64,000 nt of DNA from Thermophilibacter mediterraneus (GTDB lineage Bacteria; Actinomycetota; Coriobacteriia; Coriobacteriales; Atopobiaceae): contig NZ_FPKO01000008.1 of the NCBI RefSeq assembly GCF_900119385.1, positions 124,001 to 188,000 of the forward strand. Reading direction: 5' to 3'. Below the pieces are notes generated by a model, which searched no databases, was not told where the DNA came from, and saw nothing but the letters and a program-made list of their open reading frames with translations. Shown one piece after another: positions 1 through 64,000 of this stretch. Both the position numbers and the translations under genes were made by a program. Each line of letters opens with the position of its first letter. Position 1 is the first letter of the stretch.

Positions 1-36
1 GGCGCGCGGCTCCGCGCCCAGGTTCTTCTCAGCCAT
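1..36 (-). CDS. 5' end of a gene running off the window (dehydratase-activase cluster?)
   Basis: The minus strand reads an ATG at 36-34 followed by MAEKNLGAEPRA and stays open to the window edge. The ATG overlaps the TGA stop (31-29) of the upstream gene, an arrangement typical of translational coupling. Only 12 residues are visible, so no family can be assigned from sequence. Because the upstream gene is of the COG3580 type, whose partners are usually COG3581 and the BadF/HgdC-type ATPase activase, one of those is the likely identity; this is inference from context. Confidence 0.5.
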   Translation of the reverse strand, partial: MAEKNLGAEPRA

Positions 37-1057
37 TGAGGTAGCCTCCCCTTCGCTGGTAGGTGAGGATGTCGACGAAGCTCTCGACGCGCGTCTCCAC
101 GCCGGCGGTGCCGCTCTGGGCGTCGACGGTGAGGGTGAGGACGGGCCTGCCCTTGACGCAGAGGGCGATGGCGTCATCGGTCATGGAGTCGGGGCCGCAC
201 GGGAAGGCGCTCACGAGCACGATGCCGTCGACGGCGTCGTGGAGCTCGAGGACCGCGCCCACGAGCTCGCGGTTCACGATCCAGGGCAGGGTCGCCGAGA
301 AGTCGTGGGAGCGGCGCGTGGCGCGGGCGTGGTCGAACTCGTCGGCGAAGAGCACCGTCGCGCCCGCCGCGCGCAGGGCGTCGGTCACGGGGCCGGCGAC
401 GAAGGGGTCGTGCGCCACGTAGGGGTGCGCCGCCACGAGGATGGCGAGCGGGCGCTCTGCGCGGGGCAGGCGCGAGGAGGCCGCGACGAGCTCGGCCTGG
501 GCGCGGGCGAGGCTCGCGTCGCGGTCGCGCTGCGCCCGGCAGGCGGCCCTCCAGGCGCGCTCGCCCTCGCGGCGGGTGGCGCCCAGCCGGGCGGCGAGCT
601 CGACGTAGGAGGCGCGCTCGTCCTTCTCGGCGCCGCCCTCGGCGAGGAGCGCGTCGAGCACGCGGACCTCGCGGCCCGCCAGGGCGAAGGCGCTCCTCAC
701 GAGGTCGGGGAGGGCCTGGAACTTGGTGCAGTAGGTGTGCAGGGCGTCCGAGCCCGAGAGGCTGGGCACGAAGACGGCGTCGACCTCGCCCGCGAGCGCG
801 TCGACGTGGCCGAGGAAGAGCTTGGAGGCGAGGCAGCACTCGTCGACGGAGAGCGCCTGCCCGCGCTCGAAGACGCCGCGGTCCGAGGGCTCGCTCACGC
901 GCACCTCGCGGCCGAGCTCCTCGAAGAAGGCGCGCCACTTGGCGCCGAGGCGGTAGGCCATGAGGGCGCGGGGCAGGCCGATCACGCGGGCGTCGGCGAA
1001 GGGCGCCGGCGCGGCGGCCGCGGCGAGCGCCCGGCGGACCCTACGCGCGGACGGCAT
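29..1057 (-). CDS. 2-hydroxyacyl-CoA dehydratase activase-related protein (COG3580/DUF2229 type)
   Basis: A 342-aa protein. After an Ala-rich N-terminus it carries the block IGLPRALMAYRLGAKWRAFF, then a Cys-containing VDECCLASK segment and YCTKFQALPDLVR, all typical of the DUF2229/COG3580 proteins found beside activators of 2-hydroxyacyl-CoA dehydratases. The conserved Cys residues could take part in Fe-S or substrate binding; that is inference, and the biochemical role of this family is not settled. The ATG at 1057 has a purine-rich GAGGGGGCG stretch before it and overlaps the flavodoxin gene upstream by 17 bp, so the two are probably one transcript. The next gene starts inside its stop codon. 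Confidence 0.75.
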   Translation of the reverse strand: MPSARRVRRALAAAAAPAPFADARVIGLPRALMAYRLGAKWRAFFEELGREVRVSEPSDRGVFERGQALSVDECCLASKLFLGHVDALAGEVDAVFVPSLSGSDALHTYCTKFQALPDLVRSAFALAGREVRVLDALLAEGGAEKDERASYVELAARLGATRREGERAWRAACRAQRDRDASLARAQAELVAASSRLPRAERPLAILVAAHPYVAHDPFVAGPVTDALRAAGATVLFADEFDHARATRRSHDFSATLPWIVNRELVGAVLELHDAVDGIVLVSAFPCGPDSMTDDAIALCVKGRPVLTLTVDAQSGTAGVETRVESFVDILTYQRRGGYLNG

Positions 1058-1601
1058 CGCTCGCCCCCTCGGCGGGGGAGGCGGCCTGCGCGGGGGAGGC
1101 GGCCGGCGCGGGCGCGACGAGGCCCGCGGCGGCGAGGGCGTCGACGAGGCCGGCGAGGTCGGCGTCGTCCGGGTGGCCGAGGGCGCGGTCGCAGTTCTCT
1201 ATCATGGGCTCGAAGCGCGCGGGGTCCTTCTCCGCCATCGTGACGTAGCGCTCGCGGACCGCGGGCGGCATCTGGCCCTGGCACATGTAGCGGCCGACCA
1301 CCTCGGCGCCCGCGGGCAGCGCGGAGGCGAAGCGGTCGAGCACGCGGTCGTAGTAGGCCGGGTCGCCGCCGAAGCCGCAGGTGCCGAAGAGGAAGACGCG
1401 CCTCCCCGCGAGGGCGGGGAGCGCGTCGGCCAGCGACGGGTCGAGCCCGCCCTTGTCGGTCCAGGAGCCGAGCAGCGTGACGTCGGCGTCGGCGGGCGAC
1501 GACGCCTCCTCGGCGCCGGCGGCGTCGAGCGCCCGGCGGGCGCGCTCGGCGAGCCGGGCGGTGTTTCCGGTCCTCGAGCAGCAGATGATCGCGTACCTCA
1601 T
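1041..1601 (-). CDS. flavodoxin-like protein (BilS-like)
   Basis: A 186-aa protein. The N-terminus MRYAIICCSRTGNTARLAE is the FMN phosphate-binding loop of flavodoxins (SRTGNT at about 9-14). Later motifs GSWTDKGG, FLFGTCGFGG and YMCQGQMPP match the flavodoxin-family proteins annotated as BilS, partner of the bilirubin reductase BilR. No bilR is in the window, so a bilin role is only a family-based suggestion; general electron transfer is the safe call. The last 40 residues are an Ala/Pro-rich tail that overlaps the downstream gene and may be dispensable. It heads an apparent operon with the dehydratase-activase-related gene. Confidence 0.75.
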   Translation of the reverse strand: MRYAIICCSRTGNTARLAERARRALDAAGAEEASSPADADVTLLGSWTDKGGLDPSLADALPALAGRRVFLFGTCGFGGDPAYYDRVLDRFASALPAGAEVVGRYMCQGQMPPAVRERYVTMAEKDPARFEPMIENCDRALGHPDDADLAGLVDALAAAGLVAPAPAASPAQAASPAEGASDAVRA

Positions 1602-1632
1602 GTGGTCTCCTCTCGCCTTTTCTCTGGGGACT

Positions 1633-1782
1633 TATACCCCTTTGGGCGGCCGCGCACTCGCGCGGGCGGGGCGGGAGGGGGTCGGGCGGGCGCGGGGGGG
1701 GGGACCGGGTATACCCCTTTGGGCGGCCGCGCACTCGCGCGGGCGGGGCGGGAGGGGTTCGGGCGGGCGCGGGGCGGGGCAC
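1633..1782. repeat. 77-bp-period direct repeat, two copies
   Basis: Copy 1 starts TATACCCCTTTGGGCGGCCG at 1633 and copy 2 starts with the same bases at 1710. The next roughly 50 bp are near-identical, and similarity continues with small differences to about 1782. Copy 1 ends in a run of ten G (1694-1703) where copy 2 has GGGGCGGGG. The copies may reflect slippage or a recent duplication in the leader of the downstream minus-strand operon. No coding potential is apparent. Confidence 0.8.
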
Positions 1783-1793
1783 CGGACGGGGCG

Positions 1794-1893
1794 CAAACCT
1801 CACACCTTGTCTATGTCTCAGAAAATCTCTTATCGGCATTTTGTTTGAAGTTAATTTGTAATTTGTGGTACGTACCACTAGGTGCGAGGTTTG
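1794..1893. repeat. AT-rich island bracketed by inverted repeat (copy 1)
   Basis: The left arm CAAACCTCACACC (1794-1806) and right arm GGTGCGAGGTTTG (1881-1893) are reverse complements at 12 of 13 positions. They enclose 74 bp of strikingly AT-rich DNA in an otherwise very GC-rich region. The core includes a perfect 14-bp palindrome, GTGGTACGTACCAC (1865-1878). A second island with the same arms lies at 57966-58067. It could be a small mobile element or a regulator-bound promoter island. Confidence 0.7.
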
Positions 1894-1926
1894 GGGAAGC
1901 ACCAGGGCGCACGGCCACGCGCGGAC

Positions 1927-2244
1927 TCACGCCTCCCAGGCGAAGCGGGCCATGTCGACGCGCCCGTCCGGGAGAAACCCCACGCCCTCCGTCTCGAGCA
2001 TGCGCCGCTGCTCGCCCGGGCCTCCGAAGGCGAAGCCGGGCGCCAGGGAGCCGTCGGCGAAGACCACCCGGTGGCACGGCACGCCCCCCGCCGCGCCCGG
2101 GCTCGCGTGCATGGCGTAGCCGACCTGCCTGGCGCAGCGCGGCGCCCCCATCAGGCGGGCGACCTGGCCGTAGCTCGCCACGCGCCCGGCGGGGACCTGG
2201 CGCACGACGTCGTGCGCGCGCTCGAAGAAACCGCTCTCGCCCAT
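1927..2244 (-). CDS. MGMT-family (Ogt C-terminal domain) alkylated-DNA repair protein, short form
   Basis: A 105-aa protein equal to the DNA-binding/active-site domain of O6-alkylguanine-DNA methyltransferases. FFERAHDVVRQVPAGRVASY is the usual start of this domain, followed by YGQVARLMG and the active-site GGVPCHRVV with Cys at about residue 57. Proteins of this size are commonly alkyltransferase-like (ATL) proteins, which have lost that Cys; here PCHR is intact, so real methyl transfer is possible although the N-terminal Ada/Ogt domain is absent. I chose the ATG at 2244 because GGAGGTGG sits at correct spacing; a GTG at 2253 lies too close to it. Confidence 0.8.
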   Translation of the reverse strand: MGESGFFERAHDVVRQVPAGRVASYGQVARLMGAPRCARQVGYAMHASPGAAGGVPCHRVVFADGSLAPGFAFGGPGEQRRMLETEGVGFLPDGRVDMARFAWEA

Positions 2245-2322
2245 GGGCGCCACCTCCGGGAGCTCGCCGCGTGAAAAACCGCTATGCTCAGGCTACCACC
2301 AACCAGCGTCCGGGAGGTCCCC

Positions 2323-2880
2323 ATGGAGATTCGCAAGAGCGCCGCCGCACTGCTCGTCATCGACGCGATCGAGGCCGTCGGGGCGGACTCCCTCTACGAC
2401 CCCGACGCCGCCACCGCCACCTACCGCTCCGCCGTCGCCCGCGCCGCGGGCGCGTGCCGCGCGGCGGGGGTCCCGGTGATCTTCTGCAACGACGCGCACG
2501 TCCGCGGCTACGACCGCGAGCTCGAGCTCTGGGGCGAGCATGGCGTGGCCGGCGAGACGCGCGTCTTTCCCGAGGTCGGGGTGGGGGAGCGCGACATCGT
2601 GGTCCCCAAGCGCCGCTACTCGGGCTTCTTCCAGACCGACCTCGACCTCACCCTGCGCGAGCTCGGCGTGAGCAAGGTGATCGCCGTGGGCGCCGACACC
2701 AACATCTGCGTGCTGCACACCCTGGCCGACGCCTACTTCCTGGGCTACGACTCCGTGGTGGTGACGGACGCCACGATGACCTTCCTGTGCGGCACGCAGG
2801 AGGGCGCGCTCGAGCACTGCGTCAAGTGCTACGGCTCCGAGCTCTGCACGGTCGCCGAGCTGGAGGCGGCGCTCGCGTAG
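2323..2880 (+). CDS. isochorismatase-family cysteine hydrolase (nicotinamidase-like)
   Basis: A 185-aa protein starting at the ATG behind GGGAGGTCCCC. The family triad is visible: Asp14 in LLVIDAIEA, Lys96 in VVPKRRYSGFF, and Cys129 in GADTNICVLHT. Members hydrolyse nicotinamide, isochorismate, ureidoacrylate or N-carbamoylsarcosine; the substrate cannot be told from sequence. It has its own plus-strand transcription unit, divergent from the MGMT-like gene. A clean intact gene of normal length (180-200 aa). Confidence 0.85.
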   Translation: MEIRKSAAALLVIDAIEAVGADSLYDPDAATATYRSAVARAAGACRAAGVPVIFCNDAHVRGYDRELELWGEHGVAGETRVFPEVGVGERDIVVPKRRYSGFFQTDLDLTLRELGVSKVIAVGADTNICVLHTLADAYFLGYDSVVVTDATMTFLCGTQEGALEHCVKCYGSELCTVAELEAALA

Positions 2881-2940
2881 GGGAGGCGGTCGCCGCCCGA
2901 CGGCGCGCGACCCGACGGGGCGCCGGCGGGGCGCGGCTCG

Positions 2941-3105
2941 CTAGATCGCCGTCTTCCCGCCGTCGATGGCGATGGTCTGCCCGGTGATGTAGGACGCCGC
3001 GTCGGACACGAGCAGCGTGACCAGGCCGTCCATCTCCTCGGGGTGTCCCATGCAAGTGCCGGCGACGTGGCGCGCCTGCTGATGAGGATGTCCCTCGCCG
3101 CGGGC
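2941..3105 (-). pseudogene. C-terminal remnant of a short-chain dehydrogenase (SDR)
   Basis: The minus strand reads MGHPEEMDGLVTLLVSDAAS and then YITGQTIAIDGGKTAI before a TAG at 2943-2941. This is the hallmark C-terminus of classical SDR enzymes (GxPEE..., S/DAASYITG..., DGG). Upstream the frame runs into sequence (HPHQQARHVAGTC) with no SDR character, and the Rossmann fold and YxxxK catalytic part are absent. It lies just downstream of the LysR gene on the same strand, so a regulator-SDR unit was probably deleted down to this stub. Confidence 0.75.
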
Positions 3106-3121
3106 GTTCTCTAGGCCGCCC

Positions 3122-3997
3122 TCACGCGCCCCAGCGGGCGCGGACGGCGCCGAGGAACGCCTCGGCGGCGGGGGAGAACGCCTGGTAGCGCTTCCACGCC
3201 ACGAAGACCTCCGCGGAGATGGCCGGCTCGAGCGGGCGGAAGGCGAGCCCCGACCCCGGGGACGTGTCCACGATGCCCTCGAGGCTCACGACGACCCCCA
3301 TGCCGCGCCGCGCGAGCAGGGCGGCGTTGTAGAGCAGGTTGTAGGTTGCCACCACGTCGAGGTCGGCGAGGTCGCGGCGAAACCACGCGCCCATCTCGCG
3401 GCTCGCCTGCTCCGAGAGTATCAGCGAGCGCCCGGCGAGGTCCTCCGGGGTCACGGCGTCGCGCGCGGCGAGCGGGTCGCCCTCCCGCATGAAGACGCCC
3501 CAGCGGTCGCGCGCCGGGAGCTGCAGGAACTCGTAGCGCGAGAGGTCCGCGTGCCCGACGAACACGCCGAAGTCGAGCCGCCCGCTGTCGAGGCGCTCGC
3601 CCACGCTCTCGGCGTTGCCGCTGAAGAGCGAGAACCGCACGAGCGGGTAGGCGTCCACGAAGGCCGCCATGGCGTCGGCGACGAGCCCCATCGCCGGCGT
3701 CTCGCCGCCGCCGACGCGCACCTCGCCCGCGAGGGTGTCCGCCGTGAGGCGAAACTCGTCCTCGGTGCGGCCGACGAGGTCGACGATCTCCTCGGCGCGC
3801 CTGCGCAGCCGCATCCCGGGCTCGGTGAGCGAGACGCGCCGGCTCCCGCGGTCGAAGAGGCGCACGCCGAGGTCTCGCTCGAGCTCCTGCATCTGCCGCG
3901 AGAGCGAGGGCTGCGAGACGTGCAGCGCCGCAGCGGCGCCGGAGATCGTGCCCTCGCGGGCCACCATGAGGAAGTAGCGCAGGTGCCTGAGCTCCAC
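3122..3997 (-). CDS. LysR-type transcriptional regulator
   Basis: A 291-aa protein with the N-terminal winged HTH (residues 1-60; MELRHLRYFLMVAREGTISG, VSQPSLSRQMQELE) and a full-length periplasmic-binding-protein-like effector domain. The start is GTG (3997) with GGGGAGAAG upstream; no ATG is available nearby. Divergent to it lie a small unknown gene and a DUF3737 gene, and a GCATAG-TCAC-CTATGC dyad sits in the shared promoter region. By the usual LysR logic it should regulate itself and the divergent pair or the SDR gene now reduced to a stub; the ligand is unknown. Confidence 0.9.
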   Translation of the reverse strand: MELRHLRYFLMVAREGTISGAAAALHVSQPSLSRQMQELERDLGVRLFDRGSRRVSLTEPGMRLRRRAEEIVDLVGRTEDEFRLTADTLAGEVRVGGGETPAMGLVADAMAAFVDAYPLVRFSLFSGNAESVGERLDSGRLDFGVFVGHADLSRYEFLQLPARDRWGVFMREGDPLAARDAVTPEDLAGRSLILSEQASREMGAWFRRDLADLDVVATYNLLYNAALLARRGMGVVVSLEGIVDTSPGSGLAFRPLEPAISAEVFVAWKRYQAFSPAAEAFLGAVRARWGA

Positions 3998-4026
3998 GTT
4001 CTTCTCCCCTCATCCATGCCCGAGCC

Positions 4027-4042
4027 GCATAGTCACCTATGC
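4027..4042. promoter_or_regulatory. candidate LysR operator dyad
   Basis: A perfect 6-bp-arm dyad GCATAG-TCAC-CTATGC lies in the divergent region between the LysR gene (start 3997) and the plus-strand gene at 4112. It is followed by the AT-rich GATATAGGAATTATACATG. Placement and symmetry fit a LysR-family recognition site; this is inference. Confidence 0.5.
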
Positions 4043-4111
4043 GATATAGGAATTATACATGATGACGCCACGTCGCTAAACTGGAGTCGACCACGCGGGA
4101 GAGGGGATGGC

Positions 4112-4333
4112 ATGGGGGACCTCACGGACGACATCGAGCGCTGCCTCGCCGACTGCGCCTGCGACGGGCCCACGGCCGAGCGGGCGCGGTGCTCGTGCGA
4201 GGAGGGGCGCGTGCGCGAGACCAAGCGCGTCCTGCTCGACGAGCGGCGGCGCCTGCTCGAGGAGCTGCACGCGTCGCAGCGCGGCATCGACGCCATCGAC
4301 CACCTGCTCGCCCGCGTCGCCAGCGAGATGTAG
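4112..4333 (+). CDS. small hypothetical protein, Cys-containing and helical
   Basis: A 73-aa protein starting at an ATG preceded by GGGAGAGGGGATGGC. It begins MGDLTDDIERCLADCACDG with a Cys cluster (CLADCACDG, ARCSCEEG) and ends in a charged, probably helical segment (KRVLLDERRRLLEELHASQ). I do not recognise the family. It is 46 bp upstream of the DUF3737 gene on the same strand and likely shares its promoter. The four Cys could bind metal; speculative. Confidence 0.6.
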   Translation: MGDLTDDIERCLADCACDGPTAERARCSCEEGRVRETKRVLLDERRRLLEELHASQRGIDAIDHLLARVASEM

Positions 4334-4379
4334 GGAAGGGCGCGGGGCGGCCCCGCGCGCATCTGAACGGAGAACAGCC

Positions 4380-5243
4380 ATGAGAACCGTCATCGAGAAC
4401 CGGACCTTCGACGAGGAGCGCGCGCTCTACGGGACGCGCGACCTCGTCGTGCGGAACTGCCGCTTCGACGGCCCCGCCGACGGCGAGAGCGCCTTCAAGG
4501 AGTGCGAGGGCCTCACCGTGGAGGGCGCGTTCATGAACCTGCGCTACCCCTTCTGGCACGACCGCGGGCTCGTGCTGCGCGACGTGGAGATGACCGAGCT
4601 GTGCCGCGCGGCGCTGTGGTACTCGGAGGGGGTGACCATCGAGGGCGGCCGCCTGCACGGCATCAAGGCGCTGCGCGAGTGCGCCGACGTGCGCATGCGC
4701 GGCTGCGACGTCGTCTCGCCGGAGTTCGGCTGGTCCACGCGCGGGATCGAGATGGAGGCGACCAGCGCCGAGAGCGAGTACTTCATGATGCGCTCGACGG
4801 GCCTGCGCCTGCGCGACGTGCACTTCCAGGGCAAGTACTCGTTCCAGTACGTCGAGGACGCCGTGATCGAGGACAGCGAGCTCGACACCAAGGACGCCTT
4901 CTGGCACGCGAAGAACGTCGTGGTGCGCAACTCCCTCGTGCGCGGCGAGTACCTGGGCTGGTACAGCGAGAACCTCACCTTCGAGAACTGCCTCATCCAG
5001 GGCACGCAGCCGCTGTGCTACTGCACGGGGCTCAGGCTCGTGAACTGCCAGATGGTCGACTGCGACCTCGCCTTCGAGCGCAGCCACGTCCAGGCGACGC
5101 TCACCACGCACGTCGACAGCGTCAAGAACCCGCTCGCCGGCAGCAGGATCGTCCTGCCGTCCGTGGGCGAGGTGATCCGGGACATCGAGGGCGCCACCGG
5201 CGTGGTTGAGGAGACGTCGGGGTGCGTGCGCGCGTGCGCGTAG
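4380..5243 (+). CDS. DUF3737 family right-handed beta-helix protein
   Basis: A 287-aa protein starting at an ATG behind GGAGAACAGCC. Throughout it shows short repeats of hydrophobic strand plus Asn/Cys/Asp turns (LVVRNCRFDG, VVVRNSLVRGEY, LTFENCLIQG), the pattern of a parallel beta-helix, and it matches the DUF3737 family (MRTVIENRTFDEERALYG opening). No signal peptide, so cytoplasmic. DUF3737 proteins are common in gut anaerobes, often beside LysR or MerR regulators; function unknown. It is probably controlled by the divergent LysR gene. Confidence 0.85.
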   Translation: MRTVIENRTFDEERALYGTRDLVVRNCRFDGPADGESAFKECEGLTVEGAFMNLRYPFWHDRGLVLRDVEMTELCRAALWYSEGVTIEGGRLHGIKALRECADVRMRGCDVVSPEFGWSTRGIEMEATSAESEYFMMRSTGLRLRDVHFQGKYSFQYVEDAVIEDSELDTKDAFWHAKNVVVRNSLVRGEYLGWYSENLTFENCLIQGTQPLCYCTGLRLVNCQMVDCDLAFERSHVQATLTTHVDSVKNPLAGSRIVLPSVGEVIRDIEGATGVVEETSGCVRACA

Positions 5244-5248
5244 AGCGG

Positions 5249-5272
5249 GGTTGACACTGGTGTCAACCCCGC
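5249..5272. terminator. hairpin after DUF3737 gene (terminator-like)
   Basis: A near-perfect inverted repeat, GGGGTTGACA...TGTCAACCCC, begins 5 bp after the DUF3737 stop. No T-run follows, so it is not a canonical intrinsic terminator, but position and stability suggest transcript-end formation. The half-site GTCAACCCCGC recurs near 5500 and 9920. Confidence 0.45.
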
Positions 5273-5519
5273 CCGCGGGCGGGCAGCTGGGGGCGACGCC
5301 GGCACCGAGACGGAGCGATTTGCGAAAACGGGCCTCTCTCGGCGGCTGTTCTCGCAAGATGCTCCGTTTCGGCGCGGGGGCAAAGAGGAGCGTCAGGACG
5401 CGGGCCCAAATGCGGGGCGGCGGCGCCAATGGGAAGCGGGCATCGTCAGGTCATGACGTCAAAACTTGACGCTACAACCTGACGCCAGCGTCAACCCCGC
5501 AGGCGGACGAAATTCTCGC
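5273..5519. other. non-coding spacer with a long imperfect inverted repeat
   Basis: No gene is supported between the DUF3737 hairpin and the tRNA promoter. The main structure is an imperfect inverted repeat at 5305-5372: CCGAGACGGAGC...TTGCGAAAAC on the left against GTTCTCGCAA...GCTCCGTTTCGG on the right, with arms of about 30 bp. It is followed by TTGACGCTAC...CTGACGCCAGCGTCAACCCC. Confidence 0.6.
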
Positions 5520-5548
5520 TTGCGCGGCGCCCTTGAGGCTGCTATAGT
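5520..5548 (+). promoter_or_regulatory. promoter of tRNA-Pro
   Basis: A -35-like TTGCGC (5520-5525) and a -10 TATAGT (5543-5548) are separated by 17 bp. The predicted start at about 5555 is roughly 12 bp upstream of the mature tRNA 5' end. Read directly from sequence; untested. Confidence 0.6.
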
Positions 5549-5566
5549 ACTTCCTCGCACAACGAC

Positions 5567-5643
<77 letters not shown>

Positions 5644-5653
5644 GAGTATTCTT

Positions 5654-5684
5654 GAGACCAAGGTCTACACCTTGGTCTCTTTTG
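5654..5684 (+). terminator. intrinsic terminator of tRNA-Pro
   Basis: GAGACCAAGG (5654-5663) pairs perfectly with CCTTGGTCTC (5670-5679) around a 6-nt loop, followed by TTTT. A textbook rho-independent terminator 10 bp after the tRNA. Confidence 0.9.
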
Positions 5685-5967
5685 CTATAGCAAGCTCTAC
5701 TATCGCGTTGCATACCGCCACCAAACCAACCGCATACTAATTGCATGCCAAAAACGGCTGACTGACTTCTATTGTCCGACTGAAATGCTCGTCATTTCTT
5801 GAATAATCTAATGCTTTTGGGAGCTGTCTGTATCCACAACTTCTTCATCTTCGTGAACGACGGTTAGCCCCTTCTCTGTGTTCTATGCCGTCTGGAATCA
5901 TCAAGGTCATATTTTCGAAAGGATGAGGCGGAGGAAGGCAATCTCAGGCAGAGAGGCTCGTGGGATC
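5685..5967. other. left part of AT-rich island, no supported gene
   Basis: Base composition drops sharply compared with flanking DNA immediately after the tRNA terminator. I see no RBS-preceded open frame of credible length here and no recognisable repeat. It is interpreted as decayed island DNA. Confidence 0.5.
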
Positions 5968-6402
5968 ATGCAGAAATCACCATGCGTGTATGCAAAGCCG
6001 CTCAACGCCACTGAAGCTGCTGCGTGGGCTCATATCAGCAAGCGAAAGCTCCTTGATTATGCGAGTGCGGGCATCATTGGAAAACGGTCGGTGGCTGTTG
6101 GTTGGCCTCGCCTACGCGCCTTGTCTTGGCGGACGCACATGGACGGATTTGTGTGGTTTGCGCGTCGGGGCGTTGACCCCTCGCATCCCCCGATGCTACG
6201 ATTATCATGTGATCACGGGGGGGACGCGAACGGAGAGATACCTAAGCGAAACCCCCATTTTCATGCCCATTCACCCTCCCAATCTTCCTTCGCATCGAGC
6301 TTCCGTCGAGCCATGCCTTCACGGACTCTGGAAGCCGCTTGTAGAGCGATGACGCGTTCTTCCTCGACGGCAGCAGGAGCTTCTCGAATTTCCCTATGTT
6401 GA
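5968..6402 (+). CDS. doubtful ORF with an excisionase-like HTH start
   Basis: An open frame from an ATG reads MQKSPCVYAKPLNATEAAAW then AHISKRKLLDYASAGIIGKR. This resembles the MerR/Xis-type HTH (E-AA-x-L-x-I-S...LL...G-I) of small excisionases. After about residue 55 the sequence loses this character, lacks family-like features and runs antisense into the NYN gene (from 6242). The RBS is weak. If real, it is a truncated or frameshifted Xis remnant next to the tRNA attachment site, which would fit an integrated element; it may equally be chance. Confidence 0.2.
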   Translation: MQKSPCVYAKPLNATEAAAWAHISKRKLLDYASAGIIGKRSVAVGWPRLRALSWRTHMDGFVWFARRGVDPSHPPMLRLSCDHGGDANGEIPKRNPHFHAHSPSQSSFASSFRRAMPSRTLEAACRAMTRSSSTAAGASRISLC

Positions 6403-6781
6403 TAAGGTGGTCGACGGTGCGGAAGTAGTCACCGTCGCCCGAGACGAGGACGGCCTTATCCATGAGTCTTGACGCATATGAGTCGCGCATCATCTCAAAG
6501 ACCACGTCAACGTCCACGTTGCCCTTTTTTCGCCCCTTCAGCTCGAGTCCGTGCTCGCGAAAGACCAGCACGTAGCCAAACTGCTGGAACAGGCGGTACA
6601 TGTCCTGCCGCTGGTAGTCGAAGGCTCCCATGAACAGGTAGGCCTGCGAAACGCCATACTTCTCGCGGAGATAGACGCGGAACCTCCTCATGTCCACGTC
6701 CCACGGCTCGTCTGAGTTCCTGGTGGCCATATACAGGTTCTGGTTGTCAATGTAGGCGAAGTTGCTTCTTGTCGCGTCCAC
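6242..6781 (-). CDS. NYN-domain (LabA/DUF88-type) putative ribonuclease
   Basis: A 179-aa protein with a GTG start (6781) after a strong AAAGGAGGGGC site. The NYN/PIN-like fold motifs are visible: YIDNQNL (Asp12, Asn15), a central acidic strand-helix KGNVDVDVVFEMMRDS (Asp90/Asp92) and VLVSGDGDYFRTVDHL (Asp116, Asp118). These four acidic positions normally bind the catalytic metal for RNA cleavage. The last 20 residues are basic (MRRKIGRVNGH), possibly RNA-binding. It is the third gene of a module inside the tRNA-Pro island, 65 bp after the unknown 272-aa gene; codon use is less GC-rich than the core genome. Confidence 0.85.
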   Translation of the reverse strand: MDATRSNFAYIDNQNLYMATRNSDEPWDVDMRRFRVYLREKYGVSQAYLFMGAFDYQRQDMYRLFQQFGYVLVFREHGLELKGRKKGNVDVDVVFEMMRDSYASRLMDKAVLVSGDGDYFRTVDHLINIGKFEKLLLPSRKNASSLYKRLPESVKAWLDGSSMRRKIGRVNGHENGGFA

Positions 6782-6846
6782 GCCCCTCCTTTCCTCTTGT
6801 TCCCGCCTCGCGCACTGTCTTGCCGGACATGCAAGGCAGGGCTCTT

Positions 6847-7665
6847 TTATCTTGAGACCGCTATCGTCAGGTCATCTCCGTCGACGTTTAGGACGAAGAT
6901 TCTTGAGCCCCCTGCCTCTATCGCCTTTATCACAGTGTCTCGCTGCTCCGGTGTAAGCTTTGACGCGACGGAGCCACCCTTCATGAGGAACGTTCCCCTG
7001 AACGTAAGATCGTCACCGATGGAGACGAACGTTCCCCCGCTCGCCTTTGCAGACATCTTTGTCATGATGTCATCGGAGCCGCCTGACCTCGACGTCGAGT
7101 GAGCGCCGTCCCCTGCGATGTCGCGAAGCAACCTGATGATTTGCTCGTTCTGACGAACGATCACCCATTGCTGACGAATCTGTGCCTTCATGAGGTCAAT
7201 CATGAAAGAGGTATCAGCGTTTCCCGACAGAAGGCTTCCGAGCGAGTAGAGCCCGGACCCAGCCATCTTCGAGTCCATGTCACGAATGTCCCTTACGTTG
7301 CTACGGCTGAGATCGACATCGGACATGTCCTCGAAGGCGAGTCCGTGCTTCCTGAGGCTCCTTTTCTCAGACTCACTCAGTGGAGCACTTGTCACGAAGT
7401 CCGCAGCGTACGCCCTGGATGCCGGGACCATGACTGACACGCTGATGGTATCGCCGATTCGCGCTCCAAGCTCAATCCGCTTGTCCTTCTCCGAGCGGAT
7501 TTGACTCTCGTACGACTTCGGAAGTCTTGCCACCACCTCTCCGTTGACCTTGGCGACGAGTTCGCCATCGGCAGAGAATACCTTTGCCTCTGTCCCCATG
7601 GGATAGCGCGAGTCACCAACCGGTGTCGCGTCGATGCGGAAGAGCTCTACGTAGCTATCGCTCAT
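6847..7665 (-). CDS. unknown 272-aa protein of the island module
   Basis: The start is the ATG at 7665, directly behind GGAGAAGGAGGAGGC and overlapping the upstream stop as ATGA; the frame is open for 20 more codons but that extension has no merit. I do not recognise a family. The N-terminal 85 residues look beta-rich (AKVFSADGELVAKVNGEVVA, GDTISVSVMVP). The middle is helical with an IDLMKAQIRQQWVIVRQNEQ segment. The C-terminus (about 195-272) reads like a second beta domain. No signal peptide, membrane segment or Cys. Partner of the NYN protein by position. Confidence 0.75.
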   Translation of the reverse strand: MSDSYVELFRIDATPVGDSRYPMGTEAKVFSADGELVAKVNGEVVARLPKSYESQIRSEKDKRIELGARIGDTISVSVMVPASRAYAADFVTSAPLSESEKRSLRKHGLAFEDMSDVDLSRSNVRDIRDMDSKMAGSGLYSLGSLLSGNADTSFMIDLMKAQIRQQWVIVRQNEQIIRLLRDIAGDGAHSTSRSGGSDDIMTKMSAKASGGTFVSIGDDLTFRGTFLMKGGSVASKLTPEQRDTVIKAIEAGGSRIFVLNVDGDDLTIAVSR

Positions 7666-7891
7666 GCCTCCTCCTTCTCCACTTGAAACCAGACCATAAC
7701 GCCGATGAGTCTCATCGTGCCCCATCTCTCAATTCTGAAGAACTCGCAGATGGGGCAAATCTGCTCGGCATTGGGAAACATCTCACCCTGCCCCAGTTCA
7801 ACTCGGCCTTCGGGGACACCTCGGCGGTGGCAACTATCTCCTCCTGGGTCTTCCCGTATCTCGAGCGCATCTTAGAAAGTTTGGCAGTCAT
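7662..7891 (-). pseudogene. XRE-family HTH regulator, frameshifted
   Basis: From the ATG at 7891 (GAGG upstream) the first frame reads MTAKLSKMRSRYGKTQEEIV and then VSPKAELNW. The typical rest of the XRE helix bundle continues in another frame as GQGEMFPNAEQICPICEFFRI, ending at a TGA (7664-7662) that overlaps the next gene's ATG. The frames would join if one G were added to GGGG (complement of 7791-7794). So this is a 1-base deletion, a homopolymer sequencing error, or, least likely, programmed frameshifting. Restored length is about 76 aa. It heads the three-gene module and would be its regulator. Confidence 0.65.
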
Positions 7892-8360
7892 AATTCCTCA
7901 ACCTTACGTCTATTATGTCCATAGTAACACATTTACTTGTTACTAGAATTAAGTTTCTAAGTGCTTATAAAACACTTTAGAGACGCAGAGGGGCAGATAA
8001 GTGACCGGGCCCACTGTAATTCAAAAGTATTTGCAAATCGTAATCATAAGCTCGTAATCCGTTACGAGCCAGGTGAAGAGAGCAGCTGATGGATTGGTGG
8101 GTCTTCATCGCACTAATCGTATGCTGCTTCATCCTCGGCTGGTAGCACGGGAGGAGGGAAACGCGATGACCACTATGCTTTTGTCACTCAGGTTGCACTG
8201 CTTGCCTTCGCGTACATGCCTGGTGTTTCCGAGCTGGACAAGGGGGGGGGGTAATTATTCAACCGGATGTGAACGAAATCATTTCGTGTTACTTGACAAA
8301 CTCCTCTTATCAATAAGTGCTCATATTATTGTAGATAGATGTAGTTGTTAAATATACTTT
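7892..8360. other. right part of AT-rich island, no supported gene
   Basis: AT-rich DNA with many stops. There is a possible 18-codon hydrophobic peptide (ATG at about 8089, MDWWVFIALIVCCFILGW) followed by a good AGGAGG and a short ORF that runs into a 10-G tract (8242-8251). Neither is long enough to call. TTGACA occurs at 8293-8298 but has no convincing -10 at proper spacing. Confidence 0.4.
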
Positions 8361-8411
8361 CTGACTGGTGTTCAAGGGATTGCTGATTCGAACCCAGTTC
8401 ACTCGATCCGA
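8361..8411 (+). other. degenerate tRNA-Pro 3' half (candidate attachment site/integration scar)
   Basis: About 41 of 52 positions match the anticodon-arm-to-acceptor half of the tRNA-Pro at 5598-5649 (TTCAAGGGATTGCTGATTCG against TCAAGGGGTCGCTGGTTCG); differences are mostly transitions. The 5' half of the tRNA is absent, so it cannot fold as a functional tRNA. It marks the far end of the AT-rich island and is best read as an old att duplication left by a tRNA-targeting element, or a decayed second tRNA gene. Confidence 0.7.
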
Positions 8412-8417
8412 GATTTC

Positions 8418-8452
8418 GAGATCACGGAACAATGCCCGTGACCTCTATTTTT
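8418..8452 (+). terminator. intrinsic terminator after tRNA remnant
   Basis: GAGATCACGG pairs with CCGTGACCTC (one mismatch) around an 8-nt loop and is followed by TATTTTT. It supports a formerly transcribed tRNA-like locus at this position. Confidence 0.7.
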
Positions 8453-8804
8453 GATTCTTCACAGTGCTCCCCCTTTACCGCACAATCTCGGAATTGTGCG
8501 GCGCGCGGCGCGCACTCGAGGCGACTCCCGTCCACCGGGGCGCCCTCAGCAGGCGGCTTGCTCCCCGCGCCCGCCTCCTGGCCGCACAATCTCGGAATTG
8601 TGCGGCGCGCGGGGCGCGCGGGAGCTCCGGGGCCGTGCGCCACGTGCGCCACACGGGGGCACACGCGCCCCCCGCCCCCGCGCGCCGTTTCGTCCGCGTT
8701 TCAGTCCGGCAAACGCCGTGTGGCCGCGCGGCCCGCCCCGCAGCGGGCGCGTGCGCAGCGACCCTATGATGGTCGAACACTGCACCCGGACACAGGAGGA
8801 CGAC
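8453..8804. other. serC upstream region with paired palindromes
   Basis: GC-rich non-coding DNA between the island end and serC. It holds the 126-bp palindrome-ended element (8479-8604). No clear -35/-10 boxes are seen; serC has its RBS (CAGGAGG) at 8793-8800. Confidence 0.5.
8479..8604. repeat. 126-bp element ending in two identical 22-bp palindromes (copy 1)
   Basis: The same 22-mer, CGCACAAT-CTCGGA-ATTGTGCG, occurs at 8479-8500 and 8583-8604, offset exactly 104 bp. Eight bases after the left palindrome is a GCGCGCACTCG motif. A second element with identical geometry lies at 18072-18197. Each palindrome would form a stem of 8-9 bp in RNA. No T-run follows, so simple terminators are unlikely. 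Confidence 0.85.
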
Positions 8805-9884
8805 ATGGCGCGCGTGTACAACTTCTCCGCAGGCCCCGCCGTGCTTCCCGAGGAGGTACTCGGGGAATGCGCGGACGAGATGCTCGACTATGCCGGCTGC
8901 GGCATGAGCGTCATGGAGATGAGCCATCGATCTTCCGTCTTCCAGAAGATCATCGACGACGCCGAGGCGACGCTCCGCGACCTCATGGGCATCCCCGACT
9001 CCTACAGGGTCATCTTCACCCAGGGCGGCGACTCGCTGCTGTTCTCCACGGTCTTCATGAACCTGGCGACCAACGGCAAGGCGGACTACGTCATCACCGG
9101 CAACTGGGCCAAGAAGGCCTTCCAGGAGGCGCAGATCCTCGGCGACGCCGTGGCCGTGGCGTCCTCCGCCGACCGCAACTTCTCCTACATCCCCGACTGC
9201 TCCGACCTGCCCATCCGCGAGGACGCGAGCTACCTCTACATCTGCGAGAACAACACCATCTACGGCACCCGCTTCTGGGAGCTGCCCGACACCAAGGGCC
9301 ACGTGCTCGTCTCCGACCAGAGCTCGATGTTCCTCTCCGGGCCCGTCGACGTCAGCAGGTACGGGCTCATCCACGCCGGGGTCCAGAAGAACGTGGGGCC
9401 CGCGGGCGTGCAGATCGTGATCGTGCGCGAGGACCTCATCCCCGACGACCTCCCCGGCGTGCCCACGATGCTGCGCCTCAAGACCCAGGCTGACGCCGGG
9501 TCGCTCTACAACACCCCCAACTGCTGGGGAATCTACGTCTGCGGCAAGGTCTTCGCGTGGATCAAGAAGAACGGCGGGCTCGCTGCCATGGGGGAGCGCA
9601 ACGCCGAGAAGGCGGCCGTCCTCTACGACTTCCTCGACTCCTCCGAGCTCTTCTCGTCCACCGTCGAGGCGCGCGACCGCTCGCTCATGAACGTGCCGTT
9701 CGTCACCGGCGATGCCGAGCTCGACAAGGAGTTCGTGGCCGAGGCCGCGCGCGCGGGCCTCGTCAACCTCAAGGGCCACCGCTCGGTGGGCGGCATGCGC
9801 GCCTCGATCTACAACGCCATGCCGCGCGCCGGCGTCGAGGCGCTCGTCGCGTTCATGAGGGACTTCGAGCTCGCGCACCGTTGA
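8805..9884 (+). CDS. serC: phosphoserine aminotransferase
   Basis: A 359-aa PLP enzyme that converts 3-phosphohydroxypyruvate and glutamate to phosphoserine in serine biosynthesis. It opens MARVYNFSAGPAVLPEEVL, the class-V aminotransferase SerC signature. The Schiff-base Lys is at about 195 (GVQKNVGPAG), with the HR pair at 41-42. The usual GGASxQF loop reads GGDSLLF here. The start is the ATG after CAGGAGGACGAC; the open frame extends upstream without homology. It is followed 86 bp later by the matching dehydrogenase gene, so the pair covers the first two serine steps; no serB is in the window. Confidence 0.95.
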   Translation: MARVYNFSAGPAVLPEEVLGECADEMLDYAGCGMSVMEMSHRSSVFQKIIDDAEATLRDLMGIPDSYRVIFTQGGDSLLFSTVFMNLATNGKADYVITGNWAKKAFQEAQILGDAVAVASSADRNFSYIPDCSDLPIREDASYLYICENNTIYGTRFWELPDTKGHVLVSDQSSMFLSGPVDVSRYGLIHAGVQKNVGPAGVQIVIVREDLIPDDLPGVPTMLRLKTQADAGSLYNTPNCWGIYVCGKVFAWIKKNGGLAAMGERNAEKAAVLYDFLDSSELFSSTVEARDRSLMNVPFVTGDAELDKEFVAEAARAGLVNLKGHRSVGGMRASIYNAMPRAGVEALVAFMRDFELAHR

Positions 9885-9970
9885 CACTTGACAGGCGCCG
9901 GGTCACGGCGTCAACCCCGCGCGGGGGGGGCGCCACGGGCCGACGCCGGTCGAACCCAGGAGGGTACGCC

Positions 9971-11143
9971 ATGTACAGGATCTGCTGCCTCAACAACATC
10001 GCCAAGGTCGGCACCGACCGCCTCGGCCCGGGCTACGAGTTCGTCGCCGAGCCCGAGGGCGCCGACGCCCTGCTCGTCCGCAGCGCCAACCTCCACGAGC
10101 TCGAGCTCGGGGGCGGCCTGCTCGCCATCGCCCGAGCCGGCGCGGGCGTGAACAACATCCCCGTGGAGCGCTGCGCCGAGAGCGGCGTCGTGGTCTTCAA
10201 CACCCCCGGGGCGAACGCCAACGCCGTGAAGGAGCTCGTCATCTGCGGCATGCTGCTCGCCTGCCGCGACGTCATCGGCGGGGCCGCGTGGGTCGCCGAG
10301 AACAGCGACGACCCCGAGATCGCCAAGCGTGCCGAGAAGGCCAAGAAGCAGTTCGGCGGGTTCGAGCTCGCGGGCAAGCGCGTGGGCGTGGTGGGCCTCG
10401 GCGCCATCGGCGCTGCGGTCGCCAACGCCCTCATCGACCTCGGCTGCGAGGTCATGGGCTACGACCCCTACCTCTCGATCAACGCCGCGTGGAGCCTCGA
10501 CAGGCGCATCGAGCACGTCACCGACCTCGGGGAGCTCCTCGCCCGCTGCGACTTCGTGACGCTGCACGTGCCCGCGACCGACGCCACGCGCCACATGGTC
10601 GGCGCGGACCAGATCGCCCGCATGCCGCGCGGCGCCGTGCTGCTCAACTTCGCCCGCGACGCGCTCGTCGACGAGCAGGCGCTCGCTGAGGCGCTCGACG
10701 ACGGCCGCGTGGGCCGCTACGTCACCGACTTCGCCAACCCCGCGAGCTCGAACATGAGAAACGCCATCGTCCTGCCGCACCTCGGGGCCTCGACCGGCGA
10801 GGCCGAGGACAACTGCGCCGTCATGGCCGCCGACGAGCTGCGCGACTACCTCGAGAACGGCAACATCAGGAACTCCGTCAACTACGGCCAGGTCGACCTC
10901 GGGGAGCTCGCCGAGGGCAACGAGCGCGTCGCCCTCTTCCACGAGAACGTCCAGGGCGTCATCGGGCTCATCTCCGCCGAGATCGCGGCGTCCGGCCTCA
11001 ACATCGAGAACATGACCAACAAGAGCCGCGGCAGCAACGCCTACACGCTCATCGAGGTCTCCGGCGACCTGACGCAGGAGACGTGCGCGCGCCTCGCGGG
11101 CATGCCCGGCGTGCGGCGCGTGCGCCTCATCGAGCGCCCCTAG
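9971..11143 (+). CDS. serA: D-3-phosphoglycerate dehydrogenase
   Basis: A 390-aa NAD-dependent dehydrogenase. Visible are the Rossmann motif VGVVGLGAIGAAVANAL (about 137-153), catalytic Arg in NFARDALVDEQAL and His in PHLGASTGEAE. The position that is Glu in classical SerA (DVFxxEP) reads YVTDFANP, as in the shorter clostridial/Bacteroides SerA type. A C-terminal ACT domain (IGLISAEIAASGLNIENMT) suggests serine feedback control. AGGAGG precedes the ATG. The serC-serA gap carries GTCAACCCCGC and an 8-G run. Confidence 0.93.
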   Translation: MYRICCLNNIAKVGTDRLGPGYEFVAEPEGADALLVRSANLHELELGGGLLAIARAGAGVNNIPVERCAESGVVVFNTPGANANAVKELVICGMLLACRDVIGGAAWVAENSDDPEIAKRAEKAKKQFGGFELAGKRVGVVGLGAIGAAVANALIDLGCEVMGYDPYLSINAAWSLDRRIEHVTDLGELLARCDFVTLHVPATDATRHMVGADQIARMPRGAVLLNFARDALVDEQALAEALDDGRVGRYVTDFANPASSNMRNAIVLPHLGASTGEAEDNCAVMAADELRDYLENGNIRNSVNYGQVDLGELAEGNERVALFHENVQGVIGLISAEIAASGLNIENMTNKSRGSNAYTLIEVSGDLTQETCARLAGMPGVRRVRLIERP

Positions 11144-11264
11144 GGCGCGGGGGCCGGCCCCGCCGCCCGCCGCCCCCGAGGGGGTGACGGGCGGCGTCTT
11201 GAATTGCGCTAAGATGGGTAACCTGAATGGGTAGGCACATCCAAGACCCAAGGGGCAGCAAAAC

Positions 11265-11999
11265 GTGTCAGAGAGAACCGACCGCATCACCGCGGAGATC
11301 AAGGCAGTTGCGGACTCCGACGCCGCAGAGCGCCAGCGCACCGGGCGCACCGACGTCCCGGTGGGCACGTCGGGCAACCCGTCGACCCAGATACTCACGC
11401 TGGCCAACGTCATCACGTTCTGCCGGCTCGCCCTCACCATCGTCTTCCTGGTCCTGTTCGCCGGCGACGGGCACGACCGCCCGCTGGCGCTCGTGTGCTA
11501 CGTGGTGGCCGCCTCGACCGACTTCCTCGACGGCCAGGTGGCGCGCCGCACGCAGACGGTGAGCTGGCTCGGCAAGATCATGGACCCGATCATGGACCGC
11601 GTGCTGCTGTTCACCGGCGTGATCGGCCTGCTGATCGTCGGCGAGCTCCCGGTGTGGGTGCCCGTCTTCGTCATCGGGCGCGACGTCTACCTCGCCCTCG
11701 GCGGGATGGTGCTGCAGCGCTACCGCCGCCGCCCGGTCGACGTGTCCTACGTCGGCAAGGCCGCCACGGCGCTGCTCATGCTCGGCTTCTGCGACCTCTT
11801 GCTCGGCCTGCCCAAGGTGGGCGGCCTCGGCATCGTCGAGTCGCCCTGGCTGCCCGGCCTCGGCGCCGAGCCGGCCACGCTCGGCATCTTCTTCGTCTAC
11901 CTCGGCGTGCTCTTCTCCGCCGCCGCCGCGGTCATCTACACCAAGGAGGGCGCCGACATCAGGCGCCAGGCGACCCGCGGGCGCGGGGGAAAGCGATGA
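11265..11999 (+). CDS. CDP-alcohol phosphatidyltransferase (PgsA-like)
   Basis: A 244-aa multi-pass membrane protein with a GTG start (11265). The family motif D-G-x2-A-R-x8-G-x3-D-x3-D is clear in DFLDGQVARRTQTVSWLGKI followed by MDPIMD. Compared with the PgsA at 34910 it has a longer soluble N-terminus (about 45 aa), so it may make a different phospholipid (for example phosphatidylinositol-phosphate or cardiolipin type). It starts a co-oriented cluster; its TGA overlaps the next ATG (ATGA). TAAGAT lies about 50 bp upstream as a possible -10. Confidence 0.85.
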   Translation: MSERTDRITAEIKAVADSDAAERQRTGRTDVPVGTSGNPSTQILTLANVITFCRLALTIVFLVLFAGDGHDRPLALVCYVVAASTDFLDGQVARRTQTVSWLGKIMDPIMDRVLLFTGVIGLLIVGELPVWVPVFVIGRDVYLALGGMVLQRYRRRPVDVSYVGKAATALLMLGFCDLLLGLPKVGGLGIVESPWLPGLGAEPATLGIFFVYLGVLFSAAAAVIYTKEGADIRRQATRGRGGKR

Positions 12000-12832
12000 G
12001 CGCGCGCATGGGGGCGCTCTACGAGGAGCACGTGATCCTCGGCGCGAGCTTCGAGGAGGGCCCCCTCGCGGGGGCGCTCGCCGTGAGCTCGTACGCGGGC
12101 GAGAAGGACCTCGGCCCGTCGCTCGGGGGGGCCGTCGTCTCGGACCTGACGGGCACGACCTACCAGCTGCTCTCGGGCCCGAGCGCGCCCGAGCTCGCGG
12201 AGGCCGCGCTCGCGGGCAGGCGCCTCGCCGTGGGCGAGGCCGCCTTCGAGGCCGTGCTCACCGGGGAGGGCCGCCTCGTCGCGGCGCCGCTCGCGCTGCG
12301 CACGGGTGACCACGAGTACGTCCTGTGCGACCCCGGGCCCGAGGGCGCCGCCGCGGTCGCCTGGGTCGGCTTCCTCTCGGGCGTCGAGCGCGACGGGTAC
12401 GCCCCGTACGAGGGGAGCGCGCTCGAGGACGCGAGCCGCATGCTCGTGCCCATCCTGCTCGCCGGGGAGCGCTCACGCGCGGTGCTCTCCGACTACGTGC
12501 GCACCGCGGGCGAGTCGCTGCCCGGGCCCGGGCGCGTCGCGTCGCTTCACCTCGACGCCATCCCCGCGCTCGTGGCGCGCGTGCCCGCCCGCGGCCCCGA
12601 GGCCTGGCTGCTGCTCGTCCCCGCGCGCTCCGCGCGCGTGCTGTGGCGCAGCCTCCTCTCGTTCACCGAGGTCGAGCCCGTGGGCACGCGCGCGGCCCGC
12701 GAGCTCTGGGCCCGCGCGCGGCCGCTCCCCGCGGGCCCGCCGCGCGTCCCGGCGCCCCGAGCCGAGCTCGCGCGCCTCGGCCTCGTCCGCGCGGACGGCG
12801 GCTTCGTGGGGGAGCGCGCGCTCGGCGACTAG
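11996..12832 (+). CDS. GcvT-like folate-binding/aminomethyltransferase-family protein
   Basis: A 278-aa protein coupled by ATGA to the phosphatidyltransferase. The opening (LYEEHVILGASF), the GGAVVSDLTGTTYQLLSGPSA segment and the closing LLLVPARSARVLWRSLLSF fit the GcvT/YgfZ fold, but conservation is low. No other glycine-cleavage genes are present in the window, so a housekeeping YgfZ-like role or a divergent T-protein are both possible. Intact and of family-like length; the assignment rests on overall pattern rather than catalytic residues. Confidence 0.6.
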   Translation: MSARMGALYEEHVILGASFEEGPLAGALAVSSYAGEKDLGPSLGGAVVSDLTGTTYQLLSGPSAPELAEAALAGRRLAVGEAAFEAVLTGEGRLVAAPLALRTGDHEYVLCDPGPEGAAAVAWVGFLSGVERDGYAPYEGSALEDASRMLVPILLAGERSRAVLSDYVRTAGESLPGPGRVASLHLDAIPALVARVPARGPEAWLLLVPARSARVLWRSLLSFTEVEPVGTRAARELWARARPLPAGPPRVPAPRAELARLGLVRADGGFVGERALGD

Positions 12833-12915
12833 CCCGCCGCCCGCACGTTCTTCTCGCCGCGCTTTGCACTGCACGCTCGCTGACCTCAAGGGCCGCGGCC
12901 CGGAAGGGGGCTCGC

Positions 12916-13296
12916 ATGAAGTACGCCATCAACGCCCAGGGCGCTCCCGAGGCCTTCGGCCCGTACTCCCAGGGGACCACCGCCGGCAGGCTCGTCTTCG
13001 CCTCGGGGCAGCTCCCCATCTCGCACGAGGACCCGCGCGCCCTCGTCGACGGAGGGATCACCGAGCAGACCGACCGGGTGATCGACATCATCGAGTCGAT
13101 CCTCGGCGAGGTCGGCTGCACGCTCTCCGACGTCGCGCAGACCACGGTCTACCTCGCGAGCCTGTCGGACCTCGAGGCGATGAACGAGGTCTACGCCCGC
13201 CGCTTCGGCTCCCCTGCGCCGGCGCGCGCCGTCGTCGGCGTCTCCGAGCTGCCGCTCGGCTCGCTCGTCGAGATGGACTGCATCGCGTGCAGGTAA
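12916..13296 (+). CDS. ridA: RidA-family enamine/imine deaminase
   Basis: A 126-aa protein, the usual RidA length. Signature blocks are GPYSQGTTAGRLVFASGQLP, VAQTTVYLASLSD and ARAVVGVSELPLGSLVEMDC; the catalytic Arg104 and Glu119 are present. It hydrolyses reactive 2-aminoacrylate formed by PLP enzymes, which fits the serine genes upstream. GGAAGGGGG precedes the ATG. It is separated by 83 bp from the GcvT-like gene and 40 bp from the FHA gene. Confidence 0.93.
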   Translation: MKYAINAQGAPEAFGPYSQGTTAGRLVFASGQLPISHEDPRALVDGGITEQTDRVIDIIESILGEVGCTLSDVAQTTVYLASLSDLEAMNEVYARRFGSPAPARAVVGVSELPLGSLVEMDCIACR

Positions 13297-13336
13297 GCGC
13301 GCTATCATAGGAGTGACACCGAAAGGGGAGTGTGAC

Positions 13337-13756
13337 ATGCCCAACACCAATCCCGGCGCGACCGAGATCTTCCGGATGCCCGCCGCCGACTCCACCGTAC
13401 CCGACCTCATGGGCGGCTCCAAGCCGTCCCACCCGACCCTCACCATCGTCAAGGGCCCGCAGATCGGCGAGACCTTCGAGCTCGACGCGCCGGAGATCAC
13501 CCTCGGGCGCGACCCCAAGAACAGCGTCTTCCTGAACGACATGACCGTCTCGCGCCACCACGCGCGCATGGACCTCGGCAACATCTCGCTCGGGATGGCC
13601 ACGATCGAGGACCTCGGCTCGCTCAACGGCACGTGGGTCGACGGCGCCATCGTGAGCAAGGCGGGCCTCAAGGACGGCTCGACCATCCAGATCGGCACCT
13701 TCCGGATGGTCTTCCACACGAGCGCGCGCCCGCGCAGGATCGACACCGAGGCGTAG
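13337..13756 (+). CDS. FHA-domain protein (GarA/OdhI-like)
   Basis: A 139-aa protein with one FHA domain at about 50-130. All phosphothreonine-binding residues are present: GR at 57-58, SRH at 72-74 and N97 in LGSLNGTWVDG. The short N-terminal tail holds Thr residues (GATEIF, DSTVPDL) as in GarA/OdhI, the actinobacterial regulators of 2-oxoglutarate metabolism that self-bind when a tail Thr is phosphorylated; the exact ETT motif is not seen. It is directly upstream of a MerR gene, as garA is in mycobacteria. GAAAGGGGAG precedes the ATG. Confidence 0.8.
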   Translation: MPNTNPGATEIFRMPAADSTVPDLMGGSKPSHPTLTIVKGPQIGETFELDAPEITLGRDPKNSVFLNDMTVSRHHARMDLGNISLGMATIEDLGSLNGTWVDGAIVSKAGLKDGSTIQIGTFRMVFHTSARPRRIDTEA

Positions 13757-13761
13757 CGCCC

Positions 13762-14544
13762 ATGGCCGACGCCGGATACCTGACAATCGGCAAGGTCGTC
13801 AAGAAGCTGCAGCAGCAGTATCCCGACCTCTCGGTCTCGAAGGTGCGCTACCTGCAGGACGAGGGGCTCCTCAACCCCTCGCGCACGCCGAGCGGCTACC
13901 GCCTCTACTCGCAGCGCGACGTCCATCGCCTCGAGACGATCCTCTACCTGCAGAAGAACCGCTTCCTGCCGCTCTCGGTCATCCGCGAGGAGCTCGAGCG
14001 CATGGACGCGGGGCAGGCGGGCTCGGCGGGCGTGGGCCTCGAGGCGGTCACGCTGCCGCCCGACGACGAGGAGACCGCCGGCAAGCTCCACCCCATCGAC
14101 CGCATGCCCGAGCTCGTGGGCGCCTCGGTGAGCTTCGTGCGGCAGCTCTCCGAGGCCGGCGTCATCCAGCTCACGCGCTCGCCCCACGGGCGCGACCTCG
14201 TGGACGGGCGGGACTTCCCGCTCATCCGCGTGTGCGACGAGCTGCGCCACTTCGGCATCCTGCCGCGCAACCTCCGCCAGTACGTCATCGCCGCCAACCG
14301 CGAGTCCGCCATGTTCGAGCAGGCGCTCGTGGTGTACGCCCGCAAGGGCGGCGGCGTGGAGCTCCCGCCCTCCGACGAGGCCCGGGAGCGCTTCGAGCAG
14401 GCGTTCTCGCGCATGCTCGGGCTCACCAACGCCGTGCGCGACGAGCTCATCGCGCGGCGCATCAAGGAGCCGTTCGCAGAGAAGGACGCCGGGCGCGACG
14501 CGTCGGGCGAGAAGAACACGGGAAGAGGGACCACGCGTGTCTGA
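13762..14544 (+). CDS. MerR-family regulator (FtsR-like)
   Basis: A 260-aa protein, longer than typical MerR. It has an N-terminal winged HTH (TIGKVVKKLQQQYPDLSVSK, VRYLQDEGLLNPSRTPSGYR) and a second HTH-like block at about 115-165 (VSFVRQLSEAGVIQLTRSPH). This double organisation and its place 6 bp after an FHA gene match the FtsR/Rv1828-type regulator of actinobacteria, which controls division genes including ftsZ. Its end overlaps the apt start by 8 bp. A division role is inference from synteny. Confidence 0.8.
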   Translation: MADAGYLTIGKVVKKLQQQYPDLSVSKVRYLQDEGLLNPSRTPSGYRLYSQRDVHRLETILYLQKNRFLPLSVIREELERMDAGQAGSAGVGLEAVTLPPDDEETAGKLHPIDRMPELVGASVSFVRQLSEAGVIQLTRSPHGRDLVDGRDFPLIRVCDELRHFGILPRNLRQYVIAANRESAMFEQALVVYARKGGGVELPPSDEARERFEQAFSRMLGLTNAVRDELIARRIKEPFAEKDAGRDASGEKNTGRGTTRV

Positions 14545-15076
14545 GCAGACCTTTGACTTCGAGAGCCGCATCGTCGACATCCCGGACTACCCCGAGCCTG
14601 GCGTCGTCTTCAAGGACGTGACCCCGCTCTTCGACGACCCCGAGGGCCTGCGGGCCGCCGTGGACGCCATCGCGGGGCGCTTCGAGGGCCGCGGCGTCAC
14701 CAAGGTGCTCGGCGCCGAGGCGCGCGGCTTTCTCATCGGCGCCCCGGTGGCGTACCGCCTGGGCTGCGGCTTCGTTCCCGCCCGCAAGCCCGGCAAGCTC
14801 CCGCGCGCCGTCTACCGCCAGAGCTACGAGCTCGAGTACGGCACCGACGAGCTGCAGGTGCACCGCGACTCCATGGGGCCGGGCGACCGCGTGCTCGTGG
14901 TCGACGACCTCGTCGCCACGGGCGGCACGGCCGTGGCGCAGGCGCGCCTGGCCGAGCAGACCGGGGCGGAGGTGGTCGGGTTCGCCTTCATCCTCGAGCT
15001 CGGCTTCCTGAGCCCGCGCGAGGTCATCGCCCGCGACTACGACCAGGAGGTCTTCTCGCTCGTCACGGTGCGCTAG
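14537..15076 (+). CDS. apt: adenine phosphoribosyltransferase
   Basis: A 179-aa protein with a GTG start inside the end of the MerR gene. The type-I phosphoribosyltransferase PRPP loop VLVVDDLVATGGT is at about 119-131; APRT-specific blocks are IPDYPEPGVVFKDVTPLF and GAEARGFLIGAPVAYRLG. It converts adenine and PRPP to AMP (purine salvage). Of standard length, with no oddity. Confidence 0.95.
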   Translation: MSEQTFDFESRIVDIPDYPEPGVVFKDVTPLFDDPEGLRAAVDAIAGRFEGRGVTKVLGAEARGFLIGAPVAYRLGCGFVPARKPGKLPRAVYRQSYELEYGTDELQVHRDSMGPGDRVLVVDDLVATGGTAVAQARLAEQTGAEVVGFAFILELGFLSPREVIARDYDQEVFSLVTVR

Positions 15077-15190
15077 GCGAGACGGTGCCGCGGCGGCGAC
15101 CCTTGGATTCATGCCCATCGTATGAACGAACCGATGAGCCACGCAACACAGCTAAGATGTACTAGTTGGTCTACGAAAGGATTCTCGTTC

Positions 15191-16397
15191 ATGAAGCTTA
15201 GACACAGGGCGGTCACCGCGGGCATCGCGCTCGCCCTCTGCGGGGCCGTCTCGCTGACGTCGCTTCCCGCAACCGTGGCCTACGCCGACCCCGCATCCGA
15301 CCTCGCCGCAGCCGCGGCCCAGCTCGACGCCCTCGGCGCCGAGCTCGCCGGCTACCAGGAGCGCCTCGCCACCGCAACGACCGAGCTCGAGGCCACCGAC
15401 TACGCCATCGCCGAGACCCAGGCGCAGGTCGAGTCCACCAGCCAGCAGCTCTCCGAGAAGCAGGCAGCCCTCGGCGAGAGCATGAAGAGCACCTACAAGA
15501 CCGGCAGCGAGGGGCTGCTCGACTTCATCCTCGGCTCCACCTCCGCCGAGGACCTCGCCAACCGCGTCTACTACCTCGACAAGATCTCCGAGCAGAAGGC
15601 CGCGGCCATCGAGGAGGTCCGCACCCTCGCCGAGCAGCTCTCCCAGGAGATGAGCGACCTGCAGTCCAAGCAGCAGACGCAGCAGCAGCAGGTCGACGAC
15701 CTCCAGAGCCAGGTCGATGCGTACCAGAGCCGCGTCGCCGAGGCGACGAGCTACTACGAGGCGCTCGACGCCGAGGTGCAGGCGCAGCTCGCCGAGCAGG
15801 CCGCCGAGAACGAGAACGTCTCCAACGCCATCGACACCATCGAGAACGGGCAGTCCCAGGGCGGCGGGCAGACCCAGCAGCCCTCCGAAGGCACCGGCGG
15901 CGACAACGGCGGCGGTGCCTTCGGAGGGGCGCTGGGGCTGCCCGCCGCCCCGGGGCCCGGCTCTTATACACATCTCCCAGGCCACCAGGACCCTCTTCGC
16001 GTAGCCGTAGCTGTAGCAGATCAGGCCGGAGCAGTCGAACGCGTCCGGGCCCTCCGTCCCCGCGGGCGGCGGCCTCGCGACCGCGTACGCGCAGCTCGGC
16101 AAGCCCTACGTCTACGGGGCGGCGGGCCCGGACGCGTTCGACTGCTCCGGCCTGATCTGCTACAGCTACGGCTACGCGCGCGGGCGCACCACCTACGCCA
16201 TGATCTCCTCGCTGCAGGCGAGCGGCGACTGGAAGACGAGCATGGACGAGCTCGCCGTGGGCGACCTCGTCTTCCCGCACTCCGGCCACGTCGGCATCTA
16301 CCTCGGCAACGGCACGTACCTCCACGCCGCGAACCCGGGCTCCGGCGTCATCATCGGCCAGCTCTACAGCTTCTACGGCGGCGGCTCCTACTACTAG
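15191..16397 (+). CDS. secreted NlpC/P60 peptidoglycan hydrolase, reading frame broken by a probable assembly artefact
   Basis: The ATG at 15191 follows GAAAGGATTC. The protein has a Sec signal peptide (LRHRAVTAGIALALCGAV, cleavage near AYA-DP), a long coiled coil (about 35-215) and a Gly/Gln linker. The NlpC/P60 domain continues in another frame from about 16055 to the TAG at 16397: DAFDCSGLICYSYGYA holds the catalytic Cys and SGHVGIYLG the His. Between them 15961-16054 starts with CTCTTATACACATCT, a sequencing-adapter mosaic end, then a 55-bp foldback of the downstream Cys region. Removing 94 bp restores one frame. The real gene is probably intact, about 370 aa, a wall hydrolase of the RipA/PcsB kind. 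Confidence 0.8.
15961..16054. other. probable adapter plus foldback sequence artefact
   Basis: 15961-15975 is CTCTTATACACATCT, 15 bases of the Tn5 mosaic end used in tagmentation libraries, followed by CCCAGGCCACCAGGACC, close to the known adapter continuation. Then 15998-16052 is a perfect 55-bp reverse complement of 16124-16178. Length 94 = 3n+1 is exactly what is needed to reconcile the two halves of the NlpC/P60 gene. Confidence 0.85.
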
Positions 16398-16410
16398 GCG
16401 CTGATGCTCC

Positions 16411-17988
16411 GTGCGGCAGGACCATGAGGTGGCGCGGCGCCTCTCGCGGCGCTTCCAGGTGACGCTCGTGGGCGAGGGCGTCCTCGTCGGCCTTGCCGGC
16501 GGGGCCGTCGTCACCCTGTACCGCATCGCGCTCTCATACGCCGAGGGGCTCCTTCGCTCCGTGACCGGCGCGCTCTCAGGCGGCTGGGTCGGGCCCCTCT
16601 GCTGGCTCGTCGCCCTCGCCGCGATGATGCTCGTGGTCGGCAGGCTCGTCTCGTGGGAGCCCGCGACCTCGGGGTCGGGCATCCCGCAGGTCGACGCCGA
16701 GGTCGTCGACCGCATGGACGCGCCGTGGCATCGCGTCATCCCCGCCAAGTTCGTCGAGGGCACGCTGCTCGCGCTCTCGGGCCTCTCGCTCGGTCGCGAG
16801 GGTCCGTCGGTGCAGCTCGGCGGCATGTCGGGCAAGGCGGTCTCGCGCGCGCTCGGGCGCAAGAGGGGAGAGGAGCGCCTCCTCGTGACCTGCGGAGCGG
16901 CCGCGGGCATGTCCGCCGCGTTCCACGCGCCCTTCACCGGCGTCCTCTTCGCGCTCGAGGAGATCCACAAGGAGTTCACCGCGCCGCTCATCATCTCCGT
17001 CATGAGCTCTGCCATCGCCTCGGATCTGCTCGTCTCGCAGGTGCTCGGGGTCCAGCCCGTCATGGCCCTCGCGTTCTCGCGCGACCTGCCGCACCCCGAC
17101 TACGCGCTCGTCGTCGTGCTGGGCGTCCTGTGCGGGCTGCTCGGCGCGGCGCACAACCGCGGGATGTTCGCCCTCCAGGACCTCTTCGGGCGCATCCGCT
17201 CGCACCTGCCGTACGCGCGCCTCGCCGTCCCGTTCGCCCTCGCCGGCATCGTCGCGTTCACGTGGCCCGAGCTCATGTGCGGCGGCGACGCCGTGCTCGA
17301 GGAGGTCCTCGCAACGAGCCGCCCGGGGATCGTCGCCCTGCTCACGCTGCTCGCGGGCAAGTACGTCTTCACGTCGGTGTGCTTCGGCTCGGGAGCGCCC
17401 GGGGGCACGCTCTTTCCGCTCGTCGTCATGGGCGCGCTCGTGGGCGGGGCCTTTGCGGCGGGCTGCACCGAGCTCGTGGGCCTCAGGCAGTGGTACTTCT
17501 CGAACTTCGTGGCGCTGGGGGTCGCGGGCCTGTTCTCGGGCGTCGTGCGCGCCCCGGTGACGGCCGTGGTCCTCGTCTTCGAGCTCACGGGATCGCTCGA
17601 CGCGCTGCTGTCGGTCTCCATCGTGTCGATCGTCGCGTACGTGACGTCGAGCCTCACGCGCACCGACGCGTTCTACGAGCACCTGCTCGCCAACCTGCTG
17701 GACACCACGACCGCCGACCCCGACGTGAGCGGACTCGGCGGTCGCAAGGCGCTCGAGAGCGTGCGCGTGGGGGCGGGGAGCCGCCTCGAGGGCATGCTCG
17801 TGCGCGACGTCCCGTGGCCGGACGGCATGCGCGTGGTCACGGTGGAGCGCGCGGGCGAGGAGCTGCTTCCGAGCGGCGACACGCGGCTCGAGGCGCTCGA
17901 CGACCTGCTCGTCATCGTGGGGTCGGACGCCGCGGACGACGCGCTGCTCAAGCTCCGGGTGATGGCCGCCCAGCGCGTCGGGAGCTGA
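16411..17988 (+). CDS. ClC-family chloride channel/antiporter with C-terminal TrkA-C-like domain
   Basis: A 525-aa membrane protein. ClC signatures are present: SGSGIPQVDAE, GREGPSVQLGG (with the gating Glu), AAFHAPFTGVLFALEE and GSGAPGGTLFPLVVMG. About 400 residues of hydrophobic helices are followed by a soluble 100-residue tail resembling a TrkA-C regulatory domain (VPWPDGMRVVTVERAGEELL). The conserved gating Glu suggests a transporter of chloride against protons, perhaps for acid resistance. The start is a GTG (16411) 13 bp after the NlpC/P60 stop with a poor RBS; it may be coupled, or start at a later codon. Confidence 0.88.
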   Translation: MRQDHEVARRLSRRFQVTLVGEGVLVGLAGGAVVTLYRIALSYAEGLLRSVTGALSGGWVGPLCWLVALAAMMLVVGRLVSWEPATSGSGIPQVDAEVVDRMDAPWHRVIPAKFVEGTLLALSGLSLGREGPSVQLGGMSGKAVSRALGRKRGEERLLVTCGAAAGMSAAFHAPFTGVLFALEEIHKEFTAPLIISVMSSAIASDLLVSQVLGVQPVMALAFSRDLPHPDYALVVVLGVLCGLLGAAHNRGMFALQDLFGRIRSHLPYARLAVPFALAGIVAFTWPELMCGGDAVLEEVLATSRPGIVALLTLLAGKYVFTSVCFGSGAPGGTLFPLVVMGALVGGAFAAGCTELVGLRQWYFSNFVALGVAGLFSGVVRAPVTAVVLVFELTGSLDALLSVSIVSIVAYVTSSLTRTDAFYEHLLANLLDTTTADPDVSGLGGRKALESVRVGAGSRLEGMLVRDVPWPDGMRVVTVERAGEELLPSGDTRLEALDDLLVIVGSDAADDALLKLRVMAAQRVGS

Positions 17989-18008
17989 AGCCGCGGCGCG
18001 CGGGCCTG

Positions 18009-18072
18009 TGGTCGCTGCGGCCCGTGATTGCTGCGACCCGTGACCGCCGCGGCCCGTGGTCGCCGCACCGCC
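18009..18072. repeat. 16-bp tandem repeat, four units
   Basis: Four consecutive diverged units of the form TGGTCGCTGCGGCCCG start at 18009, 18025, 18041 and 18057; the last runs into the palindrome at 18072. Confidence 0.8.
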
Positions 18073-18197
18073 GCACAATCTCGGAATTGTGCGGCGAGCA
18101 CCGGAGGAACGGGGACGAAACCCCAGATGAGGTTCTTCTCGCGGTCAAGAAACCCGCCGAGTGCGCGCTCGCCGTCGCACAATTCCGAGATTGTGCG
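18072..18197. repeat. 126-bp element ending in 22-bp palindromes (copy 2)
   Basis: CGCACAAT-CTCGGA-ATTGTGCG at 18072-18093 and its reverse-oriented form (centre TCCGAG) at 18176-18197 are offset by exactly 104 bp, as in copy 1 at 8479. Read from the right end, GCGCGCACTCG again starts eight bases inside the palindrome. The next bases (complement of 18140-18166) match a unit of the 46.4-kb array at 23 of 27 positions. Confidence 0.85.
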
Positions 18198-18205
18198 ACG
18201 CCTCG

Positions 18206-18304
18206 GGTCGTGAGGCCGCGATGAGGCGCAACACCGGTGGTCGTGATACCGAGATGAGGCGCAAGACCGATGGTCGCGAGGCCGCGATGGCGCGCAACAC
18301 CGAT
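18206..18304. repeat. 33-bp tandem repeat, three units
   Basis: Units start at 18206, 18239 and 18272 (GGTCGTGAGGCCGCGATGAG type). The period is a multiple of three, so overlapping frames show 11-residue repeats, but no start signal supports translation. Confidence 0.8.
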
Positions 18305-18438
18305 GGCCCATGCGGCCGCGAAGGCACAACCGAGGTTCCGAGGCGCCGTGCGGCAGGGGGGGCTTCTGTGGAACCCAGACCTATCCTCGATACCCTCTAC
18401 TTTACATAAGATATATTATCACGGTTTTATATGAGCAC

Positions 18439-18474
18439 GGCCGAGAGGGGCCCGACCAACGACCCCTCCCGGCC
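18439..18474 (-). terminator. hairpin downstream of trxB
   Basis: On the minus strand GGCCGGGAGGGG pairs with CCCCTCTCGGCC (one mismatch) 24 bp after the trxB stop. The downstream sequence is AT-rich but lacks a clean T-run, so termination strength is uncertain. Confidence 0.45.
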
Positions 18475-18497
18475 CGCACCAAGACACGCCTGCCGCG

Positions 18498-19451
18498 CTA
18501 CCCCTCGACGGGCAGGCCGAGGTACGACGCCGCGCTCGTGGCGGCGACGGCACCGTCCGCGGCGGCGGTCACGATCTGCCTGAGCGCCTTGCTCCTGACG
18601 TCGCCCGCGACGAAGAGCCCCGGCGTCGCGGTCGCCATGCGGTCGTCCGTGACGACGTAGCCGGCATCGTCGGTCTCCACGAGGCCCGCGACGAGGCCGG
18701 TCTCGGGGACGCGACCCACGAGCACGAAGACGCCGAACGAGCCCTCGTCGTAGTCGAGCGTGCGCGTCTCGCCCGTGACGTTGTCGCGCAGCGTGACGCG
18801 CGACGGGAGCTCGCCGCCGTCGAGCGCGACGACGCTCGTGCTGAGCAGGATCTCGACCCTCTCGTTCTCCTCGAGCTCGCGCACGATGGCCGCCTGCGCG
18901 CGCAGGTGGTCCTTGCGCACGACCATCGTCACGCGGCTCGCCAGGCGCGCCAGGAAGAGCGCCTCCTCCGCGGCAGAGTTCCCTCCCCCGACCACGAACA
19001 CATGTTTGCCCCTATAGAACATGCCGTCGCACGTGGCGCAGTACGAGACCCCGTGGCCGGCGAAGCGCTCCTCGCCCTCGAAGCCGGCGTGGCGCGGCGT
19101 TGCTCCCGCGGCGACGATGACCGCGGCGGCGTCGTAGCTCGCCGACGCGGCGCTCACGCGAAAGCGCCCCGTTGCCTCGTCGCGCTCGACCGAGTCGACG
19201 GGGTCCATGACGATCGTCGCCCCGAGGTCCTCGGCCTGGGCTCGCATCGCGTCGACGAGCGAGAACCCGTCGGCGTGCGGGACGCCGGGATAGTTGTCGA
19301 TCTCGCTCGTCAGGATGACCTGGCCGCCGAGCGCCTCGCGCTCGAGCGTGACCGCGTCGAGCAGCGAGCGCGAGGCGTAGATGGCCGCGGAGAGGCCCGC
19401 GGGGCCGCCCCCGACGATGACGAGGTCCTTGCTGATGGTGCCGTCTGACAT
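18498..19451 (-). CDS. trxB: thioredoxin reductase
   Basis: A 317-aa FAD/NADPH flavoenzyme. The FAD loop VIVGGGPAGLSAAIYA is at 11-26, the redox-active CATC at 138-141 (VSYCATCDGMFY) and the NADPH loop VVGGGNSAAEEA at about 153-164. It reduces thioredoxin in the cytoplasm. The ATG at 19451 follows GAGGGGAGCCAGC. No trxA is adjacent. Of standard length and intact. Confidence 0.95.
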   Translation of the reverse strand: MSDGTISKDLVIVGGGPAGLSAAIYASRSLLDAVTLEREALGGQVILTSEIDNYPGVPHADGFSLVDAMRAQAEDLGATIVMDPVDSVERDEATGRFRVSAASASYDAAAVIVAAGATPRHAGFEGEERFAGHGVSYCATCDGMFYRGKHVFVVGGGNSAAEEALFLARLASRVTMVVRKDHLRAQAAIVRELEENERVEILLSTSVVALDGGELPSRVTLRDNVTGETRTLDYDEGSFGVFVLVGRVPETGLVAGLVETDDAGYVVTDDRMATATPGLFVAGDVRSKALRQIVTAAADGAVAATSAASYLGLPVEG

Positions 19452-19566
19452 GCTGGCTCCCCTCTTCGTTGGCTTGTAGGTGGTATACCCCGCGCTCCCC
19501 CATCGTAACGTCAAATGACACTCAAGCGGTAGCATTGCATCCGACGCCCGCGCACGAGACGCAGCG

Positions 19567-19602
19567 CGGCCGCGGCGCCTCCCGGAGGCGGCGCCGCGGC
19601 CG
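19567..19602. terminator. strong GC hairpin downstream of uraA
   Basis: A perfect 13-bp stem, CGGCCGCGGCGCC...GGCGCCGCGGCCG, lies about 25 bp after the uraA stop (minus strand) and upstream of trxB. No T-run; probable transcript-end structure. Confidence 0.5.
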
Positions 19603-19626
19603 TGGGAACGAGACCTGTCGCGCCCG

Positions 19627-20907
19627 TCAGGATGCGTCAGGGGACGAGTCCTCGGACGGCCTGGGCAGGACGAGGTTCATGATGATGCCGACGAGCGTGG
19701 ACGTGGCCATGCCGGGCAGCGTGTAGTCGCCGATGGGAATCGAGATGCCGGAGGTCTCCATGCCCACGCCGAGGATGATCACCACGGAGGCGATCATGAG
19801 GTTGCGGTTGACATCGAAGTCGACGCGGTTGGAGACGAGCATCCGCAGGCCGTTGGAGGCGATGAGGCCGAAGAGCAGCAGGCTCACGCCGCCCATGACG
19901 GGGCTCGGGATGGACTGGATGAGCGCGGCGAGCTTGGGGCAGAAGCCGCCCACCACGAGGGCGAAGCCGGCGGCGTACCAGAAGATCTGCGTCGAGTAGA
20001 CGCGCGTCACGCTCATGACGCCGATGTTCTCGGCGTAGGTGGTGGTCGGGGGGCCGCCGAGGAAGCCGGAGATCATCGTGGAGATGCCGTCGCCGGCAAG
20101 CGAGCGCGGCAGCATCTCGCGGTAGTCCTTGCCCACGATCTCGCCGACGGCGAGCAGGTGCCCGATGTGCTCGATGACCACGACCACGGCGACGGGCGCG
20201 ACGAGGGCGATGGCGCCGGGATCGAACTGGGGCATCGACACGTGCGGGAGGCCGACCCAGGCCGCCGCGGCGACGGGTGCGAAGTCGACGAGCCCGAGGG
20301 CGAGCGAGAGCAGGTAGCCGACGATGATGGCGAGAAGGACGGGCACGGTGCCGACGATGCCGCCCATGCCGGAGAACACGACCGCCGCCGCGAGGGTCAC
20401 GGCGGCGACGATGGCACCGGTGCCGTAGAAGACGCTCGTGCCGTCGGCCGCCTCGGTCATGAAGGCCATGTCCGCCGCAGTGGCGGCGAGCCCCACGCCG
20501 ATGACGACCATGACCGAGGCGACGAGCACGGGGGGCAGGAGCCGGTCGAGCCACCCCGTTCCGACGAGTCGGATGATGCCGGCGACGGCAAGGAAGACGA
20601 GGCCAGCCACGATGACGCCCGACATGGCGGCGGCGAGGCCCTTGGTTGCGCCCACGGCCAGGATCGGGCTGATGAAGGCGAAAGAGCTCCCGAGGTAGCT
20701 CGGAATCTTGTTGCCGGTGACGAGCAGGTAGCAGATGGTGCCGATGCCCGAGCACATGATGGCGACGTTGGGGTCGAGCCCGGTCAGGACGGGAACGAGG
20801 ACCGTCGACCCGAACATGCTCATCATGTGCTGGATGCCCAGCGGAATGGCGCGACCGACGGAGACGCGGTCGTCGACGCCGATGACCTCGCGCTCGTGTG
20901 AGCTCAT
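19627..20907 (-). CDS. uraA: uracil permease (NCS2/UraA family)
   Basis: A 426-aa inner-membrane uracil:proton symporter. The NCS2 fingerprints are visible: QHMMSMFGSTVLVP near the N-terminus, VVVIEHIGHLLAVGEI (Glu of the substrate site), and GGPPTTTYAENIGVMSVTRV. Fourteen-helix hydrophobic profile and normal length. It lies 72 bp downstream of a second, different nucleobase permease and a terminator. The neighbouring apt and dut point to a nucleotide-salvage theme; no riboswitch is seen upstream. Confidence 0.92.
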   Translation of the reverse strand: MSSHEREVIGVDDRVSVGRAIPLGIQHMMSMFGSTVLVPVLTGLDPNVAIMCSGIGTICYLLVTGNKIPSYLGSSFAFISPILAVGATKGLAAAMSGVIVAGLVFLAVAGIIRLVGTGWLDRLLPPVLVASVMVVIGVGLAATAADMAFMTEAADGTSVFYGTGAIVAAVTLAAAVVFSGMGGIVGTVPVLLAIIVGYLLSLALGLVDFAPVAAAAWVGLPHVSMPQFDPGAIALVAPVAVVVVIEHIGHLLAVGEIVGKDYREMLPRSLAGDGISTMISGFLGGPPTTTYAENIGVMSVTRVYSTQIFWYAAGFALVVGGFCPKLAALIQSIPSPVMGGVSLLLFGLIASNGLRMLVSNRVDFDVNRNLMIASVVIILGVGMETSGISIPIGDYTLPGMATSTLVGIIMNLVLPRPSEDSSPDAS

Positions 20908-20939
20908 GGGTCACCCCTCTCTCTTTGGAGCGCGCAACG

Positions 20940-20967
20940 AAAAGGGCCCGGGCGAGCGCCCGGGCCC
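20940..20967 (-). terminator. intrinsic terminator after the purine permease gene
   Basis: On the minus strand a 10-bp perfect stem GGGCCCGGGC/GCCCGGGCCC with a 4-nt loop is followed by TTTT, 12 bp after the permease stop. Confidence 0.85.
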
Positions 20968-20979
20968 CGCGATCGTGCG

Positions 20980-22293
20980 CTAGACGACGAGGAAGTAGAT
21001 GAGGAAGGCGAGCGCCGCGACCCACATGAGCGGCTTGACCTTCTTGAGCTGGCCGGTGACGGCGGCGACGACCACGTAGCAGAGGAAGCCGAAGCCGATG
21101 CCGTTGGAGATGGAGTAGGTCATCGGCACGCCCGCGACGATCAGGAAGGCGGGCAGGCCCTCGAGCAGGTCGGACCAGTCGATCTCGGCGACCTCGCTCA
21201 TCATGAGGAAGCCGACGAACACGAGGGCACCGCAGGTCGCGGCGGAGCTCACCACGGAGATGAGCGGCGAGAAGAACGCAGCGAGGATGAAGAGCAGGCC
21301 GGCGACGACGGACGTCAGGCCCGTGCGGCCGCCGTCGGCGGCACCGGAGGCGGACTCGACGAACGTGGTGATCGAGGAGGCGCCGACGAGGCCGCCCACC
21401 GCGGCGGCGGCGGAGTCGACGACGAGGATCTCGCGAATGTTCTTGACGCGACCGTCGGGCTCGAGGAACTCGCCCTGCTTGGCGACCGCCATGGCGGTGC
21501 CCATGGTGTCGAAGAAGTCGGACATCATGAGGGAGAACGCGAGCACGAGCAGCGTCGGGTTGGTCACGACCTTGGCGATGCCCATGACGCCGGACTCGTC
21601 GACCTGGAAGGGCGCGCCGAAGGAGGTGAAGTCGAGGCCGGAGACGATGCCGGCGGGGAGCTGGGTCACGCCGAGGGGGATACCCGCCACGACGGCGATG
21701 ATGATGCCGAGCAGCAGGGAGCCCTTGACGTTGAGGGCGTAGAGCACGATGGTCGCGACGATGGAGACGAGGCCGACGATGAACGTGGGGCTCGCGACGT
21801 CGCCGAGGGCGACCATGGTGGACTCGTCGGCCACGATGATGCCGCCGTCCTTGAGGCCGATCATGGCGATGAAGAGGCCGAGGCCGACGGAGATGGCGTG
21901 GCGCAGCGACACGGGGATGGCGTCCATGATGGCCTCGCGCAGGCCGCACAGGACGAGCAGCAGGATCGCGATGCCCTCGACGAAGACGACGGCGCTCGCG
22001 GCGTGCCAGTCGCCGCCGGCCACGGCGGTCAGGCTGAAGGCGAAGATGGCGTTGATGCCCATGCCGGAGGCGCAGGCGAGCGGGCGGTTGGAGAAGAGGC
22101 CCATGAGGATCGTCATGATGCCGGCGCCCACGCAGGTGGACGTGACGGCGGCCGTTGCCGGGATGCCGGCGGCGACGAGCAGCGAGGGGTTCACCGCGAT
22201 GATGTAGGCCATCGCGAGGAACGTGGTGAGGCCGGCGCGCACCTCGCGGCCGACGCTCGACCCCCGCTCCTGGGCCTTGAAGAACTGTTCCAT
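20980..22293 (-). CDS. NCS2-family purine (guanine/hypoxanthine or adenine) permease, AzgA-like
   Basis: A 437-aa membrane protein. It opens MEQFFKAQERGSSVGREVRA GLTTFLAMAYIIAVNP, the AzgA/PbuG-type start, with SLMMSDFFDTMGTAMAVAKQ (the substrate-site Asp/Thr segment) and FVESASGAADGGRTG, both diagnostic for this subfamily rather than UraA. It imports a purine base by proton symport. The ATG at 22293 follows GAAAGGGAT; an upstream in-frame ATG has no RBS. Its own terminator follows. Confidence 0.9.
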   Translation of the reverse strand: MEQFFKAQERGSSVGREVRAGLTTFLAMAYIIAVNPSLLVAAGIPATAAVTSTCVGAGIMTILMGLFSNRPLACASGMGINAIFAFSLTAVAGGDWHAASAVVFVEGIAILLLVLCGLREAIMDAIPVSLRHAISVGLGLFIAMIGLKDGGIIVADESTMVALGDVASPTFIVGLVSIVATIVLYALNVKGSLLLGIIIAVVAGIPLGVTQLPAGIVSGLDFTSFGAPFQVDESGVMGIAKVVTNPTLLVLAFSLMMSDFFDTMGTAMAVAKQGEFLEPDGRVKNIREILVVDSAAAAVGGLVGASSITTFVESASGAADGGRTGLTSVVAGLLFILAAFFSPLISVVSSAATCGALVFVGFLMMSEVAEIDWSDLLEGLPAFLIVAGVPMTYSISNGIGFGFLCYVVVAAVTGQLKKVKPLMWVAALAFLIYFLVV

Positions 22294-22373
22294 GTAGTGC
22301 CATCCCTTTCTGTCGAGGGTTGTCAGGGGCCTTTCCATTCGAGCCGCGAGAGCGCGGCGGGAAAGCGTGTGCG

Positions 22374-22820
22374 CTAGGCGCCGCTCGAGCCGAAGCCGCC
22401 GGTGCCGCGGTCGGTCTCGTCGAGCTCGTCGACCTCGACGAGGGACACGACGGGAACGCGCTGGATGACGAGCTGCGCGATGCGCTCGCCGCGGTTGATG
22501 GTGATGGGGCGCTCGTCGTCGAGGTTGACGGCGCAGACCTTGAGCTCGCCGCGGTAGTGGGAGTCGACGAGGCCGGGGGTGTTGGCCATCGAGAGGCCCT
22601 CGCGCAGCGCCAGCCCGCTCCTGGGCTGCACGAAGCCCGCGTAGCCCTCCGGAATCGCGACGGCGAGCCCCGTGGATACGAGGCGGCGCTCGTGCGGGGC
22701 GAGGGTGACGTCCTCGTTGGCCCTGAGGTCGAGCCCGGCGTCACCGGCGTAGGCGTAGGTGGGGAGCTCGACCGTGGGGTCGAGCCGCTTGATGGGGAGG
22801 TTGATCGTTTCCTCAGTCAT
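22374..22820 (-). CDS. dut: dUTP diphosphatase
   Basis: A 148-aa trimeric dUTPase. The motifs run in order: [10 protein letters not shown] (1), [10 protein letters not shown] (2), [10 protein letters not shown] (3), [10 protein letters not shown] (4) and the C-terminal [11 protein letters not shown] (5). It removes dUTP and supplies dUMP. Its start overlaps the nrdR end by 8 bp, giving an nrdR-dut unit that links deoxynucleotide control with dUTP clearance. Confidence 0.95.
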
Positions 22821-23262
22821 TCAGGCTCCTCAGCTCCTCGCTGAACTCGTCGACGTCCTTGAAGTCGCGATAGACGGAGGCAAAGCGCACGTAGGCGACC
22901 TTGTCGACGGAAACGAGGCGCTTGAGCACCATGCTGCCGAGGTCGACGGAGGAAATCTCCGTCACGCCGCCGTCACGGAGCTCGGACTCGATGTCGTCAA
23001 TGAGCGACGAGAGCGCGGGGAGCGCGACGTCGCGCTTCACCGTGGCGGTGACGAGGCCCCTCATGAGCTTCTGGCGATCGAACGGCTCCTTGCGCCCGTC
23101 GCGCTTGATGACGACGAGGGGGAGCTCCTCGCAGCGCTCGTAGGTGGTGAAGCGGAAGCCGCACCTCGTGCACTCGCGACGCCTCCTGATGGCGTCGTTG
23201 CTCTCGGACGGTCGTGAGTCGACGACCTTGGACTCCTCGCACCCGCATTTCGGACAGCGCAT
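22813..23262 (-). CDS. nrdR: transcriptional repressor of ribonucleotide reductase genes
   Basis: A 149-aa protein with an N-terminal zinc ribbon (CPKCG at 3-7, CTRCG at 31-35) and an ATP-cone ([20 protein letters not shown] onward). It represses nrd operons in response to dATP/ATP. The ATG at 23262 follows GAGG in an AT-rich leader. First gene of the dut unit; the nrd genes themselves are outside the window. Confidence 0.95.
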
Positions 23263-23360
23263 CTAACCTCCTCGTGTATACGCACAGGAGAAGGTATCAC
23301 AAAACGTTCAAAAATCGAAATCGGCGGGCGGACGGGAAACAGAGTTGAAAGGCGCGGGGG

Positions 23361-23819
23361 CTAGGAAAGCGCTCCGCCGGGCACAACGAGCTCCTGCCCC
23401 GGGACGAGAAGGCCCCCCTCGAGCCCGTTTGCCTCCTGGATCCAGGCGACGACGGCGCGCGCGTCCTCGCCGGGCGCGCTCTTCTCGGCGATCTCCCAGA
23501 GGGTGTCCCCTTGGCCGACCACGACGGTGCTCGTGGGGAGCTCGGAGAGCCTGTCCGAGACGCCCGTGGCGAGCAGCGTGTCGGCGACCGACGAGGCGAG
23601 GACGAGGGCGAAGACGACGAGGGCCGCGCACCCGACGAGCGCGACCTCCTGGGCGCGCGTGAGGGGGCGGGTGCGCGGTGCGCGGGGCGGCCGCCCGGCG
23701 TCGCGTCCCGCGCGTCCGAGGCCGCCCTCGAGCAGCACGAGGCGCGCGGGGCCCGTACTGAGCGCGGCGGTGCCGTCGAATGCGGGAAGCGTGGCGTGCG
23801 TGCTCGTGCGGGTGCTCAT
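23361..23819 (-). CDS. membrane-anchored LysM protein divergent from lexA (YneA-like)
   Basis: A 152-aa protein: about 60 basic/Pro-rich cytoplasmic residues, one membrane helix (EVALVGCAALVVFALVLASS, about 64-84) and an extracellular C-terminal LysM (VVVGQGDTLWEIAEKSAPGE onward). Size, topology and position beside lexA match YneA/DivS-type SOS division inhibitors, though sequence similarity cannot be judged by eye. The start at 23819 has GAGAGGAGACG upstream. It probably shares the SOS-controlled divergent region with lexA; an inhibitor of septation during DNA damage is the inferred role. Confidence 0.7.
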   Translation of the reverse strand: MSTRTSTHATLPAFDGTAALSTGPARLVLLEGGLGRAGRDAGRPPRAPRTRPLTRAQEVALVGCAALVVFALVLASSVADTLLATGVSDRLSELPTSTVVVGQGDTLWEIAEKSAPGEDARAVVAWIQEANGLEGGLLVPGQELVVPGGALS

Positions 23820-23944
23820 GGGTGCGTCTCCTCTCGTCTCTTCTCTCGAGACGGTTATATCTTCCGCGCCGGACAGAATTCGTGCGTGCAATCAGAACGT
23901 GTGTACCCTATTATGGTGGTACAGTTGTTCGTGTCAAGAGAAAA

Positions 23945-23984
23945 CGAACAGATGTTTGCAGATTCGCGCCCGAGGCGCTAAGAT
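23945..23984 (+). promoter_or_regulatory. lexA promoter with LexA (SOS) box
   Basis: CGAAC-AGAT-GTTTG (23945-23958) differs by one base from the Gram-positive/actinobacterial SOS consensus CGAAC-N4-GTTCG. It overlaps a -35-like TTTGCA (23955-23960), which is 18 bp from a -10 TAAGAT (23979-23984). LexA binding would block its own transcription and possibly that of the divergent LysM gene. Confidence 0.8.
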
Positions 23985-24007
23985 AGGGGCAGAGAGAAGG
24001 GAAGGCC

Positions 24008-24655
24008 ATGGCACGGGGAAAGCTCGGCAAGCGTCAGCTCGCCATCTACGACTTCATCAAGACCTACTCCGAGGAGCACGGCTACCCGCCCTCGGTCCGC
24101 GAGATCGGGGCGGCCGTCGGGCTGGCCTCCCCCTCGACGGTCCACATGCACCTCAAGGTCCTCGAGGAGCACGGACTCATCAAGCGCGACTCCAAGAAGC
24201 CGCGCACCATCGAGGTCATGGAGCGCCCCTCCGCCGACGGCCAGCCCCTGGCGAGCGTCACCCAGGACGTCGACCGTGACGTCATCACGCTGCCGCTCGT
24301 GGGACGCGTCGCCGCCGGCACGCCCATCCTCGCCGAGCAGAACATCGAGGACAGCCTGAGCCTCCCCACCTCCATCGTGAGCGACGCGAGCTCCTTCGTG
24401 CTGCGCGTCCGCGGGGAGTCCATGATCAACGCGGGCATCTTCGACGGCGACTACATCGTGGTCAAGGAGCAGCGCGAGGCCCGCGACGGAGAGATCGTGG
24501 TCGCCCTCATCGACGACTCGGCGACGGTCAAGACGTTCTATCGCGAGCGGGACCGCATCCGCCTCCAGCCGGAGAACGACGCGATGGACCCCATCTACGT
24601 CGAGAACCCCGTCATCCTGGGCAGGGTCACCGCGCTGATCAGGTCCATCTCGTAG
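24008..24655 (+). CDS. lexA: LexA repressor
   Basis: A 215-aa protein with an N-terminal winged HTH (GYPPSVREIGAAVGLASPST) and a C-terminal S24 self-cleavage domain: cleavage site Ala103-Gly104 (VAAGTP), catalytic Ser138 (RGESMI) and Lys175 (ATVKTF). RecA-ssDNA triggers its autocleavage. AGAAGGGAAGG precedes the ATG, and an SOS box lies at 23945-23958. The acyltransferase gene follows after 4 bp, so it may be SOS co-transcribed. Confidence 0.97.
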   Translation: MARGKLGKRQLAIYDFIKTYSEEHGYPPSVREIGAAVGLASPSTVHMHLKVLEEHGLIKRDSKKPRTIEVMERPSADGQPLASVTQDVDRDVITLPLVGRVAAGTPILAEQNIEDSLSLPTSIVSDASSFVLRVRGESMINAGIFDGDYIVVKEQREARDGEIVVALIDDSATVKTFYRERDRIRLQPENDAMDPIYVENPVILGRVTALIRSIS

Positions 24656-24659
24656 GCTC

Positions 24660-25418
24660 ATGGAGGAGTCGGGAGCGCAGGTCGCCGCGCCGCGGGCGCG
24701 CGTGGGCGTGTTCGACGTCGTGAGGGGCCTCTCGGTCGCCTCGATGGTGCTGTTCCACCTCTGCTACGACCTCACGCAGCTCTCGAGGGTCGACCTCCCC
24801 TGGTTCCGTCCGCCCCTCGAGGACGTGTGGCGCGCGAGCATCTCATGGACGTTCCTGTTCGTTGCGGGCTGCATGTGCCCGCTCTCGCGCTCCAACCTTC
24901 GACGCGGCGCGCAGTACGGCGCGGTCGCCCTGGCGATCTGGGCGGTCACGTCCCTTGCGGCGGTCGACACGCCCATCTCGTTTGGCATCATCTACTGCAT
25001 GGCAGCGTGCACGCTCGTCGCCGCGGGGCTCGACGCGCTCGGCATCATGCCCCGCGGCCGCGTCGCCGCGGCGCTGCTCGTCGTCGCGTTTTTCCTGCTG
25101 AGGGAGGTCCCCCACGGCCAGGTTGGGATCGGGGCGCTCGCCGTCGACCTCCCCTCCTGGCCCTATGAGACCACGTGGCTCGCGTGGCTCGGCTTCCCCG
25201 GACCCGGCTTCGCCTCGGGCGACTACTACCCGCTGCTCCCCTACCTCATGCTCTACCTCGCCGGCGCGGCGATGGGGGGCCTCTGGGCCCGGCGCGGCTA
25301 CCCGCGGTGGGCGTGCGAGGCACGCTGCGCGCCACTGACCTTCCTCGGCCGCCACGCCCTCGCTGTCTACGTCGTCCACCAGCCGGCGCTGCTGCTCGCG
25401 ACGACCCTCCTCGCCTGA
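24660..25418 (+). CDS. DUF1624/YeiB-type membrane acyltransferase-like protein
   Basis: A 252-aa multi-pass membrane protein. The opening VFDVVRGLSVASMVLFHLCY DL with its conserved R and H, and SWTFLFVAGC, are typical of the DUF1624/heparan-alpha-glucosaminide N-acetyltransferase-like clan; a late GRHALAVYVVHQPALLL segment is also diagnostic. About seven hydrophobic helices. Substrate unknown; members acylate cell-envelope sugars. It begins 4 bp after lexA and could therefore be induced on DNA damage, which would be unusual. Confidence 0.8.
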   Translation: MEESGAQVAAPRARVGVFDVVRGLSVASMVLFHLCYDLTQLSRVDLPWFRPPLEDVWRASISWTFLFVAGCMCPLSRSNLRRGAQYGAVALAIWAVTSLAAVDTPISFGIIYCMAACTLVAAGLDALGIMPRGRVAAALLVVAFFLLREVPHGQVGIGALAVDLPSWPYETTWLAWLGFPGPGFASGDYYPLLPYLMLYLAGAAMGGLWARRGYPRWACEARCAPLTFLGRHALAVYVVHQPALLLATTLLA

Positions 25419-25455
25419 CCCGCCCCAAGGAGCCGGCGGCCGACGCGGGACGCGG

Positions 25456-26799
25456 CTAGGCGTCGGAGGGCTCTCCCCCCTCGGCCCCGGCGCCGCCCTC
25501 GTCGTCCGCCGCGACGTAGGGCGCGAGGGTGCGCGCCATGCGCTCGTCCGCCCTCACGGTCGCGAGCAGGCCGCCCTGGACGTAGCTCTCGCGCATGACC
25601 TGGCAGCGCTCGTGGACCATCTTCATGAGGAGGCCCTTCTCGTAGGGCACGAGCACCGTCATGGTGACGCTCCCCTCCGACGCCTCCTTGGCGATGCGGT
25701 AGAGCAGGCCGCGGATGCCGTCGCCGTCGAGCGCCGAGATGACCTGCGCGTCCGGGTGGGAGCGCTGCGCCTCGCGCAGGGCGTCATCGTCGAGCAGGTC
25801 GCTCTTGTTAAGCACCGTCACGCTCCTGATGCCGTCGGCGCCGATCTCGCGGAGCACGGAGCGCACCGCCTCGACCTCGAGCTCGCGGTGCGGGTCTGAC
25901 GCGTCCACGACGAGCAGCACGAGGTCGGCCGCGCGCACCTCGGCGAGCGTCGACTTGAAGGACTCCACGAGCATCGTCGGGAGCTTCTGGATGAAGCCGA
26001 CCGTATCGGTGATGGTGATCTTGCGCCCCTCCTCGAGGTCGAGCGAGCGCGTGGTGGGGTCGAGCGTGGCGAAGAGCTCGTCGCGGACGTACACGTCGGC
26101 GCCCGTGAGCCGGTTGAGCAGGGTGGACTTGCCGGCGTTCGTGTAGCCCACGAGGGCGACGCGGTACACCCCGGAGTCCCACCGCGCCTTGCTCTGCACC
26201 CCGCGCCGGCGCTCGAGCCGCTCGAGCTCGCGCCTGAGCGTTGAGATGCGGGCGCGGACGAGCCGGCGGTCGACCTCGAGCTGGCTCTCGCCCTGGCCGA
26301 AGCGGCTGCCGATGCCGCCGCGCGTCTGCTCGCCGACGAGGTGGCTCCACATGCCCCGCAGGCGCGGGAGCACGTACTGGAGCTGTGCGAGCTGCACCTG
26401 GAGGCGGCCCTCGTGGGTCTTGGCGTGCACCCCGAAGATGTCGAGGATGAGCGCCGTGCGGTCGATGATCTTGACGGGCTCGCCCACGATCTTCTCGAGG
26501 TTGGCCTGCTGGGAAGGGGTGAGCTCGTCATCGAAGATGACCACGTCGGCCTCGAGGGAGCGGACGTGGTGGCAGAGCTCCTCGACCTTTCCCTTCCCGA
26601 TGAAGGTCTTGGGCACGGGAGCGTCGAGGCGCTGCGACATCGTCATCACGACCTCGGCGCCGTCGGTCTGCGCCAGGCGCGCGAGCTCGGCGAGCGACTC
26701 CTCGCAGGTCCACTCCGAGCGCCCGAGGTCCACGCCGACGAGGATGGCGCGCTCGGGGACCGGGGCCGTCGAGCGCGGGACGAACCTACCCACGTGCAC
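25456..26799 (-). CDS. hflX: ribosome-associated GTPase HflX
   Basis: A 447-aa protein with an N-terminal HflX domain (GKGKVEELCHHVRSLEADVV, FDDELTPSQQANLE), a coiled linker and a Ras-like G domain: G1 GYTNAGKS, G3 DTVGFIQKLP, G4 NKSD. It splits stalled 70S ribosomes. The start is a GTG overlapping the miaA stop; two GTGs (26799, 26793) are possible and GGGGGAGGG spacing slightly favours the second. It is last gene of the miaB-miaA-hflX unit, a common bacterial order. Confidence 0.92.
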   Translation of the reverse strand: MHVGRFVPRSTAPVPERAILVGVDLGRSEWTCEESLAELARLAQTDGAEVVMTMSQRLDAPVPKTFIGKGKVEELCHHVRSLEADVVIFDDELTPSQQANLEKIVGEPVKIIDRTALILDIFGVHAKTHEGRLQVQLAQLQYVLPRLRGMWSHLVGEQTRGGIGSRFGQGESQLEVDRRLVRARISTLRRELERLERRRGVQSKARWDSGVYRVALVGYTNAGKSTLLNRLTGADVYVRDELFATLDPTTRSLDLEEGRKITITDTVGFIQKLPTMLVESFKSTLAEVRAADLVLLVVDASDPHRELEVEAVRSVLREIGADGIRSVTVLNKSDLLDDDALREAQRSHPDAQVISALDGDGIRGLLYRIAKEASEGSVTMTVLVPYEKGLLMKMVHERCQVMRESYVQGGLLATVRADERMARTLAPYVAADDEGGAGAEGGEPSDA

Positions 26800-27724
26800 C
26801 GCCCTCCCCCAGCTCCGCGACGATGCGGCGCGCGGCCTCCTCGCAGTCGACCTCGTCGAGGTCGATCCAGCGCACGCGGGGGTCGTGGCGGAACCACGAG
26901 AGCTGGCGCTTGGCGTAGCGCCGAGTGCGAAGCTTGACCCGCTCGACCGCCTCGTCGAGCGTGCAGGAGCCCGAGAGCGCCTCGAGGACCTCCTTGTAGC
27001 CGATGGCCTGGCCGGCGGTGAGCTCGGGGGAGAGTCCGCGGGCCGCGAGGGCGCGCACCTCGTCGACGAGGCCCGCCGCGACCATCTGGTCGACGCGGCC
27101 GTCGATGCGCGCGTAGAGGCGCTCCCGCGACATCGAGAGTCCCCAGACGAGGGCATCGTAGTGCGCGTCGCGCTCGTGCAGCCCCTCGTGGTGGGCGGCG
27201 TAGGAGGTGCCCTCGTCGAGCATCTCGAGAGCGCGCACGACGCGCCGGACGTTGTTGGGGTGGATGAGCGCCGCGCTCGCGGGGTCGCGCGAGGCGAGGA
27301 GGCCGTGCAGGGCGAGCGGCCCCTCCTCCCGGGCGAGCGCCTCGTAGCGCCGGCGGAGCTCGCCGTCCTTCTCGCCCGCGGGAAAGCTCATCTCGTCGAT
27401 CACGGCATTGAGGTAGAGGCCGGTCCCGCCCGCGAGCACGGGGACGCGGCCCTCGGAGAGCAGCCGGTCGACGCAGGCGCGCGCCTCGGCCTGGAAGCGC
27501 TGCGCCGAGTAGTCCTCGAGCGGGTCGGCAACGTCGACCATGAGCAGCGGGCAGCGCCGCTCGGCGGCCGGGGTCTTGGCGGTGCCCACGTCCATCCCCC
27601 GGTACACCTGCATCGCGTCGACGGAGACGACGGACGAGCCGAGCGCGAGCGCCACGAGCTCGGCAACGGCGCTCTTGCCCGAGGCGGTCGGCCCCACGAT
27701 GCAGGCGACGCGGGGAAGGTTCAT
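26786..27724 (-). CDS. miaA: tRNA dimethylallyltransferase
   Basis: A 312-aa protein with the P-loop VGPTASGKS (10-18), SVDAMQVYRGMDVGTAKT and AGGTGLYLNAV motifs. It transfers dimethylallyl to A37 of tRNAs reading UNN codons, the substrate for MiaB encoded immediately upstream. The ATG overlaps the miaB TGA (ATGA); the 3' end overlaps hflX. No truncation. Confidence 0.95.
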   Translation of the reverse strand: MNLPRVACIVGPTASGKSAVAELVALALGSSVVSVDAMQVYRGMDVGTAKTPAAERRCPLLMVDVADPLEDYSAQRFQAEARACVDRLLSEGRVPVLAGGTGLYLNAVIDEMSFPAGEKDGELRRRYEALAREEGPLALHGLLASRDPASAALIHPNNVRRVVRALEMLDEGTSYAAHHEGLHERDAHYDALVWGLSMSRERLYARIDGRVDQMVAAGLVDEVRALAARGLSPELTAGQAIGYKEVLEALSGSCTLDEAVERVKLRTRRYAKRQLSWFRHDPRVRWIDLDEVDCEEAARRIVAELGEGGARG

Positions 27725-29088
27725 CGGGCGTCGCCCTCGACGGTGCCGCGCAGGTACCACGTCCGCGCCTCCTCGACGCGCACGTCGACGATCCTGCCGA
27801 CGAGGTCCGCGGCGGAGAGACCCTCGGGCACGCCGAAGTGCACCGTCTGGTTCTTCTCGGAGTGGCCCACCATCACGCCCTCGTCGCGCTTGGACGAGCC
27901 CTCCACCAGGACGCTCGCGAGCGAGCCGAGGTCGGCCTGGTTGGCGTCGTGGGCCTGCTCGGCGACGAGCGCCGCGAGGCGGTCGAAGCGCTCCTGGATG
28001 ACCTCGTGGGGCGTGTCGTCGACCATCTTGGCGGCCGGGGTGCCGGGGCGCGGCGAGTAGATGAAGGTGTAGGCGGACGAGAAGGCGGCCTCGCGCACGA
28101 GGGAGAGCGTCTCGAGGAAGTCCTCCTCGGTCTCGCCGGGGAACCCGACGATGATGTCGGTCGAGAGCGCGAGGCCGGGCACGGCGGCGCGCAGGCGAGA
28201 CACGAGCCCGAGGTACTCCTCGCGGGTGTAGCTGCGGTTCATGGCGCGAAGGACGCGCGTGGAGCCGCTCTGGACCGCGAGGTGCAGGTGCGGCATGACC
28301 GAGGGGAGCTCGGCCATGGCGGCGATGGTCTCGTCGGAGAGGTCCTTGGGGTTCGAGGAGGTGAAGCGGATGCGCTCCACCCCCGTGTCGGCGACGCGTC
28401 GCAGCAGCTCGGCGAAGCGGGGCTCCCCGTAGATGCTGCGCCCGTAGGAGTTGACGTTCTGGCCGAGCAGCGTCACCTCGCGCACGCCGTCGGCGACGAG
28501 GGCGCCCACCTCGGCGACCACGCTCTCCATGGTGCGGCTCTTCTCGCGCCCCCGGACGTAGGGGACGATGCAGTAGGTGCAGAAGTTGTTGCACCCCGTC
28601 ATGATGGGCACCCAGGCGTGGAACGCGCTCGCGCGGCGGCTCGGGAGGTCGGTGGAGAAGGGCCTCCCCTCCTCGACCGTGTCGACCTCGACCGCGCGCC
28701 CGTCGTCCGCGAAGGCCTCGGCGAGGAGGCCGGGGAGGCTCGCGAGGGCGCTCGTGCCGAAGACGACGTCGGCGCAGGCGATGTGCTCGCGGATGCGCTC
28801 GCCGTCGCGCTGGGCGATGCAGCCGCCGATGGCGACGACGCGCCTGCCGGAGGGCGGCGTGGGCGCGGAGACCATGGCAGACGCCTGGCCGTAGAGGCGC
28901 TGGTCGGCGTTCTCGCGCACGCAGCACGTCATGAAGACGACGATGTCGGCTCCGTCGGGGTCGTCCACGCAGATGCAGCCGCACGAGTCGAGCAGGCCGG
29001 CGACGCGCTCGGAGTCGTGGAGGTTCATCTGGCAGCCGAAGGTCCTGACGCAGTAGGTCTTGCCGACGAGGACGGGGGGCGTCTGCAT
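27721..29088 (-). CDS. miaB: tRNA-2-methylthio-N6-dimethylallyladenosine synthase
   Basis: A 455-aa radical-SAM methylthiotransferase. The N-terminal UPF0004 domain has its three cluster Cys (TFGCQMN, ADIVVFMTCCVRENADQR); the radical SAM motif is CNNFCTYCIVP; the C-terminal TRAM domain follows. It methylthiolates i6A37 made by MiaA. The ATG at 29088 shares one base with the spoVS TGA. Paralogues RimO (35505) and MtaB (52053) are distinguished by their own motifs. Confidence 0.95.
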   Translation of the reverse strand: MQTPPVLVGKTYCVRTFGCQMNLHDSERVAGLLDSCGCICVDDPDGADIVVFMTCCVRENADQRLYGQASAMVSAPTPPSGRRVVAIGGCIAQRDGERIREHIACADVVFGTSALASLPGLLAEAFADDGRAVEVDTVEEGRPFSTDLPSRRASAFHAWVPIMTGCNNFCTYCIVPYVRGREKSRTMESVVAEVGALVADGVREVTLLGQNVNSYGRSIYGEPRFAELLRRVADTGVERIRFTSSNPKDLSDETIAAMAELPSVMPHLHLAVQSGSTRVLRAMNRSYTREEYLGLVSRLRAAVPGLALSTDIIVGFPGETEEDFLETLSLVREAAFSSAYTFIYSPRPGTPAAKMVDDTPHEVIQERFDRLAALVAEQAHDANQADLGSLASVLVEGSSKRDEGVMVGHSEKNQTVHFGVPEGLSAADLVGRIVDVRVEEARTWYLRGTVEGDAR

Positions 29089-29396
29089 CACGACACCTGC
29101 CCCGGCGCGGCGCTCGTCGCGGCGGGCGCGACGAGCCGGTGGACGTAGACGGCGATGCGGATGGCGGTCCTGCTCTCCCCGCCTATCTCGATGTCCGAGA
29201 AGGTCGGCGCGCAGGAGATGTCGACGCCCGTGGGGATGAGGAAGCCGCGCGCGATCGCGACGGCCTTGATCGCCTGGTTGACCGCGCCCGCGCCGACGCA
29301 CTGGATGTTCACGGGGACCTCGTCCTTGACGAGGCCGGCTATGGCGCCGGCGACCGAGGCCGGCGACGACTTGCTCGACACCTTGAGATAGTCCAT
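29088..29396 (-). CDS. spoVS: stage V sporulation protein S (SpoVS)
   Basis: A 102-aa protein. It opens MDYLKVSSKSSPASVAGAIAGLVKD and holds the conserved VNIQCVGAGAVNQAIKAVAI and RGFLIPTGVDISCAPTFSDI, an Alba-like nucleic-acid-binding fold. The organism type does not sporulate, so it presumably acts as an RNA/DNA-binding regulator; its conserved place between rny and miaB supports an RNA-metabolism role. The ATG at 29396 follows GCAGGAGACAAG; the C-terminal 15 residues are a low-complexity tail. Confidence 0.92.
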   Translation of the reverse strand: MDYLKVSSKSSPASVAGAIAGLVKDEVPVNIQCVGAGAVNQAIKAVAIARGFLIPTGVDISCAPTFSDIEIGGESRTAIRIAVYVHRLVAPAATSAAPGQVS

Positions 29397-29501
29397 GTCT
29401 TGTCTCCTGCTGCGAGGCTCCCATGAGCTGCTGCGTATGTGGTCCATGAGTTCCTGAAGAATTCTATAGGTTGGTGCCTGGTTTGAGAAGTGCGGGCGGG
29501 G

Positions 29502-30578
29502 CTAGTCGCTCTCCTCGAGGTCGAAGGTGACGGTGATCTTGCGGCGCCCGACCCGGACCTTGGGGTCGGACGAGAGGGAGAGGTAGTAGCGCTGCGCGAG
29601 GACGGCGAAGTCGCGCTCCATGGTGCGCGAGAACTCCTCGACGTCCTCCCGGGAGATCTTGAGGCCGCGGCGGTCGCGCACGAGGTCGACCTCGCGGGGC
29701 CCGCTCGACGGGGCGGAGCGGTGCGTGAGGCGCGCGACGACGCCGCGCAGCGGGCGAATCTGCCCCGACACGATGCGGTGAGCGGTGCGCTCCGACATCT
29801 CGAGGCCGAGCGCGGCCGCCTGGGCGCGCAGGTCCGCGGCGTCGGCCGCGGCGCGGAGGCGCTCCAGGACGGGCAGCGAGTCGAGCGAGTCGAGGAAGAG
29901 CAGCTCCGATCCGTCCACGGTGGAGGCGGCGCGGGCGCGGGCGGTGGCAGCCACCTCGGCGGGCGACCCGAGGTAGACCTCGCACGCGGCGCGCTCCTCG
30001 AGCGCGAACTCGCAGCAGGTCCGCACGATGTTGTGCGGGCCGCGCACGCAGGCGAGCGCGCCGTCCTCCCCCGCCTCGACGGTCGGCCAGGTTGACTGGT
30101 CGGCGCGCTCGGGCAGCTCGCGGGCATCGGTCACCACGCGGATGGCCGCGCCCTTCCCGGGCGCCGAGGACATGACCTCGGCGCTCACCGCGTTCTCTCG
30201 GATGGAGAAGAGCGCCATGCCGCGGCCGTGGACGCCCCAGCGGTCCATGCGAACGCTGTCGAGCTTGGAGGTGACGCGCGCCTCGAAGACGCGCGCGTGC
30301 ATGTCCCCCGGGATGCCCGAGCCGTCGTCGAGCATCGTGACCGTGCGCAGGTCGCCCTCGCGGCTCGTCGCCACGTAGATGTGGCGCGCGCCCGCGTCGC
30401 GCGCGTTGCGCAGCATCTCGATCACCGCGTCCTCGACGCAGCGGACGTCGTGCTTTGCCTGCCTGCGCTCCGCCTCGGCGACGCGGAGGCGGACGTAGCC
30501 CTCGCCGAGGTTCTCCTCGACGCGCAGCGCCCGCTCGCCGCCCATGGCGGACACGAAGTCAGCGAGGTCGCCCGGCAC
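29502..30578 (-). CDS. GHKL-type ATPase domain protein of unknown function
   Basis: A 358-aa protein. The first 150 residues form a GHKL (Hsp90/MutL/histidine-kinase-like) ATP-binding domain: N-box AVIEMLRNARDAGARHI, G1 LDDGSGIPG, and G2-like WGVHGRGMALFSIRE. The remaining 200 residues have no domain I recognise and end in a basic beta segment KVRVGRRKITVTFDLEES. It has no sensor or phospho-acceptor domain, so it is not a classical histidine kinase. It sits 10 bp after rny and ahead of spoVS. The start is a GTG at 30578; an ATG at 30545 is an alternative. Confidence 0.75.
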   Translation of the reverse strand: MPGDLADFVSAMGGERALRVEENLGEGYVRLRVAEAERRQAKHDVRCVEDAVIEMLRNARDAGARHIYVATSREGDLRTVTMLDDGSGIPGDMHARVFEARVTSKLDSVRMDRWGVHGRGMALFSIRENAVSAEVMSSAPGKGAAIRVVTDARELPERADQSTWPTVEAGEDGALACVRGPHNIVRTCCEFALEERAACEVYLGSPAEVAATARARAASTVDGSELLFLDSLDSLPVLERLRAAADAADLRAQAAALGLEMSERTAHRIVSGQIRPLRGVVARLTHRSAPSSGPREVDLVRDRRGLKISREDVEEFSRTMERDFAVLAQRYYLSLSSDPKVRVGRRKITVTFDLEESD

Positions 30579-30588
30579 GCGCGCTCAG

Positions 30589-32142
30589 CTACTTCGCGAC
30601 GTCGACGGCGCGGGACTCGCGGATCACCACGACGCGGACCTGGCCGGGGTACTCCATCTCGTCCTCGATCTGCTTGGCGATGTCGTGCGCGAGCACCGTC
30701 GCCTGGGCGTCGGAGACCTTGCCGGGCTCGACCATGACGTGGAGCTCGCGACCCGCCTGCATGGCGTAGGTGCGCTCCACGCCGTCGTGGGCGTTGGAGA
30801 TCTCCTCGAGCTTCTCGAGGCGCTTGATGTAGTTCTCGGCCGACTCGCGGCGGGCGCCGGGGCGCGCGGCGGAGATGGCGTCGGCGGCCTGGACGAGGAC
30901 GTCGAGGACGGTGTCGGGGTCGACGTCGGCGTGGTGCGCCTCGATGGCGTGGACGATCTCGGGGCGCTCGCCGTAGCGACGGGCGAGGTCCGCGCCGATC
31001 ACCGCGTGCGGGCCCTCGACCTCGTGGTCGATGGCCTTGCCGAGGTCGTGCAGCAGGCCGGCGCGCTTCGCGGGCGCCTCGTCGAGGCCGAGCTCGGAGG
31101 CCATGATGCCGCAGAGCGCGGAGACCTGGACGGAGTGCGAGAGCACGTTCTGGCCGAAGGAGGTGCGGTAGCGCAGCGCGCCGAGGGTCTTGACCAGCTC
31201 GGGGTGCAGGTCGTGGATGCCCGCGTCGAAGGCGGCCTGCTCGCCGGCCTCGCGGACGCGCTCGGCGACGAGCGCCTCGGCCTTCTTGTAGAGCTCCTCG
31301 ATGCGGGCCGGGTGGATGCGCCCGTCGGCGATGAGGTTCTCGAGGGCCACGCGGGCGGTCTCGCGGCGCACGGGGTCGAAGCTCGAGAGGACGACGGTCT
31401 CGGGGGTGTCGTCGATCACGAGCGAGACGCCGGAGACCTGCTCGAAGGTGCGGATGTTGCGGCCCTCGCGGCCGATGATGCGGCCCTTGAGGTCGTCGGA
31501 GGGAATGTGGACCGAGGTGACCGTGATCTCGCCGGCCTGGTCGGCGGCGCAGCGCTGGATCGCGGTGGAGATGATCTCGCGGGCGGTCTTGTCGGCCTTG
31601 GCGCGGACGCTCTGCTCGGCCTCGCGCAGGATCTGGGCCTCCTCGCGGACGGAGTCGGCGCGGACGCGGGCGAGCAGCTCGTCGTGGGCCTCGTCGGTGG
31701 AGAGGCCGGCGATGCGCTCGAGCTCGGTGGTCTGGCGGGCGACCATCTCGTCGATGTCGCTCTTGCGGCGGTCGAGCTGGCCCTGGAGGCTCGAGAGCTG
31801 GTGCTCCCGGCGGTCGAGCGCGTCGTTTCTGTGGTCGAGGGACTCCTCGCGCTGCATGATGCGGTTCTCGAGGCCCTGGAGCTCCTGCTTGCGCTTCTTC
31901 TCCTCCGCCTCGGAGGCCTGCTTCAGCGTGAGGATCTGCTCCTTGGCCTCGAGGATGGCCTCCTTCTTGGCGCTCTCCGCCTGGCGGCGCGCCTCCTCGG
32001 CGATGCGCTGGGCCTCGTCGTGGGCCCCGGCCAGGCGGGCCTCGGCGTCCTTGAGGCGCGAGCCGCTCTTGCCGGCTAGGATGAAGTAGACGACTGCGGC
32101 GCCGACCACCAGGCCGACGACCCCTGCGATGATGAATTCCAT
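30589..32142 (-). CDS. rny: ribonuclease Y
   Basis: A 517-aa endoribonuclease. It has an N-terminal membrane anchor (EFIIAGVVGLVVGAAVVYFI), a long coiled coil (about 30-200), a KH domain (DDLKGRIIGREGRNIRTFE) and an HD domain (LLHDLGKAID with upstream HSVQVSALC). It starts mRNA decay at the membrane. GAGGAGCAGGC precedes the ATG. With pnp and rnj in the same window, most of a Gram-positive degradosome is encoded nearby. Confidence 0.96.
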   Translation of the reverse strand: MEFIIAGVVGLVVGAAVVYFILAGKSGSRLKDAEARLAGAHDEAQRIAEEARRQAESAKKEAILEAKEQILTLKQASEAEEKKRKQELQGLENRIMQREESLDHRNDALDRREHQLSSLQGQLDRRKSDIDEMVARQTTELERIAGLSTDEAHDELLARVRADSVREEAQILREAEQSVRAKADKTAREIISTAIQRCAADQAGEITVTSVHIPSDDLKGRIIGREGRNIRTFEQVSGVSLVIDDTPETVVLSSFDPVRRETARVALENLIADGRIHPARIEELYKKAEALVAERVREAGEQAAFDAGIHDLHPELVKTLGALRYRTSFGQNVLSHSVQVSALCGIMASELGLDEAPAKRAGLLHDLGKAIDHEVEGPHAVIGADLARRYGERPEIVHAIEAHHADVDPDTVLDVLVQAADAISAARPGARRESAENYIKRLEKLEEISNAHDGVERTYAMQAGRELHVMVEPGKVSDAQATVLAHDIAKQIEDEMEYPGQVRVVVIRESRAVDVAK

Positions 32143-32383
32143 GCCTGCTCCTCAGATGTTGCGATGTTTGCTCGTGGTTCGGGGGACCGCGGCACAGAGG
32201 CGCCGCGGGCGGAGCCATCAGAGGCGCAGACACGGCACCATAGCCGAGATATATCGCGTATGCGGAAAGCTTGCGTGACTGATCCGAAACGTGACTGATC
32301 CGAGAGTATGGGCATCGCCGGGGTCCCGGCGCGGTAATGCGCTCTAACAGCCTACATATCGTAGCCTCTGCGTAAGCTCCCTG
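32143..32383. promoter_or_regulatory. rny upstream region with tandem 14-bp repeats
   Basis: CGTGACTGATCCGA occurs twice in direct orientation (32274-32287 and 32290-32303, period 16), upstream of the AT-rich GATATATC (minus strand) that could be the rny -10 region. Two phased sites ahead of a promoter suggest an activator or repressor site; unproven. The rest of the 241 bp shows nothing clear. Confidence 0.45.
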
Positions 32384-33067
32384 TCAAATACGCCCGCGCT
32401 CGGCGGTCTCGCCCGCCCGGCGGGCGAACTCGCGCGCGACCTCGGAGGCCGCGTCGTAGGAGAAGCCCCTCCCGCACAGGAAGCGCACGGTGCGCGCGTA
32501 GTCCCCGCGACCCGTTGGCCGGCGGCGCGAGACGAGCTCGCGGGCGCGGGAGAGCTCGTCGCCGAAGAACTCCTCGGGCCAGCCCGGGACGTCGTCGGCA
32601 CTGACGCCGCGGCGCTCGAGCTCGCGCTCGACGCGCAGGCGCCCCCAGCCGGCGAGCGCCTTGGAGCGCGCGAAGGCGGCGCCGTAGCGCGCGTCGTCAA
32701 CGAGCCCGCACCCCCGTGCCCGCTCGACGAGACGGTCGGCGGAGCGGGCGGGGTAGCCGTCGGCCACGAGGCGCTCGCGAAGCTCGCGCGCGGAGTAGTC
32801 GCGGCGGCCGAGGAGCGCCTCGACGCGCTCTCGCCCGCACTCGTCGCACAGGGAGCCCACGAGGTCGAGGAGCGCGGCGCGGTCCTCCGGCAGCGCGGCG
32901 CCCCGCTCGCGCAGCGCCGCGAGCCGGCGGGCGACCGCGACGGGCAGGGCGAGCTCCTCCTCGCCGCACTCGTCAGAGGACACGCGCAGGACGCCGCGGG
33001 GCCGCGAGCCGGAGCGGGACGCCGAGCCGCGGGAGGGTGCGGACGCCTCCCAGTCGAGCGGGCCCAC
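32384..33067 (-). CDS. recX: RecX regulatory protein
   Basis: A 227-aa protein with a GTG start 4 bp after the recA stop. RecX three-helix repeats are visible in the middle (LLGRRDYSARELRERLVADG Y, RYGAAFARSKALAGWGRLRV). It modulates RecA filaments. The N-terminal 60 residues are poorly conserved and Arg/Ser-rich. Co-transcription with recA is implied by spacing. Confidence 0.88.
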   Translation of the reverse strand: MGPLDWEASAPSRGSASRSGSRPRGVLRVSSDECGEEELALPVAVARRLAALRERGAALPEDRAALLDLVGSLCDECGRERVEALLGRRDYSARELRERLVADGYPARSADRLVERARGCGLVDDARYGAAFARSKALAGWGRLRVERELERRGVSADDVPGWPEEFFGDELSRARELVSRRRPTGRGDYARTVRFLCGRGFSYDAASEVAREFARRAGETAERGRI

Positions 33068-33071
33068 GCGC

Positions 33072-34166
33072 CTACGCCCCCTCGCCCTCGTCGCCGAGCC
33101 CGACGACCTCGCCCACGCGCTCGTCGCCGAGCTCGAGGCCGCACGCGACGCGGACGCGATGGTCGATCTCGTCCATGAGGTCGGGGTTGGAGGCGAGGAA
33201 CTCCTTGGCCGCCTCTCGCCCCTGGCCGAGGCGCTCCTTCTCGTAGGTGAACCAGGCGCCCGACTTGCTCACGATGTCGTACTCGACCGCCATGTCGAGG
33301 ATCGAGCCCTCCTTGGAGATGCCCTTGCCGTACATGATGTCGAACTCCGCCTGCTTGAAGGGCGGCGCCACCTTGTTCTTGACGACCTTGACGCGGACGC
33401 GGTTGCCCACGACCTCGCCGTTGAACTTGATGGAGTCGATGCGGCGGATGTCCATGCGCACCGAGGCGAAGAACTTGAGCGCGCGCCCGCCGGGCGTGGT
33501 CTCGGGGTTGCCGAACATGACGCCGATCTTCTCGCGCAGCTGGTTGATGAAGATGCAGGTGGTGTTTGACTTGGAGAGCGAGCCGGCGAGCTTGCGCAGC
33601 GCCTGGCTCATGAGGCGCGCCTGGAGGCCGACCGTGGAGTCACCGATCTCACCCTCGATCTCGGCGCGCGGGGTGAGCGCCGCCACCGAGTCAACGACGA
33701 CGACGTCGATGGCACCGGAGCGGACGAGCATGTCGCAGATCTCGAGCGCCTGCTCGCCGGTGTCGGGCTGGGAGATGAGGACCTCGTCGATGTCGACCCC
33801 GATGCGCGCGGCGTAGCCGGGGTCGAGCGCGTGCTCGGCGTCGATGAAGGCGACGACGCCGCCCATGGCCTGCGCCTCTGCGAGGATCTCGAGCGAGAGC
33901 GTGGTCTTGCCCGAGGACTCGGGCCCGTAGATCTCGACGATGCGGCCGCGGGGGACGCCGCCGATGCCGAGCGCGGCGTCGAGCGCGATCGAGCCCGTCG
34001 GGATGGCCTCGACCTCGAGGCTCGGGCCGCCGTCGCCGAACTTCATGATGGCGCCCTTGCCGAAGCGCTTCTCGATCTCCTCCGTGGTGGACTTGAGGAC
34101 CTGCTCGCGCTCCTCCCCCGTGGTGCGGGGGTGAATCTCCTTGGTGATGCCCTTGCTCTTGGCCAT
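33072..34166 (-). CDS. recA: recombinase RecA
   Basis: A 364-aa protein: Walker [12 protein letters not shown], Walker [14 protein letters not shown]-binding loops and the [20 protein letters not shown] segment. It drives homologous recombination and LexA cleavage. The ATG at 34166 has AGAGGGGACAAC upstream. Its promoter contains an SOS box (34206-34219). Confidence 0.97.
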
Positions 34167-34197
34167 GTTGTCCCCTCTGCCGTGACGTGTCGCCGTG

Positions 34198-34226
34198 ATG
34201 GTATACGAACATCCGTTCTTAGTCAA
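34198..34226 (-). promoter_or_regulatory. recA promoter with SOS box
   Basis: On the minus strand -35 TTGACT (34226-34221), a 17-bp spacer and -10 TACCAT (34203-34198). The spacer holds AGAAC-GGAT-GTTCG (34219-34206), one mismatch from the CGAAC-N4-GTTCG SOS consensus, so LexA would sit between the promoter boxes. Confidence 0.82.
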
Positions 34227-34361
34227 GCCTCACGACGGCAGCGTAGCAGGGGCCCCTCGCGCCTCGCTCGCGGCGCGCGTGCGCCGGACTCGCGACCAGC
34301 TCGCACCGGGGCCGCTCGCGGGCGGCGGAGGCCAGCTCGGGCGCGCGGGGGCGCCGGGACG

Positions 34362-34907
34362 CTAGGGGCGCGGACGTCCGGCGGAGAACCCCGTCTCCAT
34401 GACGCCCTCACGGAGCAGCGCGACCGCCTGGCGCACGGCGCCGAGGCGCACCTCGGCGCGGTCCCCCGGGAGCAGGCGCCTCAGGGCGCGCGCGCCCGCG
34501 GGCGTCGCGAGGCCGAACCAGACGGTCCCCACGGGCTTGCCGGGCTCCTCCCCTCCCGGCCCCGCGATGCCGGTCACGGAGACGGCCACGTCGCAGCCCA
34601 GGGTGCGGCGCGCGCCCTGGGCCATCTGCTCCGCGCACTCGGCGGAGACGGCTCCGAGCGCCGGGTCGTCGAGCACCTCGCCGCTCACGCCGAGGACCGC
34701 TCGCTTCACGGCGACGGCATAGCTCACCACGCCCCCGCGGACGGCGGCCGAGGAGCCGGGCACGGCGGTGAGGCACCCGCACACGAGGCCCCCCGTGCAC
34801 GACTCGGCGGTGCCGACGCTCACGCCGCGCGCGGTCGCGAGCGCAACGAGCTCCGCGCAGGCGTCGAAGAGCGCGTCGTCGTCCGAGAGCAGGTCCTTCT
34901 CCCCCAT
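34362..34907 (-). CDS. cinA: CinA C-terminal-type nicotinamide-nucleotide amidohydrolase
   Basis: A 181-aa protein equal to the CinA C-terminal (PncC) domain: GTAESCTGGLVCGCLTAVPG, the active-site region, and VSVTGIAGPGGEEPGKPVGT. It deamidates NMN in pyridine-nucleotide recycling. The N-terminal MoaB-like domain of full CinA is absent, as in many PncC proteins. GGGAGGTAGCG precedes the ATG. Position between pgsA and recA follows the common pgsA-cinA-recA order. Confidence 0.92.
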   Translation of the reverse strand: MGEKDLLSDDDALFDACAELVALATARGVSVGTAESCTGGLVCGCLTAVPGSSAAVRGGVVSYAVAVKRAVLGVSGEVLDDPALGAVSAECAEQMAQGARRTLGCDVAVSVTGIAGPGGEEPGKPVGTVWFGLATPAGARALRRLLPGDRAEVRLGAVRQAVALLREGVMETGFSAGRPRP

Positions 34908-34909
34908 CG

Positions 34910-35503
34910 CTACCTCCCGAAGACGACGTGGCGCGCGTTCCAGAAGTACTGGACGCCCGAGATCACGGTGAGCACGACGGCGGCCATCATGCAGGCCCAC
35001 CCGATGAGCCACACCATGCCCACGAGGTCGGCGTTGCCCAGCGCGGCGAGCGCGTAGTAGAGGTAGTAGGCGCACAGGGAGACCATCGTCACGGCGGTCT
35101 TGGCCTTGCCGAGGCCGTCGGCGGCGATGACCTCGCCGCTGCTCGCGGCGACCATGCGCAGCGCGCTCACCAGAAACTCGCGCACCAGGATGACGAAGAC
35201 GACCCACACCGAGACCTCGCCGCGGTCGAGCAGGAGCAGCAGGGCCGAGAAGACCAGGAGCTTGTCGGCGATGGGGTCGAGGAACTTTCCGAAGTCGGTC
35301 ACCTCGCCGCGGGAGCGCGCGAGGTAGCCGTCGAGCTTGTCGGTGAGCGAGAGCGCCGCGTAGATGACGAACGCCGCCACCGCGAGCGGGGCGTCGGCGG
35401 CGCCGTCGGCCATCGAGGCGACGACCATGAACACGGGGATGAGCGCGATCCTCACGCAGGTGACGACGTTCGCCGGGGTCCACACGTCCTTCTCGCCCGC
35501 CAT
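34910..35503 (-). CDS. pgsA: CDP-diacylglycerol-glycerol-3-phosphate 3-phosphatidyltransferase
   Basis: A 197-aa membrane enzyme with the motif DKLDGYLARSRGEVTDFGKF LDPIADK (CDP-alcohol transferase signature) and four or more hydrophobic helices. It makes phosphatidylglycerol phosphate. Start MAGEKDVWTPANVVTCVRIA; its ATG touches the rimO stop (TGACATG). The pgsA-cinA-recA synteny makes this the canonical PgsA, with the 11265 gene a paralogue. Confidence 0.93.
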   Translation of the reverse strand: MAGEKDVWTPANVVTCVRIALIPVFMVVASMADGAADAPLAVAAFVIYAALSLTDKLDGYLARSRGEVTDFGKFLDPIADKLLVFSALLLLLDRGEVSVWVVFVILVREFLVSALRMVAASSGEVIAADGLGKAKTAVTMVSLCAYYLYYALAALGNADLVGMVWLIGWACMMAAVVLTVISGVQYFWNARHVVFGR

Positions 35504-35504
35504 G

Positions 35505-36830
35505 TCAGTCCCCCTCCCCGACGATCTCGCCGACCATCTCGTAGCAGAACGAGTCAACGAGGTCGACGGTCACGACGTCGCCGACGGCCGCCTCGCCACA
35601 GGCGATGTGGACGGCCCCGTCGGAGTCGGGGGCCTGGAACCAGGCGTGGCCGATGAGCTCGGGGCCGTCCTCGCCCTCCTCGACGCCGTCGACGATCACC
35701 CGCACGCGCTCGCCGACGTGGGAGGCCGTCGCGGCGAAGCCGAGCTGCTCGGTGAGGTCGACGAGCCGCTGGGTGCGCTCGAGCTTCACGGCCTCGTCGA
35801 CCTGGTCGCCCATGCGCGCGGCCGCGGTGCCGTCCTCCTGGGAGTAGGCGAACACGGAGCAGTAGTCGAACTCCTGCTCGGCGATGAAGTCGTAGAGCTC
35901 CTCGAACTCCTCGTCGGTCTCGCCGGGGAAGCCCGCCATGCCGGTGGTCCTGAGCACCATGCCGGGGATCTCGGCGCGCAGGCGCGCGAAGAGCTCACGC
36001 AGGGCGTCGGCGGAGCCGGGGCGGCCCATGGCGCGCAGGACGCGCTCGGAGCAGTGCTGGATGGGGATGTCGATGTAGGGGAGCACCTCGGGCACGTCGC
36101 GGATCGTGGCGACGAGCTCGTCGGTCATGCCCTCGGGCTGCAGGTAGAGCACGCGCACCCAGCCGCCGTAGGGCCGCACGGCCTCGGCGACGCGACGCAA
36201 AAGCGACGCGAGGGTGTCGCCCTCCCCCAGGTCGCAGCCCCACACGCCCGTGTCCTGGCCGATGAGGACGACCTCGCGCACGCCGCCGTCCATGAGCGAG
36301 CGCACCTCGGCGACGATGTCGCCCGCGGGGCGCGAGTGGTAGCGGCCGCGGATGTAGGGGATCGCGCAGAAGGTGCAGAAGCGGTCGCACCCCTCGGAGA
36401 TCTTGACGAAGGCGCTCGCGCCCTCGACGGTGCGCAGCGTGGCGGGGGGCTCGCCCTCGGGCGCGGAGGGGGCGAGGGCGAGCACGTCGCGCACCACGCC
36501 GACGATGCCGTCCTCGTCCTCGGCGCGCACGAACGCGGCCACCTCGGGCAGCTCGGGGCGCAGCGCGTCGCCGTAGCGCGACGGCACGCAGCCGCACATC
36601 ACGATGGGGCAGGAGCGGACGCCCTCGGCGCGCTCCTCGGCGAGCGCGAGCGTGGCCTCGACCGACTCCTGCGTGGCGGAGGCGAGAAACGAGCACGTGT
36701 TGACGATGGCGACGTCGGCGTCGGACGTCTCGGCGGTCTCCTCGAAGCCGTCCGCGAGCAGGAGCGCCCGCATGCGGTCGGAGTCGACCTCGTTCTTCGC
36801 GCAGCCGAGCGTGACGATGAGAAAGCGCAC
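35505..36830 (-). CDS. rimO: ribosomal protein S12 methylthiotransferase
   Basis: A 441-aa radical-SAM methylthiotransferase with a GTG start behind AGGGGGTC. RimO hallmarks: TLGCAKNEVDSDRM, VNTCSF, radical SAM CDRFCTFCAIPYIRGRYHSR and a C-terminal TRAM domain. It methylthiolates Asp88/89 of S12. First of three MTTases in the window. Confidence 0.95.
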   Translation of the reverse strand: MRFLIVTLGCAKNEVDSDRMRALLLADGFEETAETSDADVAIVNTCSFLASATQESVEATLALAEERAEGVRSCPIVMCGCVPSRYGDALRPELPEVAAFVRAEDEDGIVGVVRDVLALAPSAPEGEPPATLRTVEGASAFVKISEGCDRFCTFCAIPYIRGRYHSRPAGDIVAEVRSLMDGGVREVVLIGQDTGVWGCDLGEGDTLASLLRRVAEAVRPYGGWVRVLYLQPEGMTDELVATIRDVPEVLPYIDIPIQHCSERVLRAMGRPGSADALRELFARLRAEIPGMVLRTTGMAGFPGETDEEFEELYDFIAEQEFDYCSVFAYSQEDGTAAARMGDQVDEAVKLERTQRLVDLTEQLGFAATASHVGERVRVIVDGVEEGEDGPELIGHAWFQAPDSDGAVHIACGEAAVGDVVTVDLVDSFCYEMVGEIVGEGD

Positions 36831-36842
36831 GTGACCCCCTCG

Positions 36843-37340
36843 CTAGCGGTAGTTGACGAACTGGAGCGGCTGACCGTAGTCGCGCTGCCTGAGCTCGGCG
36901 ATGACGGACTGCAGGACGTCCCTGGAGGCGGAGCTCACGCGGAGCTTGTCGCCCTCGACGGTGGCCTTGGCCTTGAGCTTCAGGTCGCGGATGTCCTTGG
37001 CGATCCGCTTGGCGGTGTCCTGGTCGATGCCCTGGATGACGGTGCCCGTCTGGCGCACGCTCATGCCCGACGCCGCCACCGGGTCGGACCAGCGCACCGC
37101 CGTGAGGTCGACGCCGCGCTTGACGAGCTTGGACCCCAGGACGTCGCGCACCTGCGACGCCACGAACTCGGACGGCGCGGAGACCTTGAAGACCCCGTCC
37201 TTCTTGGAGAGCTCGAGCGTGGCCCCCGTGCCCTTGAGGTCGTAGCGCTGCGAGAGCTCGCGCGCGGCCTGCTGGCAGGCGTTGTCGACCTCCTGCATGT
37301 CGACGACGGAGACGACGTCGAAGCTGGATTCCTTTGCCAT
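36843..37340 (-). CDS. yajQ: YajQ-family nucleotide-binding protein
   Basis: A 165-aa protein with the usual YajQ start (ESSFDVVSVVDMQEVDNAC) and closing block LQSVIAELRQRDYGQPLQFV NYR. Two ferredoxin-like repeats are expected; some homologues bind cyclic di-GMP, which cannot be inferred here. The ATG follows GGAGGACATC. It lies between rodZ and rimO in the same orientation. Confidence 0.93.
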   Translation of the reverse strand: MAKESSFDVVSVVDMQEVDNACQQAARELSQRYDLKGTGATLELSKKDGVFKVSAPSEFVASQVRDVLGSKLVKRGVDLTAVRWSDPVAASGMSVRQTGTVIQGIDQDTAKRIAKDIRDLKLKAKATVEGDKLRVSSASRDVLQSVIAELRQRDYGQPLQFVNYR

Positions 37341-37364
37341 GATGTCCTCCTCTCTGCCGCGCGG

Positions 37365-38993
37365 CTACTGCGAGCCGGTCGCGGTCCCCCCTGTCGAGGC
37401 CGCGTCGCCCGCGGCCCCCTCGCCCTCTGCGTCCTCCTCGGGCAGCGGCGTCCCCTTGATCGTCACGCTGTTCACGCCGCCCGCCGACGAGGTGAAGTCG
37501 ACGCGCTTGCCGTTCTTGGTGACGGTGACGACGGAGGTGTCGCCGACCTGGATGGTTATCTGGTCCTGCACGGTGAACGACTGGCTCCAGGGGCCCGTCG
37601 TGCCCTCCGCGATGACGCTCTGGCCGTCGCAGACGATCTCGAGCCACGAGTAGCCGCCGTCCTCCAGGGTCACCTCGACGACGGTGGGCTCGACCGTGGC
37701 CGCCGCGTCGTCGGCCGCAGCGCCGTCGGCACCCGAGGACCCGTCGCCCTCGGCGTCGGCGTCGGCGTCAGCCTCGCCCGAGGCGTCGGACTCGCCCGTG
37801 CCCTGCGCATCCCCGTCGCCCTCGTCGGTCGACGAGGCGCCGCCGGAGGAGCCGCCGGAGTCCTGCTCGGCGTTGTTCACGACGACGGTCTGGCCGCCGC
37901 GGTCCGACGACGCCTGCGGCCCGCGCACGCACGAGTTCACCGAGAAGATCAGGATGGCCGTGAGCGCCACGGTCAGCAGCAGGAAGATGGCCACGAGCGC
38001 GCGGGGCGAGTCGGAGAAGAACCCCTCGAGCGCGCCGATGACGCCTCCCCTGCGCGGCGCCCTCCCGCGGCCGCGGCCGCCGCGCTGCGAGCCGGACGGC
38101 CTGCGGCGCACGTTGGGCCGCTCGACGCTCGCGATGTTGCGCGAGGAGCGCCGGCCCGAGATGGTCGAGGCGGGCGCGTAGGGGCTCGCGTGGTCGTCGT
38201 AGCGCATGTCGTCGGTGTAGTCGCTCGGGCGGACGCGGCGGGTGCTCACGTCGTCGGCGCGGTAGAGCCGCCCCGAGCGCACCTGGGAGCGCCGGTCGTA
38301 GCCGCGCTCAGGGCCCCTCTGGCCCTCGCTCAGCAGGCGGCTCGCCTGGTCGGGCTCGCGACGGCGCTGCGCCGGGCGGCGGCGCCCCGGGGCCTGCGCG
38401 CGCCCCCGCTCGGGGGCGCTGTTGTAGGGGCGGCGCCGCGCGTCGGCGTACCCGCCCGCGGCGGCGCCCACCGGGTCGGAGGCCGACGACGACCAGGCCG
38501 AGCGCGTGCCGGGCGCCGGGGCGCCGGAGCCCACGAGCGGCACCGAGGAGCGCGAGCGCGCCGGGGCCGTCGTGGCGAAGTAGCCCATGTCGCCCGCCGG
38601 GCCGCCCGAGGTGGGCAGCAGCGGGCGGTACTCGACGTAGGCCTTGGGGCGCGAGCCGGCCTCGTTCACGACGTCGTAGCCCGAGATGCCGCGCCCCGCC
38701 TGCGTGTCGCGCGTGCGGCGCCTGAGCTCGTGCGACGCGGTGCCCGTGCGATGGACGTAGAGGTCCTCCTGGAAGAGGTCGACGATCTCGCGGGCGTTGA
38801 GGCCGAGGTAGCGCGCGTAGCTCGAGAGCATGCCCTGGGCGTAGCCGCTCTGGGGCAGGTGGTCGTAGTCGCCCTCCTCGAACGCGACGAGGACGTCCTC
38901 GCGCAGCTTGAGGATCTTGGAGGCCTGGGCCACGGAGAGCCCGAGCTCGTGCCTGCGCGTCACGAGCGCCTCGCTGAAGCGCGGCAGCGCCAC
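37365..38993 (-). CDS. rodZ: RodZ-like protein (HTH + membrane helix + DUF4115)
   Basis: A 542-aa protein with a GTG start (38993) behind GGAGGTGGAGTGAC. N-terminal XRE-type HTH (residues 5-70; LGLSVAQASKILKLREDVLV, SYARYLGL), a long Arg/Ser/Pro-rich linker (about 90-325), one membrane helix (ALVAIFLLLTVALTAILIFS), an acidic Gly/Ser/Asp linker, and a C-terminal DUF4115 beta domain. It organises the MreB/elongation or division machinery. Much longer than E. coli RodZ because of the cytoplasmic linker. One base after ftsK. Confidence 0.85.
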   Translation of the reverse strand: MALPRFSEALVTRRHELGLSVAQASKILKLREDVLVAFEEGDYDHLPQSGYAQGMLSSYARYLGLNAREIVDLFQEDLYVHRTGTASHELRRRTRDTQAGRGISGYDVVNEAGSRPKAYVEYRPLLPTSGGPAGDMGYFATTAPARSRSSVPLVGSGAPAPGTRSAWSSSASDPVGAAAGGYADARRRPYNSAPERGRAQAPGRRRPAQRRREPDQASRLLSEGQRGPERGYDRRSQVRSGRLYRADDVSTRRVRPSDYTDDMRYDDHASPYAPASTISGRRSSRNIASVERPNVRRRPSGSQRGGRGRGRAPRRGGVIGALEGFFSDSPRALVAIFLLLTVALTAILIFSVNSCVRGPQASSDRGGQTVVVNNAEQDSGGSSGGASSTDEGDGDAQGTGESDASGEADADADAEGDGSSGADGAAADDAAATVEPTVVEVTLEDGGYSWLEIVCDGQSVIAEGTTGPWSQSFTVQDQITIQVGDTSVVTVTKNGKRVDFTSSAGGVNSVTIKGTPLPEEDAEGEGAAGDAASTGGTATGSQ

Positions 38994-38994
38994 G

Positions 38995-41538
38995 TCACTC
39001 CACCTCCCTGTAGGCGGCCTCCTGGACCCTCAGCTCCTCGAGGCCGTCTTTGTCGAGCAGGACGTCGCGGGGCTTGGAGCCGTTGGCCGGCCCGACGACG
39101 CCCTTCGCCTCGAGCATGTCCATGATGCGGCCGGCGCGGGCGTAGCCCACCGAGAGGGCGCGCTGCAGGCTCGAGGTCGAGCCCAGCTGCGACTCAACCA
39201 CGATGCGGGCGGCCTCCCAGACGAGCGGGTCGTCGTCCTTGGCGCCGCCGGGCTCCCCGGGGGCGCCGGGGGTGTTGGGGACCACGGCGGTGAGGATGTC
39301 CTCGTGGTAGTCCGCGACGACCTGCTCGCGGACGAACCTGACCGTCTGCTCGATCTCCTCGTCGGAGACCCAGCAGCCCTGGGCGCGACGGGGCTTCTTG
39401 CCGCGCAGCTTCACGAGCATGTCGCCCTTGCCGAGCAGCTGCTCGGCGCCCTTCTGGTCGAGGATGATGCGCGAGTTGATGGAGTTGTCGACCGAGAGCG
39501 CCACGCGGTTGTCGATGTTGGCGCGGATGAGGCCCGTGACGACGTCGGCGGAGGGGCGCTGTGTCGCCACGATGAGGTGGATGCCGGCGGCGCGGCCGAG
39601 CTGCGCGATGCGCACGATCGAGGACTCCACGTCCTTGCCGGCAACCATCATGAGGTCGGCGAGCTCGTCGATCACGATGACGAAGTAGGGCATGTGCTTG
39701 GGAGGGTTCTCCATCTCCTCGTACTTGCCGCCGTCGACGTTACCGTTGTAGGTCTTGATGTCGCGGACCTTGTAGTGCTCGAAGACCTTGAGGCGCCGCT
39801 CCATCTCGGTCACGCCCCACTGCAGGGCGCTCGCCGCCTGGCGCGGCTCGGTGACCACCGGGACGTAGAGGTGCGGCAGGCCCGCGTAGCCCGTGAACTC
39901 CACGCGCTTGGGGTCGATCATGATCAGGCGCACCTGCTCGGGCGTGGCGCGCATGAGCATGGACATGATGATGGCGTTGAGAAGGACCGACTTGCCCGAG
40001 CCCGTCGTTCCCGCGACGAGCAGGTGCGGCAGGCCCGCAAGGTCGACCACGATGGGGTTGCCCTCGGAGTCGCGGCCGAAGGCGCAGTCGAGCGGGCCGC
40101 CCTTGGCGTAGGGCAGCACGTCGGAGAGGAAGACCGGCTGGGGCTTGTCGTTGGGGATCTCGATGCCCACGAGCGAGGTCCCGGGGATGGGCGCGAAGAT
40201 GCGCACCGACTTTGCGGCGAGCGACAGCGCGATGTCGTCCTCGAGGTTGACGATCTTGCTGACGCGCTCCCCCTCGCCCATCGAGATCTTGAACGTCGTG
40301 ACGGAGGGGCCGGCGATCCAGCCCTCCACGCGCGAGCTGAGGCCGAACTCCTCGAGGGTGCCCTGGAGGCGCTCGGCGGTGGCGGAGAGCTCGGCGTCGT
40401 TGGCGTACGTCCCGTCGAACTCGTCGTTGACGCGCAGGATCGAGAGCGGCGGGAGCTTGTAGGACTCGTCGCCGTCGCCCGGGCGCGTGATGGCCTCGGG
40501 GGCCGGGGCCTGGGCGCGCGCGGCGCCTCCCCCGCGGCGCGCGCGGCGCGGGGCCTGGGCGTCGACGCCCTTCTCGGCGGCCTCGTCGGCCCCCTCCCCG
40601 CCATCCTTGCCCGCGCGCAAAAACGCCGGCACCGCGGGGGCGTCCGCGTCGGCGCGGCGGCGCCGCGACGGGCGCCGGGGCGCGCTCGCCTCGTCGGCGC
40701 CGTCCTCGGGACGCTCGAGCAGCGTGGTGGCCGGCTCCTCGGAGAGGAGCTTGGCGCGGCCGCGCTTGAGCACGGAGGTTTTGCGGTCGCCGATGAAGGT
40801 CGTGGCCGCGGAGCCCGTCTCGTCGAAGAGCGAGCCCTGCTGGCGCGCGGCCAGCGGCGCGGCGTCGGGCGCCTCGTCGGCGGCGGCGTCGATAATGGCC
40901 TGGGCGCGGCGCTCCTCGGAGCGCGCGCGGCGGTCGGCGGCCACGGCGTGCACGCGCTCGCGCGCCGAGGTGACGGCGCCGGAAATCGAGAAGCCGCACA
41001 CGACCACGCCGGCGAGCACGGTGCCCACGAGCACGACGTTGCCCACGACCGGGCCCACGAGCGTCAGCAGCGCGTAGGCCACCGCTCCGCCCACGTAGCC
41101 GCCGGCGAGCTCCGCCCGGGCGGGCTCGAGCGCGAGCGCGGGGTCGGCCCCCGCGCCGGGGAGGTTGATCGAGAGCATGGAGAGCACGGCGAGGGTCACG
41201 AGCGCGAGCCCCACGGCCACGCGGCCCGAGACCGACTCGCCCTCCCGCAGGAAGAAGGTCATGGCGAAGGCGAAGAGCGCCACGGGCACGAGCAGCGCCC
41301 CGGCGCCGAACGAGAGCGCCAGGAAGTCGTGGACCGCGCGCGTCACGACCGCCGAGGAGGGCGCGACCACCGAGACGAGCATGGCCACGGCCACCACGGC
41401 GAGCACGACGCCGAGGATGTCCGACTGGGCGGAGCCGAGCGCGAGCGCCTGGCCCTGCGCCTGGGCGCGCCCCTGCTGGCGGGCGCCGCCGGAGCGGGAG
41501 CGCCCCTTTGCTGCGTTTTTGCTGCGTTTGGAAGGCAT
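38995..41538 (-). CDS. ftsK: DNA translocase FtsK/SpoIIIE
   Basis: An 847-aa protein. It has a basic N-terminus (SKRSKNAAKGRSRSGG), about four membrane helices within residues 40-185, an Ala/Arg-rich linker, the alpha/beta motor with Walker A GTTGSGKSVLLNAI and Walker B FVIVIDELADLMM, and a C-terminal gamma winged helix (STSSLQRALSVGYARAGRIM). It moves chromosome ends through the septum and supports dimer resolution. Start immediately abuts the rnj TAG. Confidence 0.95.
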   Translation of the reverse strand: MPSKRSKNAAKGRSRSGGARQQGRAQAQGQALALGSAQSDILGVVLAVVAVAMLVSVVAPSSAVVTRAVHDFLALSFGAGALLVPVALFAFAMTFFLREGESVSGRVAVGLALVTLAVLSMLSINLPGAGADPALALEPARAELAGGYVGGAVAYALLTLVGPVVGNVVLVGTVLAGVVVCGFSISGAVTSARERVHAVAADRRARSEERRAQAIIDAAADEAPDAAPLAARQQGSLFDETGSAATTFIGDRKTSVLKRGRAKLLSEEPATTLLERPEDGADEASAPRRPSRRRRADADAPAVPAFLRAGKDGGEGADEAAEKGVDAQAPRRARRGGGAARAQAPAPEAITRPGDGDESYKLPPLSILRVNDEFDGTYANDAELSATAERLQGTLEEFGLSSRVEGWIAGPSVTTFKISMGEGERVSKIVNLEDDIALSLAAKSVRIFAPIPGTSLVGIEIPNDKPQPVFLSDVLPYAKGGPLDCAFGRDSEGNPIVVDLAGLPHLLVAGTTGSGKSVLLNAIIMSMLMRATPEQVRLIMIDPKRVEFTGYAGLPHLYVPVVTEPRQAASALQWGVTEMERRLKVFEHYKVRDIKTYNGNVDGGKYEEMENPPKHMPYFVIVIDELADLMMVAGKDVESSIVRIAQLGRAAGIHLIVATQRPSADVVTGLIRANIDNRVALSVDNSINSRIILDQKGAEQLLGKGDMLVKLRGKKPRRAQGCWVSDEEIEQTVRFVREQVVADYHEDILTAVVPNTPGAPGEPGGAKDDDPLVWEAARIVVESQLGSTSSLQRALSVGYARAGRIMDMLEAKGVVGPANGSKPRDVLLDKDGLEELRVQEAAYREVE

Positions 41539-43203
41539 CTAGACCTCCATCACGACCGGGATGATCATCGGCCGCGTGTGCGTCTTGTTCCAGAGCAGGT
41601 TGGAGAGGGAGTTGCGCACGCCGCGGCGCAGCGCGTCGATGCTCGCCCCCCCTGAGCCGGCGAGCTTCTCGACCTGGGCGCGCACGAGGCTCTGCGCCTC
41701 GCCGAGCAGCAAATCGTCGGTGGAGGTGGCCACGCCGCGCGACGCGACCTCGACGGCCGCGACGCCCGAGCTGCGCTTGGAGAGGATGACGGTGCAGGTC
41801 ACCACGCCGTCCTGGGCGAGCTTCTGGCGGTCGCGCAGGACCACGGGGTTGGCCTCGGTGACGGTGCCACCGTCGACGTAGACCACGCCCGACTCGACGG
41901 CCCGGCCGCGGCGGACCTTGTGCTTGCAGAGCTCGAGCGAGTCGCCGTTGTCGAGCACGAAGACGTGGCTCGCGGGCACGCCCATCTGCTGGGCGAGCTC
42001 GGCGTGGGCGCGCAGGTGCTGGGCCTCGCCGTGGACGGGCATGAAGTAGCGCGGCTTGGCCATGGCGAGCATGAGCTTGAGCTCCTCCTGGCTCGCGTGG
42101 CCGGAGACGTGCACGAGGCCCTTCGACTTGTCGTAGATCTCGCACCCGATCTTGGAGAGCGAGTTGACGATGGACTGGACGCTCTTCTCGTTGCCGGGAA
42201 TGGGCGTGGCCGAGATGATCACGGTGTCGGTCTCGTGGATCGAGAGCGACTTGTGCTCGCCGGTCGCCATCCGCGCCAGGGCCGAGAGCGGCTCGCCCTG
42301 CGACCCCGTGCACAGCACCACGATCTTCTCGTCCGGGATGCGGTCGACGTCGTAGGCGTCGATGATGTCCTCGTCCGAGATCTTGAGGTAGCCGAGGTCG
42401 CGGGCGACCTTGGTGTTGGTCACCATGGAGCGGCCCGTGACCACGACCTTGCGGCCCACGGCCACGCTCGCGTCGCAGATCTGCTGCAGGCGGTGGATGT
42501 GGCTCGAGAAGGCGGCGACGAAGACGCGGCCGGGCGCGTTCTTGATGACGTGGCGCAGGTCGCGGCCGACCGCGGCCTCGGAGGGCGTGAAGCCCGGGCG
42601 GCAGGCGTTGGTCGAGTCGGAGAGCAGCAGGTCGACGCCGGACGCGCCGAACTTGTTGATGGCCTGGAAGTTGGGCCGGCGCCCGTCGATGGGCGTCTGG
42701 TCGAACTTGAAGTCGCCGGTGTGCATGACCGTGCCGGCCGGCGTCGACATGAACACGCCGAACGCAGCCGGGATGGAGTGCGTCATCGAGAAGAACGTGA
42801 TGTTGAAGGCGCCGAGCGTGATCGTGGAGCCGTCGTTGACCTCGCGGAACTTGGGGCTCTTGATGTTGTGCTCGGCCATCTTGCCCTGGATGATGCCCAG
42901 CGTGAGCTTGCTCGAGTAGATGGGCACCTTGCGGGTGAGGTCGGCGAGCAGGTACGGCAGGGCGCCGGTGTGGTCCTCGTGCCCGTGCGTGATGATGATG
43001 CCGCGGAGCTTGTCCTCGTTCTCCAGGACGTAGGTGTAGTCCGGCAGGATGAGGTCGATGCCGGGCTGCGCCTCGTCGGGAAACATCAGGCCGGCGTCGA
43101 CGAGCACCATGTCATCGCCGCACTCGAAGGCGGTCATGTTCTTCCCGATGCCGTCGAGGCCTCCGAGCGGGATGATCTTGAGCGTTATGTCCTTTTTTGG
43201 CAT
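41539..43203 (-). CDS. rnj: ribonuclease J
   Basis: A 554-aa metallo-beta-lactamase/beta-CASP nuclease. It opens ITLKIIPLGGLDGIGKNMTA and has the metal motif THGHEDHTGALPYL, LSDSTNA and a C-terminal dimer domain (SNLLWNKTHTRPMIIPVVMEV). It performs 5'-3' exo- and endonucleolytic mRNA and rRNA processing. I chose the ATG at 43203; the frame extends 28 codons further without homology. Confidence 0.94.
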   Translation of the reverse strand: MPKKDITLKIIPLGGLDGIGKNMTAFECGDDMVLVDAGLMFPDEAQPGIDLILPDYTYVLENEDKLRGIIITHGHEDHTGALPYLLADLTRKVPIYSSKLTLGIIQGKMAEHNIKSPKFREVNDGSTITLGAFNITFFSMTHSIPAAFGVFMSTPAGTVMHTGDFKFDQTPIDGRRPNFQAINKFGASGVDLLLSDSTNACRPGFTPSEAAVGRDLRHVIKNAPGRVFVAAFSSHIHRLQQICDASVAVGRKVVVTGRSMVTNTKVARDLGYLKISDEDIIDAYDVDRIPDEKIVVLCTGSQGEPLSALARMATGEHKSLSIHETDTVIISATPIPGNEKSVQSIVNSLSKIGCEIYDKSKGLVHVSGHASQEELKLMLAMAKPRYFMPVHGEAQHLRAHAELAQQMGVPASHVFVLDNGDSLELCKHKVRRGRAVESGVVYVDGGTVTEANPVVLRDRQKLAQDGVVTCTVILSKRSSGVAAVEVASRGVATSTDDLLLGEAQSLVRAQVEKLAGSGGASIDALRRGVRNSLSNLLWNKTHTRPMIIPVVMEV

Positions 43204-43464
43204 TCCTGGGCGGTTCCTTTCGTGGGACGACGGGACGTCTATGAGACGGCTCGGGCGGAGCTGACCCGCCGGCCGCGCAATTCGCATACTGGGTTAGTGT
43301 ACCCGAGAAGAACGCGGCTCCATCACGCCCCACGATAGTTTCACGCGCGCCGCCCCGGGCGGGCGCCGCCGTCACCCAGCCGACGGCCCTGCCCGCCGCG
43401 GAGACGACAGCGGCCCGGCCGCCACGCGGGCAGCCGGGCCGCAGCAGGACGTGTGCCGAGGGGC
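43204..43464. other. pnp-rnj spacer with strong hairpin
   Basis: A 261-bp gap. A GC hairpin at 43410-43442 (GCGGCCCGGC/GCCGGGCCGC) follows the pnp stop on the minus strand without a T-run, a probable transcript-end structure. No gene is supported. Confidence 0.55.
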
Positions 43465-45708
<2,244 letters not shown>

Positions 45709-45724
45709 ATCTTTTCCCTTATCT

Positions 45725-45848
45725 CCGCCTGCCCCGTTGCAGGCGGGCCGTCTTCGCGGGGATCGGCCCCTCGGCCGCCCCGCCGCCCGCTCGCGCGGGC
45801 CGTATGCGTCGCGGGGCCCTGCTCCCCCGCCGCCCGCTCGCGCGGGCC
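45725..45848 (-). promoter_or_regulatory. pnp leader with hairpin and duplicated stem-loop
   Basis: Immediately 5' of pnp is a perfect hairpin CCGCCTGC/GCAGGCGG (45725-45746). Further upstream a 22-bp stem-loop sequence (CCGCCGCCCGCTCGCGCGGG type) occurs twice, at 45780-45801 and 45827-45848, period 47. In many bacteria pnp mRNA is controlled by RNase cleavage of a leader hairpin; these structures could serve that purpose. Confidence 0.5.
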
Positions 45849-45849
45849 A

Positions 45850-45882
45850 TATCAAAGAAGGGGGCACCCGCAGGCGCCCCCT
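45850..45882 (-). terminator. terminator/attenuator between rpsO and pnp
   Basis: On the minus strand, 13 bp after the rpsO stop, GGGGGC...GCCCCC forms a stem followed by TTCTTTGAT. Imperfect T-run, so partial read-through into pnp is expected. Confidence 0.7.
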
Positions 45883-45894
45883 CCGAATGACCGC

Positions 45895-46173
45895 TTACTG
45901 GATGTTGTCGCGGATGCCGAGGCTCTTGATGAGGGTGCGGTAGGCCTCGATGTCGCGCGCCTTGATGTAGGACAGCAGGCGACGACGCTTGCCGACGAGC
46001 ATCAGCAGGCCGCGACGGGTGTGGAAGTCCTTCGGGTGCTGCTTCATGTGCTCGGTCAGGCCCTTGATGCGCTCGGTGAGCAGGGCGACCTGGACGTCGG
46101 CGGAACCGGAGTCCTTGTCGTTGGCGCCGTACTGGGCGACGAGCTCGGCCTTGCGCTCCTTGGTGACTGCCAT
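45895..46173 (-). CDS. rpsO: 30S ribosomal protein S15
   Basis: A 92-aa protein with the S15 signature (KDFHTRRGLLMLVGKRRRLL SYI) and start MAVTKERKAELVAQYGAND. It binds 16S rRNA helices 20-22. AAAGGTGG lies upstream of the ATG at 46173. Genes rpsO-pnp are in their classic order. Confidence 0.97.
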   Translation of the reverse strand: MAVTKERKAELVAQYGANDKDSGSADVQVALLTERIKGLTEHMKQHPKDFHTRRGLLMLVGKRRRLLSYIKARDIEAYRTLIKSLGIRDNIQ

Positions 46174-46671
46174 GTCAAAACCACCTTTCACATAGATTCG
46201 CCCCGAACTGGGAAGGCCGTCAGGCAGTTGGCGCGCCTCCAGGTACGGGGTATGGACCTGCGGTAGTGTAGCACATGCCGGGCGCGAGGTCCTTCTCGGC
46301 GGAAAATCCACGAACGCGCGGGGTGGGGCGGGGCGGGGCGTGCGGCGGGGCGTGCGGAGCTGGGCTGGCGCGCACTCGACGCGATTGCGCGCATCCCCGT
46401 CGAGTGCGCGCTCCCTCCCCCGCCTGGGAGCGCACTCGACAGGTTTCGTGTCCGCGCGGACAGGAACTGGGCCGAGTGCGCGGTGGGCGGAGCGCACTCG
46501 ACGGGCTTCTCGTCCGCGCGGACAGGAACGGCGCCGAGTGCGCGGTGGTCGGAGCGCACTCGACGGGCTTCTCGTCCGCGCGGACAGGAACGGCGCCGAG
46601 TGCGCGGTGGTCGGCGCGCACTCGACGGGCTTCGTGTCCGCGCCTCGGCGCACGGCCCCGCGCGCCGCCCG
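46174..46671. other. intergenic region dominated by a 62-bp hairpin array
   Basis: A 498-bp gap between two minus-strand genes. The rpsO promoter presumably lies in the part nearest rpsO, but no clear boxes are seen. The rest is the tandem array at 46370-46650. Frames through it are repeat-generated and have no RBS. Confidence 0.7.
46370..46650. repeat. 62-bp tandem array of nested hairpins
   Basis: GCGCACTCG starts units at 46430, 46492, 46554 and 46616, exactly 62 bp apart; GTCCGCGCGGAC recurs at 46450, 46512 and 46574, and is truncated at 46636. Each unit is a nested hairpin: GCGCACTCG...GTCCGCGCGGAC...CGAGTGCGC. A related hairpin, GCGCACTCGAC/GTCGAGTGCGC (46370-46409), precedes it. Units 2 and 3 are near identical. 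Unit positions 1-27 match element 2 at 18 kb at 23 of 27 bases. Confidence 0.9.
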
Positions 46672-47391
46672 CTACCCCCGGGCCGCGTCCACGAGGGCAG
46701 AGAAGATCTTTCGGCTCGGCTCGTCGACGAGGTGCGCGAACTCGGGGTGCCACTGCACCGCCCAGAGGAAGCGCGACGCGGGGCGCCACACCGCCTCGAC
46801 CACGCCGTCGGGGGCCTCCGCCATGACCTCGAGCCCCGGGGCCACGTCGCGCAGCGCCTGGTGGTGGTAGCTGTTCACGGGCAGCTCGCCGGCGCCGACG
46901 CACGCGGCGAGCGGCGTGCCCGAAAGCACCTCGACCGTGTGGACCGGCTGGTCGTAGGGCGGCTGGCCGTGGTGCTCGACCGCGGAGGGGCGCTGCCGGG
47001 GGAGGTCCTGCCAGAGCGTGCCTCCGAGCACGGCGTTGATCACCTGGATGCCGCGGCAGATGCCGAGCGTGGGCACGTCGCGCGCCACGAGCTCGGGCAC
47101 GAGCAGGGCCTCCATGGCGTCGCGCTCGCCGCAGAGCTCGCCGCAGAGGGCGACGGCCTCGGGGCCCTTCTCGCCGTAGAGGGCCGGGCCCACGTCCTGG
47201 CCGCCGGTCACCACCACGCCGTCCACCACGTCGAGCGCGCGGGAGAGCGCCCCGGCGTCGGCGGTCAGCGGCAGCATCACGGGCACGCCGCCGGCCTCGG
47301 ACACGGCGTCGAAGTATCCGGGCAGCATCCACAGGCTCTCGAGCTTGTGGTCGACGAGCGGCACGACGCCGATGACGGGACGATTGGGCAT
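46672..47391 (-). CDS. gamma-glutamyl-gamma-aminobutyrate hydrolase family protein
   Basis: A 239-aa class-I glutamine-amidotransferase-like hydrolase (Peptidase C26, PuuD-like). Nucleophile Cys112 is in LGICRGIQVINAVLGG; the His is in WAVQWHPEF. It opens RPVIGVVPLVDHKLESLW. The ATG at 47391 has AGGAGGAGAGCCC upstream. It probably hydrolyses gamma-glutamyl amides; no putrescine pathway partner is adjacent. Immediately downstream is the hairpin array. Confidence 0.88.
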   Translation of the reverse strand: MPNRPVIGVVPLVDHKLESLWMLPGYFDAVSEAGGVPVMLPLTADAGALSRALDVVDGVVVTGGQDVGPALYGEKGPEAVALCGELCGERDAMEALLVPELVARDVPTLGICRGIQVINAVLGGTLWQDLPRQRPSAVEHHGQPPYDQPVHTVEVLSGTPLAACVGAGELPVNSYHHQALRDVAPGLEVMAEAPDGVVEAVWRPASRFLWAVQWHPEFAHLVDEPSRKIFSALVDAARG

Positions 47392-47487
47392 GGGCTCTCC
47401 TCCTGACGGCTTTTCTCGGCCGCCCATTATGCCGCAAACCCGCCCCGGCGGCGAGGGAGGGGCCCGGCCGCGGCGCGTCAGCGGAGG

Positions 47488-47991
47488 TCACGTCGTGGCG
47501 CCTCGGCGCTCCCTGATGAGCTCCACGGCGCGCGACGCGTTCACGCAGGGGACCGGAGAGCGGCGCGTGAGCGCAGCGTCGGCCGTGACCACGTAGTCCG
47601 CGTCGGCCCGATAGGCGGCACCCAACAGGAGGTCATCCTCGAAGTCGTCGTGCGCTGACCGCAGCGTGAACGCCTGGAGCACCTCGGCGTGACCCACCGG
47701 GACAACGAGCGCCCTGTCGACCACGGCGCGGACGCACCCCCAGGCGGTCTCGCGCGCCGCTGCGGCCGCTTGGGACGAGACATCGCCCGTGACCGCGCGA
47801 GCATCGCGACGAAACACGTTCTCAAGAAGATAGGCGAGATCCTTGAGCGAGAGCGACGCGGCGTAGAGGACGACGTCCTCGGACCCGAAGGCAAGCCTCA
47901 CGAGCTCGACCGCCTCGCGGTGCGGCTCCTGGCGCACGAGGAAGTAGTCCATCCACACGTTGGTGTCCACGAGCAGCTTGAGCGGCGTCAC
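47488..47991 (-). CDS. PIN-domain toxin (ribonuclease) of a type II TA pair
   Basis: A 167-aa protein. PIN acidic residues are visible: LLVDTNVWMDYF (Asp9), a mid Glu/Asp cluster (DDFEDDLLLGAAYRADAD) and YVVTADAALTRRS. A GTG at 47991 overlaps the antitoxin TGA as GTGA; an earlier GTG (48003) is possible. Usual targets are tRNA or mRNA; this one is unknown. Codon usage is normal, so the pair is not obviously recent. Confidence 0.82.
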   Translation of the reverse strand: MTPLKLLVDTNVWMDYFLVRQEPHREAVELVRLAFGSEDVVLYAASLSLKDLAYLLENVFRRDARAVTGDVSSQAAAAARETAWGCVRAVVDRALVVPVGHAEVLQAFTLRSAHDDFEDDLLLGAAYRADADYVVTADAALTRRSPVPCVNASRAVELIRERRGATT

Positions 47992-48329
47992 GCAAACCCC
48001 CACTCACGGAGCCGGTCGAGCGCGGCGTCCTCGCGCAGCCTCTCGTAGTCCACGGGAACCTCGGGCTGCTCGATCCCCACCCGCTCGTAGAATTCCGCCA
48101 CGATGCGCGCCCCCTCGTCGGCGACAGAGTCTGGCGAGGCTGGCCCGTCCTCAAGGTCCTCATGCCGCAGAACCCGCTCAAGAGCGGCAGGCAGCTCGTC
48201 GTGGACACTCAGATACTCCCAGAGCGCACGCACCGCCTGCGAGGGAGTGCGCCCGCGCGCCGCGAGCACGGCGTCACCCGAGCGCTTGAGCGCGCGGTCA
48301 AGGCGCACGTTCATCTGGGCCGCCTCCAT
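47988..48329 (-). CDS. RelB/DinJ-like antitoxin
   Basis: A 113-aa protein. The N-terminus AQMNVRLDRALKRSGDAVLA ARGRTPSQAVRALWEYL is a ribbon-helix-helix of the RelB/DinJ type; the acidic C-terminal half (EDLEDGPASPDSVADEGARI) would bind and mask the toxin. The ATG at 48329 follows GAGGAGGGGGCC. It precedes and overlaps the PIN gene, the typical order of autoregulated TA operons. Confidence 0.82.
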   Translation of the reverse strand: MEAAQMNVRLDRALKRSGDAVLAARGRTPSQAVRALWEYLSVHDELPAALERVLRHEDLEDGPASPDSVADEGARIVAEFYERVGIEQPEVPVDYERLREDAALDRLREWGFA

Positions 48330-48379
48330 GGCCCCCTCCTCGCTATACGCGTCATCAGAACAAGTATAGCATCCGTGCG

Positions 48380-49129
48380 TCACGCGCCGGCGAGAAACTC
48401 CATCGCGCGCAGGCGGGCGTCGAGGTGCGTGACGGCCCAGGAGTGCGAGAGCGCGAGCAGCAGCGCCGCAGTCTGGCCGTCCACCTCGGCGGCGAGCAGC
48501 TCGTCAAAGGTGCAGGCGAGCGTCGCGCGCAGCCACGCCAGCTCGCCGGCAGAGAGCGCCTCGGCGCCGGCCACCTCGCGCGCGCAGCTCCCGCACAGCG
48601 CGCCGCCGGCCGCGGGCGAGAAGAACGCGACGTCGGCGTCCCCGCAGGCGCAGCACGCCGCGAGCTCCGGCCGCCAGCCGCCGTGCGCGAGCACCTTCCA
48701 CGCATATGCGGCGACCACGAGGTCGAGGTGCGCGCGGTCGGGAGCCTCCTCGCAGGCCCCGAGGGCGCGCGAGCAGATCGGGCGGAGGAAGGGGTCCGGG
48801 GCGTCCTCGAAGCAGGTGAGCCGCGCGACCTCTGCCACGGCGCTCGCCGCCGCGACGCGCTCGTAGTCGCCGCGCAGCCCGGCGTGCGGCTCCACGAGCG
48901 AGGCCTCGCTCACCACGTCGAGCGAGCGCCCGGCGGCGAGAAGGAAGTCCGTCTCGCAGAAGAGCTCCACGCGCGCGGCGAGGCGCCCGCCGGGCTTGCG
49001 CGCGCCCTTGGCAACCGCGCGCAGCTGCGAGCCGTCCTGGCCGAGCAGCGTGAGGATGAGGTCCGCCTCGCCGAGCTTGGTCCGGTCGAGCACGATGGCA
49101 CGGGTGCGGTAGGTGCGCCTCCCCGCCAT
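48380..49129 (-). CDS. recO: DNA repair protein RecO
   Basis: A 249-aa protein with an N-terminal OB fold (YRTRAIVLDRTKLGEADLIL) and a zinc site built from CCACGD and GGALCGSCA. It loads RecA with RecFR. Its ATG lies 3 bp after the era stop, continuing the phoH-ybeY-dgkA-era-recO operon. Intact. Confidence 0.93.
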   Translation of the reverse strand: MAGRRTYRTRAIVLDRTKLGEADLILTLLGQDGSQLRAVAKGARKPGGRLAARVELFCETDFLLAAGRSLDVVSEASLVEPHAGLRGDYERVAAASAVAEVARLTCFEDAPDPFLRPICSRALGACEEAPDRAHLDLVVAAYAWKVLAHGGWRPELAACCACGDADVAFFSPAAGGALCGSCAREVAGAEALSAGELAWLRATLACTFDELLAAEVDGQTAALLLALSHSWAVTHLDARLRAMEFLAGA

Positions 49130-49132
49130 GCG

Positions 49133-50077
49133 CTAGCCCTCGTCCAGCCCGTAGCCCAGGCGGCGGATCTCGCGCTGGTCGCGGCGCCACTGCGGCGCCA
49201 CGCGCACCGTGAGGTCCAGGAACACCTTGCAGCCGAGGAGCCGCTCGATGTCGCGGCGGGCCTCGATGCCCACGCGCTTGATCATCTGGCCGCCGCGGCC
49301 GAGCACGATGCCCTTCTGCCCGTCGCGCTCCACGAGGATCGTGGCGCTGATCGAGGCGTGGCCGTCGTCGGCGTACTCGAGCTCCTCGCAGAGCACGCCC
49401 ACGGAGTGCGGCAGCTCCTGGCGCAGGTGCAGGAAGAGCTTCTCGCGCACGAACTCGGCGACGAGGTCCTCGGGCGTGGCGTCGACGTCCATGTCGTCCG
49501 GGAACCACTTGGGCCCCTCGGGCAGGTGCTCCGAGACGAGGCCCACGAAGGCGTCCACGTTGAAGCCCTCGGTCGCCGAGACCACGAGCTCGTCGTCGAA
49601 GCGCGCCAGGGCGCGGGCCGCCTCGAGCTGGGCGGCGACCTGCTCGGGGCCGGCGATGTCGGCCTTGGTGAGCACGAGCAGCTTGTAGTCCGCGTCCGCC
49701 CGATCGACGTGGCGGGCCACCCACTCGTCGCCGCGGCCCACGGGCTTGGTCGCGTCCACGAGGAAGGCGACCGCGTCGGCGTCGGCGAGCTCGGCGAGGG
49801 CGGCGCGGTTGAGCTCGCTGCCCAGGGCGTCCTTGGGCTTGTGCAGGCCCGGCGTGTCGATGATGACGAGCTGCGAGAGCGGCGTGTTGATGACGGCCCG
49901 CATGCGGCGGCGCGTGGTCTGCGCCACCGGGCTCGTGATGGCGACCTTCTCCCCCATGCAGGCGTTGAGCAGGGTGGACTTGCCCGCGTTGGGGCGTCCC
50001 ACGAGCGCCACGAACCCGCTCCTGAAGGTCGGGGCCTCCGCGGGCGCGGCGCTCCTGTCGGCGTACTTGTCGCTCAT
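49133..50077 (-). CDS. era: ribosome-assembly GTPase Era
   Basis: A 314-aa protein: G1 GRPNAGKST, G2 region TTRRRMRAVINT, G3 DTPGLHKP, G4 TKAD, and a C-terminal KH domain (GRGGQMIKRVGIEARRDIER). It matures the 3' end of 16S rRNA. The first 19 residues are an extra flexible tail. Fourth gene in its operon. Confidence 0.96.
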   Translation of the reverse strand: MSDKYADRSAAPAEAPTFRSGFVALVGRPNAGKSTLLNACMGEKVAITSPVAQTTRRRMRAVINTPLSQLVIIDTPGLHKPKDALGSELNRAALAELADADAVAFLVDATKPVGRGDEWVARHVDRADADYKLLVLTKADIAGPEQVAAQLEAARALARFDDELVVSATEGFNVDAFVGLVSEHLPEGPKWFPDDMDVDATPEDLVAEFVREKLFLHLRQELPHSVGVLCEELEYADDGHASISATILVERDGQKGIVLGRGGQMIKRVGIEARRDIERLLGCKVFLDLTVRVAPQWRRDQREIRRLGYGLDEG

Positions 50078-50102
50078 GCGTGTCCTCCCGGGGCGTGCCC
50101 CA

Positions 50103-50477
50103 CTAGTTGACGATTGCGTTTGCGTAGACGAGCACCCCCACCACGGCCACGACGAACGAGAGGAACCACACCGCGGCGGCGGCGATGTCCTTGGCGCGGC
50201 CCGCGAGCGGGTGGAACTCGGGCGAGACGAGGTCGACCACCGTCTCGACGGCGGTGTTGAAGAGCTCGGCCATGATGACCACCGCGCAGCAGAGAAGGAC
50301 GATGGCCCAGCTCAGGAGGTCGATCTGCAGCACCACGCCCGCGACCACGGCGAGCGCGCCCACGGCGAGCATGACCTTGATGTTGCGCTCTGTGGTGACG
50401 GCGGTCCTGAACCCCTGGATCGCGAAGAGGAAGCTCCTCCTGAAGTCGGGGTGGTCGCTCTTGGAGCCGGGGATCAT
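50103..50477 (-). CDS. dgkA: diacylglycerol/undecaprenol kinase
   Basis: A 124-aa membrane protein with three hydrophobic helices and the DgkA core VIMAELFNTAVETVVDLVSP. In Gram-positives this class phosphorylates undecaprenol. The N-terminus is FRRSFLFAIQGFRTAVTTER. Its ATG overlaps the ybeY TGA. Confidence 0.92.
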   Translation of the reverse strand: MIPGSKSDHPDFRRSFLFAIQGFRTAVTTERNIKVMLAVGALAVVAGVVLQIDLLSWAIVLLCCAVVIMAELFNTAVETVVDLVSPEFHPLAGRAKDIAAAAVWFLSFVVAVVGVLVYANAIVN

Positions 50478-50983
50478 GCCTCGTCGTCCCCACGGTGGCG
50501 CGTCAGCACGACGTGGTCGATCGGCGCGTCGCACGGCATGAGGGCCAGGAGCTCCTCCTCGCGCGCCTCCATGCCGGCGGCCTCCTCCTCGTCGAGGTGG
50601 TCGTAGCCGAGCAGGTGCAGCAGGCCGTGGGTGAGCAGCAGCCTGAACTCGTCGGCCTCCGTGGTGCCGAAGTCGGCCGCCTGGCGCGCGATGTAGGCGG
50701 GCGCCAGGACGATGTCGCCGAGCTCGCAGGGCTCCCCGGGAGCGAGCGACGGGTCGTCGGGGCGCTCGCACTCGAGCGAGATGACGTCGGTGGCGCGGTC
50801 GACGTCGCGCCAGGCGTCGTTGAGCGTGCGGATGCGCCCCTCGCTCACCACGGAGATCGAGACCATGCAGGGCCGCTCGACCCCCTCCTCGCGCAGCACG
50901 AGGTCGCAGTCCGAGCGAATCTCGTCGTCGGGGATGGGGGCGCGCACGCCCTCCTCGCACGAGAGGTCGTACTCGTTATCCAT
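50474..50983 (-). CDS. ybeY: endoribonuclease YbeY
   Basis: A 169-aa protein with the zinc motif THGLLHLLGYDH (H-x3-H-x5-H) and VDRATDVISLE upstream. It acts in 16S rRNA maturation and ribosome quality control. I chose the ATG at 50983 (GGAGCAGAGCC); it overlaps phoH by 8 bp. Confidence 0.94.
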   Translation of the reverse strand: MDNEYDLSCEEGVRAPIPDDEIRSDCDLVLREEGVERPCMVSISVVSEGRIRTLNDAWRDVDRATDVISLECERPDDPSLAPGEPCELGDIVLAPAYIARQAADFGTTEADEFRLLLTHGLLHLLGYDHLDEEEAAGMEAREEELLALMPCDAPIDHVVLTRHRGDDEA

Positions 50984-51947
50984 GGCTCTGCTCCTTTGCC
51001 TTTGCCGCGGCGTCCGCCGCATAGGCGTCGACGATGCGCGCCACGAGCGTGTGCCGCACGATGTCGTTGCGGTCGAGGTCGACGAAGGACACGTCGTCGA
51101 CGTCGGCGAGCACGCGCCGGGCCGACTCGAGGCCGCCCACGCCCGCGAGGTCGCGCTGCGAGGCGTCGCCGGTCACGACGAACTTTGACGAGAACCCCAG
51201 GCGGGTGAGGAACATCTTCATCTGCTCGGGCGTGGTGTTCTGCGCCTCGTCGAGGATGACGAAGGCGTTGTTGAAGGTGCGCCCGCGCATGAACGCGAGC
51301 GGGGCGATCTCGATGACGCCCTGCTCGATGAGGGCGTTGCCCTTGCCCATGTCGGTCATGTCGAAGAGCGCGTCGTAGAGCGGGCGGACGTAGGGGTCGA
51401 GCTTCTCCTCGAGCGTCCCGGGGAGGTAGCCGAGCGACTCCCCCGCCTCGACGACCGGGCGCGTGAGCACGATGCGCCCCACCTCGCGGCGCTTGAGGGC
51501 GGCGACCGCCATCGCCATGGCGAGGTAGGTCTTGCCGGTGCCGGCGGGGCCGATGCCAAAGGTGACCGTGTTGCGGCGGATCGACTCGACGTAGCGCTTC
51601 TGGCCGGCGGTCTTGGGCCGGATGGCGCGCCCGTGATAGGTGAGCAGGATGTCGTCACCGCTGAGGTCGAGCCGCTCGGCGCCGTGCCGGACCTGGTCGA
51701 CCACGAGCTCGACGTCGCTGGGCGCGGGGGTCTCGCCCGCCTCGACGAGGCGGATGAGGCGCGAGAAGACCGAGGTGACCTGGTCGACGACCTCGGTGGG
51801 GCCCGAGACGCTCACCTGGTTGCCGCGCACCGAGATCATCGCGTCGAAGCTGGCCTCGACGCGGCGCAGCAAGACGTCGGCGGGGCCCATGAGGACCGTC
51901 GGGTCGACGGAGTCCGGGATGGTGAGGCGAACCTGCGTTGGCTCCAT
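50976..51947 (-). CDS. phoH: PhoH-family ATPase
   Basis: A 323-aa protein with an N-terminal KH-like region and a PhoH ATPase domain: Walker A GIGPAGTGKTYLAMAMA, VILDEAQNTTPEQMKMFL, and a TGDASQRDL sensor. Paired with ybeY as in most bacteria; a probable RNA-linked helicase. The first gene of the operon ending in recO; GGAGGAGC precedes the ATG. Confidence 0.94.
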   Translation of the reverse strand: MEPTQVRLTIPDSVDPTVLMGPADVLLRRVEASFDAMISVRGNQVSVSGPTEVVDQVTSVFSRLIRLVEAGETPAPSDVELVVDQVRHGAERLDLSGDDILLTYHGRAIRPKTAGQKRYVESIRRNTVTFGIGPAGTGKTYLAMAMAVAALKRREVGRIVLTRPVVEAGESLGYLPGTLEEKLDPYVRPLYDALFDMTDMGKGNALIEQGVIEIAPLAFMRGRTFNNAFVILDEAQNTTPEQMKMFLTRLGFSSKFVVTGDASQRDLAGVGGLESARRVLADVDDVSFVDLDRNDIVRHTLVARIVDAYAADAAAKAKEQSHG

Positions 51948-52052
51948 GCTCCTCCTGTGACGACGTGGCCGGCGGGCGTCGCGACGGGCGTCCCTACGAC
52001 GATGATACCCGAACGCGGCGCGGCGGGGGCGGGCCCACGGGGCGCGGGGCGC

Positions 52053-53384
52053 CTACAGGGGCTCGGTCTCGAGCGTGGCGTCGCCGCGCACGCCGGTGAC
52101 GCGCACCCGCACGAGCGAGTCGACCGGCAGCGCGGGGTCGACGGCCGCGTCGAACAGGCCCCCCGAAACGCCGCGGCCGGGGGACTGGACCACCACGAGG
52201 TCCTTCTCGCCCACCAGGGAGCGTGCCTGCGCGAGCCGCATCTCGTCGGCGAGCTCGCGCGCCCGGCGGCCGCGCTCGGCCGCGACGGGGGCCGGGACCT
52301 GCCCCGGCATCGTGGCGGCAGGCGTGCCCGGGCGCCTCGAGTAGCGGAAGACGTGCATCCTGGCGAAGCGCATCTCGCGGCAGAAGGCGAGCGACGCCTC
52401 GAACTCCGCGTCCGTCTCGCCGGGGAAGCCCACGATGAGGTCGGTGCCGAGCGCGATCCCGGGCACCGCCTCGCGGGCGGTCGCCGCGACGCGCCGGAAG
52501 AGGTCGGTGCGGTAGACGCGCGCCATGCGGCGCAGCGTCTCGTCGCAGCCGGACTGCAGGCACACGTGCAGGAAGGGCGCCACGCGCTCCCCCGCCGCGG
52601 CCATCACCGCGCAGAGCTCGGGCGTGACGTCGGGAGGCTCGATGGACGAGAGGCGGATGCGCTCGACGTCGGTGCGCTCGAGCAGCAGGTCGAGCAGCCC
52701 CGGCAGCGCGAGGTCGCCGGCGGCCGCGTCGCGGTAGCTCCCGAGGTTGATGCCGGTGAGCACGACCTCGCGGGCCCCGCGGGCCCGGGCCTCGCGCACG
52801 GCGAGAAGGACCTCGTCGGCCGCCAGCGAGCGGGCGCGCCCGCGGGCGCGCCAGACGATGCAGTAGGTGCAGCGGTTGTCGCACCCGTCCTGGATCTTGA
52901 TGCCGGGGCGCGTGCGCCCGGTGGGCGTGGGGGCGTCGCGGTGCGCGGGCGCGGCGCAGGCCTCGGCGGGGTCGTCCCCGGCGGGAGCCGGCGCCTGGGG
53001 GGCGAGGCCGAGCCCCTCGATGACGCGGGCGGCGACGCGCGCCTTGTCGCGCTCGACCACGACGCCCGGCGCGAGCGCCTCGAGCTCGTCGGAGAAGAGG
53101 TTGGCGACGCAGCCCGTCGCCACCACGAGCGGCCGCTGGGGCAGCGTCGCCACGCGGCGGACGGCCTTTCTCGTCTTCGCCTCGGCCTCGCCGGTGACGG
53201 CGCAGGTGTTCACGACGACTGCAGCCGCCTCGCGCTCCCCCACCACCTCGGCGCCCGCGCGCTCGAGCTCGGACGCCATGAGGTCGAGCTCGACGCGGTT
53301 GACGCGGCAGCCGAGGTTCACGAGCGCGACGCCGGGGCGCCGCGCCGGGGCGGGGCCGGACGTCGTCGGCGGGGCGGGCGTCAC
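52053..53384 (-). CDS. mtaB: tRNA (t6A37) methylthiotransferase MtaB
   Basis: A 443-aa radical-SAM methylthiotransferase. Cluster Cys are in [31 protein letters not shown] and GC; the radical SAM motif is [12 protein letters not shown]. The R-K-x-R block after NTCAVT is typical of MtaB. GTG start (GTGA) overlapping the dnaJ stop. It makes ms2t6A37. An Ala/Pro-rich insert (about 125-155) sits before the SAM domain. Confidence 0.93.
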
Positions 53385-54610
53385 CTGCGGCCCCTGAACG
53401 GGTTCTTGGGGGCGTGCCAGCGCTCCTTGGCGAAGTGCTCGGCGGCGTTCTCGGCCGCGGCGGAGAAGCCCTCGCGCTCGGGGCCGCCCTCTGCCTCGCC
53501 GCCCTCCGGGGACGACTCGTCGAGCGCGCGCTCCGCGACGAGCGCGGCCACGTCGAGCAGCTGCTTCTTGGTGAGGTCGCGCGGGGTCTCCACGTGCACC
53601 ACGGCAACGAGGTTGCCGCGGGCGATCATGCCCATGCGCGGCATGCCCTTGCGCTCCACGACGACCTGCTGCCCGAACTGGCAGCCAGCGGGCACCTCGA
53701 CGGTGACGCGCTCGCCCTCCATGATGCCGTCGAGCGACACGGTGGTGCCCACGATCGCCTGGAGCGCGTCGACCTGGACGGTGCAGTAGAGGTCGTCGCC
53801 GCGGCGCTCGAAGCGGTCGGAGTCCGCGACCTCCACGCTCACGACGAGGTCGCCCGACGCGTCCCCGCGCACGCCCGCCTCGCCCTTGCCGGGCACGGTG
53901 ATGGTCTGCCCCGAGTGGACGCCGGCGGGCACCTGGACCTCGACCTTCTCGCGGGAGGGCGTGCGGCCCTGGCCCTCGCAGGTCTCGCAGGGGTGGTCGA
54001 TGACCTGACCCTGGCCGTGGCAGACGGGGCAGGTGGCCTGGGTCTGCATCTGGCCGAAGATCGTGCGCTGGACCTCGACCACGCGACCGGTGCCGTGGCA
54101 GCGCTCGCACGGGCGCATCCGGCCGCCCTCGGCGGCCCCGGTGCCCCCGCAGTCCTCGCAGGGCGCGAGGCGCGTGTAGGCGACGGTCTTCTTGCAGCCG
54201 GCCGCCGCCTCCTCGAGGGTGATCGAGAGGCGGATGCCCATGTCGCGGCCGCGGGTGCGCGCGGCCGAGGCGGCGCCGCGCGCCCCGCCGCCGAAGAAGG
54301 AGTCGAAGATGTCGCCGAAGCCGAAGCCCCCGCCGCCGAAGATGTCGGACACGTCGACGTAGTCGGACCCGAAGCCCGCGGGGCCCGCGGGGTCGCCGTA
54401 GCGGTCGTAGTTGGCGCGCTTCTGGTCGTCGGAGAGGACGGAGTAGGCCTCGTTGACCTCCTTGAAGCGCTCCTCGGCGTCCGGAGCGTCCGAGACGTCG
54501 GGGTGGAGCTTGCGCGCCTTCTTCAGGAACGCGCGCTTGATCGTCTTTGCATCGGCGTCGCGAGGCACCTCGAGCACCTCGTAGTAGTCCTTCTTCGGTT
54601 CCACGTGCAT
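53381..54610 (-). CDS. dnaJ: chaperone DnaJ
   Basis: A 409-aa type-I J-protein: J domain with HPD (36-38), Gly/Phe region, four zinc repeats ([32 protein letters not shown]) and both C-terminal substrate domains. It stimulates DnaK, which is not in the window. The start is the ATG at 54610, but a GTG at 54604 has better spacing from GGAG. Followed by mtaB with overlapping GTGA. Confidence 0.95.
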
Positions 54611-54654
54611 ACTCCAGAGTCCGTGCGTACTGACTGCCCAGGGCCTTATACCCT

Positions 54655-54680
54655 AAAAAAGGCGGGGACCGCCCCCGCCT
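54655..54680 (-). terminator. intrinsic terminator after the membrane J-protein gene
   Basis: On the minus strand AGGCGGGG/CCCCGCC forms the stem (loop GCGGT), followed by TTTTTT. It separates this gene from dnaJ. Confidence 0.88.
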
Positions 54681-54751
54681 CCCACAAAGCTATCACTTTT
54701 CTTAAGAGGCGGCGGCCCGCGGGCGAGAGGGGCCCGCGGGCCGCGCCGCCA

Positions 54752-55867
54752 CTAGAAGTAGTACGGGTACCCCATGTACCCCACGCGCCCCATGCCGGAG
54801 GTGCACGAGAACATCATCGCGAACACGAGCGCGATCATGAGGCCGTTCGACGCGCCGTTCGCCACCGCGATGCCCGCGTTCCTCCACCAGCGCGGGCGCG
54901 CCTTCACGCCGTCGCGGACCACGAGGAAGATGCCGACGACGACCGGGAGCGCGACGAGCAGCGCGAGCGACGCGAGCGTCCTCGTGAGCAGCCCCACCAC
55001 CAGAAACGGCAGCGCGAAGCCGATGAAGTTGAAGCCGCTGGCCTGCGAGCGGGTGAGGCGCTCCTCGGGCACGCAGACGCGGCAGACGAAGTCGCCCGCG
55101 GTCGAGCCGTTCGTGCCCGCGTTGCCCATGCCGCCCACGCGCACCTCGTCGCCGTCGTGGCTGCCCGCGGGGACGTCGACGACGACCTCGCTCGCGCTGA
55201 TGGTGCGCCCCGAGCCGCCGCAGCTGTGGCACGGGTCCGCGACGACCTTGCCGGTGCCCTCGCACTCCGGGCACGTCATCATCATCACGCCGAACAGGCC
55301 CGTGTCCACGGTGATGTGGCCCGACCCTCCGCAGGTGGGGCAGGTCTCGGGGTGCTCCGCCTGGACCGAGCCCGAGCCGTGGCAGACGTCGCACGTCGCG
55401 TATCGCTGGTAGGTGATGCCGCGGCGCGTGCCCGCGGCGGCGGCCTGCGCGTCGAGCGTGAGCTCGTAGACGACGTCGGCGCCCGCGCGCGGGTTGTAGG
55501 AGCGCGAGCGGCGCTGGCGAGAGCGCGACGACCCCGAGAAGCCGCCGCCGAAGGGTCCCCAGCCGAAGGGGCTCCCCCCGAACGGGTCCGCGTAGCCGCC
55601 CCCCGCGGGCGACCCGTAGGGCGCGCCGGCCCCGGCGAACGGGCTGCCGGACCGCATGGCGTCGTAGCGCTTGCGCTTGTCGGGGTCCGAGAGCACGGCG
55701 TAGGCCTCGGAGACCTCCTTGAAGCGCTCCTCGGCGTCGGGCGCCTTGTTGACGTCGGGGTGGAGCTTGCGGGCCTTGGTCTGGAAGGCCTTGCGGATCT
55801 CCTCGGTGGACGCGTCCTTCTCGACGCCGAGAATCGCGTAGTAGTCCTTGTCGTTCATGGATGCCAT
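54752..55867 (-). CDS. J-domain protein with zinc repeats and a membrane C-terminus
   Basis: A 371-aa protein. J domain at 5-70 (HPD at 36-38), Gly-rich region to about 115, and four zinc repeats at 159-220 (CDVCHGSG, CPTCGGSG, CPECEGTG, CHSCGGSG). A short beta stretch follows, and the second substrate domain and dimer tail of DnaJ are replaced by three hydrophobic segments (about 280-297, 299-317, 333-353) and a Gly/Tyr end. It looks like a membrane-tethered co-chaperone. Divergent from dnaJ in C-terminus only; a terminator separates the two genes. Confidence 0.82.
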   Translation of the reverse strand: MASMNDKDYYAILGVEKDASTEEIRKAFQTKARKLHPDVNKAPDAEERFKEVSEAYAVLSDPDKRKRYDAMRSGSPFAGAGAPYGSPAGGGYADPFGGSPFGWGPFGGGFSGSSRSRQRRSRSYNPRAGADVVYELTLDAQAAAAGTRRGITYQRYATCDVCHGSGSVQAEHPETCPTCGGSGHITVDTGLFGVMMMTCPECEGTGKVVADPCHSCGGSGRTISASEVVVDVPAGSHDGDEVRVGGMGNAGTNGSTAGDFVCRVCVPEERLTRSQASGFNFIGFALPFLVVGLLTRTLASLALLVALPVVVGIFLVVRDGVKARPRWWRNAGIAVANGASNGLMIALVFAMMFSCTSGMGRVGYMGYPYYF

Positions 55868-56022
55868 GTGGCATGTCTCCCTGCTGGCGATACGTCACAG
55901 ATGGGGAGAAGTATACCCGCGCGGCGCCCCGGGCAACCCCCGGGCACGGAATCCGCGCAGTTCGCGGGCTCGAGCGGGGGCGAGGGCGAGGGCGTGGGCG
56001 TGGGCGTGGGCGTGGGCGCAGC

Positions 56023-56493
56023 CTAGTCCGAGAGCTCCATCTTGCGCCAGCTCACGCCGCAGCGGTCGAGGATGTTCTTGGAGATGCGGTTGTCCTCCGT
56101 GCCGTCGTACTTGTCGTCGAGGTAGACCACCTCGCCGATGCCCGCCTGCACGAGCGTCTTGGCGCACTCGTGGCACGGGAAGAGCGTCACGTAGACGGTG
56201 GCGCCCGTCATGTCCCTGAGGGTGCCGCGGTAGTTGAGGATGGCGTTGGCCTCGGCGTGGATGACGTAGTTGTGCTTGTCGTAGAGCGGGTCGTCGGCGA
56301 TGCCCCAGGGGAACTCGTCGTCGTTGAGCCCGCGCGGCGTGCCGTTGTACCCGACGCTGAGGATGCGGTGGTTGGTGTCGGCGATGCAGGCGCCCACCTG
56401 CGTGTTGGGGTCCTTGCTGCGCAGGCTCGCGGCGACGGCGGCCCTCATGAAGAACTCGTCCCAGCTGATGACGTCAGTGCGCTTGCCCGGCAT
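56023..56493 (-). CDS. deoxycytidylate deaminase (ComEB-like)
   Basis: A 156-aa zinc deaminase. The motifs VIHAEANAIL (zinc His, catalytic Glu) and FPCHECAKTLVQAGI (two zinc Cys) are diagnostic, as is GYNGTPRG. It converts dCMP to dUMP for thymidylate synthesis. I chose the ATG at 56493 behind GGGAGGGGGAGTC. Homologues are called ComEB in competence operons; comEC lies at the window end. Confidence 0.92.
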   Translation of the reverse strand: MPGKRTDVISWDEFFMRAAVAASLRSKDPNTQVGACIADTNHRILSVGYNGTPRGLNDDEFPWGIADDPLYDKHNYVIHAEANAILNYRGTLRDMTGATVYVTLFPCHECAKTLVQAGIGEVVYLDDKYDGTEDNRISKNILDRCGVSWRKMELSD

Positions 56494-56694
56494 GACTCCC
56501 CCTCCCGACGGCGTCCGTGCAGCTAGCATGGCGCAATTGCGCGACGCGCGCAAGGGGTGGGAGGAGGGCGCCGTCGGCGGCGGGCGGGCCCCTCGACGAG
56601 GAGCCATCCCTCGTCGACACGCGCAAACCCTAACGCTCAGGTCGAGACTTAGCTTGAGGGTCGTCGATAGTTCGGACGAGCGCGGCGGCGTCCG

Positions 56695-57873
56695 TCAGTC
56701 GTCCGCGGCGAGCCCCCACATGAGGCCGTAGAGCTCGTTGCCGAGCAGCCACCCGCGCTCCGTGGGCGCGAGGCGGCCGTCGGGCGCCCATGCGACGAGG
56801 CCCCGCGTCAGCGCCTCGTCGACCGCGGCGCCCACGCTCTTCTCGCCCGACGCCTCCCGAGCGCGGGCGAGCAGCTCCGGGCCGACGCCGCGGGTCATGC
56901 GCATGCCGAGCATGAGGTCCTCCGCGATGGCCTCGCGCCGGGAGAGGCGCTCGACCTCGAAGCTCGCGGCCTCGTCGTCGCGCTGCACGTAGCGCACGCG
57001 CGCCACGCCCGGGCCCGCCGACTCGCCGCCCAGAAGCGCCGAGAGGCCGTCCCACTCCGGCGCCGAGAGCATCCCCGCCGCGGAGCGGCCGACCCCGAGG
57101 TAGCTCTCCCCCGTCCAGTAGGCGACGTTGTGCGCGCACTCATGGCCGGGCCGCGCGTAGCTCGCGACCTCGTAGGGCGCGTACCCCGCCGCGACGAGCT
57201 CCCGGCGCGCCTCGGCCATGCACCAGGCCTGGAGGTCCTCGTCGGGCTCGAGCGCGGGGTCGGCCTCGGCGCGCCGGGCGAGCGGCGTGCCCTCCTCGAG
57301 CGTGAGCGGGTAGACCGAGACGTGGTCCGGCCCCGCCGCCACAGCGCCCGCGAGCGTGCGCCGCCAGCTCTCCCCCGTCTGGCCGGGCAGGCCGCACATG
57401 AGGTCGCACGAGACGTCCAGGCCCGCCGCCCGCGCCCGCGCCACGGCCTCGAGCGCCCCCTCGGCCGTGTGAAGGCGCCCGATCGCCGCGAGCTCGGCGT
57501 CCTCCAGGCTCTGCACGCCGAGCGAGACGCGCGTGGCGCCCGACTCAGCGAGCGCCGCGGCGAGCTCGGCCGAGAGCGACTCCGGGTTCGCCTCGCACGT
57601 GAGCTCAGAGGGCGAGCACCAGGCGCGCACGCGGTGCACGAGCTCGGGCAGGCGGTCCCCCAGCACCGTGGGCGTGCCACCGCCCACGTAGGCCGTCCGC
57701 ACGTCGGCGAGCGCCCCGGCGTCGCCGAGCGCGTCGACGCGGGCGAGCAGCGCCTCGAGGTAGCGGTCCGCCGCGGCGTCGAGCGCCGCTCCGCGCAGCG
57801 CCCGCGAGTCGAAGTCGCAGTACGCGCACCTCGCGTGGCAGAACGGTATGTGCAGGTAGAGCGCGGAGACCAT
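56695..57873 (-). CDS. hemW: heme chaperone HemW (radical SAM)
   Basis: A 392-aa protein. Radical SAM CxxxCxxC at Cys12, 16, 19 (CHARCAYC), GGGTPTVL, and a HemW-type winged C-terminus. It is the former HemN-like protein downstream of lepA in many bacteria. I chose the ATG at 57873 because GGGAGGCG precedes it; a longer ORF adds 9 residues. Its promoter probably lies in the AT-rich island at 57966-58067. Confidence 0.92.
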   Translation of the reverse strand: MVSALYLHIPFCHARCAYCDFDSRALRGAALDAAADRYLEALLARVDALGDAGALADVRTAYVGGGTPTVLGDRLPELVHRVRAWCSPSELTCEANPESLSAELAAALAESGATRVSLGVQSLEDAELAAIGRLHTAEGALEAVARARAAGLDVSCDLMCGLPGQTGESWRRTLAGAVAAGPDHVSVYPLTLEEGTPLARRAEADPALEPDEDLQAWCMAEARRELVAAGYAPYEVASYARPGHECAHNVAYWTGESYLGVGRSAAGMLSAPEWDGLSALLGGESAGPGVARVRYVQRDDEAASFEVERLSRREAIAEDLMLGMRMTRGVGPELLARAREASGEKSVGAAVDEALTRGLVAWAPDGRLAPTERGWLLGNELYGLMWGLAADD

Positions 57874-57911
57874 GGATCGCCTCCCGACGTGGGCCGTCAT
57901 CTTCCTATAAT

Positions 57912-58067
57912 CCTCGCACCTCGGGCCGTTGGCTTCCCAAACCTCGCAGCTCGGGCCGTTGAGTTCCCAAACCTCGCACCTCGAATTTCTCTAATTGGTG
58001 AAATTAATATTCTAGATGTACTTATCATCATAAAAGTAATTCAAGAGAGAAGGTGCGAGGCTTGGGG
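57912..58067. repeat. AT-rich island bracketed by inverted repeat (copy 2), with tandem left arms
   Basis: The left arm CCCAAACCTCGCACCT (57966-57981) and right arm AGGTGCGAGGCTTGGGG (58051-58067) are complementary at 15 of 16 positions and enclose 69 bp of AT-rich DNA. The left arm is preceded by two further copies at a 30-bp period (57912-57965), linked by TCGGGCCGTTG. Arms match those of the island at 1794-1893. It lies between dus and hemW. Confidence 0.75.
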
Positions 58068-58152
58068 CCTCTGCGGCGGGTTTCCGGGGTTTGGCGGCCG
58101 CCGCGGCGGGGGCGAGAAGGACGGGGGGTCTCGACGGGCGCCGCGAGACGCG

Positions 58153-59172
58153 CTAGCACGCCGCGGCTCGCACCTCGCTCGCCACGGCGAGGAAGTCCCC
58201 GGCGGTGACGCAGCTCATGGCGGCGTTTCTCCACCGGGCGGCATCGGGCATGCCCTTGAAGTACCAGCCCGCGAGGCTCCTCGCGCGCTTGAGGTGGGCC
58301 CCGGTCGCCTCGAGCAGCCGCACGTGGCACTCGAACGCGGCGAGGCGCTCGGCGACGCAGGGCGCGTGGCCCGAGAAGACCCACGGGTTGCCGTAGGTGC
58401 CGCGGGCCACCATCACGGCCGTCGCGCCGGTCTGCGCGAGCGCGCGCATCGCGGCGTCGTGCGAGAGCACGTCGCCCGAGGCGATCACGGGGACCGACAC
58501 GGCGTCCGCGACGCGGTCGATGACGCCCCAGTCCGCCTCGCCGTGGTACATCTGCGTCGCGAAGCGCCCGTGCACCGCCACCGCCGCGGCGCCCGCCTGC
58601 TCCATCGCGCGGGCGAACTCGGGCGCGACCTCCCGTCCGGCGTAGCGCCCGCGGCGGATCTTGACCGTCACGTCGACGCCCGGCGCGCCCTCGCGGCACG
58701 CGGCCACGATCTCGGAGGCGAGCGCGGGGTCCTCGAGCAGCGCGGAGCCCTCCCCCTTGCGCGTGACCTTGGGCACGGGGCACGCCATGTTGACGTCGAT
58801 GAGCGCGAGGCGCCCGCCCAGGCGCTCGGCCACGCGGCCCGCCGACTCGCGGAAGAGCTCCGGCCTGCTGCCGAACAGCTGCACGGCGAGGTCCGGCTCC
58901 CCGTCAGCGGGGTCGACGAGCTCCCAGCTCTTCTCGCCGTAGTGGAGCCCGGCGCACGAGACCATCTCGGAGTAGGCAAGGTCCGCCCCGCCGGCGCGCG
59001 CCATCATGCGGTACGCCGCGTCGGAGACGCCGGCCATGGGAGCCATGAGCAGCGGGTGCGCGGCGAGGCGCTCGGCGAGCGGGCGGTCCCTCTCGTCGCC
59101 GGCGAACGGGGCCGCGACGGGGGCGAGTCCCGCGGCCGGCCCGTAGGAGGCCAGCACCTGGGAGGGCGTCAC
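58153..59172 (-). CDS. dus: tRNA-dihydrouridine synthase
   Basis: A 339-aa flavin TIM-barrel: [39 protein letters not shown] (catalytic Cys in MACPVPK), [21 protein letters not shown] and [14 protein letters not shown]. It reduces uridine in the tRNA D-loop. The start is a GTG overlapping the lepA TGA. The first 30 residues are not conserved; the real start may be later. Confidence 0.9.
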
Positions 59173-60980
59173 TGGTCGTCCACCTTGAGGACGGCGAGAA
59201 ACGCCTCCTGCGGCACCTCGACCGAGCCGATCTGCTTCATGCGCTTCTTGCCCTCCTTCTGCTTCTCGAGGAGCTTGCGCTTGCGGGAGATGTCGCCGCC
59301 GTAGCACTTGGCGAGGACGTCCTTGCGCACCGCCTTGACGGTGCTGCGCGAGATGATCTTGTTGCCGATGGCGCCCTGGATGGGGACCTCGAACTGCTGG
59401 CGCGGGATGATCTCCTTGAGCTTGTCGCAGAGTCCGCGCGCGAGCTGGTAGGCCTTGTCGCGGTGCACGATGAAGCTGAGGGCGTCCACCTCGTCGCCGG
59501 AGAGCAGGATGTCGAGCTTCACGAGGTCGCTCGCGCGGTAGTCGCTGAACTCGTAGTCGAGGCTCGCGTATCCCTTGGTGCGGCTCTTGAGCTGGTCGAA
59601 GAAGTCGAGGATGAGCTCGGCGAGCGGAATGTCGAAGTGCATCTCGACCGACTTCTCGGTGAGGTAGATCATGTCCTGCGTGATGCCGCGGTGCTCGATG
59701 GCGAGCTGCATGACCGCGCCGGTGTACTCGGGCGGCACGATGACCTTGGCCTTGAGGAAGGGCTCCTCGATGTGGTCGATGCGCGTGACGTCGGGGAGGT
59801 CCTGGGGGCTGCGCACCTCGAGCATGGTTCCGTCGGTCCTGTAGACGTGGTAGTCGACCGAGGGCGAGGTCGCGATCAGGGAGAGCGAGAACTCGCGCTC
59901 GAGGCGCTCCTTGACGACCTCCATGTGGAGAAGCCCCAGGAAGCCCACGCGGAACCCGAAGCCCAGGGCCACCGAGGTCTCGGGGCTCCAGGTGAGCGAC
60001 GGGTCGTTGACGCGCAGCTTCTCGAGGGCGTCGCGCAGGTTCTCGTAGTCCTTGTTGTCGATGGGGAACAGGCCCGTGTAGACCATGGGCTTCGCCTCGC
60101 GGTAGCCCGGCAGCGCCTCGGCGCAGGGGCGGTCGCGGTACGTGAGGGTGTCGCCCACGCGCACGGCCGCCGGGTCCTTGAGGCCCGTGACCACGTAGCC
60201 GACCTCGCCCACGCCGAGCTCGCCCACGGGCGTCTCGGCCGGGCGCCGCACGCCGACGCCGTCCACGAGGAAGTCCTCGCCCGACTGCATCATGGTGAGC
60301 TGGTCGCCCTTGGACACGTGGCCGTCGAAGACGCGCACCGTGGCGACGACGCCGCGGTACTCGTCGAAGTAGGAGTCGAGGATGAGAGCCTTGAGCGGCG
60401 CGCCGTAGTCGCCCGAGGGGGGCGAGACGAGCATGACGATGGCCTCGAGCAGGTCGTGGATGCCCTCGCCCGTCTTGCCCGAGACGCACACCGCGTCCTC
60501 GGCGGGGATGGCGAGGTCCTCCTCGATCTCCTCCTTGACCTCGTCGGGGTGCGCGCTCGGCAGGTCGATCTTGTTGATCGCGGGCACGATGTCGAGGTTG
60601 GCGTTCATCGCGAGGTTGGCGTTGGAGACCGTCTGCGCCTCGACGCCCTGCGTGGCGTCGACCACGAGCACGGCGCCCTCGCACGCGGCGAGGCTGCGGC
60701 TGACCTCGTAGGTGAAGTCGACGTGACCCGGCGTGTCGATGAGGTTGAACTGGTAGCTCTGACCGTCGTCGGCGTCGTAGGTGACGCGGACGGCGTTGGA
60801 CTTGATGGTGATGCCGCGCTCCCGCTCGATGTCCATCGTGTCGAGCAGCTGGGCCTCCATGTCGCGCTCCTCTACCGTGTGGGTGAGCTCGAGGATGCGG
60901 TCCGAGATGGTCGACTTGCCGTGGTCGATGTGCGCAACGATCGAGAAGTTGCGGATATGTGAGGTATCGTTGGTAGCCAT
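59169..60980 (-). CDS. lepA: elongation factor 4 (LepA)
   Basis: A 603-aa translational GTPase: G1 AHIDHGKST (16-24), [13 protein letters not shown], then LepA-specific C-terminal domain. It back-translocates or helps initiation on the ribosome. The ATG at 60980 lies 7 bases after a -10-like TATCAT with no RBS; it may be leaderless. First gene of lepA-dus(-hemW). Confidence 0.96.
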
Positions 60981-60987
60981 GTGGTGA

Positions 60988-61016
60988 ATGATAGCGAAGA
61001 TGCGGCGCGCGTGCTA
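60988..61016 (-). promoter_or_regulatory. probable leaderless lepA promoter
   Basis: On the minus strand -10 TATCAT (60993-60988) with a weak TAGCAC at -35 (61016-61011), spacer 17. The ATG follows the -10 by 7 bases, leaving no room for a Shine-Dalgarno. It overlaps the TATACT (61015-61020) that could be the rpsT -10. Confidence 0.5.
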
Positions 61017-61089
61017 TACTCGCGTGGTTGACCTCGCCGTGTCTCAGCACAGAGGCCTCACATTGAATGGGAACCGAAAGGAACAGCAC

Positions 61090-61353
61090 GTGGCTAACAT
61101 CAAGTCTCAGAAGAAGCGCATCATCACCGCTGAGAAGGCGCGTCAGCGCAACCGCGCGGTCCGCTCCGAGCTCAAGACCGCCGTCAAGAAGGTTCGCGTC
61201 GCCGTCGAGGCCGGCGACGCCGCAGCTGCCCAGGACGCCGCCAACAAGGCGAGCCGCCTGCTCGACAAGGCCGCTTCCAAGGGCATCATCCACAAGAACC
61301 AGGCCGCTCAGCGCAAGAGCGGCGTCCAGAAGCTCGTGAACACCATCAAGTAG
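61090..61353 (+). CDS. rpsT: 30S ribosomal protein S20
   Basis: An 87-aa protein, exactly the usual S20 length, with a GTG start at 61090 behind AAAGGAACAGCAC. It opens [20 protein letters not shown] and is Ala/Lys/Arg-rich. Divergent from lepA. GTG was preferred because upstream in-frame codons have no S20 character. Confidence 0.95.
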
Positions 61354-61380
61354 TTCCGCGCCTCTCCCTTTGACTCGAGA

Positions 61381-61414
61381 GCGGACCCGGGGTGCTGCCC
61401 GGGCCCGCTTTTTT
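61381..61414 (+). terminator. intrinsic terminator of rpsT
   Basis: GCGGaCCCGGG...CCCGGGcCCGC forms a long stem, followed by TTTTTT. It lies between rpsT and the convergent holA. Confidence 0.93.
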
Positions 61415-61428
61415 CATGCCGGCCCGCG

Positions 61429-62391
61429 CTACGCGACGCCGCAGACGTGCGAGATGAGGCGCACCATCACGGAGCCCTCGTCGGCGCCCGACTTGAGGGC
61501 CCGCTCGGCGGCGGCGCACTCCCCCAGCAGTCGCTCGAGCTCGCCCGGGGCAAACCCCCGCGACCACCGCACGTAGTTTCTCACCTGCCAGTCCTGCTTC
61601 TTGAGCTCGCTCGCCACCGCCTGGGCCTGCCCGCGCGCGTCGAGCGAGCGCGCGCAGACGAGCTCGCGCAGGCGCCCCGTCACGAGCGAGAGGAGCCCGA
61701 GCGCGGAGCCGTCGAGCAGCCGGTGGAGCGCGAGCGCCCGGTGCGCGTCGCGCTCGGAGAGCCGGTCGAGGAACTCCCACGGCTTGACCTCGGCCACGCG
61801 AGCGACGTTGGCCTCGACGAAGGGGCGCGTGATCGTGCCCGCCCCGCCGAGGAGCGCGGCGAGCGTCGCGAGCTGGGTGTCGAGCATCGTGGTCGACTCC
61901 CCCACGCGCGCCACGAGCTCGCGCGCGGCGTCCGCGGCGATCTGCACGCCGTGGGCCGAGGCGAGCTTCTGCACGTAGGGCGGCAGGTCCCGCCCCTTCT
62001 TGGCGGCGCACTCGATCACGGTTCGCGGGCCGACCTTTGCGACGGCCTTGTAGAGGCGCGTGGTCTTCGCGAGCGTCGTCGCCACGAGCGCGAGCGTGCA
62101 GCTCTCGTTGGGGTTGGCGAGGTAGCCGACGATGGCCTCGGAGACGGCCTTGGGCAGCTTCTCGGCCGACTCGATCACCACGACGCGGCGGTCCCCGCCC
62201 ATGGGGAGCGTGTTCAACGAGGCGAGCACCGAGACGTCGTCCATGTCCCCCGACGCGGTGAGCTCCTCGAGGTTGAAGGCGGAGAAGGGCCCGTCCACGC
62301 GCGCCCTGAGCCGGGCGAGGGCCTGCTTGCGCTTGAGCTCGTCCGGCCCCACGATGAGGTACGCCGGAAGCAGCGCTGGCCTGTCAGCCAT
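61429..62391 (-). CDS. holA: DNA polymerase III delta subunit
   Basis: A 320-aa protein. It opens LPAYLIVGPDELKRKQALAR LR and has the AAA+-like fold without Walker A, as HolA should; NTLPMGGDRRVVVIESAEKL is typical. It opens the sliding clamp in the clamp loader. Downstream of comEC on the same strand, the order comEC-holA-rpsT is common in Gram-positives. Confidence 0.9.
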   Translation of the reverse strand: MADRPALLPAYLIVGPDELKRKQALARLRARVDGPFSAFNLEELTASGDMDDVSVLASLNTLPMGGDRRVVVIESAEKLPKAVSEAIVGYLANPNESCTLALVATTLAKTTRLYKAVAKVGPRTVIECAAKKGRDLPPYVQKLASAHGVQIAADAARELVARVGESTTMLDTQLATLAALLGGAGTITRPFVEANVARVAEVKPWEFLDRLSERDAHRALALHRLLDGSALGLLSLVTGRLRELVCARSLDARGQAQAVASELKKQDWQVRNYVRWSRGFAPGELERLLGECAAAERALKSGADEGSVMVRLISHVCGVA

Positions 62392-62554
62392 GTGAGCCTC
62401 CCCTCTCGCGGCACCGGCGGCCGCGCCTCGTCACGCCCCGCGCGCGGCGGGCGGCGTCGCGCCGTGCCCGGCGGCGACCGAGGCCCGAGCCGCGACCGTG
62501 GCCACCCAGTGTAGCACACGCCACCCGCGCCCCCACCCCGCCGCGGGAGCGACG
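62392..62554. other. comEC-holA spacer
   Basis: 163 bp of GC-rich sequence with no gene, repeat or clear hairpin-plus-T-run that I can support. Confidence 0.4.
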
Positions 62555-64000
62555 TCAGGGCGGTGGGCCCCTCCGGCAGCTGACCCGCGGCCCCTCGACG
62601 CCGGGCTCCACGGTGACGTCCCCCGCCTCGATCGTGCACAGGAAGGTCGAACCGACCCCCTCGAGCGCGGCGACGCAGGCGGGGTCGGGGTGACCGTAGC
62701 GGTTCCCCGCCCCCGCGCTCGCGACGCTCACCTCGGGGTCGAGCGCCGCGGCGATCTCGGGCGTGACCGAGGCGGCGGAGCCGTGGTGGCCGACCTTGAG
62801 CAGGTCGACGTCCCCGACCTCCCCGCGCTCGATGGCGGCACCGGTCTCCTCGCGCTCCGCGTCGGCGGCGAGCAGCGCGGTGAGCGAGCGGTCGCCGTCG
62901 TCGAAGGTGAGCAGGAGCACGAGGGACCCCTCGTTGCCCTCGCCCCCGGCCGGCTCGAGCGGCGAGACGACCCTGAGCTCGAAGCGGCCCACGCGCAGCG
63001 CGTCGCCGTGGCCGACCTCGGCGACGGGGAGGTCGCGCGCGCACTCGGGGGCGGCCGCGCCCTCCGGAACCACCACCCCTCCGACGCCCACGGCGCCGAG
63101 CACCGCCTCGAGCCCGCCCGCGTGGTCGGCGTGCAGGTGGGTGAGGACCACCGCGTCGAGGTGGGTGACGTGCGCGCGGGCGAGCGCCTCCGCCACCGCG
63201 TCCCCGGGCCCGGTGTCCACGAGCGCGGACGCGGCGCCGTCCGTGACGAGGATGGCGTCCCCCTGCCCCACGTCGAGCACGCACACCCGGGCGGGCGCGA
63301 GGAGGCGCCAGCGAAGCGCCCACGCAAGGCCGCAGGCGGCGAGCGCCCCGCACGACGCGAGCACGGCCCGGCGCGAGACTCGCGGCCACCACGCGAGCCA
63401 GACGGCGAGAATGACGACGAGCGCCGCGAGCGCGGGCCCCTCCTCAACGCTGACCGGCACGCAGGCGAGCGGCAGGGACGCGAGGGCGCGAAGGGCGACC
63501 ATGAGGCAGGACCCCACGGCGTCGCAGCAGGCGAGCGCGACCGCCTGGGCAGGCGGCGCCCAGACGAGGCACGCCGCGGCCAGCCCGAGCGAAAGCAGTG
63601 CCGAGAAGAGCGGCGCGAGCACCACGTTGGCGAGCGGCGCCACGAGCGAGAGCTGCGCGAAGGCGGCGCAGGTGAGCGGCATCGTCACCACCTGCGAGAC
63701 GAGCGTGAGCGAGAGGGCGCCCTCGGCGTCCGAGCGCGCGCGGGCGAGCGCCCGACCAAGGGCGCCGCGCGGGCGGGGCGGCGCCGGCATGACCGCGCCG
63801 ACCACGTAGCCGGCGTACGGGCCGAGCGCGCAGATCCCGCAGACGCAGGCGACCGAGAGCACGAAGCCGAGCTGGCCCGTCACCCCGGGGTCGGCGAGCG
63901 CCATGGCCAGCCCCGCCGCGGAGGCGGAGCTCAGCGGGTACGACCTGCGCCCGAGGAGCCCCGCGGCCTCGGAGACGACCGACATGGCCCAGGCGCGCAC
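62555..64000 (-). CDS. comEC: ComEC/Rec2 competence channel, 3' part (5' end beyond window)
   Basis: 481 codons are visible; the 5' end is cut by the window edge. Residues about 1-230 are multi-helix ComEC competence domain. From about 245 lies a metallo-beta-lactamase-like domain: VCVLDVGQGDAILV, LTHLHADHAGG (metal motif HxHxDH) and KVGHHGSAAS. It imports single-stranded DNA in natural competence and may nick the non-transported strand. With dCMP deaminase nearby it recalls the Gram-positive com region. Confidence 0.9.
   Translation of the reverse strand: MRAWAMSVVSEAAGLLGRRSYPLSSASAAGLAMALADPGVTGQLGFVLSVACVCGICALGPYAGYVVGAVMPAPPRPRGALGRALARARSDAEGALSLTLVSQVVTMPLTCAAFAQLSLVAPLANVVLAPLFSALLSLGLAAACLVWAPPAQAVALACCDAVGSCLMVALRALASLPLACVPVSVEEGPALAALVVILAVWLAWWPRVSRRAVLASCGALAACGLAWALRWRLLAPARVCVLDVGQGDAILVTDGAASALVDTGPGDAVAEALARAHVTHLDAVVLTHLHADHAGGLEAVLGAVGVGGVVVPEGAAAPECARDLPVAEVGHGDALRVGRFELRVVSPLEPAGGEGNEGSLVLLLTFDDGDRSLTALLAADAEREETGAAIERGEVGDVDLLKVGHHGSAASVTPEIAAALDPEVSVASAGAGNRYGHPDPACVAALEGVGSTFLCTIEAGDVTVEPGVEGPRVSCRRGPPP

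Follow-up and report, generated by a model that had tools for sequence, protein, structure and literature searches.

A 126-bp intergenic repeat with two palindromic ends in Thermophilibacter mediterraneus and a few gut Olsenella bacteria that probably works like a REP doublet

Introduction

Why do two identical 22-bp palindromes stand exactly 104 bp apart upstream of serC in Thermophilibacter mediterraneus, and does the pair form one element or two separate sites? REP repeats, a well-studied class of bacterial palindromic repeat, are best known from proteobacteria, and they are tied to RAYT transposases. Here we analysed a 64-kb stretch of T. mediterraneus DNA (the window) together with the genomes of its relatives, and we conclude that each pair is probably one 126-bp non-coding intergenic repeat that works like a REP doublet (REPIN/BIME), being kept in place and occasionally copied elsewhere. 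If this is correct, the near-perfect palindromes, rigid length, RAYT-free richest host and sister family would mean that the REP architecture is separable from RAYT, and the families would provide a natural series in which to ask how the spacing is set.

Palindrome pairs in the window

The palindrome CGCACAAT-N6-ATTGTGCG occurs exactly at positions 8479, 8583, 18072 and 18176 of the window. With up to three mismatches allowed, the pattern search returned four matches against a shuffle mean of 0.06, and none of 100 shuffles reached four. As the original prediction had it, the copies at 8479-8500 and 8583-8604 are identical with their starts 104 bp apart, and the same spacing returns at 18 kb in the pair at 18072 and 18176. 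The 6-base centre runs in the same direction in both copies of the first pair and is inverted in the right-hand copy of the second. The features of this region are as follows.

5567-5643: intact tRNA-Pro(ggg), from a tRNA scan of 5000-19000
about 8361-8409, plus strand: diverged copy of the 3' part of tRNA-Pro (att scar), outside the unit, read from the sequence
8479-8500, no strand: unit 1, left palindrome CGCACAATCTCGGAATTGTGCG, exact match
8501-8582, plus strand: 82-bp interior of unit 1, divergent within the family and closest (0.60) to another T. mediterraneus unit
8583-8604, no strand: right palindrome of unit 1; it and the 8 bases after it repeat those of the left palindrome
8805-9884, plus strand: putative serC, named from the original prediction and our own reading
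18072-18093, no strand: unit 2, left palindrome, pattern match
18094-18175, minus strand: 82-bp interior of unit 2, in the opposite orientation to that of unit 1, from the interior comparison
18129-18142, minus strand: GCGAGAAGAACCTC within the unit 2 interior, read from the sequence
18176-18197, no strand: unit 2, right palindrome with inverted centre, pattern match

The start of serC lies 200 bp past unit 1, and the att scar about 70 bp to the left of the pair. Unit 1 in its entirety scores 77.5 bits with profile R1, which was trained on 27 units, unit 1 among them. Positions 5644-8360, from the intact tRNA-Pro to its diverged 3' copy, hold a remnant island, within which a minus-strand gene is predicted at 6242-6781.

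Interior and palindrome structure

Little conservation had been claimed between the palindromes, which no longer holds once orientation is left free: of their 82 bases, the two interiors of the window have 43 in common when one is inverted and 28 when both are read in one direction, with a gapped score of 0.54 against a shuffled 99% point of 0.45. We extended this comparison to 38 interiors (12 from T. mediterraneus, 24 from Olsenella sp. An188, hereafter An188 (G019), and one each from Candidatus Olsenella pullistercoris (G020) and G022). With orientation free, every interior had a best match of 0.53-0.99; shuffles gave a mean of 0.36 and a 99% point of 0.44 for a single comparison, and the threshold for the best of 37 is somewhat higher. 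The palindromes themselves are near-perfect over their 22 bp (consensus CGCACAATTCCGGAATTGTGCG), and the 82-bp interior is asymmetric, its best-kept part being a common core near the middle, GCGAGAAG-AACCTC-AACWGG.

Beyond their ends, the palindromes are extended by complementary flanks that are specific to each unit, with mean runs of 1.61 on the left and 2.03 on the right compared to 0.72 and 0.67 in shuffles (0 of 2000 in each case). The outer flanks also match each other (1.26 against 0.73 expected; 6 of 2000 shuffles), and the three other flank pairings showed no excess over shuffles. We infer that this complementarity reflects hairpin formation or fold-back copying. Beyond the palindromes themselves, RNAalifold on 29 units recovered just a single short hairpin in the interior, on one of the strands, and we therefore claim no interior structure. 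A known structured RNA at the units was rejected, as no Rfam match fell inside them: searches at nine loci found two tRNAs only, and a search of window positions 7800-18700 found two sub-threshold matches, both outside the units.

Copy number, spacing and host range

In the T. mediterraneus genome (2.37 Mb in 9 contigs) we detected 29 palindromes with up to two mismatches, and a reversed control pattern gave no match under the same threshold. Eight of the 13 neighbour distances below 1 kb equal 104, when random scatter would yield about 0.34 neighbour pairs; together with the shuffles in the window, this rules out a chance origin of the pairs. An188 is the richest genome, with 47 palindromes at up to one mismatch, and 18 of its 26 neighbour distances below 1 kb are 104 and three are 103. 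Palindromes with no neighbour inside 1 kb number 4 of 29 in T. mediterraneus and 2 of 47 in An188. Across 38 units (14 from T. mediterraneus and 24 from An188), the spacing is 104 in 28, 103 in four, 105 in two, and 102, 100, 114 and 125 in one each, such that 35 of 38 lie between 102 and 105 bp. Outside this set stand L027 (spaced at 175 bp, a degraded palindrome lying in between) and L020 (a single palindrome with an interior), and the other distances met were 69, 70, 100 and 175.

A search for pairs at 89-119 bp in the genomes of 84,980 species, a set that possibly excludes T. mediterraneus itself, returned 17 pairs in 16 stretches, 16 of them in An188 and one in Ca. O. pullistercoris. Fifteen are spaced at 104, one at 103 and one at 105, all 17 thus falling inside 103-105. 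Random spacing of other genomic copies, named in the original prediction as what would refute it, was not what we observed, 104 being dominant in T. mediterraneus, in An188 and in this search.

The exact palindrome was found in 5 of 40 genomes, T. mediterraneus included, and in none of the 15 genomes from other genera of the order; with up to one mismatch it occurs in 6 of the 31 genomes of the genus. A profile of 27 units matched 7 of the 31, with 37 rows in T. mediterraneus and 61 in An188 (counts that include partial matches and those on the second strand) and one or two each in G020, G022, G012, G011 and G013. The distribution is that of a few gut Olsenella bacteria, patchy among species. 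Carriage by viruses was rejected, given that neither the pair pattern nor the exact consensus palindrome matched any stretch of the viral collection.

A different account of the rigid spacing, the looped two-site complex of the original prediction, is that a dimeric protein binds both palindromes as operator-like sites on one helix face and loops or wraps the DNA between them, with the unit kept for chromosome structure or local regulation. Consistent with this, the interior changes in sequence but hardly in length, and the palindrome halves are drawn from few variants that pair almost independently; identical cores occur in 12 of 31 palindromes in T. mediterraneus (7.7 in shuffles) and in 29 of 49 in An188 (23.5 in shuffles). 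The outliers at 114 and 125 bp are also about one and two turns longer, although there are two of them and both end in a palindrome interrupted by an IS. We nonetheless consider this account unlikely. With its presence in 6 of the 31 genomes, the palindrome is not a core site of the genus, the distances of 69, 70, 100 and 175 fit poorly to whole turns, and the unit-specific complementary flanks suggest hairpins.

Loci compared between species

All 31 genomes of the genus have a serC match, that of G020 being weak, with no true serC match found there. Upstream of this gene, T. mediterraneus carries the pair and An188 carries one palindrome with a similar left flank; the other serC upstream regions have no palindrome among the 29 of 30 fetched loci that were read (L135 excluded). 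A serC operator, or the single site of a known regulator, was rejected because only these 2 of 29 upstream regions have the palindrome and because of its restriction to 6 of 31 genus genomes at up to one mismatch. In An188, tRNA-Pro lies directly upstream of serC with the palindrome between them and no island, and for this reason we also rejected the unit as part of the island; the proximity of the att scar, to which the pair had been tied, looks incidental. Other inverted-repeat elements were seen by eye upstream of serC in the relatives L131, L117, L141 and L134, for example CTGACAAATGGGGACGGAGGCG in L131.

At an XRE-regulator module, the unit is present in both T. mediterraneus and An188 with interiors 0.87 alike, G012 and G045 have a single palindrome within near-identical flanks, and G022 and G017 have none. 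For the adjoining gene, identity between T. mediterraneus and An188 reaches 96%, compared to 90% for serC, suggesting that the module probably moved between species. At two loci, the XRE module and serC, exactly 104 bp is thus present in some species and absent from others next to a palindrome that all of these retain. The module (L017, L041, L047 and L052), with its unnamed membrane-like gene, looks horizontally shared; its identity in G012 is only 77%, yet the DNA around the palindrome is near-identical.

After ybaK, palindromes occur in T. mediterraneus and An188 only, among 29 genomes, and elsewhere the next gene is often not murJ. The ybaK-murJ interiors of these two species score 0.49 inverted and 0.41 in the same orientation (shuffled 99% point 0.43). 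Additional common regions are rluD, a tetM-like/ABC-F pair (G022 too) and an EIIA/ABC permease pair (An188 and G020 too), names that come from our own reading of the proteins. At these regions, comparison of the T. mediterraneus and An188 interiors gave 0.24-0.45, values close to the shuffled 99% points of 0.32-0.43, so that common descent is not shown there, the XRE module excepted. The same unit is clearly present in T. mediterraneus and G022 (interior score 0.96) and in An188 and G020 (0.93). In a phylogeny of serC and ybaK from 28 genomes, T. mediterraneus, An188 and G012 each fall into a different group; some nodes are weak, that of the T. mediterraneus group having a value of 0.28.

As to movement, the closest competing explanation is a site-specific recombination cassette, in which a 104-bp piece (the interior plus one palindrome) enters, turns at and leaves a 22-bp palindromic attachment site, one palindrome marking an empty site and two an occupied one. 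This agrees with the locus at which An188 and T. mediterraneus have a pair but G012 and G045, between retained flanks, a single palindrome. It also agrees with three-palindrome arrays with a common middle in L023 (100/114), L036 (104/102) and L040 (104/104), the two interiors of L036 and L040 facing opposite ways, and with the better inverted match at ybaK-murJ. Loss between direct 22-bp repeats would give the same picture without a special enzyme, however, and the lone palindromes, which may be empty sites, are explained equally well by such a deletion. Moreover, isolated palindromes in An188 number just the two given above, none of the three lone palindromes of T. mediterraneus beyond the IS flank is established as a bare single, and no inversion was seen at other common loci. 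Inverted interiors at common loci, noted by eye at ybaK-murJ and rluD, were downgraded, with the small difference at the former and no resolution at the latter. Overall, we regard the cassette as quite improbable.

Genomic setting and copying of units

None of 39 rows (38 units, one entered twice) overlaps a gene predicted by our own codon score. By gene context, 12 are convergent, 19 tandem and 8 divergent, and for 14 of the 39 a predicted gene ends no more than 50 bp before the unit (an IS gene left out of the count). Two An188 loci hold two units each, 69 or 70 bp apart. Near-identical interiors occur at different loci (L034/L035, 0.93; L038/L039, 0.99; two in L044, 0.91), and judging from these sequences past copying of units is evident. 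The L038 and L039 units, the youngest copies, have about 40 bp of left flank in common, and their right flanks diverge within a few bases of the palindrome; the moved piece may therefore exceed 126 bp.

We also searched the unit edges for target-site duplications, as had been proposed, and direct repeats of 3-9 bp never exceeded the shuffle maximum at any length (for 3-bp repeats, 16 against a shuffle mean of 11.8 and maximum of 18). Of the suggested mobile 126-bp repeat unit, the unit itself is borne out by the related interiors, by edges at or very near the palindromes and by the many intergenic copies; its mobility is indicated only indirectly, by near-identical copies elsewhere, and no target duplication accompanies it.

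An IS1595-family element encoding a Zn ribbon (PF12760, 8.5e-9) and a DDE domain (PF12762, 1e-9) in two separate reading frames has five left and five right ends in the T. mediterraneus genome, and three of its five copies sit inside palindromes of the 126-bp repeat:

contig C3, 187349-188515: IS1595-family insertion in a palindrome
contig C6, 228376-229542: IS1595-family insertion in a palindrome
contig C6, 331215-332735: IS1595-family insertion in a palindrome

By our own reading, the duplications in the palindromes are TTCGAAAT twice and ATTCCGGAAT once. A fourth copy lies elsewhere with the duplication TATAAAGA, and the fifth, nested in an N-containing stretch, is uncertain. Since the element has its own ends and its own 8-bp duplications, the palindrome is its target, and REPs are described as IS targets in a published account (PMC3733652).

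These results bear on whether the repeat is a classical MITE of a DDE-type IS whose inverted ends happen to be palindromes. A small non-coding unit with inverted ends, dispersed and patchy among species, does resemble one, but the lack of direct repeats above the shuffle maximum and the different ends and duplications of the IS1595-family element argue against this, as does the fact that no larger element with CGCACAATTCC ends was encountered in an incidental rather than systematic search. We consider it very improbable.

Comparison with known repeat systems

In the REP-doublet interpretation that we prefer, a putative trans-acting protein would recognise the palindromes at both ends, either as dyads in the DNA or as hairpins in a single strand, with the distance between them fixed, and may copy the whole unit. 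Lone palindromes would then mostly be relics, left where recombination or slippage between the two palindromes deleted 104 bp. Insertion of new units would also belong to this reading, the base-by-base locus alignments having covered sites that keep a palindrome.

An end doublet at a preferred spacing, in many extragenic copies, is what we found, as is expected of REPINs. Speaking against the REP-doublet interpretation, RAYT (PF01797) has no match in An188, the richest genome. The domain has matches in 6 of 8 genomes overall, including three in T. mediterraneus, none of which is near a palindrome place. RAYT as the present mover was thus left unsupported, with none in An188 and the RAYTs of relatives standing beside other repeats. 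A constant tag (GTAG or CGTC) at the palindrome end is also absent, the flanks varying from unit to unit in lists read by eye. As both the tag and a linked RAYT are missing, we describe the repeat as REPIN-like and do not class it as a member. The RAYT-like genes of relatives, in L147, L148 and L149, adjoin hairpin repeats of other kinds, among them GTGCAAAAGGGACAG and GATCCAAAAGGGGTCTGTCCCC.

Bertels and Rainey (2011; PMC3116915) describe REPINs with preferred spacings of 71 and 110 bp, a length-constrained spacer and singlets as remnants. Compared to that description, the 126-bp repeat likewise has two palindromic ends at a preferred spacing (104 here), keeps length over sequence, is extragenic, forms clusters and has lone ends as relics, whereas its 22-bp ends are near-perfect palindromes, it has no constant tag and its richest genome has no RAYT. 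For REP dimers or BIMEs tagged with GTAG or CGTC, PMC3733652 gives spacers of mostly 20-100 bp, some alike in length but not in sequence; the dimer arrangement and the role as IS target are similar here, and GTAG or CGTC at the palindrome end is what sets those dimers apart. A further comparison, made by description and not by sequence, is with RU-1, which PMC2759123 describes as a 127-bp intergenic repeat of enterobacteria: it is of almost equal length, intergenic and MITE-like, and it differs in belonging to an unrelated host group.

Among the papers listed in searches of the open literature, none describes the 126-bp repeat family, and Olsenella combined with "repetitive extragenic palindromic" gave no match. 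RU-1 corresponds to ERIC.

Sister families

Weak profile matches in G011 and G013 led to a second palindrome, GCTCAAATCCGGATTTGAGC, which occurs with up to one mismatch at 20 places in 5 of 31 genomes. Its outer copies are exactly 184 bp apart in three rows and 183 bp in a fourth, and other rows are arrays with steps such as 30, 30, 126, 30 and 30. The core AACTGG-CTTTTGTC lies beside GCGAGAAGG in L260, L262, L264 and L273 and partly in L261, and was not seen by eye in L259, L263, L267, L269, L270 and L272 (L268 and L271 excluded); the common core thus belongs to the 184-bp type and not to the arrays. In An188 the core also stands between other inverted ends, exactly in L074 and with one or two mismatches in L109 and L106, and the word GCGAGAAG lies between still other ends in L058, L064 and L070. 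All sister-family groups were assigned by eye.

We tentatively suggest, while holding it to be doubtful, that Olsenella carries a modular class of tiny elements, in which the core AACWGG-CTTTTGTC beside GCGAGAAGRAC sits inside family-specific palindromes (CGCACAATTCCGGAATTGTGCG at 104 bp, GCTCAAATCCGGATTTGAGC at 184 bp and others in An188). Such elements may be moved or kept by a putative RAYT-independent factor that measures the distance between palindrome-bound dimers, the palindrome being the exchangeable recognition part.

Other repeats

The word GGCGAGAAGRAC is strongly over-represented in An188 (L096-L111) and in T. mediterraneus (the window and L112-L115), with an inverted pair at L069:570-574. 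In An188 it has 120 sites, 65 of them intergenic when 13% of the DNA is intergenic, and GGCGAGAAGAAC occurs 72 times in 320 kb against 0.6 expected; T. mediterraneus has 34 sites in 144 kb, nine of them intergenic. The word is reminiscent of a DNA uptake sequence, or of a site for a common protein. The uptake-sequence papers listed in the open literature searched gave no description of the 126-bp repeat family. Lastly, the window holds a 62-bp tandem array of palindromic units at 46367-46665 (also at L115:15319), in which TTCTCGTCCGCGCGGACAGGAA lies between GCGCACTCG and CGAGTGCGC, and the 20-nt start is present in five copies spaced at 60-62.
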